Source: Tubulanus polymorphus
Lineage: Eukaryota > Nemertea > Palaeonemertea > Tubulaniformes > Tubulanidae
Direction: 5' to 3'
Length of the DNA: 64,000 bases
Assembly (NCBI RefSeq): GCF_964204645.1
Contig: NC_134030.1
Span: 7,128,278-7,192,277, forward strand
Part shown: one piece after another, positions 1-64,000 of the stretch
Numbering within the stretch: the stretch's first letter is position 1
Layout of the letters: every line of letters starts with the position of its first letter
Notes under the pieces: generated by a model
What the model was told of the DNA's origin: nothing
Databases searched by the model: none
Seen by the model: only the letters and a program-made list of their open reading frames with translations
Position numbers and translations under genes: made by a program

Positions 1-3000
1 AATGTGTAATTACCGCGACTCGCGATCAGCCCAAAATACCAATTCAAACCCATAATCAAAGACAACTTTGTTACGAGGATAAAATTACGATCGGGTCGTC
101 TTGTATTTCTTGTCATTTCCGACTCCTTTCTCGCGCGACAGATCGATTGAATGGTCAGAACGAAGAAAGTTAAATTAGCCGCGCATATGACGGCGATAGG
201 AACGAGAAATGTGTACAGAAGCTGCGTATAGTTAGAAATCCAACATACGTGAGCGTTAGCGTACATGAAACCGATATGCGGAAGCGTGTACGCGATCGCG
301 ATGCAGCTACCGACGAGAACAGCTGGCATGAACCACGCATACGCGCAGTAACCCCGTAGACGTGTCATCTGGTCGGCGCGGGTCCCTGTCTCGATCCCGG
401 CCGGTGTAGCGAACGTGCGGTATGTGTCGTAACCAATTACGTTCGACCAAAAGAACACGACGAGCCACAGATAGTGAACTAACATACCGATTACTGCGCA
501 GAGCACTGGGCGGGATAGTACCGATGACTGAAATACGACGGTGTTAAATAAAAGCATGACCAAAAATAACGATGCTGACATGTGCATGAGATTTATACCC
601 GGTAAAGATCGGAGCGATCGAAATACCGTGTAGGTTAAGAGCAGAACTGCAAGTCCGATCAGCGATAACGCACTTGTTACAACAGTGATCATCTCTTCAA
701 CGTCTGTATCGAGATCCTTCGTCAAATTGATCGTATCGAAACAAACGATGGCGGAGTTTCCTGCTAAATGAAACTGGAAAGGACTCAACAGTACGTCTAA
801 ACCATCAGCGGTCACCAGTCGGTGTTTCTGCCCGGTAGAAAGAAGGAATTCTCGACTGAAAATAACCTCCGAATCGCATCGATTGTCACAAATAGTCAAG
901 TATCGTTGCGGAACTTCCCCACGTCGAACGACGTATTCCAGAAATACGCCCGATGTTTTACGTAGGGGTAGCCACTGGGTACGCCGCTTGGTGGCGTTAG
1001 TAGCTGAAACGAATGACACGTATTCGATGCCTTGTTGATCTAAGATCGTGTAACTAGTATCATCAACGAGCTCGATTATTTTCTCTGGTAGACATTCTTT
1101 CAGGTCCGCGTAACGATGATTCCTAACTCGTAGTTCAAACTTTGAATCGTCAAATTTACAGCGAGCGTTCGATGCATTGACGGCACCGGTCATTCTGTCG
1201 AGCAGATTTTTCTCAGTCGTTTCGGTATAAAAGGCCGATGACAGGTCAATCGAAAATGAACAGCAATTATCATCGATCCGAAATGATATCGACAGGTTTT
1301 TTAAATTCGCTTTAAACGACTCGAAAAAGAAATCCTTCATCTTGTCCGTCAAGGAAATGATTGCAGTGACATCAGATGCGCAATTAAACGAAACGGATGA
1401 TTCGACATGAATCAGGCGTCTAGGCTCCACCGAGGGAAATTGCTCTTTATATTCTTCAACGTCCGAACACTGGCCATTCAGTGCATTAAAGAGTGTTCCC
1501 GGCGTTTGGCAATTCGGTAACTTTTGAACGAGACGATTGGTGTTCGAATCAATCAGTTGAGTCTCTATCAACATCGGTCGGGATAAATCGAATAGAACGG
1601 ATAAAACAGGCCTTTCATAATTTTTCATAACATCCGTCGGGAAGGCGCATTCGAAATCACTTCGTTCGTAGCCGTTACAGATAGCGCAGTGTATGTTTCT
1701 AAAGACCAGATTATTTTTGTTTTTAATGTAAATGGGCTCCACGTAGCTTTGACACGTCGTGTACCAAGGGTTCTTCGAATCGAGGCATTCTACGATCTGT
1801 TTCTTATTCTTAGAATCAAAACATTGCATTTCGTGGTTCGGAGAGTATTTCCACTCAATCTGTGGCACGTAGTAACCAGCGCGTAACCTCTCGAAAAGGC
1901 GACCATCGTCGCGAAAAGACACCGACTTAGCTTTAGGGCCCGGAGAATGAAAGCGTATATGGACCGGTGTCAAGGCGCTAGAGTCGATGTCTTCCACGTG
2001 GCAGCGAAGGCAAAAATAATTACGAAAGAGAAGATCGTCGTAGAAAACTGGCGTATACTCGACTAAATCGTTGATCGATGAATTCCAGCCGATATCGATC
2101 GGGTGTTCACACCGTCGTTTGATCGATGAATCAAACCGATTACTTGCGGGTGGACACCGCGAAACTGACCAATAGTTCCCAAGATTATTGTAACTGAAAT
2201 AGGAGACTTGAAATGAGCTGCATAAGACATAATTTACGATGGACGACGGAAATGGTGTTGCCGTGGTCGTGTTAGTGGCACAACTCGTGGCATAACTTTT
2301 GCAACAAATTCCCATCATGACGCACGTTTCTTCACACGAACAAACTGTCGTTTTTCTTCCACATTCACAGTCGGACCTCGCGCACTGCGGACTCGTGATC
2401 GCTGTGCGATTTTCACTCATTCCTGAAAAGCAAATTATGATAGCAATTTATTTTCGAAGGTAAATTACGTATTTATAGAAGCATTCACACGGGAGGCCTT
2501 ATCATCATTTTTAGGCCCAGTGCACGCATATAGCTATCACCATAAGAAGAACATCGCGAGAAAATATCACTCTTGAAGATGAATGAATGCCTTTGGTACA
2601 GTGGGCTTCATGTATTCAACTGAGTCACCAGTATATAGAATTTTACGCATGCATAGCTTGTGAAATCAACGTAAAAAAACTTGTATCACTGAAATTTTAG
2701 TAGTTCTATTGCTAAATCCATAACAAGCAAAAACAACGACAAAACACGTTTTTCGGCAATTGTTAAAATCGTACAACGTTATATACGTAACATATAATGT
2801 GAGAGAATCGCAGTAGTGATAAGAGCCGAAGAAAGGTGAAAATGTAGGATATAACATCAGACAACACAACGTCAAAAGCTGGCTGATGATCATTTTCACT
2901 CATTCCTGAAAAGCAAAGTTAAATAGCAATTCATTTTTGGATTTAGTTTACGAATTTATAGAAGTCTTCATACGAGAGGTCTCATTATCCTTCTTGGGCC

Positions 3001-3473
3001 CAGTGCACACGTAGTGCTATCACCAAAAGAAAAATCTCGCGAGAAAATTGAATAGATGTATAATCCTTGTACAGCGGTCTTAATGTATCAAATCGAATCA
3101 CCAGTATTTTTGCGCATGCATACCTTTGTGATATCAACGTGAAAAAACTTCTGTTACTGAAATTCATTTAGTTCTTTTGCAAAATCCATGACAAGCAACA
3201 ACAACGACAAAACTCGTTTTTCGGAGATTTTTAGTATCGTAGAGCGTTACATTAGATGTGAGAGAATCGCAGTGAATGATAAGATTTTAAAACCGAAGAA
3301 AGCCAAAAATGTAAAGAGATAACATTAGACAACAAGACGTCAAAAGCTGGCTGATGTTCATGTCACGTTCTGTGCAGATCTATGATAGAGTCGGGCGACG
3401 ATTTTCACTCACCTTTAGCCGCAGCTGCGGTTGAGAATAACACGTAAAGACGCATCAAACGAATCGGTAGCAT
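1..3473 (-). CDS. Somatomedin-B/7TM receptor GPCR-1 (3' end off window)
   Basis: Class-B/Methuselah-like seven-transmembrane receptor on the minus strand, cut by the left edge in or just after TM6. Exon 1 (3413-3473) starts MLPIRLMRLY and encodes a short hydrophobic signal peptide ending in phase 1 at a GTGAGT donor. Exon 2 begins at 2422 after TTTTCAG and stays open to base 1. Its N-terminus has the cysteine spacing of a somatomedin-B domain (DCECGRKTTVCSC, then GICCKSY). A long N-glycosylated ectodomain follows, then TM1 to TM6. It is the inverted partner of the complete receptor at 48139-51264 and should share its function, which is unknown (ligand unassigned). Its intron (2423-3412) is about twice as long as the partner's because a ~470-bp segment containing the acceptor is tandemly duplicated. 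It lies 664 bp downstream of channel A, same strand. Confidence 0.85.
2423..3412 (-). repeat. Tandem duplication inside the GPCR-1 intron
   Basis: The intron holds two adjacent related segments, about 2423-2900 and 2900-3375. Each begins with the same acceptor-plus-exon start (CTCATTCCTGAAAAGCAAA on the plus strand) and ends near the CTGGCTGATG motif. The segment next to exon 2 is almost identical to the single intron of GPCR-2 (48209-48730), while the distal one is clearly diverged. The duplicated acceptor at about 2905-2912 is a possible cryptic 3' splice site. Confidence 0.75.
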
Positions 3474-4137
3474 GGCGGAGATGATATCTTCCTCGTGCTG
3501 GTATTGTGTGTATCCGAAGAATAACCTTTTATCATCGCTTCCGCACCCATTATCGAACATACATGTATATAAACATTGGACAAATTAAATCAGCATCTTT
3601 CTCTATCTTACGGGCAAGACGTATTATCTATATCAGATAATGGACTTTTTACATTTAGCTAAATTGTATTTACTGCATTACTATATAATTTACAGGTGAG
3701 TTATATTGTTAGTTTAGAAAGATCATGCTCCGTAAGAATTAAATGAACTATACTATGTGTATGAGTATATATTCTACTAAATAAGGCACGAATCTTAACC
3801 TCGTACGTGGCTCCATCCAGTGTATCCTAAAACCCATCTCGTCGAGGCTTTATCCGAAAATTTATCTGAGGCTTTATCTTTTACGTCCGGCTTTTACCGA
3901 AACTGCATCCCTTTCTCCAGAATAAAATGAGTAAAATCACATATTGCATGTATTTAAACGTATATGAATGTGGTTATTACAAATGTAGGTTTATTTACAA
4001 ATGATAGTAATAAAGTGTAAACAGGTTTTTGTTCTGAATTTCGGTATCGTGTCTAGTTTAATGAGAGATAATGAATCAGTAATATGTATGATTATCAAGT
4101 GATCAAAATGAAAGACTGGCGGCGTTTCGTCCCGTTT
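3474..4137. other. Spacer between channel A and GPCR-1
   Basis: No gene. It should hold the 3' UTR of channel A (TTTATT near 3988, i.e. AATAAA on the minus strand) and the promoter of GPCR-1. The block around 3540-3790 recurs in the F/GPCR-2 spacer (about 47860-48070), downstream of channel B (about 11200-11440) and partly downstream of C (about 18720-18790). The GGCTTTATCCGA-rich block at 3830-3930 recurs downstream of B, C and D. Confidence 0.6.
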
Positions 4138-7100
4138 CTAAATCGGAGACGTGATCGCATTGATATGGTTCTCATTTCTACCAAATCGATTCGCTTCACA
4201 TCCGTTCTTCGTCTCGGTGACGCCATCTTGTTCGTCCTGTTTATCAGTGCGCTTTCGTCGCAGCCGCTTCAAGAGGTACACGAGTTGAGATCCGAAAAAC
4301 CAGACGACCTCGGCAATCGCCAGTAGTGATCCGCCTAAATAAAGCCCGGCAGAACCACCTATATCACCTAAAATACGAGAATGAGACACGAATGTAACAC
4401 AGAATTCACGATATAACGATCTCCTTATAGGTATGTAACACATTTTATCAACATCAGGCATAATCTCTTTGGATGGATATTCTTAAACGATGTATGCTCA
4501 TTTTGCCGTAGTAAAAATAAGGACTCTACAGGTAGCAAATAAGGACTCTACAGCCCGATATTATAGAATCGAGAATCAATGCATTGTCTCTGAAGCGTAA
4601 CTTAAGTCACTGTAAAAACCCACAACGCCGTTTGCATTCCGGATCTACCAAGCATATATCATATATACTAATGAATTCTAATCGAGACTTATTCATAAAA
4701 GAAAATATACGACAATCTGATAATTCTTAATTCTCTTAGTTTTTTTTCATTTAGATTGTATAAGTAAAACACCAAGTTTCTATTGAATGATTAAACATTT
4801 TATCAATTTCGTGTACTTACAAACCAACGAAAACCACAAATATCCTTCAGACTTTTTCAACGTCTCCAAACTCAGCGTTTGAAAGTAGACTGAGACGTAT
4901 ACGTAATTATTTCTGGAAATATAAGTCAGAAATCGAACGTAATAACTAAATTACCACCGGAAACAGCTTGTAGAACTTCCTAACAAGAATACTAACACTA
5001 CAAAGTTTTCACCAATGACAATGCTGTTCCGATACTTTGTCACATGATTGTTTAAGAGCGAGTTTGCAAGCGTCAATTCAGTTTGCGCCTCGAGATATTT
5101 TTTCATAGTTTCTGTTAATTCATTATTTTCTTCGACGATGTACTGAAGTTTTTTCTTCATTTTCGCCAATGATGTTCTAGCATCAGCAGGAATCATATAA
5201 CTGAGCATCTTTCCGATGAAGTCTCTTGCAGGTTGGCTACGCCGGTCCATATCTTTAACGACCGAGGATATCACTTTCAACGAATTATCCATGAACGTTT
5301 GTAGATCTAGCGGGAACTTCTCCAGTAGCTCTTTATTATCAAACATCAAAGAATTTAAGTCCACCATGGAAATCTGTTTCTGCGCGATCATTGTTTTAAG
5401 CCGTCGAGTGACATTCGCGTTTATTACTTCAATGTCGTCGCTCAATGTTACTATGTTGATAGGTGTAGGGAAAAGTATCCGTTTAGCTGCGCCATACTTC
5501 ATAGGTGCGCTGATACTGTTTTCATATAAGATTGTAACATATTTCAGATATAAGTCGGACAAATCTATTCTGGAGGTCTTTAATGAATTCACAAGATCAT
5601 CAAATATATAAACAACAGTATTCAATTTGGTTTTCAGATCAATCGCAGATTTTTCGAATTCATCGATAATGCCAGGAAACTGACCGGTTAGATTGTAGAA
5701 ATTGTCCCAATACCGTCTTGATTGATTTTTACCAACATCGTATAACTTTACCTTAGAATCATTACAGGCAGTAATCAATGCGTCACATGATTCTTGAAAG
5801 CTTTTAATACTACCAATAATTGTTGGATAATTGATCAATGACTTCACGAAAGTTGTATATTCTCTGAAGTTGGTATATAGATCCTGAAAAGCTAGCCGAG
5901 TCGATATCGCTGTGTTAAGCATATGTTTGTTTACGAAACCGACATTTGAAAACGCTTCTTGAAAATTTATTTGCGATACAGCCGACGAGTTCGTTAGGAA
6001 ATCATTTATCACTTTGAAATCTGAAACAAGGGTCTCGTTAAGGGCTGTTTTGAAGTTTACCAAGCCCGGAATAACTATCGTGGAGATTTTTTCCAATTCG
6101 GTATAGCGTAAATAATTCACTTTCTCCGCTCGTACAGATATTGACATTTCTCTAAGTTTTTTTGCGACGTAGAGCTTATCGGAATAGATGATTTTATCTT
6201 GATCCTCCAGAAAATCGCTTACGTTTTTTATGACCATTTCAGATTTTTCTAGTGATGAAACAAAATTGAAAACCGTAGAAAAGCTCGCATTCGCCAGACG
6301 AGGGTCAGCGTTATATAGAGCTTCTCTTGCCATTTTGTAATCTGCTAACATGTTCAGATTGTTTTTCTCTTTTTGTGCCATTTTCCGCGCCATGCTTTTC
6401 GACAGAGCCGCGTAACTGATTCGTGAATCGTACGTCAGTTGTTGACAAGGTGGTGGACATTCCCTAGTGCCGCAAACTGTTTGATTTCGACGCATTCTCG
6501 CTTTAAAATTAAAAGAAATGACAATTATATAACGTATACAGAATAAGTGAAGGGACAAGACGGTTGCCGGTATGTGCGAGGCATCGATCTAAGATCTGGT
6601 GAGTGAGTGCTAGTGCACCGATAACCACTTCCCTTTCCCTTACCGAGTTCTAGTTGGTAGCAATATCTGTGCTGTTCTAAAGTACAATACGGCAGACCTG
6701 CGGTACTGTCTTCGGCATAAAACGGCAGGCATTTACATATTGATGACGTCACCCGTATATAACAGTTATGTTCGCACATACTTTGTCTTTGGGCGTATTT
6801 CATGCAGTTTCCGTACGGATCTTGCAATTCGGTCGTCTGAAATGAAACCGAATAGACAGACGTTTTTATTTTTGGGTTGAATGATACAGGAAACTAATAA
6901 CAGCTCATCTTTCTTAAAAAAAGTATCTTGAAAGGGATTCAATGAATGCAAATGATAAATTGCCAGCATATTTTACTGCATTCGCCAATTCACTTATGTA
7001 CACCAACGTTCTAACTCTACAGTTTACCTTTTTAGCTTGAACATCGATAAGCGCACTCATTGAGGGCGGTACAGATAACGACAAATCTTTCATACGAATT

Positions 7101-10100
7101 CCTTGATGTTTATCATGAACTAGAACCTTGAGTCCGGCGGATTTGTGGTCTCCTTCCATATCCTGGTACTGTTCTAAGTTGATCAACAGGTTCAAGCCAT
7201 ATGCCGCTCCTGTATTGAAGTAACGATTTCTTTAGATTACTGAACACGAGTTTCATTTAAGGAATGGATATACAAGAAAATCAACTTCATTTTTACCGGT
7301 CCCTTGGCTGTAGAGATGTTTTTTCTTGTCGTGATTAAACCCGAAGCATTGTCCGTAGTCAGTCAACATAGTTGTCAGGTTAGCCATTGTCAGTGCCTCT
7401 GATTGGAAGTTCGCGCTTTAGCAATTAAATAGAATTTACACGTAATCCATCACATTTGGCTACGAGATAATGATCTCAAACTACATTGATTTAACTTACG
7501 ACTTCACGGTATCGTTCAAACGATGGCCGTATTTCAATATCAGTGACCGCATATCAACATTCTTTAGAGCGTCTTCCGTCGAATAATTTCCAGTAATCGA
7601 AATGTTTTCAGTAGTTGACAAATTTGTGTTTGTCGATATATTTTCAGTTTTTGGTGTTATTGGTCTCACGTTCTGGCGGTAGAACCTATCGATCGACTTG
7701 AACAATCCATCATTATATACATCAGATAATCTAAAGAGAAGAATAATGAGTAGACTCAAAATCATTTGAACGGAAAGACATGCTTAATGTTTAATTTGAC
7801 TTATACTGAATGCTGCTCTGCTGAAATATACCTGAAAGTGTTGGTGTTACAGATGGTAACTGCCGGGAATGGTATCTGACCTCGATTGTTGTCCAGAGAT
7901 ATATCCACGGTAACCGGCCTTGAAATGTAATATTTGACTCGGTCGTGCACCTGGTAGATTAACGCCCCAGTCATACCGAAAAACAACATCAACCAAATAC
8001 ATCTAGAATATAACAGAAGATGCCAACCGTGTCACGTAAAAAAAGACACCATTGCCAAAAATCAAATAGGCTTCATGCCGAAATGTAGATAGCTACAGAC
8101 CATTACTTTATACTAAATAAAAACGGTTAATCGATAGAAAAGAAGCCGTTAGCTAATTAGATTTTATTCAGTTGCTTTATAGACCTGCTTTATAGTTGCT
8201 TTTATTCGACTCTGTTTCCAAAATAAATTACTTGTCTACATCACCGCTATTCAAAACTGATAAAGGGATTCGACACGGAAATATCCTGACATTTAAAAAG
8301 ATGTATTTATTGACCAGTTATTAATTCAATGTAAAAAAGAAATCTATTCCGAGATATTATTTCGGGATAAATTCAGAAAACGTTTTATTCAATGGAAATG
8401 TCCCGTAGACCACGGGTAGATTATCTCAGAGAAAAATAATTTCGATTACATCAAACAATTTTGGGGACTTTATTCCGAGTTGTTATGTCAAAATTAATTC
8501 TGAAAATATTTTCTTTATCTCATGTCCCCAGGTCGCGTCCTTACATTCTTTCTTTTTGACTTTTCCTATATTCTGTATTGCGTGGTGGCTGATTCGTATT
8601 ACCTGTATACACTAAATAGTACGGAGCCCCGGAGGTGACATGGTGAGAAATAAATATATTTTTTTCGTTCGAACGAAATAACCATGTCACCTCCGGGCTC
8701 CGTAATGTAGTAATGTTGTAATTATTTGAAAACAATAAATTTGGACCTAGTCTGAATATTAACGGATGTCAATATATGTCGTCATCATAAATTCAAGCCA
8801 AGTACTTCGGGTAAGTGTGAGCGTACGTCCCTATGATTAATTTCTGTATTGGTTTTACCTCATAACAAATTAATAAGGCCTACTATCGAATTTTCCAGTG
8901 TACGAATAATGCTTATTTTGAGTCGAGTATAAGGTCTGTAAAATGACATAGACCCACATAGTGCTCTCTGCGGAGGGATCCATTTTAAATCATCTTGTTC
9001 TCTTTTGAATTCGATGATGTCATAACGTTCGAATGATCAAGTTCAAATCACGATTCGTGTGACGAATCGTGGGTACCAATGCAGATCCTAGGTACTTACA
9101 CGTCTACATTTGCGTGGCTATACCACGTGGACATACCCAAAATATATTACCACAATTTGAATAAGGTTCCTTTAGCTCGACACATATCTATTGTGTTTCG
9201 TCGGTAGAATTATCATTCATAGAGACGAACAAATAATAAGGCTATCTGGGGTTATTTTGACTTTTTGTGATAGCAACGACGTTTTGGCCAACGAGTCTAA
9301 ACGTCTAGGCATAAAATCTTGGTTGAAATATTGCGCTTAAAGTGAGGTTGAACGCTTAACCAACCTGACGACTGGGAGTGCTTTTTTCTTATGAAGCCTT
9401 GAACCGTGAAATGGTCAATGAATCTGGGTTTCACGTTTGATGAATGGACATTTTCTGTCCAAAGAATCAGTTAGAACCTGGGCCTGGTGGCCTGGGTGTC
9501 CCATATTTTTTATATAAATCAAACCGGCCATGTATTTCAACCACAAGCTTTCAACATTATCTGATAATGTTGATTTTGATTCAAAAGTTTTGCACATTTG
9601 CTTGCTCTTCTTCGTTTCAGAATATAACTCTCAGAGTATGGTTTATTTCAGCATCCATTTTATCTCAGGTGTCAAAAGGTAAAATAACGGGCGAGTAAGT
9701 CATGTCGAAATGTAATTATAATTCATTTATTTATATGAAAACCCATGTACATAGGAAATAATTCAAGTTCTACTCAATCAATTAAATAACAAAATATTGG
9801 GAAAATGAAGGAGCAAAATAGTAGATAACTTATTCATCTAACATTCGCGAGCGGGGAGCTCTCATCACGGTGTCGAGTGTATCCAACAATGGACAAGCGT
9901 GCAATATTAGGCTATGGATATAATTCACTCTGGCAGTCAGAGGAAATACGATATCACGAAAAAGGATATACGTAAGATAAAAAGAAACTCTATCGAATTG
10001 AAAAACAAAATATTCTTTACTATGTTTACGGTTATGATATCAATGTAAAGGGGAAAAATTTCTCTTTCAACCTGCTCTAAAAAAAAAACAGAAAGCAGGG

Positions 10101-10782
10101 AGCAGTGGATTCCCTGTATCCATGCCAACATGCTCGGACACAATGATTATAATCGAACTGGAAATAGTAGGTTTTGGCATAACTAGAAAATATCCGGAAG
10201 GTGGATATTGTAAAAAAAGAGACTGGAAGACCGGCGAAATAAAACGATAACTTATGGCCTATAATATTAGGGGTGTATATAGATCCGCAGTTAGTAATTT
10301 CCTCCGGATGAAATGTGAAATAGGTTCTTAGGGACATTAGAAACTTTCTGATCCAGCAAAGTCATTCTTAAAACAACCTAAAAAGCTTAGAAAGTGTAAT
10401 AAACTTATACAAAAATTAATGGTAAATCTCCAGGATGGGAACTTGTGAGAATGGATTTCGGAAAAATTGTCTTAAAATGGCGTTTTGAAGGTTGTGCGAT
10501 GAAACAACTGAATAAGTTTTCATATCGATGAAAACAAGTTTTTACTGGCAAGAATTATTCAATTTGAAGTGCCGTTGGTTGACAATAGTGAATATCATTG
10601 TTTTTGTAATTCAATCATCTGATGGAAATGAAAAACGCTTACCTGATGGTGATAGTTGGAGAGTGTCCTATGTATCTAACCCCGTGAAATGCCGTGTCAT
10701 TAGAAAAGTCGGAAAGCGCTTCTTTGAAAGTTTGTTTATCTTCGGTTTTAACCGCTGCCATTTTCGAATCTGCCTTCGTCAT
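4138..10782 (-). CDS. DEG/ENaC-family channel A with giant thumb insertion
   Basis: Amiloride-sensitive-type cation channel subunit (family function: trimeric plasma-membrane Na+ channel). Exons, 5' to 3': 10643-10782, 7832-8002, 7500-7730, 7297-7415, 7028-7209, 6644-6836, 4997-6500, 4821-4912, 4138-4367. Phases join into one frame of 953 residues. The N-terminus has the His-Gly gating motif (AFHGVRYI), TM1 is followed by FPAVTICN, then the cysteine-rich ectodomain, ECPPPC, a ~440-residue helical insertion in exon 7, and DIGGSAGLYLGGS with TM2. The selectivity filter reads GGS where the other five copies read GAS. The tail ends TSPI, a class-I PDZ-ligand-like end. The start MTKADS is chosen because it aligns with B and F; an in-frame upstream ATG exists but F has a stop there. 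Intron 1 (2.6 kb) holds hairpin element 8619-8705. Subunit type and gating stimulus are unknown. Confidence 0.88.
8619..8705. repeat. Near-perfect hairpin (foldback) element
   Basis: The left arm at 8619-8644 (GTACGGAGCCCCGGAGGTGA...) is the inverse of the right arm at 8681-8705. The loop contains a second palindrome, TTTCGTTCGAACGAAA. It sits in intron 1 of channel A at a place where channel B carries an unrelated ~530-bp insertion, so the surrounding site has been hit more than once. It may be a small foldback/MITE element. No transposase is encoded. Confidence 0.7.
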
Positions 10783-10855
10783 AATCCGTATTAAAAGAAA
10801 ACTTTTCTGACAGCAGCCCAAGACAAAGAGCGCTGCCACCGATGGTGGTAGAATA

Positions 10856-10918
10856 ATGATTGGCTGGCACATTCTCTCAGCTGCAGGTGGTTACTGCCAT
10901 GGTTGCCAAGCAAGTCCA
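10856..10918 (-). promoter_or_regulatory. Conserved upstream block of channel A
   Basis: Read on the coding strand, about 75-135 bp before the ATG, this block has GGCAACCATGGCAGTAACC, then GCAGCTGAGAGAATG, then AGCCAATCAT. The same order of elements (GTAACCAT, an E-box-like CAGCTG, a CCAAT box) is recognisable upstream of all six channels while the surrounding DNA is less alike, so it is a candidate core promoter or 5' UTR element. The GTAACCAT part faintly resembles an RFX X-box; that reading is inference. Confidence 0.45.
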
Positions 10919-11741
10919 ATACAAAAACCACCAACCCAGGATTCATTTTTACAGTTTTAAGTTCAGAGATTTGAATTATAGATTCAAATCTCAGTTAAAA
11001 ATAAAGTATAATTTTGTAGCATATTGTCTGTGAAATAAGGATTAATGCATTGTTACGTATTCTATGTATTTGATTGATTTATTAGGTATTAGACGTTCGA
11101 TAAAAAGCTACCAAAATGAATACTGGCGCCCGCATTTGAATATCAGGGAATTTTACGTTCTAGCCCGAATCAGCCACATCTATCGATGCATTTGTACTCA
11201 TAACCAAACATATATGAATATAAACGTTGAATAAATTGAATTAGCATCTTGCTTTATCATACAGGCAAGATGCATTTCTATAGGATATAACGGAAATCAT
11301 TTAGATTGTTTTTACCGCATTACCTTTTAATTCCATTTACAGGCGAATTCAATGCGGTGAGTTTAGAAAGATCATGTTCCGTAAGAATTGGATGAGCTAT
11401 TTTATTTGTGTTAGTATATATCCTCTTAGATAAGAACGTCGCGACTCTAGAAATGTGTATTTAGATCCGTTCAGAGAATTCGAAAACCCTTCTCACCGAG
11501 GCCCGCTTGCTGCTGGCTTTATCCGATATTTCACCCTTCCCCAAAACAAGTAGATTAACAATATAATTGCATGGATTCAAAATAAACATTACACATTACA
11601 AATATTTACAATTATAACAAAGTGCAAGAGGTATTTTGTTTTGAATTTGTAAATTCGACAACGTGTCTAGTTGAATGGGAGAGATAATGAATCAGTAAAT
11701 CGTATAATATTTAAGTGATTAATATGATTTATTTTGCGGAA
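10919..11741. other. Spacer between channels A and B
   Basis: No coding potential seen. The segment around 11200-11440 matches the DNA just upstream of both receptor genes (the GCATCTTGCTTTATC and GATCATGTTCCGTAAGAATT stretches). The block around 11480-11550 matches the downstream flank of the other channels. The duplicated unit therefore carried receptor-proximal DNA with it. Confidence 0.55.
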
Positions 11742-14700
11742 TTATGCTTCTATTTCAGCGCGCATCCGTCGCAGCCGCTTCAAGCGGTACAGCAGTTGAG
11801 ATCCGAAAAACCAGACGACCTCGGCGATAGCCAATAAAGATGCGCCTAAATAAAGCCCGGCAGAACCACCTATATCACCTAGAATACGAGGATGAGAAGG
11901 GAATGTGACATACGATTCATGATATCATGTTAAGTATATAATCAACATTCGAAAGGATCCAACCACTCAAGTTGGCGTATGAAAGTAAGGCATTTAAAAT
12001 GTCTGCAAAAACTCGTTTGTATTCCATACATTCCAAGGGAAATATCTACATAGTGATGAATTCTTATCGGGTCTTCATCAAAAAGATAAACGATAAGCAA
12101 ATGATTTTCTTTTAGTTGCCGTACTTAGATTATATCAGCAAAAGACCAAGCTATTTGAGCTTGTATTACATGATTTGATAGTCAATCAGTACAAATAAAT
12201 AACTTACAAACTAGGGAAAACCACAAATATCCTTCAGACTTTTTCAACGTTTCCAGACTCAGCGTTTGAAAGTACACGGACACGTATACGTAATTATTTC
12301 TGAAAATATGTCAAGGGTTAAGCATAATAAGCGTATCGATCGCCACCGGAAAACACATCGCAGCATTTAAGAATACTTACATAATAAAGTCTTCACCAAT
12401 GACAATGCTGTTCCGATACTTTGTCATATGATCGTTTAAGAGTGAGGTTGCAAGCGCCAATTCAGCTTGCGCATCGCGATACTTTTTTATAGTTTCGGTC
12501 AGTTCACCATTTTCGTCGACAATGTACTGCAGTTTTTTCTTAATTCTCGCCAATAATCTCCTAGCCTCAACAGGAATATCATAACTAAGCATCTTTCCGA
12601 TGAAGTCCCTTGTGGGTTGGCTACGCCGGTCTATATCTTTAACGACTGAGGATATCGCTTTCAACGAATTATCCATGAACGTTTGTAGATCTCGCGGGAA
12701 CTTCTCCAGTAGGTCTTTATTTTCCTGCATCAGAGAATCTAATTCCGCCATCGATATCTGTTTCTGCGCGATCATTGTTTTAAGCGGTCGAGTGACATTC
12801 GCGTTTATTTCTTCAATGTCGTCACTCAATGTTACTATGTTGATTGGTGTAGGGAAAAGAATTCGTTTAGCTGCACCATATTTCATAGGTGCGCTGATAC
12901 TGTTTTCATATAAGATCGTATCAAACTTCAAATATAAGAAGAATAGCTCTTTTTTGGATGTCTTTAATGAATGCTCATGATCATCAAATTTATAAACAAC
13001 TTTATTCAATTTGGTTTTCAGATAAATCGCAGATTTTTCGAATTCATAGATGATACCAGGAATCAGACCGGTTAGATTGTAGAAACTAGCCCAATCCCGT
13101 CTTGATTGACTATTGCCAAAATCGCGTAATCTTGCCTTAGAATCATTGCAGGCAGTAATCAATGTGTCACATGATTCTTGAAACTTTATAATGTGACCAA
13201 TCATTATTGGAAAATCGATCAATGACTTCACGAAAGTTGTATATTCCTTGAAGCTGGCATATAGATCCTGAAAAGCTAGCCGAGTTGATATCGCTGTGTT
13301 AAGCACATTTTTGTATACGAAATCAACGTTTGAAAACGCTGCTTGAAAATTCATCTGCGATACAACCGACGAGTTTGTTAGGAAATCATTTATCACTTTG
13401 AAATCTGAAACAAGGGTCTCGTTAAGGGCCGTTTTAAAGTTTATCAAACCCGGAATAACTATCGTGGAGATTTTTTCCATGTCGGTATAGCGTAAATAAT
13501 TTCCTTTCTGCACTCGCACAGAACGAGACATTTCGCTCAGCTTTTTTGCAATGTAGAGCTTATCCGAATGGATGACTTTGTCTTGATTTTTCAGAAATTT
13601 GCTTACGTTTTTTATTGCCATTTCAGATTTTTCTAGTGATGAAACAAAATTGAAAGCCGTAGTAAAGCTCGCATCCGCCAGATGAGGGTCCGCATTATAT
13701 AGAGCTTCTCTGGCCATTTTGTAATCTTCTAACATTTCCAGATTATTTTTCTCTTTTTGTGCCATTTTTCGGGCCATACTCTTCGACAGAGCCGCGTAAC
13801 TGATTCGTGAATTGTACGTCAGTTGTTGACAAGGTGGTGGACATTCATCAATACCGCAAACTGTTCCATTTCGACGCATTTTCGCTAAAAAAACAATTAC
13901 GTATACGGAATGAAAATGTAGTTGCAAGAGTCACTCAGTTCGCGACATTGTGTGCGGGGCTCGAACCTTAGATTTTGTGAGTTCTTGCTAGTGCACCGCT
14001 CACCACGCCTGCCTTTTCCTTACCGAGTTGTAGTTGGTAGCAATCTCTGTGTTGTTTTAAAGTACAATATGGCAGACCTGCGGGACTATCTTCAGCATAA
14101 AACGGCACGCATTTACATATCGAAGATGTCACCCGTATATAGCAATAGTGTTCACACATACTTTGTCTTTGGGCGTTTTTTATGCATTTTCCGTACGGAT
14201 CTTCCAATTCAGTCGTCTGAAATGACGCCACTGAATAGACAGATCTAAACTAATTTTATCGTTGGGCGGGGAGGACACATTTACAGCAAACTCGGAACGA
14301 CACTTTGTCTTAAAAGTAAACGTATTTTGAAAGGCATTCAATCTTTTGCAAGTGAGAATTCGCTAGCATTTCCTTATTTAATCATTCGTTCATTCAAAAT
14401 AAATAATTCTTCAACAAAAATGATTATAATGTACACCAACTTTCTAGATGAACGTTTTACCTTTTTAGCTTGAACATCGATAAGCGCACTCATCGACGGC
14501 GGTACAGATAACGACAAATCTGTCATACGAATTCCTTGATGTTTATCCTGAACTAAAACTTTTAGTCCGGCAGATTTGTGTTCTCCTTCCATGTCCTGGT
14601 ACTGTTCTAAATTGATCAACATGTTCAATCCATATGCCGCTCCTATATTGAATTAGAGATTTCCTTAGAATACTGAACACGAGTTTCATAAAAAAATGGA

Positions 14701-17700
14701 AATTTACGACAATTAACTTGTCATCTCTTACCAGTCCCTTGGCTGTACAGATGCTTTGTTTTGTCGTGATTAAACCCCAGGCATTTTCCGTAGTCAGTCA
14801 AAACAGTTGTCAGGTTAGCCATCATAACATTCTCGGATTGGAAGTTCGCGCTTGAGAAATGATAGTATACTTGCACATAAAATCTATCATATTTTGCTAT
14901 AAGATAATCATTTCAAACTACATCGGTTTAACTTACGATTTCACGGTATCGTTTAAACGATGGCCATATTTCAATATCAGTGTCCGCATATCAATATTCT
15001 TTACAGCGTCTTCCATCGAATAATTTCCAGTAATCGAAATGTTTTGAGAAGTTGACATACTTATGTTTGTCGACATATTTCCAGTTGTCGGCGTTATTGG
15101 TATCTCGTTATGGCCGTAGAAATCATCGATTGACTTGTACAACCTGTCTTTATATACATCAGATAATCTAAAGATTATAGAGAAGAATATCGAGTAGACT
15201 CGAAATCATTTCAACGGAAAGACATGCTGACCAAAATACCTGCTTAATGTTTAATTTGACTTTTACCAAATGTTGCTCTGCTGAAATACCTGAACGTGTT
15301 GGTGTTACAGATGGTAACTGCTGGGAATGGTAATTGTCCTCGATTGTTGTCCAGAGATATATCCACGGTAACCGGCCATGAAATGTAATATGTGACTCGG
15401 TCGTGCACCTGGTAGATAAACGCCCCAGTCATACTCAAAAACAACATCAACCAAATACATCTAGAATATAACAGAAGATGTCACTAACCGCTTCGTGTGA
15501 CGATGATACGTATCCTATTTCTGCCGGACGTCAAATTACTAATTTGGCTTGGAAATAGCAGGACTTCTAACTTATAAGCAGTTAGAACCAATTGATCGCA
15601 GGTAATTAGTAGCGATGATGCACGTTGGCCTCTGGAGAAAGTGTATCCCATATGTGTTTGAATATTTATTGCATTCAGGTGGTGTTTACTTATTCGTGCT
15701 TCATATATTTGATCATTAAACGCGTTTGTACAGGTGTTTATATCAGTAGTCAACCTTCTGCTCTCGCTTCTTGACTTTTTGTATTTTGTATTGTATGCTG
15801 GTTGATTCGTATTAAGCCTACCTTGTATTATTGGGGTGATAAATTAGTAGTTTGCATAGAGGGAGGGAAGCCAGAGTTCAGGGCAGTGGCTGAAGTTAGT
15901 AAATAACCTAGTAGATGCTTACGTCGCACATAAGACACTGAATAGAAGATAGGTGAAAGTGACGTGAGTATCTGCGTAGGGTTGCTGGTTATAGCGGCAG
16001 CCTTGAGCTCTGGTATGGCTAGGAAGTAAACAAGTATAATAAACTCGTGACGTATAACATATGTAGAAGTATACGTCACGAATAACATGAAATAAGATAA
16101 AAAGGGAGGGTCAGCACAGTAAGGGGGAGAGAGATGCTAGAGTGGCGGAGAAGCCTAAAAATACGAGCTGTAGGAAGGAATAAGAATTGTGCGGGAAAAT
16201 AAAGAAAGAACGTAGACCCACGAGAAGAGTTGTTATTATTCCGGAGTCAGAGGGATATCACTTATCGGATTAATCGGAACCAACAACGACAACACGAGGG
16301 GAGAAGGCAACGTGGCCCCCACAACATTGTTGGAGAACTGAAGGCAACTCCACAACAGTATATACTATGTATGTTTTTTTATTATTTGGAAGCAATAAAT
16401 TTGGAATTGGTTTGAATACTGTCGTCATAAATTCGAGCCGAGTGATTCGGGTACGTGCACACCGAGGGCATTCTTCGTAATGATCCCCCGTGACAAATAT
16501 GTAAAAAATATGTGAAATATGTCATATTGCGGGTATTTTTCACTCACACCAGAACCGGAAATCACTACATTTACCCCCACTGTATTAAAACATTGTCAAA
16601 GATATCTATTACAGTCTTCAACATGTTTTGAATATTTTGATTGACACGAGGGACCAAGGCAGACAGGTCTTGGGTGCGTGTCCACACCATATTTGATGTA
16701 TTTTGTCAAAAGTTGTCACTGCTCAACGACCCTGAGATAACATTTCAACTGTGTAACTTAACTCGTGACCCCTAGCACCGGTAAGTTCGAACCCCAATAA
16801 AATGAAAAAAGAACGACAAGAAGACATTCCGACACCAACCCGAACGGTTTTCATTTCATTTTTCATAAACGAAGGTTGTTATTGTTATTTTACCGGGTCT
16901 CTAAGCTTATGATTTCTACACCTGGCCTGAAATGAGAAACAAGGTATCTATTCTTGGCCTTATCTCAGGGTAAAATACGGAGAGGAGTGCTCCTGGCAGA
17001 ATTTGCTAGAATATTCACTTCCTCGTATCAAGCTATTTTAAGATCTTATTCCATGTAAATAGAATAAATTCAAGTTCTACTCAATCAATTAGATGACAAA
17101 ATATTGGGAAATACAGTAGATATGACTTATTCATTTCACAGTAGCGAGCGGGGAGCTCTCGTCACAGTTTTGAGTAGATCCAAACAATGCACGCGCTAAC
17201 GTTTCATGGATATTACTAACCATGGGAGTCAGAGGAACAACGATTTATGAATTACGTATGGGATGAAGAGACACTTTATCAAATTTGAAATGTGTTGATA
17301 ATATGTGTATATCTATAATATTAGCGTAAAGGGGGAGACTTTGACTTTCAACGTGCTACAATAATAAACCAGCCAAAACGGGAGCAGCGGACTCCCATAG
17401 ATATTTCAACCATATCGAGCATGATGATTTGAATCGGACTAAAAAAATTAAGTCTTTGGTATAATTCGAAAAGTATCCAAGAGAATATACATATTTCTAG
17501 TAAATCTTTAGTGTGGGAGTTAATCTTTTTATCCTGGACACTCATTTTTAGAACAAGCTCCAAATGTATATTTCTTATGGATTTCAGAAAAACTGTCTTA
17601 AACGTGTTAGTATGTTGGTCGTAAGAGGAAGAATATATTTTCTTACATAGTCAGCCATTTTGAAGTTTTGAAGAGTGAATATCTGTTTCGTAGTTTGATA

Positions 17701-17866
17701 ATCTCATGGAAATAGACTACGCTTACCTGATGGTGATAGTTGGAGAGTGTCCTATGTATCTAACCCCGTGAAATGCCGTGTCATTGGAGAAGTCGGAAAG
17801 CGCTTGTTTAAATGTTTGTTTATCTTCGTATTTAACCGCTGCCATTTTCGAATCTGCCCTTGTCAT
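11742..17866 (-). CDS. DEG/ENaC-family channel B with giant thumb insertion
   Basis: Second tandem paralogue. Exons: 17727-17866, 15290-15460, 14937-15167, 14732-14850, 14461-14642, 14024-14216, 12381-13884, 12208-12299, 11742-11878. All phases match copy A, giving 922 residues. It carries AFHGVRYI, FPAVTICN, the cysteine array (exon 6 plus ECPPPC in exon 7), the long helical insertion, and DIGGSAGLYLGAS/TM2. The cytoplasmic tail is the shortest of the six: shortly after the basic RLKRLRR stretch it changes to an unrelated end, RMRAEIEA, so the Asn-rich region and PDZ-like terminus are gone. The start MTRADS aligns with A and F; the frame is also open upstream to an ATG at 17959. Intron 1 (2.3 kb) holds a candidate solo LTR. 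Confidence 0.88.
15829..16357. mobile_element. Candidate solo LTR in intron 1 of channel B
   Basis: About 530 bp is present in channel B intron 1 but missing at the aligned position in channel A (near 8600-8615), and is flanked on both sides by GTAT, a possible 4-bp target duplication. Near the right end it contains an AATAAA-like signal (AAAATAAAGAAAG, about 16195) and it ends CACAACA. No integrase or RT frame is inside. A solo LTR fits best, but the left end does not start with an obvious TG, so another element type is possible. Confidence 0.35.
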
Positions 17867-17943
17867 TATCAGAATGGCAAGATTCCAATTTTTACGGCAG
17901 TCTAGGAGAAAAAGAGGTGCTGCCTCCGATAATGGTAGAATAA

Positions 17944-18005
17944 TGATTGGCTGATACATACTCTCAGCTGCGGTTGGTTACTGTTATGGTTACCAAGCGA
18001 GCAAG
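17944..18005 (-). promoter_or_regulatory. Conserved upstream block of channel B
   Basis: On the coding strand it shows TTGGTAACCATAACAGTAACC, CGCAGCTGAGAG and AGCCAATCAT in the same order and spacing as upstream of channels A and F. Candidate promoter or 5' UTR element, based only on conservation between paralogues. Confidence 0.45.
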
Positions 18006-19540
18006 TCCAATACAAAACCACCAACCCCATAATTCATTTCCAAAGTTTTGAATAATATTTCACTCTGATTTAGAAATAAAGGATAACTTATTACAATTCA
18101 TTCAATTTTATTACAAAACAGTGTATGAAATAAAGAATAATGTATAGTCATATATTCTACGTATTGATAATTACATATCATTTCATGGAGACATTTCATA
18201 CAGTTACACATTTTTAGAAATACGGAAGCGATAAATGGCCTCCTGCCGTCGTGTTCCAACTCGAGTCGCCATATCATTGTCGACATATCCCATCACGTCG
18301 ACATGAATATGTCGACATTTCGTGCCGTTTTTACGACATATTTCGTTTTCTCGACCATTTTTCTCGCCGAAATATTTATGACGACTTGAAACTCAGTCGT
18401 CATATTTCTGGCACCCTATTCTTACATTTTGATGCGTCCGATTGTTGCAGTCGAAAAAATCAAACAAACGCCATAAAATGATATGAATTGTCACCTTTCT
18501 AACGATACATTACTTGCCCAACAATGCGGGTCTTGTGGGACCGCCACCAAATGTCGTCTGTTAATTGGAAACTTTCCATGAAACATGAGGGAACCACAAA
18601 AATTCTAGTTGAACTTTTTCGTAAAACTTGACTCTGGTGTTCTGGCTCCCTCATTTGCATATCGGAAATTACGAATCAGCCACCATAACCATTGTCGAGA
18701 ACAGGTGAATGAAATATGCGTTTCGAAACATCGTGCTCCGTAAGAATTGGAAGAACTACATTATTTGTGTAAGTATATATTCCAATGAAAATAAAAGAAT
18801 CCTCACCGCGGTCTGCTTGCGTCCGGCGTTATCCGAAACTTCATCCCCTCACTCGAACAAAATGAATAAAATCACAACACGTATATGAATGTGGATATTA
18901 AATTCCAATGAAGGTTTATTTACAAATAAAAGCAATAACGAAGTGTAAGCAGGTTTTTGTTCTGGATTTTTATAATCGGTATCGTGTCTAGTTTATAGGA
19001 GATAATTATGGTGGCTGATTCGGGCCATACTAAAACAATTTCTGTACGGCTAGAGCAGCGATAAAAATATTTTTACAGTGGCCTTTTTTTGGTTTTCTCG
19101 TGCGAGAATTCAAAAGTTTTGAATTCTCGCGCGAGAAAACAAAAAAAAATGGGCCATTGTAAAAAACTTTTATCCAGCTTCTAGCCCGTCAGAAAGATTT
19201 TTCAAACCAAAATGTTTAGTTTTCTGGCGCGAGAAAACCGAAAGTTTTGAATTCTCGCGCGAGAAAACCAAAATGTTTTGAATTCCCGCGCGAGAAAACC
19301 AAAATGTTTTGAATTCTCGCGCGAGAAAACCAAAAAACGGGCTAATGTGAAAAATTTCTTATTGTGGCTTTAGCCGTACAGAAAAATTTTTTAGAATCAG
19401 CCACCATACACAATGAATCAGTAAAGTAAAATGTATGATTATTTAGTGATACATATGAAAGAATGAGAGATTGGCGGCGTTTCGCACTTTTTCTAAGTCG
19501 GAGATGTGACGGCATTGATGTAGTTCTCTTTTTTACCAAA
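18006..19540. other. Spacer between channels B and C
   Basis: No gene. It holds a cluster of GTCGACAT-type palindromic words (about 18278-18330), a receptor-flank-like block (18715-18790), the downstream flank block shared with the other channels (18790-18990, with TTTATT as minus-strand AATAAA near 18928) and the hairpin element 19008-19408. Confidence 0.5.
19008..19408. mobile_element. MITE-like element with terminal inverted repeats
   Basis: The outer ends are TATGGTGGCTGATTC (19007-19021) and its inverse GAATCAGCCACCATA (19394-19408). Inside lies a second inverted pair around TTTCTGTACGGCTA/TAGCCGTACAGAAA. The core repeats a ~34-bp unit built on the palindrome TTCTCGCGCGAGAA, several times in both orientations. 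It interrupts the downstream flank of channel C at a point that is continuous in channel A (near 4068). It encodes no protein. Fragments of the same end (GAATCAGCCAC) occur near 11166 and 18666. Confidence 0.6.
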
Positions 19541-22500
19541 TCATCGATTCGCTTCACATCCGTTCCTCGTCTCGGTGACGCCATCTTGTTCTTCAAATTT
19601 ATCAGTGCGCTTTCGTCGCAGCCGCTTCAAGCGGTACACGAGTTGAGATCCAAAAAACCAGAAAACCTCGGCAATAGCCAATAAAGATGCGCCTAGGTAA
19701 AGCCCGGCAGAACCACCTAAATCACCTAAAATAATGAGAAAATAATGAGAATGAGAAACGAAAGTCACACAGGATTTACGATCTGATCGTCTTACAATTT
19801 TACAATCTAGACAGTTATCAACAGTTGTAAATCTGTTTAGATTTGAGTGGAACCTCGCTAATACGAGTACCTTGGGTAATAGAAAATTATTTGTATTAGC
19901 AACGTTTTTTCAACATTTTAACAAATGTTTCGTACCACGTCGTGTCTTTTGATTTCAATTTTTGATGAATAGAATAAAATTGAAATGATAATATAATAAT
20001 GAATAATAAAAAATGAATAAAATTCGCTTTTGATCTTATATTTAACTTTGTATATACTGGGTTTTAACTAAGTGTGAAATTAATGCTTGTAAAATCCCAC
20101 AACGCCGTTTGCATACCGCATATCCACTATGAATTATAATCGAAACTTATTCATCACAAAGATGAACGATTATCGAGTACTTAGTTGTTGTACTTAGATA
20201 AAATCAGTAAAATACCAAGCAATGCGAGCAAGCTACAAAATTATTTGATATTCAATTAATTGCGAAACTTACAAACTAAGGAAAACCACAAATATCCTTT
20301 AGACTTTTTCAACGTCTCCAAACTCAGCGTTCGAAAGTAGACTGAAACGTATACGTAATTATTTCTGGAAATAAACAGTAAAAAGTCAGAGGTTAAACAT
20401 AATAAGCGTATGGGATCGCCACCGGAAAACACATTGTAGCATTTCCTAACAAGAATACTAACATTATAAATTCTTCCCCAATGACAATGCTGTTCCGATA
20501 CTTTGTCATATGATCGTTTAAGAGTGAGGTTGCAAGAGTCAATTCAGCTTGCGCATCGCGATATTTTTTCATAGTTTCGGTCAGTTCATCATTCTCTTCG
20601 ACGACATAATGTAGTTTTTTCTTAATTCTCGCCAATAATCTCCTAGCCTCAACAGGAATATCATAACTAAGCATCTTCCCGATGAAGTCTCTTGCAGGTT
20701 GGCTACGCCGGTCCATGTCTTTTATGACTGAGGATATCACTTTCAACGAGTTTTCCATGAACGTTTGTAGATCTAGCTGGAACTTTTCAAAAAGGTCTTT
20801 ATTTTCCAGCATCAGAGAATTTAATTCCGCCATAGAAATCTGTTTCTGCGCGATCATTGTTTGAAGCCATCGAGTAACATTCGCATTTATTACGTCAATG
20901 TCTTCGATCAATGATACTATGTTAATAGGTGTCGGAAAAATCATGCGTTTAGTTGCATCATATTTCATAGGTGCGCTGATACTGTTTTCATATAAGATCG
21001 TTACATATTTCAAATATAAGTCGGACAACTGTATTCTGAAGGTCTTAAATGAATTTTCAAAATCATAAAATTTGTAAACAACATTATTCAATTTGGTTTT
21101 CAGATTGATCGCAGATCTTTCGAATTCATCGATAATACCAGGAAACAGACCGGTTAGATTGTAGAAACGATGCCAATCCCATCTAGATTGATTATTGCCA
21201 ACATCGTATAACTTTGCCTTAGAATCAATGCAGGCAGTGATCATCATGTCACATGATTCTTGAAACCGTTTAATGTGACTAATTATTGTTGGAAAATCGA
21301 TCAATGACTTGACGAAAGTTGTATATTCCATGAAGTTGGCATATAGATCATTAAAAGCTAACCGAATCGATATGGCTGTGTTGAGTATATTTTTGTATAC
21401 AAAACCAACGTTTGAAAACGCTGCTTGAAAATTCATTCGTGATACAACCGACGAGTTTGTTAGGAAATCATTTATCGCTTTGAAATCTGAAATAAGGGTC
21501 TTGTTAAGGGCCGTTTTAAAATTCATCAAACCTGGAATAACTAGCGTGGAGATTTTTCCCATGTCGGTATAGCGTAGATAATTTTGTTTCTCCACTCGTA
21601 CAGAACGTGACATTTCTCCCAGCTTTTTCGTGACGTAGTGCTTATGCGAATAGATGTTTTCATCTTGATTTTTAAGAAATTTGCTTACGTTTTTTATGGC
21701 CATTTCTGATTTATCCAGTGATAAAACAAAATTGAAAACCGCCGTAAAGCTCGCATCCGCCAGATGAGGGTCAGCGTTATATAGAGCTTCTCTGGCCATT
21801 TTGTAATCTGCTAACATTCCCAGGTTGATTTTTTCTTTTCGTGCCATTATCCTCGCCATACTCTTCGACAGAGCCGCGTAACTGATTCGTGAATCGTACG
21901 TCAGTTGTTTACATGGTGGTGGACATTCACTAGTGCCGCAAACTGTTCGATTTCGACGCATTTTCGCTACGAAAAAAAATATCAAATACGTATATCGAGT
22001 GAATAAGTAGTTTTAAAGCTGATGTCCCCAGGGACACGACGCTAGTGTGCGGAGCTTGAACATAAGATCTGGTGAGTTCTTGTTACTACCCTGCACAGCA
22101 TTCGTTAATTTCCCTTACCGAGTTGTAATTGGTAGCAATCCCTGTGCTGTTTTAAAGTACAATATGGCAGACCTGCAGGACTTTCTTCAGCATAAAACGG
22201 CAGGCATTTACATATTGATGACGTCACGCGTACATAGCAGTCGTGTTGACACATACTTTGTCTTTGGGCGTTTTTTATGCATTTTCCGTACGGTTCTTCC
22301 AATTCGGTCGTCTGAAATTATATCATAATTTAATCTTTGAGTGGAAAGAACACATTTACAGGAAACTGGCAACGACACCTTTGTCTTAAAAATAAACGTA
22401 TTTTGAAAGGGATCCAATGCTTTTAAATGAGAAATCGCTAGCATTTCCTTTTTGAGTTATTCACTCATTCATAAACGACAACTTTTTGAAACATGATTCT

Positions 22501-24477
22501 ATCTATTTCTAACCTTTTTAGCTTGAACATCGATACGCGCACTCATCGACGGAGGAACAGATAATGCCAATTCTTGTATGCATATTCCTTGATATTTATC
22601 ATGTACTAGAACTTTAAGTCCGGCAGATTTGTGTTCTCCTTCCATGTCTTGGTACTCTTCTAAGTTAATCAACAAGTTTAAACCATATGCTGCTCCTTTA
22701 TTGAAGTAAAGATGAATTACTGAATACGAGTTGCATTCAAGGAATCGACATTTGAAAAAAATCAACTTTTCATCTTTTACCAGTCCCTTGGCTGTATAGA
22801 TGTTCCGTCTTGCCGTGGTTAAACCCGAAGCATTGTCCGTAGTCAGTCAACACAGTTGTCAGGTTAGTCAATGTAAGTTCCTTGGATTGGAACTCCGCGC
22901 TTGAGAAATGATATAGAATTTTCAAGTCGAAATCTATCAATATAACTATTTCACACTTCATCGATTTTACTTACGATTTCACGGTGTCGTTCAAACGATG
23001 GCCATATTTCAATATCAGTGTCCGCATATCAATATTTTCGAAAGCGTCTCCTATCGAATTATTTCCAGTAATCGAATTGTTCTGAGTTGAGATACTTGTG
23101 TTTGTTGACATATTTCCAGTTGTCTGTGTTGTTGGTCTCTCGTTCTGGTGGTAGAAATCATCGATGTACTTGAACAATCCATCTCTATATACATCAGATA
23201 ATCTAAAGAGTAAAAGGTTAGACTCAAAATCATTTTAACGGAAAGTTATCCTAAATAGAATACCTGCTTAATATTTAGACTATTTTAGCTTATTTTCAAT
23301 GTTGCTTGACTGAAATACCTGAAAGTGTTTGTGTTGCAGATGGTAACTGCCGGGAATGGTATCTGACCTCGATTGTTTTCGAGAGATATATCCACGGTAA
23401 CCGGCCATGAAATGTAATATTTGACTCGGTCGTGTACCTGGTAGATTAGCGCCCCTGTCATACTCAAAAACAACAACAACCAGATACATCTAGAATATAA
23501 CGGAATAAGTCACTTTTTAACATTGTAAACGTTTCATGTAACGGAGATACGTATATATTTGATATTTGCCCGGACGCAATTTCATGACTTGATGTTGATA
23601 CGTTAGCATTCGTGCCTTACGCAATTGTGATACAACACTGATACGTAGAAATGAGAAGGTATACGCCATGCTTAATTTTAACTAGTCAATTTGAGATTTG
23701 TTTGCAGGATTTTTCAGGGTGGGGGCCAGTTGCACAGTCATGACTTCAGACCAAAAGTGGTCTTAAATCTTAAGACTGGTTATCTTAGATATTGGTCATA
23801 GAACTAAGTTGGTCTTAGTCTGGTCTTAAGTCTAAGCCATGACTATGCAACCGGCCCCAAGTTTATAACTGGTAGTTTTGATAGAATCCAGGAATTTGTA
23901 AACCCATCCAGAGCCGAAATGATATCAGATTTCTAAGTGTTTAGTTCGTTTCTAAGCTACCTTTTATGGCTCGAAAATAGTTGGCTTACTGGTTTTGATG
24001 ACTTTGGGGATGTGGGAAATTGAAAGTCACCTTACTCGTATTTCACTTAATTCGTATGAACACCACCAGTTACCAAAGATACGAGTTAAGCAGAGTTGGC
24101 TCTTGACAAGATAAACCCTCAAAATCTTCGAACGCACGGACAAATGGTCGAAAACTTATTTGCAGGTTGTGCGAGGAAACATTTGGATATATTTTCGTAT
24201 CAGTGAAAACAAAGAGAACATAGAAAACTAAAACGGGTTAAAATAAAAGCTTTAATAAACTAGAATAGAAAGAATTAGTCATTGTGAACTACCGTCGTTT
24301 GACAACAGTGAATATCTTTTTTGTAATTTGATAATCCAAAGGGATAAACTATGCTTACCTGATGGTCATAGTTGGAGAGTGTCCTATGTATCTTACCCCG
24401 TGAAATGCCGTGTCATTGGAGAAGTCGGAAAGCGCTTCTTTAAATGTTTGTTTATCCTCGATTTTCACCGCTGCCAT
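19541..24477 (-). CDS. DEG/ENaC-family channel C with giant thumb insertion
   Basis: Third tandem paralogue. Exons: 24359-24477, 23319-23489, 22975-23202, 22781-22899, 22514-22695, 22119-22311, 20463-21966, 20273-20364, 19541-19725. They join into one frame of 930 residues with all family hallmarks (AFHGVRYI, FPAVTICN, ECPPPC, DIGGSAGLYLGAS). The predicted start MAAVKIEDK is shorter than in A, B and F because of a small deletion; the frame is also open further upstream (to 24633), so the start is uncertain. The tail stops early (...GCEANR): a 3-bp insertion relative to A creates an in-frame TGA, and the remaining tail codons can still be read downstream. Donor 5 is GTTAGA rather than GTAAA. 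Confidence 0.86.
23722..23858. mobile_element. Short inverted-repeat element in channel C intron 1
   Basis: The left end GGGGCCAGTTGCACAGTCAT is inverted at the right end (ATGACTATGCAACCGGCCCC). The interior is rich in GGTCTTAA/TTAAGACC words that can also pair. It is about 137 bp with no coding capacity. The structure fits a small non-autonomous DNA element. Confidence 0.55.
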
Positions 24478-24556
24478 TGTCAAAATCCGTATTGAAAGAT
24501 AACGATTTTTGACTACAGACCCGGACAAAGAGGTGCTGCCACAGATGATGGTAAAT

Positions 24557-24614
24557 AATGATTGGCTGGCAAATTCTCTTAGCTGCAGGTGGTTAATGCC
24601 ATGGTTACTATGCA
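24557..24614 (-). promoter_or_regulatory. Conserved upstream block of channel C
   Basis: The coding strand shows GTAACCATGGCATTAACC, TGCAGCTAAGAG (the E-box is altered by one base) and AGCCAATCAT, aligned with the other channel promoters. Candidate regulatory element by conservation only. Confidence 0.4.
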
Positions 24615-24933
24615 AGTCTAACACAAAAACCACTACACCAGGATTCAGTTCCGCAGTTTACTCCGAGCTAGGATTAGTTCATACTCAATTATTCATTTAT
24701 TCACTTATTTATTTATTTCAGAAATAAATCGCTACACTGTGTATGTACTATGTGACTATCAATACATAATGTTGTAATATAAAACTTGGGTTTCAGAAGA
24801 AAACATGGCTAGTTAGTTGACTAGAATCAAATCTTATTTCAGAACTATGGAAATGAGTCCACACAAATTTCTAAATCGATTGATGAGTATTGTATTTTCT
24901 GTGAGATTGGGCCATGCCAGGCATTCTACATAC

Positions 24934-26040
24934 CAAGTTTCAAGTTTCAAGTTTCAAGTTTGTTTATTCATTATAATCACATGACATGATCGTCAATGAA
25001 CAGCGGATTAGAAGAAAACAATATAATACATATATACAATACTAGGATTACAAAAATATTTACAGGAAAGAGTGCATAGGACATAGCGTACTGTACAATA
25101 TAAGTCAAGCATAAAATTAAATATAATATTCAAATCCCGATTGGATATACTTTCCCAAATTTACCAATTCTGATTGACTACCTATATCATTAAAAATTCT
25201 ATTTATATCATTTACATCACCAATTTCCAAATCAAATTTCGTCCTGAGACAGTCGAATTTGCTACACGATAAGATGAAATGCTGCTCGTCTTCCACACAG
25301 TTACATATATCACAAAGTCTGTTTTCTCTACTCAATCCCAGGTGTCTGCCTTTTTCTATCATCAGTCGATTGGATGAGGTACGTAGTTTGGCAATTGCAC
25401 TCCTAATATTAAAATTCTTTACAACCAATAAGTAGTTTTCTAGTTGGTAGGACTGTTTAATCGTATTATAAAAAGATAATTTGTTATGACTTGCAGATTG
25501 TTCCCTCCAAGAATAGACGAAATTTTCTTGTAGTTTGCATTTGATGCTATTAAAAATAAAGGGCACCTAGATTTTCCAGCAGGTTATTAAAGTTCAAATG
25601 AGTGAGTAGAGTCTTAATGCCCGTTATAAAATTACAGTTATTATTGCTGTCGTCCCTATACATATCAAGGAGACTCTGATAGACTAAACTATTAGGATTA
25701 TTCGTCATAATAGACATCCAGAATTTAATTGCTGACAGAAGTACATCATTGAAGACTGGGAAAACCCCCAGATCACCAAAAACAGGTAATAGAAGTGATT
25801 TATTGTGTAACCCAAGGATTAATCTACAGAATCTTGACTGTACTTTTTGACAAATGAGTTTATTGTAATGAGCACATAGGTAGTTCGGATTAACACCCTT
25901 TTTCGTGCTTTCTAAGAGAGAAAATATACCCCAGACCTCTGAACCATATACAAGTATAGGCTTAATTAACGCATTAAATAGTTCAAGTTGTTGTTGGATA
26001 TGGAGATTATTAAAACCAGGCATTTCCATGATACTGACCG
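24934..26040 (-). mobile_element. 5'-truncated non-LTR retrotransposon (LINE) tail
   Basis: Two overlapping minus-strand frames encode the end of a LINE reverse transcriptase. 25550-26029 has the RT-thumb motif ALIKPILVYGSEVWG. 25117-25566 has the usual C-terminal region with LRTSSNRLMIEKGR followed by a zinc-knuckle-like C-x2-C...H-x4-C (LCDICN...HFILSC). A frame break near 25555 separates them, so the copy is dead. The 3' end carries four copies of the heptamer CAAGTTT (24934-24961), as LINE 3' tails often do. The upstream RT and endonuclease are absent. Confidence 0.8.
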
Positions 26041-26686
26041 AAGACGCAGTGTAACCCCACGTTCTTCAATGTCGTAATATAACTGCAATAGCGCCGATGT
26101 ATCTAATATACCGGGGAATGTAACCCATTACAGTATCCAAATATTGTCCTTAACGACAATGCGATAGCGATAGGTCGTCAAACACATACATGTCCGTACT
26201 CAGGATTTTGAAAGGCATTTTTCACTTTAAAAATTACTACATTAATTTCTAAACAGCAAAGGTAACAATTGTTTTCCTTTTTTAAAGCATAATGCATAAC
26301 ATTTCATATGAAGTGTTGAGTGCAGTTCATAGCTTTGTCCAGGAAATCCAACCCTTCTCATCGAGGCTTTATCCGAGTTTATCCGAGACTTTATCTCTTA
26401 AGTCCGGCCTTATCCGAAACTTCATCCCTTCTCCAGAATAAAACAAATGAAATTACAATTTGATTACGTGTATTTATAAAATGTATAAAAATGTTCCTCG
26501 GATTTTTACGAAGGTTGACTATCAAGTAGAAGTGCAATAACAAAATACAAAAAGTTCTCTTGATTTGAGTTTAAAAATTCGGTATCGGGTTTAATAATAA
26601 GCGAGACAATGAGTTATTTGAATGAGTAAATTGTTTCATATTTCGGTGATTGATATAAAATAATTGGTGGCGTTTCGCTTTCCTTT
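26041..26686. other. Spacer between the LINE tail and channel D
   Basis: No coding potential. The block around 26340-26450 matches the downstream flanks of channels A to C (GGCTTTATCCGA and CTTCATCCCTTCTCCAGAATAAAA words), so it is the 3' flank of channel D. Confidence 0.5.
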
Positions 26687-29600
26687 TCAGACTGGAGATG
26701 TGTTAAAATTGATACCATTTTGGTTAACTTTTGTCTCGGTGACGTCATAATGTTGTTCCTCCTTATCAGCGCGCACTCGTCGCAGCCGCCTCAAGCGGTA
26801 CACGAGTTGAGATCCGAAAAACCAGAAGACCTCGGCAATAGCCAATAAAGATGCGCCTAAATAAAGCCCGGCAGAGCCACCTATATCACCTAGAATATGA
26901 GAATGAGAATAGATGTACAACAATGCTGTGAACAGTTGGGAATAGGTTTCTTTTAGATGGATACTCTAGGAAATAAAGTGTTCAAATCAAATCAAATCAA
27001 ATGAAACCATGGAATCTAAAATAAATGTGTTGATATGCTTACGATGCCGTTTGCATTCCAGATAATCCCGTTCTAATTTATTTACAAACCGTTTTCATTT
27101 ACAATTATATACAAACTACTTATTTTTAATCTGGTCGTATCCATAAAAAAGAAGGGCAACCAAATAATTGTTTTAGACTTTTTTCATTGAAATTGATTTT
27201 TACATTTCAAATTATAGACGCGAGTTTTCATTAATAACATTTACTCACAAATTAACGAAAACCACAAATATCCTTTAGACTTTTTCAACGTCTCTAAACT
27301 CAGCGTTCGAAAGTAGATAGAAACGTATACGTAATTATTTCTGAAATCAAACAACAGTTCAACATAAATACATATGCCTCTACCGGAAATCACCATACAG
27401 AAATTCCTAACGAGAATACTTACGCTAAAAAGTCTTCATCGATGACAATGCTGTTCCGATATTTTGTCATATGTTCGTTTACGAATGCATTTATAACAAT
27501 CAATTCAATTTGCGCATTGCGATATTTCTTGATGGCTTTAGCTAGTTCATTCTTTTCATGGACGATGTACTGCAGTTTTTTCTTTATTTCCGCCAATGCT
27601 TTTCCACCGACGGTAGGTAATGTGATCATGGATGCGAAGAAGTCTATGGCAGGCTGGCAAAGTTGGTCCAAGTCATTAATGAGTGAGTATATCCCCGTTA
27701 ACGAATTATCCACGAACATTTGAAGGTCTCGCGTGAACTTATCCAGTAGGTCTTTATTATCAAGCATCAGTGAATTTAATTCCACCATGGAAATCTTTTT
27801 CTGCGCGATCATTGTTTTAAGCCGACGAGTGACATTCGCGTTAATTTCGTCAATGAATTCACTCAAGGTTATGATGTTAATTGGTGTCGGATAAAGCCAG
27901 CGTCCAACTGGTTTATAGAATGTAGGTGCGCGGATGAGGTTTTCGTATAAGATCAGAAGATATTTCATATACGCGTTGGTCAAATCTAATCTGTTAGTTT
28001 TGATGGAACTCTCGAGCTGGTCCAATTTATAAACAACATTTTTCAATTCCGTTTGCAGATCAATCGCCGATATTTCGAATTCGCCGATGATGGTGTCAAA
28101 CTGACCGGTTCGATTGTAGAAAATATCCCAATCCCGTTTTAGTTGACTGTTGCGAATATCGCGTAACTCTGTTTTGGATTCATTGCAGGCAGTAATCATT
28201 GTATCACATGATTCGAGAAATATTCTATGGTGATCTGCGCTTTTGGGCAAATCGATGAAAGACTTAGCGACTGTTGCATCTTCCCGCAGGTTAACAACTA
28301 GATTTTGAAAAACTGACCGTGTCGATATTGCTGTATTAAGCATATTTTGAAATACGCCACCAACGTTGGAAATCGATGCTTGGAAATCCATTTGCGATAC
28401 AACCGACGAGTTCGCTAGAAAATCATTGATAACTTTGAAATCTGAATCAAGGGTATCGTTAAGTGCAGATTCAAAATTTGTCAAACCCGGAATAACTATC
28501 GTGGAGATTTTTTCCATGTCGGTATAGCGTAAATACATCTGTTTCGCCTGTCGCACAGAACGTTCGACGCTTTGAAGGTTATTGTTGTTGTAGTTCAAAT
28601 CCGATAGAATAACCCTATCATGATTTTTTAGAAATCCTCTAACTTTTTTTATGGCAACTTCGCATTTTTCTAGTGTTGTAACAAAATTCGAAACTGTATT
28701 GAAGCTCGTCGCCGCCAGATGAGGGTCAGTAATATATAGTGTTTCCCTGGCTTTTCTGTAATCTGCTAGCATGTTCAGGTTATTTTTCTCTATTCGTGCC
28801 ATTTTCCTTGCCATACTCTTCGACAGAGCCGCGTAACTGATTCGTGAATCGTACGTCAGATGTTCACACGGTGGTGGACATTCATTAGTGCCGCACACAT
28901 TCGGATTTTGACGCATTTTTGCTAGAAAAAAAACCCACTTATACTGATTTACTGAATCGATAGATTTAGGCATAAACATTGCATGGTAGTTTGAACCGAC
29001 GATGACACCCCATCTGTGCTTTTCCTTACCGAGTTCTAGTTGGTAGCAATCTCTGTGCTGTTTTAAAGTACAATATGGTAGACCTGCGGGACTATCTTCG
29101 GCATAAAACGGCATGCATCTACATATTGATGACGTAACTCTTATATAACAGTAGTGCTGACACATACTTTGTCTTTGGGCGTCTTTCATGCAAAGTCCGT
29201 ACGGATCTTGCAATTCGGTCGTCTGAAATTACACCACATAGACAAAATAGTTTATAAAATCAAATCTAATCTATATTCATGTAAACTCGGGTCGATTTAT
29301 TGTATCGAACACATTCACTGGATACAATTTCAATGAGAAATATAAAGCACCTCCATCTTTTATAAAATCCGTAATCTATATTTACCTTCGATAAAACGCG
29401 TCTTACTTAACTGATATTTTTAATCGAGTAATATGCTGATCATCACTTTTACCTTTTTAGCTTGAACATCGATAAATGCACTCATCGACGGTGGTACAGA
29501 TAACGACAAATCTTTCATACGAATTCCTTGATGTTTATCATGAACTAAAACCTTAAGTCCGGCGGATTTGTGTTCTCCTTCCATATTCTGGTACTGTTCT

Positions 29601-31718
29601 AAGTTGATCAACAGGTTCAAGCCAAATGCCACTCCTATGTTTAGAGAGTTTCCTTAAACCACAGAACACGAGGTTCATTCATTTAGGGATGTAGATTTTT
29701 TACTTTTCTTACCAGTCCCTTGGCTGTACATTTGCTTTTTCTTGTCGTGATTAAACCCCAGGCATTTTCCGTAGTCAGTCAAAATAGTTGTCAGATTAGT
29801 CGTTGCCAGTGTCTCTGATTGGAAGTTCGCACTTAAGAAATGACAACGAATGTAAACGAAATCTATCGATACTCATCTTAAACTGCATCGATTTAACTTA
29901 CGATTTCATGGTATCGTTCAAACGATGGCCATATTTCAATATCAATGCCCGCATATCAATATCATCGAAAGCCGTGGAATTCCCAGTTATCGAAATGTTT
30001 TGAGTAGTTGACATATTTCCAGTTATCTGCGTTGTTGGTTTCTCGTTCTGGCGGTAGAAATCAACAATAAGCTTGTACAACCTGTCTTCATAAGTATCAG
30101 ATAATCTATATGATAGAAATACATGCTGATCAAAATTTGTTTTGACGTGAGTTAGTTTTATTCTCAATGTCGCTTGGCTAAAATACCTGAAAGTGTTGGT
30201 GTTGCAGATGGTAACTGCCGGGAATGGTATCTGATCTCGATTGTCGTCGAGAGATACATCCACCGTAACCGGCCATGAAATGTAATATTTGACTCGGTCG
30301 TGCACCTGGTAGATAAAGGCGCCCGTCATACTCAAAAATAACAACAACCAAATACATCTAGAATTGAACAAGAAATAGATATTATTCATCGTTTCATGCG
30401 GCTGCTTTGAAGCAAAGATGCAAAGATGAGGCAGAGTTTCTACTTATACATGCTATTCATAAAACATGTCTGGAGTATTAGTAGAATGACCATCATCCTC
30501 CCCAAAAGCGGTTTTTAGAGAATTACATATTTATAATCTATTTCATTCTTTGATTATCATGTATTTTGGTATGACTTTCAAATCAAGAGGGTTTATATTC
30601 ATTGAAAGTAAAGTCCACACCCTCAAACTTGATATTATAACTTCTGTAACATATTTATATATCTGTTTAAGTATGTATCTATAAAACCGGTCGTTCAATA
30701 TTCGTTTCCATGATTTTCAAATGACAACTCGTACACGTGATGAATAGAAAATGTATTGTTTTGTCTCTCTTCTGGGACTTCATACCCTCCTGCTGCGTAA
30801 TGGAATATATATGTACATAATCTAACAAATTCATTAACATCGCATATTGCAATTACGGATAAATCAATTGAGTAAATTGTAGAAATTGGAATAAAAACAA
30901 ATAGCACTTTCAATCATCTCTGCGGTACAGATTCATTATGAATCATCATGAATTTAATGATGGAAAAACGTTCATTAAAGCAGCAACTAAAATTCGTCGT
31001 GATAATTTACTGAGATAGATCACGCGTTAAATATTCATGCGCTACATTCAATATCGAACAAAACGCTCTACTAATGATTATTACAATTGAAATGTTGTGA
31101 TAAAATCGAAATAGCTTGAAAATCTTTTGGCGATTGTAAAACACAACCAAAATCAACCGCATAACGGGGCCATGCTTGTGGTGGCAATTTGACATTTCAC
31201 GCATTGACGTTTTATGTAAGCACGTATTGGACCATATGCAATCTGTGTTTTTTTGCAAATTTCGGATTTTAAGATATTTTTGCAATACCCCTTTGCTGAC
31301 TTTATACAAGGGCCGTCCATGCTAGGTTTTTTTGGTGGAAACAAAATCTAGATAGGTTCTAGATCAGTTAAGTTGTTAAATGTTCATTTGGCACAAGATC
31401 AAATAATTGTGAATTCTTTTGAGAGACATGCGCAAAGGCTTAGTTTTCAGCTGAAATGCCTTTTGATTTTCGAGAAAAGCCTTAAACGTGTTCTCAAGGT
31501 TATACACAACCAAAAAATTACAAGGAAACAAGATACATTTTTCATTCGTAAAAACAAATTGTCATAGCAATATATTAAGCTTACCTGATGGTGACAGTTG
31601 GAGAGTGTCCTATGTATCTAACCCCATGAAATGCCGTGTCATTGGAAAAGTCGGAAAGCGCTTCTTTAAATGTTTGTTTATTTTCAACTCTGACCGATTG
31701 CATGTTCGAATCCGCCAT
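26687..31718 (-). CDS. DEG/ENaC-family channel D with giant thumb insertion
   Basis: Fourth tandem paralogue. Exons: 31585-31718, 30187-30357, 29902-30105, 29713-29831, 29453-29634, 29030-29222, 27424-28921, 27249-27340, 26687-26889. Total 931 residues from the start MADSNMQSV. Exon 7 is 6 nt shorter than in A, B, C and F and equal to E, and the start MADS is shared with E, so D and E form a second subtype. Exon 3 is the shortest of the six (fewer Asn-x-Ser/Thr units). The filter is GAS and the tail ends NTSPV, PDZ-ligand-like. Introns 2 (81 bp) and 6 (108 bp) are multiples of three without stops, so retained-intron products would stay in frame. Confidence 0.88.
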
Positions 31719-31753
31719 CGTTGAAATCCGTAACAAAAGATGATGCCAAAACA

Positions 31754-31815
31754 ATGATCGACTGACACATCCTCTCCGATGTAGCCGGCTATACTGTCAT
31801 GGTTACCAAACGATC
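31754..31815 (-). promoter_or_regulatory. Conserved upstream block of channel D (diverged)
   Basis: The coding strand has TTTGGTAACCATGACAGTA, but the E-box has decayed and the CCAAT box reads AGTCGATCAT. It is the most diverged version of the block seen upstream of the channels. Confidence 0.35.
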
Positions 31816-31854
31816 CGAAATGCATGTTATATGAAACCGTTTCAGATCATTTAA

Positions 31855-33346
31855 TAATAACAATAATAATAATGATAATAACATTTATTTCTACACCGCT
31901 CTCCACTGCGTTTTAGAGTGATGTACATATAGACTGGCATCATCTTATTACATCAAGAAGCTGTCGGGTTACTCTCAAAGAAGATCAAACACTACAAAGA
32001 TGATTTCGGTAGGTACGGAGAGTTGTTGGACACCGATGACGTCGGCTGCCACGGTTGATTCAAAATAATAAGCAATGGATGAAGAATTCACAATCGGAAA
32101 GAATGTACTACATAATCCTACGTGATTATCATCATTTTTCTGCAGGGTCCGGCCCGCCACACGAATGTAAGATTTTGACCGCCATGTGCTGCCGCTATAT
32201 ATTTCATAAGCGCCGAAAGCATTAACTAACTGAATTGCGCAAATTCCTACTGTGGCATGCAAGTAATAGGCAAGTTCACACATTCAACGTCAACGATATG
32301 TGTAGAGGCAGCACTTGACGGTTTAGATTTCACACGAATCGTACGCCCACTGTAGTATGCGCGTACATCTTACAAACAACACCAATTTACTTAATTTGTT
32401 TAATTCAATCGACACTCAGATATTTTCACACCACGCAAATCCTAACAAAACTGGAACCTGAGATATATCTATCTTAGACGTAAATAGTTAAATCTCCATT
32501 TTCGACAACCTAAATCCTACAACCAGTATTTTTCAGCATAGCCAAATATATTAAACTCGGTTTGCCATTGTCCTGATATTTCTTGGATTAACATTTTTTT
32601 ATATTTTCAATATTGTTTTTCTTCACCTGTAATTAGTGTTAATTATGCCTCATTTTATTACTTGTTCATCTCCTATTATGTATATACTTGATTTTACCGA
32701 AACTGTATCAGTTGCAAACAATGTTTTTTAAAATGTTTATCGCTGAATAAAGATTGAATTGAATTGTATTATATTTTTCGCAGAGAGCCGTGGTCCTCTA
32801 ATTCGCCTAAACAGAATAAAATATAAATCGTAATACGTAGCCCACTTTTCCCATTAGCGCCTTCAGAAACCCGCTGACCGCTTATTAACCGACAAGAGAT
32901 TATGAATGTTCCCCTAGCCACGGCCCGGCTTTACGCTGTTTGCCTGGTACGTGCATTCCTCAAGCATTTTAATCAATCCTCCAAAAAGCGATGACATCTT
33001 GATCATCATTAGCTTACTAGAATGCGTCCTATTCTAGTATAGATAACGGTAACGAATCTGATAAATGACATAACACCCTTCTTTCATTCGGTTGTACACA
33101 AAAGCGAAGAAGTGCAAAATTTAATCACAAAGATAATTTCAAAGTATATCGAGATATACGTATTGTGATTGGAAATCGTAGCTTATTTAACGGGAGATGA
33201 TGACATGTATCTTAATCAGTACATTTTTACATAAATAAGTGATTCATAATAAACTGACACTAGTATGGTCCTGCTTTGTTCAAAAAGGATTCACTCAAGA
33301 TCCATTCTCTACCTTGGTGGCGTCGTCAAGATTTGTTCCTGCGAAT
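31855..33346. other. Spacer between channels D and E
   Basis: Contains an AAT/GAT-rich microsatellite (about 31852-31885) and a 102-codon minus-strand frame at 31975-32283 with an unrecognised, protein-like composition and no clear splice partners. The rest (32300-33340) is AT-rich with no support for a gene. Confidence 0.4.
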
Positions 33347-36300
33347 TCATCGGCGCACACTCATCTCGTTGAATTCATTTTGTTGTTCCTGCTTATCAGC
33401 GTGCACTCGTCGCAGCCGCTTCAAGCGGTACATCAGTTGAGATCCGAAAAACCAGATAACCTCGGCAATAGCCAATAAAGATGCGCCTAGATAAAGCCCG
33501 GCAGAGCCACCTATATCACCTAAAATACGAGAATTCAGAAACAAGATTTCGTTCTATAAGCTAACGTATCCTAATTGAAGCTATCCATCGAATAAAAATG
33601 ACGATTAATAGATTCATTCTAATTCTTTTTTTAGATTCTTTTAATGAATCCATTTTAATTCTTAGTATCTAAATCTGTATCGATGTTTTTACATTTTATG
33701 TTATATCGGTATTGTAACAAGATATTTGCACTTGTTAATCAACTTTAATGTACTTACAAATTAACGAAAACCACAAATATCCTTTAGACTTTTTCAACGT
33801 CTCCAAACTCAGCGTTCGAAAGTAAACCGAAACGTATACGTAATTATTTCTGGAAATAAAAGTCAGGGGTGAAGCGTAACGAACGGAAAAAAAATCGGAA
33901 AACGCCTTCGTAGAAAATAATCATCATCGACTTTGATTATCAAGAATACTAACGCTAAGAAGTCTTCATCAATGGCAATCCTATCCCGGTAATTTTTCAT
34001 ATAATCACCTAAGAATGAGTTCACAACTGACAATTTACTTTGTACATCGCTATAACTGTTTATGACTTTGGCAAATTCATCCTTTTCTTGTATAACGAAC
34101 TGCAGTCTCTTATTAATTTCAGTCAGTGCTTTCCCATCGACAGCTGAATTGGAGATAATGATGTAGCCGAAAAGGTCTTTGATAGGCTGGAAAACTTGTC
34201 CCATATCTTTAACAACTGCGTACAACCCTGTCAACGAATAGTCCATGAACACTTGAAGATTTCGCCTGAACCGCTCCAGTAGGTCTTTATTGTTAAGCAT
34301 CAGAGAATTCCATTCCGTCATGGAAATCGTTGGCTTTGCAATCATTGCTTCAAGCCGTCGAGTGACATTCGCGTTTATGTCGTCAACGTTTTTGCTCAAA
34401 GTTACTACATTAATTGGCATAGGGGAAATCCATCGCCCAGCTGCGTCGTAGAATGTCGGTGCATCGATGACGTTTTCGTATATGATTAGAAAATATTTCA
34501 AATATGCGTTACTTATATCTAGTTGGTGAGTTTTGAAAGTATTCTCGAACTCGTCGAATTTATAAACCATATCTTTCAGTACGGATTTCAGACCAATCGC
34601 AGACCTCTCGAATTCGCCGATAATGGTGTAAAACCGAACGGTTCGATTGTAGAAATCATCCCAATCATACTTTGATTGGCTCATGCTAATATCATGTAAC
34701 TTTGTTTTGGAATCATTGCAGGCAGTAATCATTGTATCGCATGATTCGAGAAACGATTTGTGGTTATCTTTGATTTTAGGCAAATCGACCATATACCTCG
34801 CGACAGTTTGATCTTGCACCAGGTTGATGATTAGATTCTGAAAAACTGACCGAGTCAATAACGCTGTGTCAAGCATATTTTGGAGTATCCCAGCAATCTT
34901 TAAAGACGCTACTTGAAAATCCGTTTGTGATACAACCGACGAGTTCGCTAGGAAATCGTTGATAACTTTGAAATCAGAATCGATGGTACGATCCAGTGCC
35001 AATTTGAATCTTTTCAAACCTGGAATAACTATCGTGGAAATTTCTTCCATGTTGGTATGGCGTAAAAACATTTCCTTCACCATTCGTACAGAATGTGAAA
35101 TATTTAGCAAATTTGCATCGACGTATTTCATATCCGAAGTTATTCTAACTTGATTCATCACAAACACTCCTACGTTTTTCACGGCAATTTCTAATTCTTT
35201 TATTGATTTGATGAAAAATGCAACGGCCTCAAAATTCATTTCCACCAGACGAGGGTCAGTATTGTAAAGAGCTTCTCTAGCCATTTTGTAATCTGTTAAC
35301 ATTTCTAGGTTGTTTTTCTCTTTTCGTGCCATTTTTCGTGCCATACTCTCCGAGAGAGCCGCGTAACTGATTCGTGAATCGTACGTCAAATGTTGACATT
35401 GCGGTGGACATTCATAAGTGCCGCAAACGGTCTGATTTTGTCGCATTTTCGCTAGAAAAAATAGCATTAAATTGAATTGATTGATATAGCATTAAATTGA
35501 ATTGACTGACGTATTGCCACATAACGTTGACACAACGCTAGCGTGCTGGGCTTGAGACTACACCCTCACAGCACACCACGTCTCCATTTTCATTACCGAG
35601 TTCTAGTTGGTAGCAATCTCTGTGTTGTTTTAAAGTACAATACGGCAGACCTGCGGGACTATCTTCAGCATAAAACGGCATGCATCTACATATTGATGAC
35701 GTCACCCGTATATAACAGTTATGTTCACACATACTTTGTCTTTGGGCGTATTTCATGCAGTTTCCGTACGGATCTTGCAATTCTGTCGTCTGAAATTAGA
35801 CGAAATAGACAAAATAGCTTTCGATAATAGTCTTAGTTCATTCGTACACTCGGGTGCAAAGTAAAGCTATCGCAATGAAAGTATTGAGATTAAACTGATT
35901 GCAACACATTTTTCTTCTGAAACTCTTTTGAAATGGATTTAGTGTCAGTTGAAGTCCCGAATCAATAATCGATATTTTTCGATTTTGTTTTTCTTTAGCA
36001 CTGATATTCTAAATCTAGCAAAAAACTTTTCAACACTTTTACCTTTTTAGCTTGAACATCGATAAGCGCACTCATCGACGGTGGTACAGATAACGACAAA
36101 TCTTGCATACGAATTCCTTGATATTTATCGTGAACTAAAACTTTTAGTCCGGCAGATTTGTGTTCTCCTTCCATGTTCTGATACTGTTCTAAGTTGATCA
36201 ACAAGTTCAAACCATATGCTACTCCTGTAGATACAGATATAGATATCGATATCGATATCGATAGAGAAGTAAGACTTTCCTTAATTCATCATTGGATACG

Positions 36301-37807
36301 AGGTTCATTCATTCTTACCAGTCCCTTGGCTGTAGAGAAGTTTTGTCTTGTCGTGATTGAACCCCAAGCATTTGCCGTAGTCGGTCAAAACAGTTGTCAG
36401 ATTAGCAGTTGTCAGTTTCTCGGATTGGAAATTCACTCTTTATGAAATTATATGGAATTTCACGAAATCTATCATCAGTATCAATGGATTTGTTGCTCTT
36501 AATAACTCTATCGATTTTAACTTACGATTTCACGGTATCGTTCAAACGATGGCCATATTGCAATATCAATGTCCGCATATCAATGCTTTCGAAAGCGTCT
36601 TCCATCGAAACATTTTCAGTAATCGAAATATTTCGAGTCGTTGACATATTTCCAGTTTTCGGCGTTATTGGTCTCTCGTTCTGACGGTAGAAATCAACAA
36701 TATACTTATACAACCCGTCTTCATATGTATCAGATAATCTAAACGGTAGAAAAATTAATTTTGACTGAGGAAAATTGTTTGTTGTATGTGTCCGGGTATA
36801 AATGGTATATCTAGGTATGGGCGGTGTTTCGCTGAAATACCTGAAAGTGTTGGTGTTACAGATGGTAACTGCCGGGAATGGTATCTGACCTCGATTGTTT
36901 TCGAGAGATATATCCACGGTAACCGGCCATGAAATGTAATATTTGACTCGGTCGTGCACCTGGTAGATAAACGCGCTCGTCATACTCAAAAACAACAACA
37001 ACCAAATGCATCTAAAACGCAAAAAACATATCTCCACTCATTTCCTCTATCATTCTATTTTATTAAGTTTAAGACGACAAAAAAGTAAAATAGATCTTAA
37101 TATCACGATCCGAATACATCTGTATATAATTGGAACCAGAACTCTATACATGTTAGATTAGATAGATCGACAAATAAACGCTCTTCTGGTATATCATATC
37201 ATTTTTGCTGCTATGACGTCCCTGTTATTAATAGTTGTCGCACGGTGTCACAAGGGCCAATGTGGTTTACTGGTAGATTCATTAATATTGCAATTTTGAG
37301 TTGACTTTGTTTATTAAATCGTTATTGGCACCGCCTCTGGGGATTACTTTTGATCATCATCAATTTAGAAAACGTTTATATACAAAATCACCAAGTTTCG
37401 TCGAAATACGAATAAGTGTATAGTGATTTATGAGACGGATCCTTCTCGAAATGTTCATGTGGAATATTCGTTTTCGAGCAAAACTATGAATTTAGAAACA
37501 CAATTTATTGAGTTTATCAAATAAAACAATTCGAGTAATTTCCTTATTTATATAAATACCATTATGATATATTTGAACATAATTTCCAAACAAGTTATAG
37601 AAGAATATGTACGTACATGAAAAATTGAACTAAAAAAGTGGAATTTTCTTCTAAGTGGATATGCTACGCTTACCTGATGGTGATAGTCGGAGAGTGTCCT
37701 ATGTGTCTGACTCCGTGAAATGCCGTATCATTGGAGAAGTCGGAAAGCGCTTCTTTAAATGTTTGCTTATCTTCGGTTTTTACCGATGTCTTTTTCGAAT
37801 CCGCCAT
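33347..37807 (-). CDS. DEG/ENaC-family channel E with giant thumb insertion
   Basis: Fifth tandem paralogue and last of the minus-strand arm. Exons: 37674-37807, 36841-37011, 36526-36738, 36319-36437, 36043-36224, 35597-35789, 33954-35451, 33758-33849, 33347-33519. They join to 924 residues from the start MADSKKTSV. Hallmarks are present: AFHGVRHI, TM1, FPAVTICN, the cysteine array with ECPPQC (one proline replaced by glutamine), the helical insertion, and DIGGSAGLYLGAS/TM2. The tail is short and unrelated to the others after ADKQEQQ (ends SVRR). Intron 2 (102 bp) is stop-free and a multiple of three. Intron 4 begins its acceptor region with a GATATC microsatellite (36226-36262). It is divergently oriented to channel F. 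Confidence 0.88.
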
Positions 37808-37887
37808 CGTTAAAATCCGTACTTAAATTTAAACAACTTCTCACAACAGTCCGTGACAAAGAGGCGCTGCCATTGATTATGGTAAAA

Positions 37888-37955
37888 TGATGATTGACTG
37901 ACACACTCTTTTCAGCTGCAGGTTTTTACTGTCATGGTTACCAAACAATTCGAAA
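37888..37955 (-). promoter_or_regulatory. Conserved upstream block of channel E
   Basis: The coding strand reads TTTGGTAACCATGACAGTAA, CTGCAGCTGAAAAG and AGTCAATCAT, aligned with the other channel upstream blocks. The function is inferred from conservation only. Confidence 0.4.
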
Positions 37956-38065
37956 ATAGACCGTTGAAATTACTTTTCGAAGCTTTCGAACATCGAAACT
38001 AGATTCAAGGCTACGAAGGTTTCTAGGTCGATATCGTGTTAGTGGACTATTTGTACCAACACGCG

Positions 38066-38399
38066 GGTATCTTTTAAAGAATTTTTCCAATTCGAAAAGA
38101 TGGGCCCAGGACGGCAGTTTTTCATGCTTTGAGATGTATTTATGATTTTTAATGAAAAAGAATAAGATTTATTTTGTGTTAGAGACATATCTCGTATGTT
38201 AATGGGAAAAAAATTATTCTCATTACTAAACCGGTATTTTTCAAAGAATTTTTCCAATTCGAAAAGATGGGCCCAGGACGGCAGTTTTTCATGCTTTGAG
38301 ATGTATTTATGATTTTTAATGAAAAAGAATTAGATTTATTTTGTGTTAGAGACATATCTCGTCAGTTAATGGGAAAAAATTGTTCTCATTACTAAACCG
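38066..38399. repeat. Two-copy tandem duplication, 167-bp unit
   Basis: The segment starting near 38066 (AGAATTTTTCCAATTCG, then GATGGGCCCAGGACGGCAG) is repeated 167 bp later with only a few changes, which implies a recent local duplication. It lies upstream of channel E at the inversion centre. No protein is evident. Confidence 0.8.
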
Positions 38400-38521
38400 A
38401 TTTTCTGGCGAGTTATATACCTTATCAAATTTTGGCAAAAATTGCCTGAAATTTTTTTCTTATAATTCATAAATTTGACAGAAAAAAAACATTTTTGCCT
38501 GCGTCCCCAGGATGCTTCCGT

Positions 38522-39040
38522 ACATCTCCGATTTAGAAAAAAAAACTATTTATTTATTCATTATCTCCTATAAACTAGACACTGATTATGAAAATAAAAA
38601 ACAATAAACGTTTTACATCTTGTTACTGCTTTTATTTGTATATGGGCCTACATTGGAATTTAGTATGCGCATTCATGTGAATCAAACACTTCATCATTTC
38701 ACATTCGCGAGCGAGAAGCTCTCGTCATGAAGTCGAGTATACCCAACCATAGAACTCAAATAAAATGATGATTTCAGTTCTATGACCCAACAATGCATTT
38801 GCGTACAATATTATGGATATTACGCACCCCGGCAGTCGTGGAAACTATAAATCATATGAAACACGTAGATTGAAAAGAAACCTTAACAAATTGAAAAGAA
38901 AAAATGTTCTTCTGTGTGTGTACAGTTATGATATCAATGTAAAGGGGAAGAATTTCACTTTCAACGCGCTCTAAAAGAAACCAGAACCCCAGAAAACAGG
39001 GAGCAGTGGATTCTGCGTCCACATCCGCTCTCGACTTTGT
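38522..39040. pseudogene. Relic junction of lost channel copies
   Basis: Bases 38522-38536 read ACATCTCCGATTTAG on the plus strand, the last five codons (TSPI-stop) of a channel like F. The next ~150 bp match the 3' flanks of channels C and F, so this is the end of a plus-strand copy whose body is missing. From about 38695 to 39040 the DNA instead matches intron 1 of channels A and B in minus-gene orientation (TCACATTCGCGAGCG, ATCAATGTAAAGGGGA, CAGGGAGCAGTGGATT). Two pieces of opposite orientation are thus fused, most simply the scar of a deleted copy or a foldback breakpoint. Confidence 0.6.
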
Positions 39041-39526
39041 ATATAGTATACCACGAGGTTGTCTACTTGCGGATGGCTGTATGGAATAAATTTGATGTAG
39101 CTATATATAGACAATGTACGTGCGGACGTATTTTGTAAGAGTTGAAATGTTTACAAACGATGTACTTCGTCGTATTTGCACTTGTACTCAATACCGACTG
39201 TTGTAAAATGAATATTCTGTGCATAAAATTTTGTTTCTGGAAAAATAAAGACCGGAATAATTTAGAATTAACTAAGAAGAAATCAATGATTAATGTATTA
39301 CTACAAGGCTCATGAGTCCAATGTCCGCTGCAGTGATTTATTGCCCAGTTTCCAATAGTTTTTTGAACGGTCAGGATTTTTACCCATATTTGGCTCTTAG
39401 ACTTTCTAAGCTACATTACGCAAATGTGTAATAATGATAAAAACGATGCGTACTTCAGGATTGGAATAATGTGTAGTTATTTTGTTATTTCTTTTATTTC
39501 TATTTTTTTAAATTTACTTTATTTTT

Positions 39527-39740
39527 CATGTACATGTACATGTACATTATATATGAAAATAAACAGAATATAAAGGTTTGGTACCCAGCCCTAATTTAGA
39601 CTTATAAGTCACTTTATACTAACGCATGACATAATATTACAAATATACACATCTGCACATGTATATGCATATAAACATGCATATATACATACGTACACAT
39701 GCATACATACACATACACATACACACACATGTATAAAGAT
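39527..39740. repeat. Simple-sequence tract
   Basis: TGTACA repeats (39527-39551), followed after about 90 bp by a degenerate ACATAC/ACATGT dinucleotide-rich tract (39645-39735). They lie just 3' of the LINE fragment on its coding strand and may be its tail or a slippage product. Confidence 0.6.
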
Positions 39741-39761
39741 ATTTCTACAAAAAATAAATGG

Positions 39762-40870
39762 TTACAAAATTGGGTTCAAAAGCAAATTTCTTTTTGACCA
39801 TGCAGCAAGGAGAAAGTTGGAGAGTAAAATTTGATGACTAGACATAATTTGTATGAATTTAAACTGTTTGTCCAGATTTTCAAAACAAGAGTCAATATCT
39901 TTAAATTCATTCAATAAAACAGATCTATGGGATTCAAATTTAGGGCAATCCATGACAAAATGAAATTCGCTTTCTAGCTTGTTTTCACTACAAAAAGGAC
40001 AGATTCTATCCTCGAGCCTCATATAACGGTATCGTCCAATTTCGATCTGTAGACCCAGGGTGCCGCTTCTGATTTGAGCCAGTAGCGATCTCTTATATCT
40101 AGATAGGTTTGATGTAATATAAGGTTTGGGGGAAAGATTCTCCTTAACTGTCCTGTAAGTTCTTAACTTTGGTTTGGTGTTTAGTGATATTTTCCAAGCA
40201 TCCTTATATACGGTAAAAATGTCAGAGTCATCTATTGTTATATGCACCAGATCCGTGAAGTTAATTACACAATTTAGAGGGGTACATATTCTATTGAAAA
40301 ATCGTCTACACAATGTATCAACATTGCTATTTTCATAGGTTAGTAGATATTTGAGAAACATTTGCTTAGTTATTCTTGTATTTGGCATAGATATTATTCG
40401 ATTTGATGTTTGAAACGTTTATATTTACATGGCAACCACCCCATATCCCCATATAGAAAAGGTAACGGCGTTAACGGATTTACTCCTAAACATATCTACA
40501 GGCTCTATACTGCACGCGCTCAACCATATCGGACTCTTACGATCCCCAAATCTCAGCTCCATAACTAATGACTGGATGTTTCAAATAATCTAGTTTTATA
40601 ACCAATGTTTTAGATCTGTTTAAATTTACTTATAATTCTACCAAGAGCCTTTCCACCAGCAGATGCTAGTCGTTCACAGTGCAATTTGAAAATCAAATTG
40701 GAATCTAAATATACTCCTAAATGTTTATAAGATTCGACCTTGTTTATTTCTGGGTTATTTCAGTTAAAAACAAAGTTTGTTATTTTCTTCCGATGTTGCC
40801 TAAAATGTACGATGTTGGTTTTTCCTGTGTTTTTTTCGAGCGAGCCTAGTTATGATGGACTCAGGACTAT
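39762..40870 (-). mobile_element. Decayed LINE reverse-transcriptase tail
   Basis: The open frame at 39762-40388 encodes the usual LINE C-terminus (LLAQIRSGTLGLQIEIGRYR, then a C-x2-C...H-x4-C motif ICPFCS...HFVMDC). Further upstream, other frames still read NKVESYKHLGVYLDS and HPVISYGAEIWG, typical of the RT thumb/connection region, but separated by stops and shifts. It differs from the LINE tail at 24.9-26.0 kb, so two families or subfamilies are present. Confidence 0.75.
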
Positions 40871-41082
40871 ATACCTTAAGTCTCGGTGAATAAATGAATA
40901 AATGGAATGATATGGAATAAAATAATATTACTTAGAATAAATTACAATACATTTTTCTTCATTTCATACGCTGTATTGTAATAACATTTGAATAAATTAC
41001 AATTAATTATTCTTTTTTAAACCTAATTCAAAACCGTGGAACTGAACCCTGGGTCCAGGGTTAGTTGTTTTATATTGGCCTT

Positions 41083-41140
41083 GTTTTGTAACCATAACAG
41101 TAACTAACCGCAGCTGAGAGAATGTACCAGCCAATCATGA
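41083..41140 (+). promoter_or_regulatory. Conserved upstream block of channel F
   Basis: GTAACCATAACAGTAAC, CGCAGCTGAGAGAATG and AGCCAATCAT lie 75-130 bp before the ATG, in the same order as upstream of A to E on the other strand. Candidate promoter or 5' UTR element. An in-frame TGA at 41138 rules out the upstream ATG that is open in A and B. Confidence 0.45.
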
Positions 41141-41215
41141 CTTTACCATTACCGGTGGCAGCGCCTCTTCGTCCTCTGGACTGCTGTCAGAAATCGTTTT
41201 CTTTTAATACGGATT

Positions 41216-44200
41216 ATGACGATGACAGATTCGAAAAAGGTAGCGATTCAAATCGAAGACAAACAAACTTTTAAAGAAGCGCTTTCCGACTTCTCCAATG
41301 ACACGGCATTTCACGGGGTTAGATACATAGGACACTCTCCAACTGTCACCATCAGGTAAGCGTACTCTATTTTTCCATGAGATGATTAAATTACAAAAAG
41401 ATCATATTCACTTTTGTCAAACAACAGTACTTCAAATTGACTAGTTCTTATGAGTAAAATCTTGTTTTCATCGATATGAAAATGTTGTTCCAATTGTTTC
41501 ATCGAACACGTTTTAAACAATTTTCCGTAATATTCCATCAAAACACATTGAAACCCCAAATTTTTCTCACGACGTGTGCCCATCTTGGAGATTTACCAGT
41601 AATGTTAGCATACTTTTATTGCATTTTCCAAGATTTTTAGGTTCTTATAAGAATCATTTTGCTGGATCAGAATATTCTTACCTTTTGATGAGTTAAATGT
41701 TCCTTGGAGCCTAACATTAGATTCTATCAAGGGGCAATTACTTACTGCGGATCTTTATTTTGATATACACCGGTTATTTACACACGGGTCATAACTCAAC
41801 TTTTTATTTCACCAGTTATCCAGCGTCTTATTTCACAGTATCCACCCTCTCGGATATTTTCTTGATTTGCCAAAAACTTACTTTTTCTAGTTCGATTCTA
41901 ATCATTGTGCCTGAATATGTTGACATGGCTACGGGAAATGAAATTCTTCCTCTTTACATTGGTATCGTAACTGTAAACATATTAAAGAACATTTTTCTTT
42001 TTGATTTGATAAAAATTTATTTTGATCTACGTATTTCATAGAATTATAGTCCTCCCCGGCTGCCGGGGTGCGTAATATCCATGATATTGCACGTATATGC
42101 ATTGTTGGGTCATAGAACTCAAAAATCATCACTTGATTTCATTTCTATTGTTGGGTAGACTCGACACGACGAGAGCTTCTCGTTAGCGAATGTGAAATGA
42201 ATAAGTCATATCTACTGTATTTTGCACCTTCATTTTCCCAACATTTTGTCATTTATTTGATTGAGTAGAACTTGATTTTTTCTACGTACATGGATTTTGA
42301 AATAGCTTTATATAAGCTTTATATACGTAGCCGTCGTAGTTACTCGTTGTCGCCTAAGATAATACGGTGGTGTAAATGAACCGTACAAACGTGACACCCA
42401 GATTATTAAGATGCTACAAGGTTCCAGGCTTCATAAGAAATAAGCACACCCGGTCGTCAGGTTGGCCAAGTGTTCAACCTCAAATTGAATGCGGTAACTT
42501 CAACCAAAATGTGGACGTGTAGCAAAATTAAGACGCTTAAACTCATGGGCCAAAACGTCGTGCTCTGGGGTATAGGTAATGTAAAGCAAAAGCAGCAATG
42601 AATTGTGTTAATAGATTTTGTGAACATAAGGATATGTCCTGCTACGTACAATTCGTCATATACATATACGAATTATGTTTGGAAACTTTTAAAGTTTTAA
42701 CAGTATTAAAAAACAACGATTATTCAAAATGGACCCTTCAGCAGAGAGCACTACCTATTCTATGCCAACTTATTGAAGCAACTTTTGAACCAGGAAAGCA
42801 CTATTTGTAAACTGAAATATTCAATAGTCGGTCTTATTAATTTGTTAATTTGGTAAGCCAATACAACAATTAATCAAAGGGGCGTTCGTGGGCACGCACT
42901 GAAATTACTAGCACGTACTTGAACGTATGATGACGACATTGATATCTTTTCAAACGGTCAAACTAATTTCAAATTTGTTGCTTCTAAATAATCATAGCAT
43001 TGCATACAATGTACGAGGTAATGCGAATCAACCATCATACAATACAAAATACAGAAAGCCGTAGAGAATGAAAGGTTGACTGATAATTAAAACCAGTACA
43101 AATGTGTTTAATGATCAAACATATGACGCTCTAAAAGTAAACAGCGGCTTTTAAAAACACATTTGCACACATTAACGACACACCAGAGACCAACGTGCAT
43201 CAAATGAATGCAATTTTTGTTTTAAAATCTGTCAAAATAGACATTTCATTACGCGCGCGCGCATGAAATACTCAGCTCTACAACATAAGTGCCAATTGAG
43301 AAGGCAATCACCTTGTTCTAATTTCTGGCTTAAAGTCACGGTATTCTTGAGCCATTAAAGGTAGTTAAGCAACTATACGCTAGTTAGTCTTTTTTTTAAT
43401 GTGGGTGATATTTCACAAAATCGAAAATTAAATTTGATATTAGTTATTACAAAAGCAAGAGGATTAGGCTCGTCGGTCTCATTTTCACAATAAGTTTACC
43501 CCGGATTATAAACTAAAGTAATCATTTATTGCAATTTAACCTCACTTATATACTCTCTGAAGTTATACTCTCTCTGAAACAACAAATAGATTTGCTGTAC
43601 ATGTTTTGAAGTTGGATAGATATTTCCTCTGTTAAAAATCCTAAGTTTAGAAATTAAGCTTTCATGCCACAAACAGAGTCGAATGCTTTTTTTCAGGTAT
43701 TTGAAGCAAGAATGTAAATTCATATCAGCTTACAGTTATTTATCGTTTATTCGTTTTAGTGTTAATAAATGATAAGTCGTGATCCACGATAAAACGAAAC
43801 GGTTTAGTGACATCTTCTGTTATATTCTAGATGTATTTGGTTGTTATTGTTTTTGGGTATGACGAGCGCGTTTATCTACCAGGTGCACGACCGAGTCAAA
43901 TATTACATTTCATGGCCGGTTACCGTGGATATATCTCTCGAAAACAATCGAGGTCACATACCATTCCCGGCAGTTACCATCTGCAACACAAACACTTTCA
44001 GGTATTTCAGTCAAGCAACATTGAGAATAAGCCAAAATAGTCTAAAGATTAAGCAGGTATTCTATTTAGGATGACTTTCCGTTCAAAAGATTTTAAGTCT
44101 AGTCTAGTCTAGTCTTATGTTTGATCTTTAGATTATCTGATGTATATAAAGACGGCTTATTCAAGTCAATCGATGGTTTCTACCGCGAGAACGTGAGACC

Positions 44201-47200
44201 AATTACACCAAAAACTGGAAATATGTTGACAAACATAAGTATGTCAATTACTCAAAACATTTCGATGACTGGAAATAATTCGATGGAAGACGCCCTAAAG
44301 AATATTGATATGCGGACACTGATATTGAAATATGGCCATCGTTTGAACGATACCGTGAAATCGTAAGTTAAATTGATGTAGTTTGAACTAACTATCTGAT
44401 GATTGTCAAATAATGATGATTACGTGTAAATTCGTTATCATTTTTCAAGCGCGAACTTCCAATCAGAGACACTGACAATGGCTAACCTGACAACTGTGTT
44501 GACTGACTACGGTCAATGCTTCGGGTTTAACCACGATACGACGAAAGACATTTACAGCCAAGGGACTGGTAAGAGTTGACAAGTTAATTATCTTGAATTT
44601 CCCTTCCTTGAATGAAACGTGTATTCAGTATAATCTAAGGAAATCTTTACTTCAATACAGGAGCGGCATATGGCTTGAACCTGTTGATCAACTTAGAACA
44701 GTACCAGGACATGGAAGGAGAACACAAATCTGCCGGACTTAAAGTTCTAGTTCACGATAAATATCAAGGGATTCGTATGAAAGATTTGTCGTTATCTGTA
44801 CCACCGTCGATGAGTGCATTTATCGATGTTCGAGCTAAAAGGGTAAATTGTAGAGCTAGAATATCTGTGTACATTAAACACTTTTATTTTCTTTTCGAAT
44901 TATCACAATTGTGAATAATCGAGGAAGGATATGCTTATAATTTCACATTAGCAATGATAAATCCCTTTCAGAATACTTTTGTTTTTAAGAAAAAAAGTGT
45001 TTAATCAGCTTCCTGTAAAGAAGTTTGTGATCTTTCCACTCAAAAAAAAATTAATTTATGTCTATTCGGTTTCATTTCAGACGACCGAATTGCAAGATCC
45101 GTACGGAATGTGCATAGAAAACGCCCAAAGACAAAGTATGTGTCAACATAACTGCTATATACGGGTGACGTCATCAATATGCAAATGCCTGCCGTTCTAT
45201 GCCGAAGATAATACCGCAGGTCTATCATATTGTACTTTAAAACAACACAGAGATTGCTACCAACTACAACTCGGTAAGGGAAATGGGCGTTCTGCATGAC
45301 AATAGCCGCTGTTCAATTATTCTGATTATTATACATAATCGTCGTTTTATTCCAAAGCGAAAATGCGTCGAAATCAAACAGTTTGCGGCACTAGTGAATG
45401 TCCACCACCTTGTCAACAACTGACGTACGATTCACGAATCAGTTATGCGGCTCTGTCGACGAGCATGGCGCAGGAAATGGCACAGAAGGAAAAAAACAAC
45501 CTGGACATGTTAGAAGATTACAAAATGGCCAGAGTAACTCTATACAATGCTGATTCACACCTCGAGGATGCGAGCTTTAATGCGGTTTTCAATTTTGTTT
45601 CGTCACTACAAAAATCTGAAATGGCTATAAAAAACGTTAGCGAATATCTGGATAATCAAGACAAAATCATCTATTCCGATAAACTCTACGTCGCAAAAAA
45701 GCTCAAAGAAATGTCAATGTCTGTTCGAGCGGAGAAAGGGAATTATTTACGCTATACCGACATGGAAAAAATCTCCACGATAGTTATTCCGGGTTTGTTA
45801 AACTTTAAAACGGCCCTTAACGAGACCCTAATTTCAGATTTCAAAGCCATAAACGATTTCCTAGCAAACTCGTCCGTTGTATCACACATGAATTTTCAAG
45901 AAGCGTTTTCAAACGTTGCTTTCGTATACAAAAATATGCTTCACACGGCCATATCGACTCGGCTAGCCTTTCAGAATTTATACGCCAATTTCAAAGAATA
46001 TACAACTTTCGTGAAGTCATTGATCGATTTTCCAATGATGATTGGTCACATTATAAAGTTTCAAAAATCATGTGACACATTGATTACTGCCTGCAATGAT
46101 TCTAAGGCAACGTTTCGCGATTTTGGCAATAGTCAATCAAGACGGGACTGGGACAATTTCTACAATCTAACCGGTCTGATTCCTGGCATCATCGATGAAT
46201 TCGAAAAGTCTGCGTTTGATCTGAAAACCAAATTGACTAATGTTGTTTATGAATTTGATGATCTTGAGAATTCATTGGAGACCTGCAAAAAAGAGCTATT
46301 CAACTTGTATTTGAAATACATTACGATCTTATATGAAAACATTATCAGCGCACCTATGAAATATGGTGCTACTAAACGGATGATTTTCCCTACACCAATT
46401 AACATAGTAACATTGATCGAAGACATTGGAAAAATAAAGGCGAATGTCACTCGACGGCTTAAAACAATGATCACGCAGAAACAGATTTCTGTGGCAGAAT
46501 TAAATTCTTTGATGCACGATAATAAAAACCTACTGGAGAAGTTCCCGCTAGATCTACAAACGTTCAAGGATAATTCGTTAAAAGTGATATCCTCGGTCGT
46601 TAAAGATATGGACAAGGATAGCCAACCTTCAAGAGACTTCATCGGAAAGATGCTTAGTTATGATATTCCTGTTGAGACTAGAACATCATTGGAGAAAATT
46701 AAGAAAAAACTGCAGTACATCGTCGACGAAAATAATGAGCTTACCAGAACTATGAAACAATATCGCGATGCGCAAGCTGAATTGACGCTTGCAACCTCAC
46801 TATTAAACGGTCATATGACAAAGTATCGGAACAGCATTGTCATTGGTGAAGACTTTGTAGTGTTAGTATTCGTGTTTTTAATTTTTCTACAAGCTGATTT
46901 CGGTGCCCATTTCGTTACTACGCTTGATCTTTTATGGCTTTTATTTTCAGAAATAATTACGTATACGTTTCAGTCTACTTCAGAACACTGAGTTTGGAGA
47001 CGTTGAAAAAGTCGAAAGGATATCTGTGGTTTTCGTTAGTTTGTAAGTAAATGAAATTGATCGATTGAATGTTAAGTCATGTAATAGGAGCTCGTATAGC
47101 TTGATGTCGTGTGAGTTCTTACTGTGACTTAACTTACGCTTCAAAGGATGCATTGAATCTCCGTTCTGATTGCTGTTTGTCGAGTCCGGAGCATAAATCG

Positions 47201-47553
47201 CTTCAGAATATACAGCCGAAGAGATTGTATACCCACGCTGTTGATAACTTGTTACATACCTGTATATAGGAGATCATAATATCGCCAATTCTGTGACATT
47301 TGTTTCTCATTCTTGTCTTTTAGGTGATATAGGTGGTTCTGCCGGGCTTTATTTAGGCGCATCTTTATTGGCTATTGCCGAGGTCATCTGGTTTTTCGGA
47401 TCTCAACTCGTGTACCGCTTGAAGCGGCTGCACCGTGTGCGAGCTGATAAACAAGAGGAACAATATGGCGTTGCCGACACGAAAAGCGGATCTGGAGCGA
47501 ATCGATTTTGTACAAATCGAAATAGTATCAATACCATCACATCTCCAATTTAG
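41216..47553 (+). CDS. DEG/ENaC-family channel F with giant thumb insertion
   Basis: The only plus-strand channel. Exons: 41216-41355, 43831-44001, 44132-44362, 44450-44568, 44661-44842, 45081-45273, 45358-46861, 46951-47042, 47324-47553, total 953 residues, same length as A. His-Gly gate motif at residues 33-34, TM1 about 48-65, FPAVTICN 92-99, N-glycosylation-rich finger segment in exon 3, cysteine-rich exon 6, ECPPPC 359-364, helical insertion about 392-835, pre-TM2 strand NNYVYVSVYF from 848, DIGGSAGLYLGAS 879-891 with TM2, basic RLKRL stretch and C-terminal TSPI. In ASIC1 the gap from the last Cys of the CxxPC motif to the DIGG motif is roughly 75 residues; here it is about 515. GPCR-2 follows 585 bp downstream on the same strand. 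Confidence 0.9.
45450..46850 (+). other. Thumb-insertion domain (part of channel F exon 7)
   Basis: This stretch encodes about 440 residues after a helix (SYAALSTSMAQEMAQKE) that lines up with thumb helix alpha-5 of ASIC channels. The composition is strongly helical, with heptad-like spacing of Leu/Ile/Phe and many Lys, Glu, Asp and Asn. There is one conserved Cys pair (SCDTLITAC) and several conserved N-glycosylation sequons (e.g. NETL, NSSV, NDSK, NLTG, NVTR), consistent with an extracellular position. There is no membrane segment. The same domain occurs in the other five channels at 4997-6500, 12381-13884, 20463-21966, 27424-28921 and 33954-35451. I recognise no named domain in it. Confidence 0.75.
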
Positions 47554-48138
47554 AAAAGGAGCGAAACGCAACCAATTCTTTTAGTGATTCATTATCTCCC
47601 AATAAACTGAAATATTTCACAACAAACGATATTGTTGCTGTAAATCATTGCGTTGGAATTTAATATGCGCATTCATATATCTTTTAGATACATGAAATTA
47701 TGTCATGACTTCACTTGTTTATCATCCGGGAAAGGGGATGATGTTTCGGATAAAGTAGGACGCAAACGGCTCTCGATAAGAAATCGGTTTTCATGGACGG
47801 ATCTACAAAAGAGCTTAAGATTCATTCTAGTAGAATCTATACTTATACGAACAAAATAGTTCATCTAATTCTTGCGGAGCATAATGTTTTCTTAACTTAC
47901 ATTGAAATCGCCTGTGAATAATTCAATGATACAGTATAATATAATGGTGGTAAAAACCATTTATCTTAATGTACAATTTCTATTATATAGTATTAAAGAT
48001 GATGCATCTTGCCCGTAAGATAAAGCTAGATGCTAATTTAATTTGTTCAATGTTTATATACATGTTTGCTTGATTATTTCGAAGCGACGATTCATCGGAT
48101 ATACACAATATCAGCGCGAGGAAGATATCATCTCCGCC
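47554..48138. other. Spacer between channel F and GPCR-2
   Basis: Mirror image of the A/GPCR-1 spacer. It holds the 3' flank of channel F (TTCATTATCTCCCAATAAACTG near 47587) and the receptor upstream region (47860-48138), including the AGATGCATCTTGCCCGTAAGATAAAGC stretch region shared with 3590-3620. Confidence 0.55.
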
Positions 48139-51100
48139 ATGTTTGATATACCGATTCATTTGATGTGTTTTTACATGTTATTCCCATCAACCGCAGCTAC
48201 GGCTACAGGTGAGTGAACATCGTCGTCCGACTCGATTATAGTTCCACATCGAACGTGGAATGATCATCAGCCAGCTTTTGACGTTGTGTTGTCTGATGTT
48301 ATATCCTACATTTTCACCTTTCTTCGGCTCTTATCACTACTGCGATTCTCTCACATTATATGTTACGTATATAACGTTGTACGATTTTAACAATTGCCGA
48401 AAAACGTGTTTTGTCGTTGTTTTTGCTTGTTATGGATTTAGCAATAGAACTACTAAAATTTCAGTGATACAAGTTTTTTTACTTTGATTTCACAAGCTAT
48501 GCATGCGTAAAATTCTATATACTGGTGACTCAGTTGAATACATGAAGCCCACTGTACCAAAGGCATTCATTCATCTTCAAGAGTGATATTTTCTCGCGAT
48601 GTTCTTCTTATGGTGATAGCTATATGCGTGCACTGGGCCTAAAAATGATGATAAGGCCTCCCGTGTGAATGCTTCTATAAATACGTAATTTACCTTCGAA
48701 AATAAATTGCTATCAAAATTTGCTTTTCAGGAATGAGTGAAAATCGCACAGCGATCACGAGTCCGCAGTGCGCGAGGTCAGACTGTGAATGTGGAAGAAA
48801 AACGACAGTTTGTTCGTGTGAAGAAACGTGCGTCAAGATGGGAATTTGTTGCAAGAGTTATGCCACGAGTTGTGCCACTAACACGACCACGGCAACACCA
48901 TTTCCGTCGTCCTTCGTAAATTATGTCCTATGCAGCTCATTTCAAGTCTCCTATTTCAGTAACACTAATCTAGGGAACTATTGGTCAGTTTCGCGGTGTC
49001 CGCCCGAAAGTAATCGGTTTGATTCATCGATCAAACGACGGTGTGAACACCCGGTCGAAATCGGCTGGAATTCATCGATCAACGATTTAGTCGAGTATAC
49101 GCCAGTTTTCTACGACGATCTTCTCTTTCGTAATTATTTTTGCCTTCGCTGCCACGTGGAAGACATCGACTCTAACACCTTGACACCGGTCCATATACGC
49201 TTTCATTCTCTGGACCAGAAAACGAAATCGCTCTCTCTACGCGACGATGGTCGCCTTTTAGAGAGGTTACGCGTTGGTTCGTATGTGCCAAAAATTGAGT
49301 GGAAATACTCCCCAAACCACGAAATACAATGTTTTGATCCGATGAATAAGAAACAGATCGTAGAATGCCTCGATTCCAAGAGCCGTTGGTACACGACGTG
49401 TCAAAGCTACGTGGAGCCCATTCACATTAAAAACAAAAATAACCTGGTCTTTAAAAAAAAACACTGTGCCATCTGTAACGGCTACGAACGTAGTGACTTC
49501 GGATGTGCTTTCTCGAGGGGTTTTTGGATAAATTATGAAAGGCCTGTTTTATCCGTTCTATTCGATTTATCCCGACCGATGTTGATAGAGACTCAACTGA
49601 TTGATTCGAACACCAATCGTCTCGTTCAAAAGTTACCGAATTGCCAAACGCCGGGAACAGTCTATAATGCACTGAACGGTCAGTGTTCAGACGTCGAAGA
49701 ATATAAAGAGCAATTTCCCTCGGTGGAGCCTAGACGCCTGATTCATGTCGAATTATCCGCTTCGTTTAATTGCGCATCCGATGTCACTGCAATCATTTGG
49801 TTGACGGATAAGATGAAGGATTTCTTTTTCGAATCGTTTAAAGCGAATTTAAAAAACCTATCGATATCAACTCGGATCGATGAGAATTGCTGTTCATTTT
49901 CGATTGACCTGTCATCGGCCTTTTATACCGAAACGACTGAGAAAAATCTGCTCGACAGAATGACCGGTGCCGTCAATGCATCGAATGCTTGCTGTAGATT
50001 TGACGATTCAAAGTTTGAATTACGAGTTAGGAATCATCGTTACGCGGACCTGAAAGGATGTCCACCAGAGAAAGTAATCGAGCTCGTTGATGATACGAGT
50101 TACACGATCCTAGATCAACAAGGCATCGAATACGTGACGTTCGTTTCAGCTACTAACGCCACCAAGCGGCGTACCCAGTGGCTACCCCTACGTAAAACAT
50201 CGGGCGTATTTCTGGAATATGTCGTTCGACGTGGGGAAGTTCCGCAAAGATACTTGACTATTTGTGACAATCGATGCGATTCAGAGGTTATTTTCAGTCG
50301 AGAATTCCTTCTTTCGACCGAGCAGAAACACCGACTGACGACCGCTGATGGTTTAGACGTACTGTTGAGTCCTTTCCAGTTTCATTTAGCAGGAAATTCC
50401 GTCATCGTTTGTTTCGATACGATCAATTTGACGAAGGATTTCGATACGGACGTTGAAGAGATGATAACTGTTGTAACAAGTGCGTTATCACTGATCGGAC
50501 TGGCAGTTCTGCTCTTAACCTACACGGTGTTTCGATCGCTCCGATCTTTACCGGGTATAAATCTCATGCACATGTCAGCATCGTTATTTTTGGTCATGCT
50601 TTTATTCAACACCGTCGTATTTCAGTCATCGGTACTATCTCGTCCGGTGCTCTGCGCAGTAATCGGCATGTTAGTTCACTATCTGTGGCTCGTCGTGTTC
50701 TTTTGGTCGAACGTAATTGGTTACGACACATACCGCACGTTCGCTACACCGGCCGGAATCGAGACAGGGACCCGCGCCGACCGGATGACTCGTCTACGGG
50801 GTTACTGCGCGTATGCGTGGTTCATGCCAGCTGTTCTCGTCGGTAGCTGCATCGCGATCGCGTACACGCTTCCGCATATCGGTTTCGTGTACGCTAACGC
50901 TCACGTATGTTGGATTTCTAACTATACGCAGCTTCTGTACACATTTCTCGTTCCTATCGCCGTCATATGCGCGGCTAATTTAACTTTCTTCGTTCTGACC
51001 ATTCAATCGATCTGTCGCGCGAGAAAGGAGTCGGAAATGACAAGAAATACAAGACGACCCGATCGTAATTTTATCCTCATAACAAAGTTGTCTTTGATAA

Positions 51101-51264
51101 TGGGTTTGAATTGGTATTTTGGGCTGATCGCGAGTCACGGTAGTGACACACTCAAATTGATTTATACCGTTTTCAACGGTTGGCAGGGATTTTTGATTTT
51201 TGCTTGCTTTATTCTGAGAACTCGCATATTCAGATTGTACAAAAGCTATTTCATCACACACTGA
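48139..51264 (+). CDS. Somatomedin-B/7TM receptor GPCR-2 (complete)
   Basis: Class-B/Methuselah-like receptor. Exon 1 (48139-48208) encodes a signal peptide (MFDIPIHLMCFYMLFPSTAA). After a 522-bp intron, exon 2 (48731-51264) holds everything else; total 867 residues. A somatomedin-B-like cysteine cluster follows the signal peptide (about residues 34-68). The ectodomain then runs to about residue 595 with many cysteines and N-glycosylation sites. Seven hydrophobic segments start near residue 600; TM3 has HYLWLVVFFWSNVIGYD and TM7 NGWQGFLIFACF, both typical of class-B/adhesion/Methuselah receptors. I see no canonical GPS cleavage motif before TM1. The cytoplasmic tail is very short. Ligand and coupling are unknown. 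A possible AATAAA lies at 51397-51402. Confidence 0.92.
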
Positions 51265-54200
51265 AACGACCAATTCATTTCATCAAAACAACAAGTCTTA
51301 TTGCAGTTTCCAGATGCCATGTTTTCGGCTACCCGCTGGGTCCACGTCGTTTTGAATTTGTTGGACTCTAAAACGAAATTTAAACGCGACAAGACGAATA
51401 AACGAATCGCATTCGTTCAGAAGACATTTATTATTTATTATTCATTCATTTATTCATTCATGGCCTGTATACACGAATTATACAGGACGGGTAGTAATAA
51501 TATATAAAATATAGCACCAAGTACTTTTTCACCACAACATCCACGCATACAACAATAACGCAATCCTAATACATATAAAACGGGTGGGCTGTGAGTATAT
51601 CCCTTAATTGGTTATTTCTATAAACTAGCGTTTGAACTCTAGTCTATGATTATACCCACTGTTATTGGGATGAGGTATCGGCAAAGCTATAAGCCTGCTG
51701 TGGCAATCGACGACCCGCGAGGTTCGCTAGTAGTTGGTCGGTCTACCGCGCCGCAATTTGTTCTATGTTTCATTTACAAAATCGTGTGAACTTTCCAAGT
51801 AAATCAATAATCGATACAAATTTTGGCTGATTCATCATTTCCAGTTATCACCTCATCTGGCGGTGTGTGCCGATACCCCATTAAATTTGTTTAACTGGGA
51901 CTACAACCGATGTGTGTTCAGTACATACGACGGCCGTTTTATGAACAATTTTGTATACGAATTCTGAATTAGAAAACTTACTTAAGATCACAAATTATAG
52001 CAAGACGTTAAAGGTTTGAACTGAACAAATATATCATCAATCGCGATATAATTGTATTCAATCTTCACTAATATAAGTATTATTTCACGTTCGACTCTCT
52101 AGTTAAGGTCGAGAAGGAATGTTAAACATTCGTACATGACACACTTGCACGCGGTAAGATGACCACCCCGAGACTTCGTCATTTCGCCAAGTCGTTTTTA
52201 AGTAGATAAGACAATCATTTGGAATACAGATAAAAACTCACTACTAACTACAAGTAAAAGTTAGCTTATCAAATAATTCTAAGTACACGTGCGAGTCTAC
52301 GAATAGACTACTGACAGCCCGATGCCCTCGTTGATAGATGAACTACTCTACAACGTAGATTGTCTGACAATCGTTGTATCTACAACAGAAGAAACATAAC
52401 GAATAGTAGAACGATTTTATCAGACACTTCTCTATAGCAATCCTACGTCAATTTTTATCAACAATGAATATCGATTTTACTCTTAGATAAAATGACGAAA
52501 CCACGGGGGATCGATGCACTAAATGATACAACGACAGTACATGTATAATCGTTCTCATTGTTATTTACAAATATTTTCTTCACGACCTCCTGCTATATTT
52601 ACACTGATGTACACGTGTTCATTCGTACATATTATACTTAGTAGTTGTTGTTATATGTGATATCTATTACAAAAATGTTTACAAAATCCAACCGAAGAAA
52701 ATCGTATATCGCAAATCCAACACAAAAAAGGTATGAACAAAATGATGGCGACAGCAACAAACAAACGATTCTTTAAAATTTTGACTTTATAAATTCGACA
52801 CTTCGAAATCTCAAAATTTGATGAAATTCAATAATTGATTTGAATCCCAGGCCAAACTTTAATTCGTCCTCAAATTGTGGGTTCTCACTGCCTTCAATTC
52901 AGTAAAGTTGTTTGCTTGTTGATTTTTTATCAACCAACACTTAAATGCACATTACATTCAATTATCAGCTGAATAATTAAGTAGCCGATGACCAATTAGC
53001 TATCGTATTTCAATTTCATATAATCAATAACCCGATACAAAAATTGCACACTACAGCACGCGTGGCCTATAAATAACTATTCATCTTTGTTTACGATATA
53101 CATTACTGCAAACGATATACTATTTAATGTTTTGTAATGATATGTCTTTTCCCCGTTTTTTGATTTCGGTCATCAATGAATTATGTTACCGTATTACGTT
53201 ACATACGATGTCGTTAGAGATATATAAAAAAACAAATGAAAACGAGTGAATTTCATTAAAATATTCATTGCTCTAATCAACGTGTTTTTCTCGTTTCAGC
53301 AGATGAGCATCCTCCCGCGGCAGGGATACGAACTCATGTCATCAATGACGACCTACAGAAATCACATTTAGTTCGTTTAGCCCGTGAGATTTTACGTAGA
53401 ATCTGATTGGGTCAAACGGCTGCGCTTCCGGATCATCTTGAGTGGGATATTTCGATACCATCAGGTTCGAATCCCAGCTTCTCAATAGCGCCGGGTTCGA
53501 ATCCCAGCTTTTCGATTTCGTCAGGTCCGTGGCCCTGCCGAAGGTGGTTAGCAGACGAGACAATTAATGACGAATGAATCGATAAGTGATCACTGATGAT
53601 TATATTGAACTAGACCTCGAGCCATCATCTCTGAACCGTGATTCGAATTTATCCTAAAAATAACCATTATATATATAACGAATGATTGGCCACCGAAGTT
53701 TAATTTTTTTTGTACAAGAGAGCGATATTTTATAAAATTTTTCAGTTTGACTTGTTGTACAAGCTGTTGAATTGAAACTTGCAAGCGTATTTCGTTTGTA
53801 CATTGTACATACATTATCGGTCGGTATCATTTCAAAAACAACCATTTCCCACGCCGATATTGTCGAAGTACAGATATCGCGTTTCGGAAAAAGAGAACTG
53901 CGACTTTGGAGCTCACAGATCAAGCAAAACGTAAGCGGATCCAGTAAAATTATGAACGAAATTATTTTTTCTCCAAAAAACAACAACAATATAGACGCGA
54001 GACGATCGACGTAGCAACCCCTGGATCCACTCCGCGTTCCGCTGTTTTGTAACTTTGGCAAATATTGTTCGTAACGGTTTAACAAATGGTAAGCGTGTAT
54101 AAAAAGTGTTCGATATATTTCGTCGACGAATCGAACTCCCCGTCGCACGTCTGCCGTAGAGAGTTCAAATCAACTAGAATCGACGATGATAAACAATAAC

Positions 54201-54817
54201 TTTTTTTCGCACTGACGTCATCAGATTCAGGAGTAACGTGGTCAATATCAACAATCTCCAATGGTAAGAAAAATAGTGTCAACTTCTCTTTTTTTATTCG
54301 TTTACATGAGATTCTTTAATTGCGCACGTACATACAACGAGTCACTCAACACTCTCCGAGATTATGAGATATTTGAGAGAATGTATTCAGTTTACAATCA
54401 CAGTCTATATCGATTTTTTATCGTATCGTGGACAGTGGCGCTTTGGTCCGTTCTTTTTTGTTACCCGCGAAAGGAAATTACGCGCGCAAATTTGACACGT
54501 TTACGCAGACACAAGCGTCAAAGCGCCCATCTACTTATTACACACCCTTCATATTTTGATTCTTTCATTCACATCGTGGAAGAAGACGAAGATTTCATTT
54601 TTTGATTGAAGTTAAAAATATGTTCTCTGTGTTTTGTTTTTCTGTTGCTGTATATGAACAAGTGATAAGTAGCCGCGTTGGCTATCGGTCAGCAGGGTTC
54701 AATAGTAATAACCGCAATATAACACACGTATCACAGTGCGAATTGTACTCACACACCTCAGCTGTTCGGAGTACTCGATCCAAATTCTACCCGTCCTCAG
54801 AATGATTAGTTTAACGG
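51265..54817. other. Long region without a supported gene
   Basis: It lies between two converging genes. It could hold the 3' UTRs of GPCR-2 (AATAAA at 51397) and of the adhesion gene (TTTATT words at 51427-51455 read AATAAA on the minus strand). Open frames here (e.g. minus 53654-54148 and plus 54261-54605) have no recognisable domain or splice context. A short tRNA-promoter-like repeat is noted separately. Confidence 0.5.
53290..53550. repeat. tRNA-B-box-like repeat (possible SINE)
   Basis: Two copies of GGTTCGAATCCCAGCTT lie about 32 bp apart near 53463-53510; GGTTCGAATCC is a perfect RNA-polymerase-III B-box. A third, weaker version (AGTTCGTATCCC) is on the opposite strand near 53318-53335. 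No full tRNA cloverleaf fits. A degraded tRNA-derived SINE is likely. Confidence 0.35.
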
Positions 54818-57800
54818 TTATCCCAATAGTAAATGCATTGGACCCAATTCCCATATAGCACTCATCTGAAGTTTTTTGACAACACGCGCAGCGGCTAAAC
54901 CCATAGGTTTCCTAGGTACGCTCATCTTCATATCGATTTCCGCCATTTTCTGATTGTCCGTTCGCAACGCATATCGTCGATCACGCGCTTGTTCGTATCG
55001 TGTGTCGGAATACGTACGATAGATTTCATTCGGAGTCTGCTTGAATCTATCAGAACTTTCCGATTGATTGCGAATTCGACTACGATTCGATAACAGTTTC
55101 GACGCCGAGTAAGTGGCTCTTTACGAAAAGCGACAATACGATTTCGGCGGCCTCTTCGCTGACACGACGACGGTATGACGTGCATTTAATGCGTATTAAA
55201 AACAGCAGCAGATGAAACCACATTTAAAGAGAAATGTTTGGTTAATTCTCACACGTTCGTCGATAGTCGACTCATAGTCGGCAGTTCCCGTTCACTGTTC
55301 GTACTTTCAGAGAGTGCTATACTTTGTGCATATTGTCTGTTTCCGTTATAAGTTGAGTAACCGGGTCCGCAATCATACCGGCTGAAAATAAGAATGAAAT
55401 AACGGATGAGAATCAACGTGACGTATTTGATAATTGAAGAAATTCTCAAGAGAACTGTTAGGACTCCAAAGGTTTAGCCAGCTGCACAATCTCATCAACT
55501 TATTTAGCAGATTGCAAGTGGGGTTAATTCTTATGGTGAATAACTGCCAACTCATTATATTGACCAAGATTTCCATTTGTCTTAATGAAATACTCAAAAA
55601 TAAGAAATACTCAAATATTCAAGTTTTAAGGTCGAGTCTTCTACAATACTTTTCATCTACTGATAATGCTTATTTTAAAGTTTGTGCAACTGGCAAAAAA
55701 ACGATTTTCTAACAGTTCATATGGTTATGATGTTACTGATGACAATTACAGAATATCTAAGACACGAACTTTACGAAATAAACTATATATCCACTGGCTT
55801 TCAACAGCATGATGACAGAAAAGGCTTTTTGAAAATAAAGACTGGCCTCGAGACAAAACATAACGTGTGCATTTCTGTGAGCTAGGGAGTTACGGAGTGT
55901 TGCAGCTATCACATTTATGTGCAATATTCATGCCCTCTCAAAAATAATGTTCGGGGAAAAGTCTGAACTGCGACGGAAGTTCTGGGAATGATTAAACACA
56001 TTTCTTGACATAACAGATTATAGGGTATTTAAAAATTGAAGGAATGACTCTGAAAGTGCCATTTACATACCTGTTCCTATTTGGCACTCTTTGAGAATTA
56101 TCCCTCCTATAAGTACCTATGGCTGTGTCGGGATAGTCCAGTTTAATATCAGGTGGGTACGGGTCTTTATGAATATTAAAGCCTCCATTTGTGGCACTTT
56201 TTATATTGATGTCCTGCAAAGATACATTCCAGGTTGTTTTTATCGTGTTTGGGACGTTTTTAGTTTTCGAAAGTGAAAAAGTGGAGGAATGTGGTATGTA
56301 CAATCATTTGATCATTACAACTCGCGTTAGTTTGAATATAATTAATTGCTTTGTGAGGACAAAAAGAGAACAAAAGAATCACAAACTCGTCAAAACAAAA
56401 GCACAAACGTACAGCAACAATAACGAACTGATACAAAAACTAGGCACCAACATTGGACGTTTTGAACATAAAACTTTTGACGACTTGATCGTGGGTTTCA
56501 CATGCTTTCTATCCAACTTGTATATATCTTTTTTTTCATTTCAGTATATCTAGCAAGATCTCTTTTGGCAAATAAAAGATGCACATCGATTCGCCTCTAA
56601 CTAACTCTATTTCACCGTTACAAAATAAGCGTCTCGGCAAAAACGCGCTTTAGTAAAAAACTAAGAAAAACAAACGAGGTTGGTTGGATGCATTACATAG
56701 TGATCTTAAACTGACTCTAACATACTCAACTTGAGATATCATTAACCTCATATATGTTACCTTGTTGTTCGTATGATTAAGATTGACTTCGTCGTATTCC
56801 TGTCTATATCCGTAGTAGCCGTGGTCGGTGTTTTTCTGCCACGGTTCCAGTGTCGTGCTGTAGCGATTATTTTCCGGATCGTACTCGACTTTGATGTCGC
56901 CGTTTCCCGTTTGTTGTTGCTGCTGTTGCTGTTGTTGTTTTTCGTGTTCTTTCTGCGCGGCTTTTTTCTTCTTCTCGAGCGTGTTGTTCGCCGAGTTCGA
57001 TTCTGAAACGATATCGCGTCATACAGGTATTTCGTTGCCATTTTTATCAAATGAAGATTTTGTTGTTAATAGATGGAAATTATGAACTTAGATTCTTTGA
57101 CGCAAGGAGCCAAATTCACAAAAGCTTTCTTTAACCTATTGCTGGTCACTAAATTGCTTTCTAATTGAAACACTGGTAACCATAAGCTTTTGTAAATTTG
57201 GCCTTAAAATTCCCAGTAGTGAGTTACATTTGAGCCGATTGTCAAAATTCGTTGATTTCTAAAATTGGATTCGATACAACCATATCTAACACACAACTGT
57301 GGAACCGAATCCTGGCAATTCTTCAAATTTTAACAGAAATATTTACGAGTTTAGATATTCTTAATTTCGTAATTGAAATTCGAATCTTTTATTTTTAAGA
57401 GTGAAAAGTCTTCCATCGAAAACACAACAACAAGGTTCTCTTTAAACATGCGAAAAATCGTCAAACAGGGTGAGCTATTAATAGCCATAGCATTTCAAAC
57501 ATATCTGTACGAAAAAACATCAGCACCTTTGAAAGCAAAGTGAATCTAGTGATTTTTCCAAAGCGAAAGGAGCTTGGATTAATTCAGGGGCGGATCTTTT
57601 TGCGTTTCATTCACAGCTTTAAGCGAGGAGTTCCCAATCTTTAATGTATTAAGATAAGATAAATTTCTCAGATTATAACGAGATGGAGAAAATTGCCCAT
57701 GCATTTTCCTGAGTGCTTGTACCATCCCTGTGTTTCAGATAGAATTCATAGTCATTCTTCAATCACCAATAGTGAAGGAAATTTTCCGCTGGAGTTTCCC

Positions 57801-60800
57801 TCTTAGATACGTGAAAGAGACAATTTCTTAGTTTATTTACATAAAATCTATGACCGTAGAGAACAGCACCGGACACCCGCAGAAGTTAACAGGAGAAATA
57901 GGTCTTTTTCTTGTCGAACTCACGTATGGCTGTTGGATGCAGCAAAACTGATTATACAGAAAACCCGTGATAAAGACATTAGATGTAAACTGACCGACAA
58001 TGCACAGAGGCAACATGAACAGCGGGTGGTGGTAGCAGCATCAACAACAATGAGAAAAATCGGTAAAAAACAAACAAATTTATAAATGTGTCAAAATTCA
58101 TTATCATTTAAAGAGATAATGATTTCAAAAAGTGCGTCGCATTACACAACCTCTGATATAGTTAACCCTAACAACCTCTAAATCGACGTGTTAAGTCTGT
58201 AACTCTTGCAGCAGCTTGCGGGCAAAATACGAATATGGAGAGCTTTTTACTATATATGTCCATGGGTGAAAGGTGACTTCGAAATCTGTGCGAAATATCA
58301 CACAAATGACACACACGGACTTAACTTTTAAAATTTTGTGTATACATTTGTATTTCATGATGACCTTAAAAGTTCATTTTTCACAATGGATTAGAGGTTT
58401 TTCACATTCATCTGCCATCTATATTCGCATTGTGTGTTCCCGCTTTAACGTATGCACATGGGTTGTCAGAATGTTCCGCGTAATACCGTTAAATGCGCGA
58501 GACAGATTTATCAGAAGTTGTCATACCGCAGCAACTGTGGCTAAGGTGGCGAAGGGAAGAAAACGGTAGGGTAGAGGAGGGCAGGGAATGAGGAATTAAC
58601 GGAAAAAACGTGAACAAACAAATAATGTATTCGATTAACGTTATACAAACGATTGATTGAATGTAATATTTACTGGTGGAATATCTACCGGAGGACTTGC
58701 GTTTTTGTTTACGAAGGCTCGAATAAGACCCACTCCGTGACAACGAGGACGTGGTCCATGCTGAGTGTGAGGAGACAACAATTAAAACAATACGATAAAA
58801 CATTTATACACATTATCTGTAACAGTATATATAAACATAGTGTACTATAGTCTACCAGAACAAGCACTAGTAACCGCCAAACCTTTAGACTTATAGATCC
58901 CCTACACCGAGGTAAACATAGACTAATATTCTATTCAGAAAAATTGGTTTCAAAAATTTCTAACAAAAATTGTCAATTTTTATAGTATCTCGCGATGGCT
59001 GCCTACAAGATACTTTGTATTTGGTCAAATAGAAGTCTAGACCGAATAGGGCAAAGTCTACGAGCAAGGTATTAATTCTTTGAAAGTATTTTTCAATGAT
59101 GTTTTGATATAGATCATTATCAATAAAAAGATTGAAATGAAATAGTGTGAATGGAAGTGATGATGAGAATTCATGACACCAACTGACACTGACCAAAGAA
59201 CACCGACACAATGCAGTAATGTGGAATTTTTGTAACTTTTTCCAATCCGTAAAAAACTAATATAAGATTTCATAAACTTCAGATATTAAGAAATATTGAT
59301 CTATTGTAAAAGGTACGACTTGTTGATAAGGGATCAACGAAGTCTCATGCACTGCTATGGTCAAAAGTTTCATAAAGGATTTGACGCATTAACCTGAAAT
59401 GATATCATGCGAGCGAGCTCCTAAAGCTCGGAAGAATGTATCGAATAAAAATAAAACTTAAGTGTATATCATCTACAAAATAGTTCCTAAAACCGAAGAC
59501 ACGCATCGTATAGATTAGTAATAACACGTCAATCTTTATATAGGATACAATCGTCGAACCTATAAATCTGCGATACTCGAGAAAGGATGAAATAAAACAA
59601 CCCCGTTTGAGTGATGAGTGACAGTGTCGAGTGAACAAAAAGTACATGCAAAGCCCTAACATATTTACACACTGTTTTGAATACTACACTCACCCTTTTG
59701 GTAAACTATAGGTTCTGAAAAATGTATACACGTTCTATTTTATAACGTCGCCGAGGTTTCAAATTAAGCAAAGAAACAATAAATAAATAATTTTCTTTTT
59801 CATTCAACATGACATTTCTATGCGGAATTTCTCATTTCCTGGTGTGTTTCTTAATCGTTTTAGACGATAGTTATGTAATTGTTCTTCGGTAGACTTCATG
59901 GAGTTTTCCAAGCAGCACTTGGACAAGTTAGTAAAGTTTCATTCACAAACTGAATCTACTAAAAAGTTGACACCACACGCACAAAAGAAAATAATCGCAC
60001 TAGAAAACTACCAAAATGCATTATTCCTTTGATTCTAGGAGAAGAACTATTACTGTTTGGTGTCGGGGTGGCTCGAAACATACATGCAAATTATACAGAA
60101 ATCTAAGAACTGTTCGTTTCTATGCGATAATGAGGGCAAGGGCTGAGAGGCCAGCAGTGGCCTCTTGAAATATCGTATACTGAATATAGGCGCATTCAAA
60201 TGAATTTAAAAACCCCGAGTTCAAATTCCCTGACGATTCTGACACACGAAACACAGACACCAATAGACATAGTCTGTTGACTGATGATATGTACCTTGTT
60301 GTTGTATTTTGGACCACGTGTACTCACCACCCCCGGAATCGGATCTATTGCGATTACAGAGAAATAGTATAACGGCCAGCAGTAGTATGACTCCGACTCC
60401 TCCGAATACCCCGATTAATACGTACGCCAATGGTATCGTATCTGAAAAATACAAAATAGTAATAGTGTGATTGATGTATGCAGTTTTCTATATACGTAGG
60501 CCCCTCTCCAGGGCTACAATTCCCCAATACTCAATGTCCACAGGTTTCCTATAAAAAAGTAAGTGATTCTCAATATATAATATAAATTTGTCATCTTTCA
60601 AGCTGTTAAAAATTCAACCTCTCTCGGGATTCATCATCTCAGTCCAGATCCACTGAAATGTGCCTGGAGAGGACTGAGTAAGGCAGTATCTTCAAAGTAA
60701 GTAAGTAAGTAAGCATTAAACGACCAGTAGAGTTGGTATGCCTCAAAATTGCCCTTTCAAAAATCTTTAGCGGTAATGAAAGCTGCATTTAAGTTACCGT

Positions 60801-63436
60801 TACCTTTTTGTAGCAGTTGAATCACTCTTGAATCTTGACCGTAGCCATTTTCAACAGTACAATTATACTCCCCGTAGTCACTGGGGGATAGATTTTGTAT
60901 TTTTAAGATGCTTCGACGACCGGTGAAAAAGTCTTCCTCTTTTACTGAATACCTATATAAAATATTGCATTTTCCGTTGTTAGTATCGTATAGACAATAA
61001 GCTGGTCAGAGTGCTTCGATAGAGGATTTAGAACGCGACGAAAAAATCTCTTACTTAACATCGGTATTTGGGTTAATTTGATTATCAAGCCTGCGCCAGA
61101 CGATATTTTGAGGTTCCGGCACGGATATCGTTTCGCATTTCACCGTAGCTATCTGACCGCTGGTCGCGTACTGTCGACTACTGCTGCTGATTTTCGGAGG
61201 TCCTGCAAATTAAGAAACGAATAACGTTTTTTTCGTGTCATTTACCTATCTACTTCACAGATGAAGAATTCAATAATCGACCCTTTGTGTAAATTGAATT
61301 GCATTCGTTTTGCATGCATTTCGAAAGAGTATACCGGTAAGCTACAGGAGGTGGCTCTATCTAGTCTAACGATACGGGAACTAATAGTTCTACGGCGCAA
61401 TTTTCAAATTTTAACTCTGGAACGAGTCAATTCCTATGTAGTCATAGTTAATTTTCAAATATCATTCTTAACTTGTAAAATTATATTCCAGACTATCAAA
61501 CTGGGCCACGATTGCTCGAGATCAGACTAGAACACAATATAATAAGCTACGAACGTACCTTTCTTTAGAATGTAAACATCTTTTTCGATTTCTCGGAAGC
61601 CTTGCACCGAAGCGACGCACGTGTACCGACCGAAATCCTTCTCGGTGACTTCGGGTACGGTCAACGTTTTACCGGTCAACACGACCTTACCGGGTTGACT
61701 CCGTTTTCGCCAGTAGACGACCGGCGCTGGGTTTCCGGAAGCGTCGCAATTCAAAACGGCCGCGTCGCCAACATCGACAGAGAGATGCTTCGGGATTACG
61801 GTAAACTTCGGGCCATCTGAAAAGAGAGATCCAAATTATGTTCCACAACACTGGTTAAAATGGTTTAAAGTCAAGTGATAGTCATGCGCAGTTTTTCCCC
61901 AGATATAATCTTTTCATAATTCAACGAAAAAGGCTTTCATAGAAATGTGTGCATTACCTCCAGTAATTTCTGGCAGACTCCCAAACAACAATCGATAAAG
62001 ATTTGTATTGTAGTTAGTTTCATCATTAATACGATTGGTATCACGATCAGAAAAGTTTAAAACACGGACCCCCTAATCCCTTCCCCCTCGGATCCGCCCC
62101 TGGGTTTTAGACGTATATTTCCTCCAAAGAAAAAATACCTCTATAAAAAGGAATCTTGCGTAAGGTTTAATAGCATATACGAGGACACAATTACGCTAAA
62201 ACTTGCCAAGAGATGGATATTTTTTAGATAAATATATAATGTGCATTTGTTTGTAATATTCCAGCCGATATATGAATCATAGTGACCAATCAATTAATAA
62301 TCTAATGGCTAGAACCCGAGCATAGATAATGAATAAACTTACATCGAATATCTAGCGTATAGCTCTGCTTCGTGCTGCCGATTTCATTCGTACATTCGCA
62401 CGTGATGATACTGTTATGGTAATCTCGTGAAATGTGAGTGAATTCTAAATAATTCGATTCTTCACCCGGAATCAATTGATCATTTTTATACCACCTGCAA
62501 AAAAGAGAAAAGCGATGTCGATATTACACAATTAATATCTCCTATTTTTCAATTGACATTTCATAGAGAATTCCTTCTCTATAACAACCATCTCTGGTAT
62601 TCATGTATCTTTTGATATCTTTACGTAAAAATGCATTTCTTTGTTCGCATGCACTTATTTCACAGTTCACTTGATGTGTCATCATTTAATTTCTTTCCAT
62701 CTGTATTCAACTTGATGTTCAACACATTTGTTGTATGGAATTGTATATACTATTCAGCCGCAATCATTATACGATCATCTATTGAATAAATTTTGAATTC
62801 GAATTATCAACGTCCGCTCGGGCGAAATTCGATTGTGCGTCCGAGGTTGGGCGAAATGAGCGAATAGAAGAAATCTAGATTTAGTATCAGTTCACAAGTA
62901 GCTGAAAACTAATAGACACATCACTTGCGCTGAAAATGTTAAGAACTGCAACAGAGATATATCTTTTCAGCAGCGGGGAAAACGTGCGCTGTAGATTCAT
63001 CCTCGGTAGTTTTTAATAACTTACGCAACAACAAAGTCAGATATATTTATCGCGGTTTAAATGGTGTTTATATACACTGCAACGCGTGAGCTCTCAACAA
63101 AAACTTACTTCCAAGCTAATTTGTTTGGGTTTCCTTTGCCGTCGCAAGTGAATGTGATTGTTTGGAATTCTTTCAGATTCTGAGACGGTTGAACGCTCAT
63201 TCTCAGCTCGGGTGCATCTGAAATCGAAAAGTCGATGATCTCTTGTTACTGCGGGTTTTTTCCGACCGCGATCGTATAGTCTGCAGTCGCGTCTAATTAT
63301 GAACTTACATCTGACTTCAAGCGTAACGTCTGTTTTATGAGGAGCGAACATTGCGCTGTTTTTCACTTGACATTCATACGTACGACCCTGGTCGGACTTC
63401 GTTGGCGTTATAGTCAGAACACTCGTCGCGTCCTCC
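54818..63436 (-). CDS. Kirre/Roughest/NEPH-like Ig adhesion receptor (5' end off window)
   Basis: Type-I membrane adhesion protein of the Kirre/SYG-1/KIRREL group (family role: cell recognition, synapse and muscle partner choice). Exons, 5' to 3': 63309-63436, 63109-63217, 62343-62494, 61559-61816, 61055-61202, 60804-60952, 60295-60441, then cytoplasmic 56761-57002, 56071-56213, 55253-55381, 54818-55118; every phase joins. They encode the end of Ig2 (TYECQVKN), Ig3, Ig4 (GDAAVLNCDASGNPAP...YTCVAS), Ig5 starting GPPKISSSS and ending YNCTVENGYG, then the membrane span YVLIGVFGGVGVILLLAVIL. The tail has a nine-residue polyglutamine run and tyrosines in GYYGYRQEYDEV. Ig domain order and the GPPxIS start of Ig5 match Kirre/KIRREL. 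The last two exons are less certain: without the final splice the protein stops at 55249. Ig1 and the signal peptide must lie beyond 64000. Confidence 0.75.
57003..60294 (-). other. Large intron of the Kirre-like gene
   Basis: This 3.3-kb intron separates the membrane-span exon from the tail exons. Most of it shows no coding signal. A candidate cassette exon lies at 58689-58760. Confidence 0.5.
58689..58760 (-). CDS. Candidate cassette exon of the Kirre-like gene
   Basis: It is bounded by an acceptor (CTCACACTCAG) and a donor (GTAGAT), is 72 nt, and both ends are phase 1, matching the flanking exons, so it could be skipped or included without changing frame. It would encode a Ser/Arg/Lys-rich cytoplasmic piece (AWTTSSLSRSGSYSSLRKQK then RKSSG). 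Support is only splice-site shape, phase and composition. Confidence 0.3.
60697..60717. repeat. (AAGT)n microsatellite
   Basis: Short run of GTAAGT-like tetranucleotides in an intron of the Kirre-like gene. Each unit resembles a splice donor, but no exon precedes it. Confidence 0.6.
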
Positions 63437-64000
63437 CTGCAGCGATAAAGAAATAAGAAATACATTTTCAAGCGTAATCGATTTCATTCCTTTCCAGTTA
63501 TCAACCAGATTATGATGAGGATGAAATTGGTTAAAAATAACGTTAGACCTAAAACAAAAATGCTGAGATCTTGTTTTGTTTCAGAATCTGTTATCGCGTT
63601 GTAGTGTGAGGCCAAGCGAGATAGTGTCGTAGCTTGTTCAGTTTGATTTGATCGTCACCTGAGATGAAAAGGGCGCACGCTTTCCTATACGCGATCGATT
63701 TCTGAGAGCTCTATATACCGCAGACACTGTTTTCGTAGGTAAACAGTATAAAGATATCATCTCGGGGTTCAAGGGATTTCAACGATTAATCAACGCCGGT
63801 TGAAAACACGGCGAGCAGACGATTTCAGCGCGTATATGATTAGACGGATCAACGGAGCTCGTAATTGGTTGAATGTTCTCTAGCGACGCGCTACGTCACT
63901 CCCGGGACCGAAAACCAATTTACAACACACTGACAGAGATTAATGCCAATTGACGGTGACATCTCCCGAACGAAAGTCTCATTTATTTACCCATCATCTC
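63437..64000. other. Right-edge intron sequence
   Basis: It lies upstream of the first visible exon of the Kirre-like gene. No further Ig exon was recognised here, so the sequence is taken as intron. Confidence 0.4.

Follow-up and report, generated by a model that had tools for sequence, protein, structure and literature searches.

DEG/ENaC-type channel genes with a predicted ~440-residue helical domain inserted at the knuckle in Tubulanus polymorphus

A tandem gene cluster of the nemertean Tubulanus polymorphus encodes predicted DEG/ENaC channel subunits that carry, at the apex of the extracellular domain, an inserted helical domain of about 440 residues. We give a probability of roughly one half to the reading that this domain is a diversifying sensor or recognition head on a conserved channel chassis, which would bind a partner and take part in gating.

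The window, the whole 64,000-nucleotide stretch that was analysed, contains six such genes, modelled with a home-made spliced aligner; all exons given here are sequence-based predictions. The focal gene lies on the + strand. Its N-terminal coding exon (41216-41355), which ends in phase 2, carries the HG motif as FSNDTAFHGVRYIG and belongs to an upstream ORF kept in nine genes; exons A-H follow at 43832-47553. Exon A (43832-44001) encodes TM1 and the start of the palm, including FPAVTICNTN; its split codon would need one more base, 43831. The finger is encoded by exon B (44132-44362), which is followed by exons C (44450-44568, 119 nt) and D (44661-44842, 182 nt) and by exon E (45081-45273), the Cys-rich part of the thumb. 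Exon F (45358-46861), whose coordinates had been read exactly from the sequence alone as judged by spliced alignment, measures 1504 nt, starts in phase 1 and ends in phase 2. It runs from the end of the thumb through CPPPC, beta10 and the start of alpha6 into the helical insert proper (approximately 45489-46820, or about exon F residues 44-487) and returns to the pre-TM2 strand. That strand continues in the 92-nt exon G (46951-47042), the length and phases of which are the same in four insert-free genes, and exon H (47324-47553) supplies DIGG, TM2 with the GAS filter, the C-terminus and the stop codon. The spliced focal protein has 953 residues and matches Pfam ASC (PF00858) in two stretches with an E-value of 7.3e-76 (256.5 bits against a cut-off of 23.6).

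The eight exons from TM1 to the C-terminus were recovered with the same phases in all six window genes, each of which has, as the sequence-only reading had claimed, a single ~1.5-kb exon holding about 500 residues in an open frame. The five paralogues are all on the - strand, with exon F at 4997-6500 in g1 (exons A-H modelled at 4141-8001), 12381-13884 in g2 (exons at 11754-15459), 20463-21966 in g3 (19499-23488), 27424-28921 in g4 (26690-30356) and 33954-35451 in g5 (33380-37010). The earlier count of six channels was too low, as the cluster has nine genes and about 16 more insert-bearing loci lie elsewhere in the genome. In an upstream cluster gene, the TM1 exon (L002:2874-3041) gave no clean model and may be frameshifted, while the rest, including the insert, is open.

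At the local base composition, a 500-codon open frame has a chance of about 1e-15, and no stop codon occurs across 860-872 codons in the eight cluster genes tested. dN/dS along the large exon, set beforehand as a check, was 0.34-0.64 in sliding windows over the insert. These values, the open frames in 8/8 tested cluster genes and a coherent predicted fold make it very improbable that exon F is not translated whole, whether through cryptic introns, use as an alternative exon or membership of a pseudogene array; on the other side stand a 75-nt in-frame intron that the aligner placed in L007, maybe as an artefact, and the extra introns modelled in L009-L012.

DEG/ENaC channels are marked by a His-Gly motif before TM1 and a GAS selectivity filter in TM2. 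An HG-bearing exon was found upstream in all nine genes searched (the six window genes, L001, L003 and L004), and the focal TM2 (CDIGGSAGLYLGASLL) aligns with that of ASIC2 (LGDIGGQMGLFIGASIL). GAS is present in five window genes and replaced by GGS in g1, where TM2 (4141-4367, -) reads LGGSLL instead of the LGASLL of the other five, a change in the filter motif itself. Among known structures, ASIC1 and ASIC2 (6l6p, 7cfs) were the best match, extending from TM1 to the post-CPPPC strand and resuming at the pre-TM2 strand to cover TM2 (6l6p, E 1.6e-32), with DIGG and GAS of ASIC2 in register with the focal protein. The chains of FaNaC and WaNaC (8on7, 7yvb), DEG/ENaC channels of annelids and molluscs (excerpts of PMC11026163 and PMC9234716), match less well, with E-values of 1.7e-16 for 7yvb and 1.3e-8 for 8on7; the phmmer scores favour ASIC over FaNaC chains.

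The alignment to ASIC2 also locates the insertion. Focal residues 2-345 correspond to 6l6p chain positions 46-394 and residues 795-853 to positions 396-454, so a single residue of ASIC2 corresponds to about 450 focal residues, within the helical segment that comes after the post-CPPPC strand. ASIC2, which is without the head, has 66 residues from the last Cys of its CxxxC motif to DIGG; in the six window genes DIGG follows the CPPPC-type motif at a distance of 512-514, close to the ~515 residues first estimated. The same distance is 66-89 residues in six insert-free loci of this genome (L017, L020 and L022-L025; L021 gave no distance). The sequence-only reading had put the insertion inside thumb helix alpha5, a placement ruled out by the ASIC-chain alignment together with the published domain assignment (Noreng et al.); because of these two, the sequence places the insertion in alpha6 of the knuckle, at the apex of the extracellular domain. 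The knuckle is described as two closely linked helices (excerpt of PMC6827283), and the insertion site may fall between them.

The knuckle has been enlarged in other members of the family. The TadNaCs of Trichoplax have short knuckle insertions predicted to be loops, unlike the folded ~440-residue domain here (excerpt of PMC6827283), and the knuckle of delta-ENaC in Antilopinae and guinea pig is enlarged at the top surface, as here (excerpts of PMC12227717 and PMC13109204). In Antilopinae the addition is 33 residues long, arose by exon fusion with intron inclusion and is predicted to be a flexible loop, while that in the guinea-pig group is smaller (same excerpts). The word "insertion" has no occurrence in the main texts of PMC11026163 and PMC9234716. 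A literature search on DEG/ENaC insertions and lophotrochozoan expansions found no such domain in titles and the starts of abstracts, with thin coverage of subscription papers. The published knuckle insertions that we found are short loops; that a folded apical domain of ~440 residues is not among them is weak evidence of its absence from the literature.

To follow the domain, we searched the whole genome with exon F and obtained 19 matches. Nine of these belong to the cluster (C6 7.10-7.18 Mb), the ten outside it show 21-37% identity, and spliced models assign them to DEG/ENaC genes. When the insert alone of two divergent members served as query, there were 17 and 19 matches, which fell only in these DEG/ENaC loci as far as that search reached. 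A profile search of the fetched loci added L014, aligned over the first third of the profile, and L015 and L016, aligned to its end; weaker matches in L019 and L027 lie mainly in the flank and in the opening part of the insert. L013 matches profile positions 7-104 only, and L018 gave no profile match. Open frames of 455-619 codons (stop to stop) occupy the insert position in L018, L019 and L027, which is the only basis on which these three are counted as insert-bearing.

In total, 25 of the 33 loci in our tree are insert-bearing, 22 by sequence and three by position and length only, and the remaining eight are insert-free in their models; since only part of the 97 ASC exon matches was fetched, 25/33 is not a genome-wide fraction. 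The tree was built from protein sequence N-terminal to the insert, with genes of this genome alone. It includes poor models of L017 and L026 and omits the fetched loci L028 and L029 (poor or incomplete models); L023 covers several ASC matches with one gene modelled, and the fetched stretch of L008 stops short on the 3' side. SH-aLRT 93.7 and UFBoot 96 support the separation of the 25 insert-bearing loci from the remaining eight. This supports the view that, within this genome, the insert-bearing genes form one clade and that the insertion defines a channel subfamily, as had been proposed. The spacing from motif to DIGG is 512-530 residues in 12 of the 13 insert-bearing loci measured; in the exception, L007, it is 481, with 25 open codons modelled as intron.

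Exon boundaries bear on the origin of the domain. In four of the eight insert-free loci (L020, L023, L024 and L025) the matching exon has 142-163 nt and runs from phase 1 to phase 2, and the next exon measures 92 nt; the insert-bearing genes have the same boundaries around an exon of ~1.5 kb. L021 and L022 have no intron at the corresponding place, L026 shows the same phase order with other lengths, and L017 differs. Because the flanking boundaries recur in insert-free genes, the simplest reading of the gene models is that the domain grew or landed within a pre-existing exon and did not arrive as an exon with introns of its own. L009-L012 have one extra intron in common, near the end of the insert. 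Comparison of the insert profile with itself for internal duplication gave only the deliberate overlaps and no repeat.

The helical character first suggested by composition was borne out by two structure predictions, each with eight long helices. AlphaFold2 applied to exon F with 18 sequences gave a mean pLDDT of 84.1 and a pTM of 0.67, with long helices in the focal model at 66-133, 136-169, 176-204, 224-258, 274-328, 349-372, 389-420 and 438-493. A second prediction, with L005 first among ten sequences and no cluster sequences in the alignment, gave a pLDDT of 80.5, a pTM of 0.64 and helices at 68-135, 137-172, 177-217, 230-267, 276-341, 344-367, 384-429 and 431-492. The first sequences of the two predictions are 21% identical, though the predictions are not fully independent because eight of the ten rows of the L005 alignment are also rows of the first. 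Confidence is lower at the start of the exon, in the channel part, where block means over the first 40 residues are 51-69 in the focal model and 34-45 in that of L005. The models support a self-contained all-alpha domain of ~440 residues, predicted as a series of eight long helices.

No convincing relative of the insert was found in Pfam or the PDB, in keeping with the earlier statement that it matches no known domain. In Pfam, everything except ASC fell below cut-off. DUF1722, a bacterial family of unassigned function, aligned to ~45 residues of the last helix, with 22.3 bits in g4, where 22.5 is the cut-off, and E-values of only 0.07 and 0.02 in g6 and g5; it is probably a chance match to a helical stretch. 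The PDB profile search gave mostly designed bundles, coiled coils, nucleoporins, chemoreceptors and viral fusion cores, with E-values of 4e-4 to 1; ASIC5 also matched, on the flank. Foldseek gave no PDB match at E <= 0.001 among 530 for the focal model or 670 for the L005 model. Its first rank for the focal model was the sensing domain of the bacterial chemoreceptor McpZ (8f7n), a bundle of long helices like the head, with an E-value of 0.008 and a TM score of 0.21; VIA Z-scores for 8f7n of 10.3 and 12.8, at an rmsd >10, are within the range that the tool gives for helical bundles generally. ClyA-like chains matched the focal model with Z 12.0-13.3 and rmsd 3.2-4.4 over 204-212 residues, values that helical bundles reach without kinship, and the L005 model with Z <=11.6. 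A four-helix stretch (~124-315) resembles a designed bundle (Z 16.6-16.7), an arrangement that is common. Pattern searches gave 9 matches in viral and 31 in prokaryotic contigs, and tblastn confirmed none of them, as expected.

Several measures showed that the insert and the core of the cluster genes have diverged differently. First, dN/dS averaged 0.50 for the insert against 0.28 for the core across eight cluster genes (28 pairs), which, with the open frames in all eight, supports purifying selection on the insert of the tested genes and upholds the constraint claimed at first reading. A dN/dS that is raised yet below 1 would also be expected from relaxed constraint on a spacer. Second, between subgroup X (g1, g2, g3 and g6) and subgroup Y (g4, g5, L001 and L003, with L002 added for fourfold sites), dS reached 0.62 for the insert, with a bootstrap range of 0.55-0.69, and 0.31 (range 0.28-0.35) for the core. 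Divergence at fourfold sites of the core was 0.23 between subgroups, 0.22 within X and 0.20 within Y, compared with 0.44, 0.25 and 0.30 in the insert; GC3 was similar in the two parts (0.41 and 0.44). Third, the insert tree has an X-Y branch ~8.5x longer than that of the core tree and an outgroup branch ~2x longer, and insert and core data reject each other's topology (AU p 4e-4 and 2e-5), although the X/Y split is found in both trees, weakly in the core. We read these patterns as gene conversion that probably homogenises the core exons of tandem copies and spares the insert. Intron identity is 0.52-0.68 between X and Y, 0.63-0.81 within X and 0.55-0.68 within Y, showing that introns are not homogenised; conversion tracts would therefore have to be short.

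On the recognition-head reading, the genes encode DEG/ENaC-type sodium channel subunits with an all-alpha domain of ~440 residues inserted at alpha6. A trimer would carry three heads on its apex, beside the collar of knuckles and fingers and presumably exposed. Each head may bind an extracellular partner, such as a soluble ligand or a surface or matrix protein, and the signal of binding might pass via alpha6 and the collar, reaching the finger, the thumb and the pore. Among the tandem copies, heads would diversify toward different partners on a chassis held uniform by gene conversion. The apex is the ligand site of FaNaC1, formed by the finger and part of the neighbouring subunit's alpha6. This alpha6 contributes to the wall of the FMRFamide pocket, and the finger moves toward it when FMRFamide binds (excerpt of PMC11026163). 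The knuckle has been implicated in sodium self-inhibition of ENaC (cited in the excerpt of PMC6827283). However, alpha6 of FaNaC1 is reported to be relatively static during gating, which counts against transmission via alpha6 (excerpt of PMC11026163).

A different role for the long helices would be mechanical, the head serving as an elastic tether to extracellular matrix or cuticle through which pulling opens the pore (force-from-filament). The longest predicted helices, at 55-68 residues, would measure ~80-100 A (at 1.5 A per residue; ~100 A for 68 residues), and the near-constant length of the head, seen in the spacing of 512-530 residues in 12 of 13 loci, would suit such a tether. Moreover, an N-glycan site in the knuckle of alpha-ENaC is important for the shear response and was proposed as a tether, and adding the matching site to delta-ENaC raised its shear response (excerpt of PMC7958617). 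In 16 of the 18 rows of alignment A1, however, the insert has a sequon count no more than 2 sd from that of shuffled sequence (6 in the focal insert, against 4.8 +/- 1.9); L007 and L008 are slightly >2 sd. Of the conserved sequons claimed earlier, two, at focal-exon positions 170 (in a loop of the model) and 269, recur in every one of the nine cluster genes. Pfam recognised no matrix-binding domain in the head, and the head outpaces the core in divergence among tandem copies, which is not obviously expected of a generic tether. We regard the tether as doubtful. The stalk or lever suggested at first fits the predicted helices as a stalk, while a mechanical lever, though possible, is not favoured because the insert diverges fast, its sequons are mostly not enriched and FaNaC1 alpha6 is relatively static.

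DEG/ENaC channels have seven conserved extracellular disulfides (PMC6197857), and 12 of these 14 core cysteines were counted in the focal protein. The pair before the YGxC strand, present in ASIC2 and in L013-L016, L018, L019 and L027, is absent from the nine cluster genes. Within the insert, the single Cys pair noted from the sequence is shared by the nine cluster genes with L004; the other eight rows of alignment A1 lack it.

The head might also have no part in gating and act in assembly, trafficking, the sorting of subunits or shielding, with pairing rules among co-expressed paralogues as one example. ENaC knuckle-finger contacts differ at every subunit interface, numerous paralogues with divergent heads could need matching rules, and swapping the enlarged knuckle of guinea-pig delta-ENaC for that of alpha left baseline activity unchanged (excerpt of PMC13109204), so a knuckle extension need not affect gating. 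We hold this passive role to be unlikely, a little more so than the tether, as a domain that about doubles the protein, in ~25 genes and under purifying selection in the eight tested, is large for a spacer.

Taken further, the recognition-head reading would describe a receptor-channel lineage, in which a recognition domain arose in one exon of an ancestral DEG/ENaC gene and spread to ~25 genes with a conversion-uniform pore half and partner-diverse heads; we offer this history tentatively. If true, these would be direct sensor-to-sodium-channel receptors, not GPCR-coupled ones. The stimuli that gate DEG/ENaC channels are very diverse, and in studied channels the apex, finger and knuckle together, is the site of action of ligands and tethers. 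A natural clade with an apical folded domain roughly equal in size to the remaining subunit would offer a ready-made way to ask whether new gating stimuli can come from added apical domains, and a uniform core beside a diverging head would mark the head as the part that evolution varies.

Other features of the region were recorded. Just 3' of the focal channel, 48706-51264 (+) encodes a single-exon, 852-residue secretin-family GPCR (Pfam 7tm_2, E 1.8e-26) with an N-terminal part that is Cys-rich by eye, and ORFs at 60221-63483 (-) look, also by eye, like coding exons for an adhesion protein that has immunoglobulin domains and a transmembrane stretch. Two-copy tandem duplications at 38066-38399 (167 nt, 95%) and 2409-3361 (468 nt, 77%) lie outside the modelled channel exons. 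On the same contig, C6:5318231-5634750 holds ten Hox-type homeodomain matches in one orientation, apparently an organised cluster, with a Lox5-like gene bearing KLNGPN and two genes bearing IKELN after the homeodomain, which we take to be lophotrochozoan marks.
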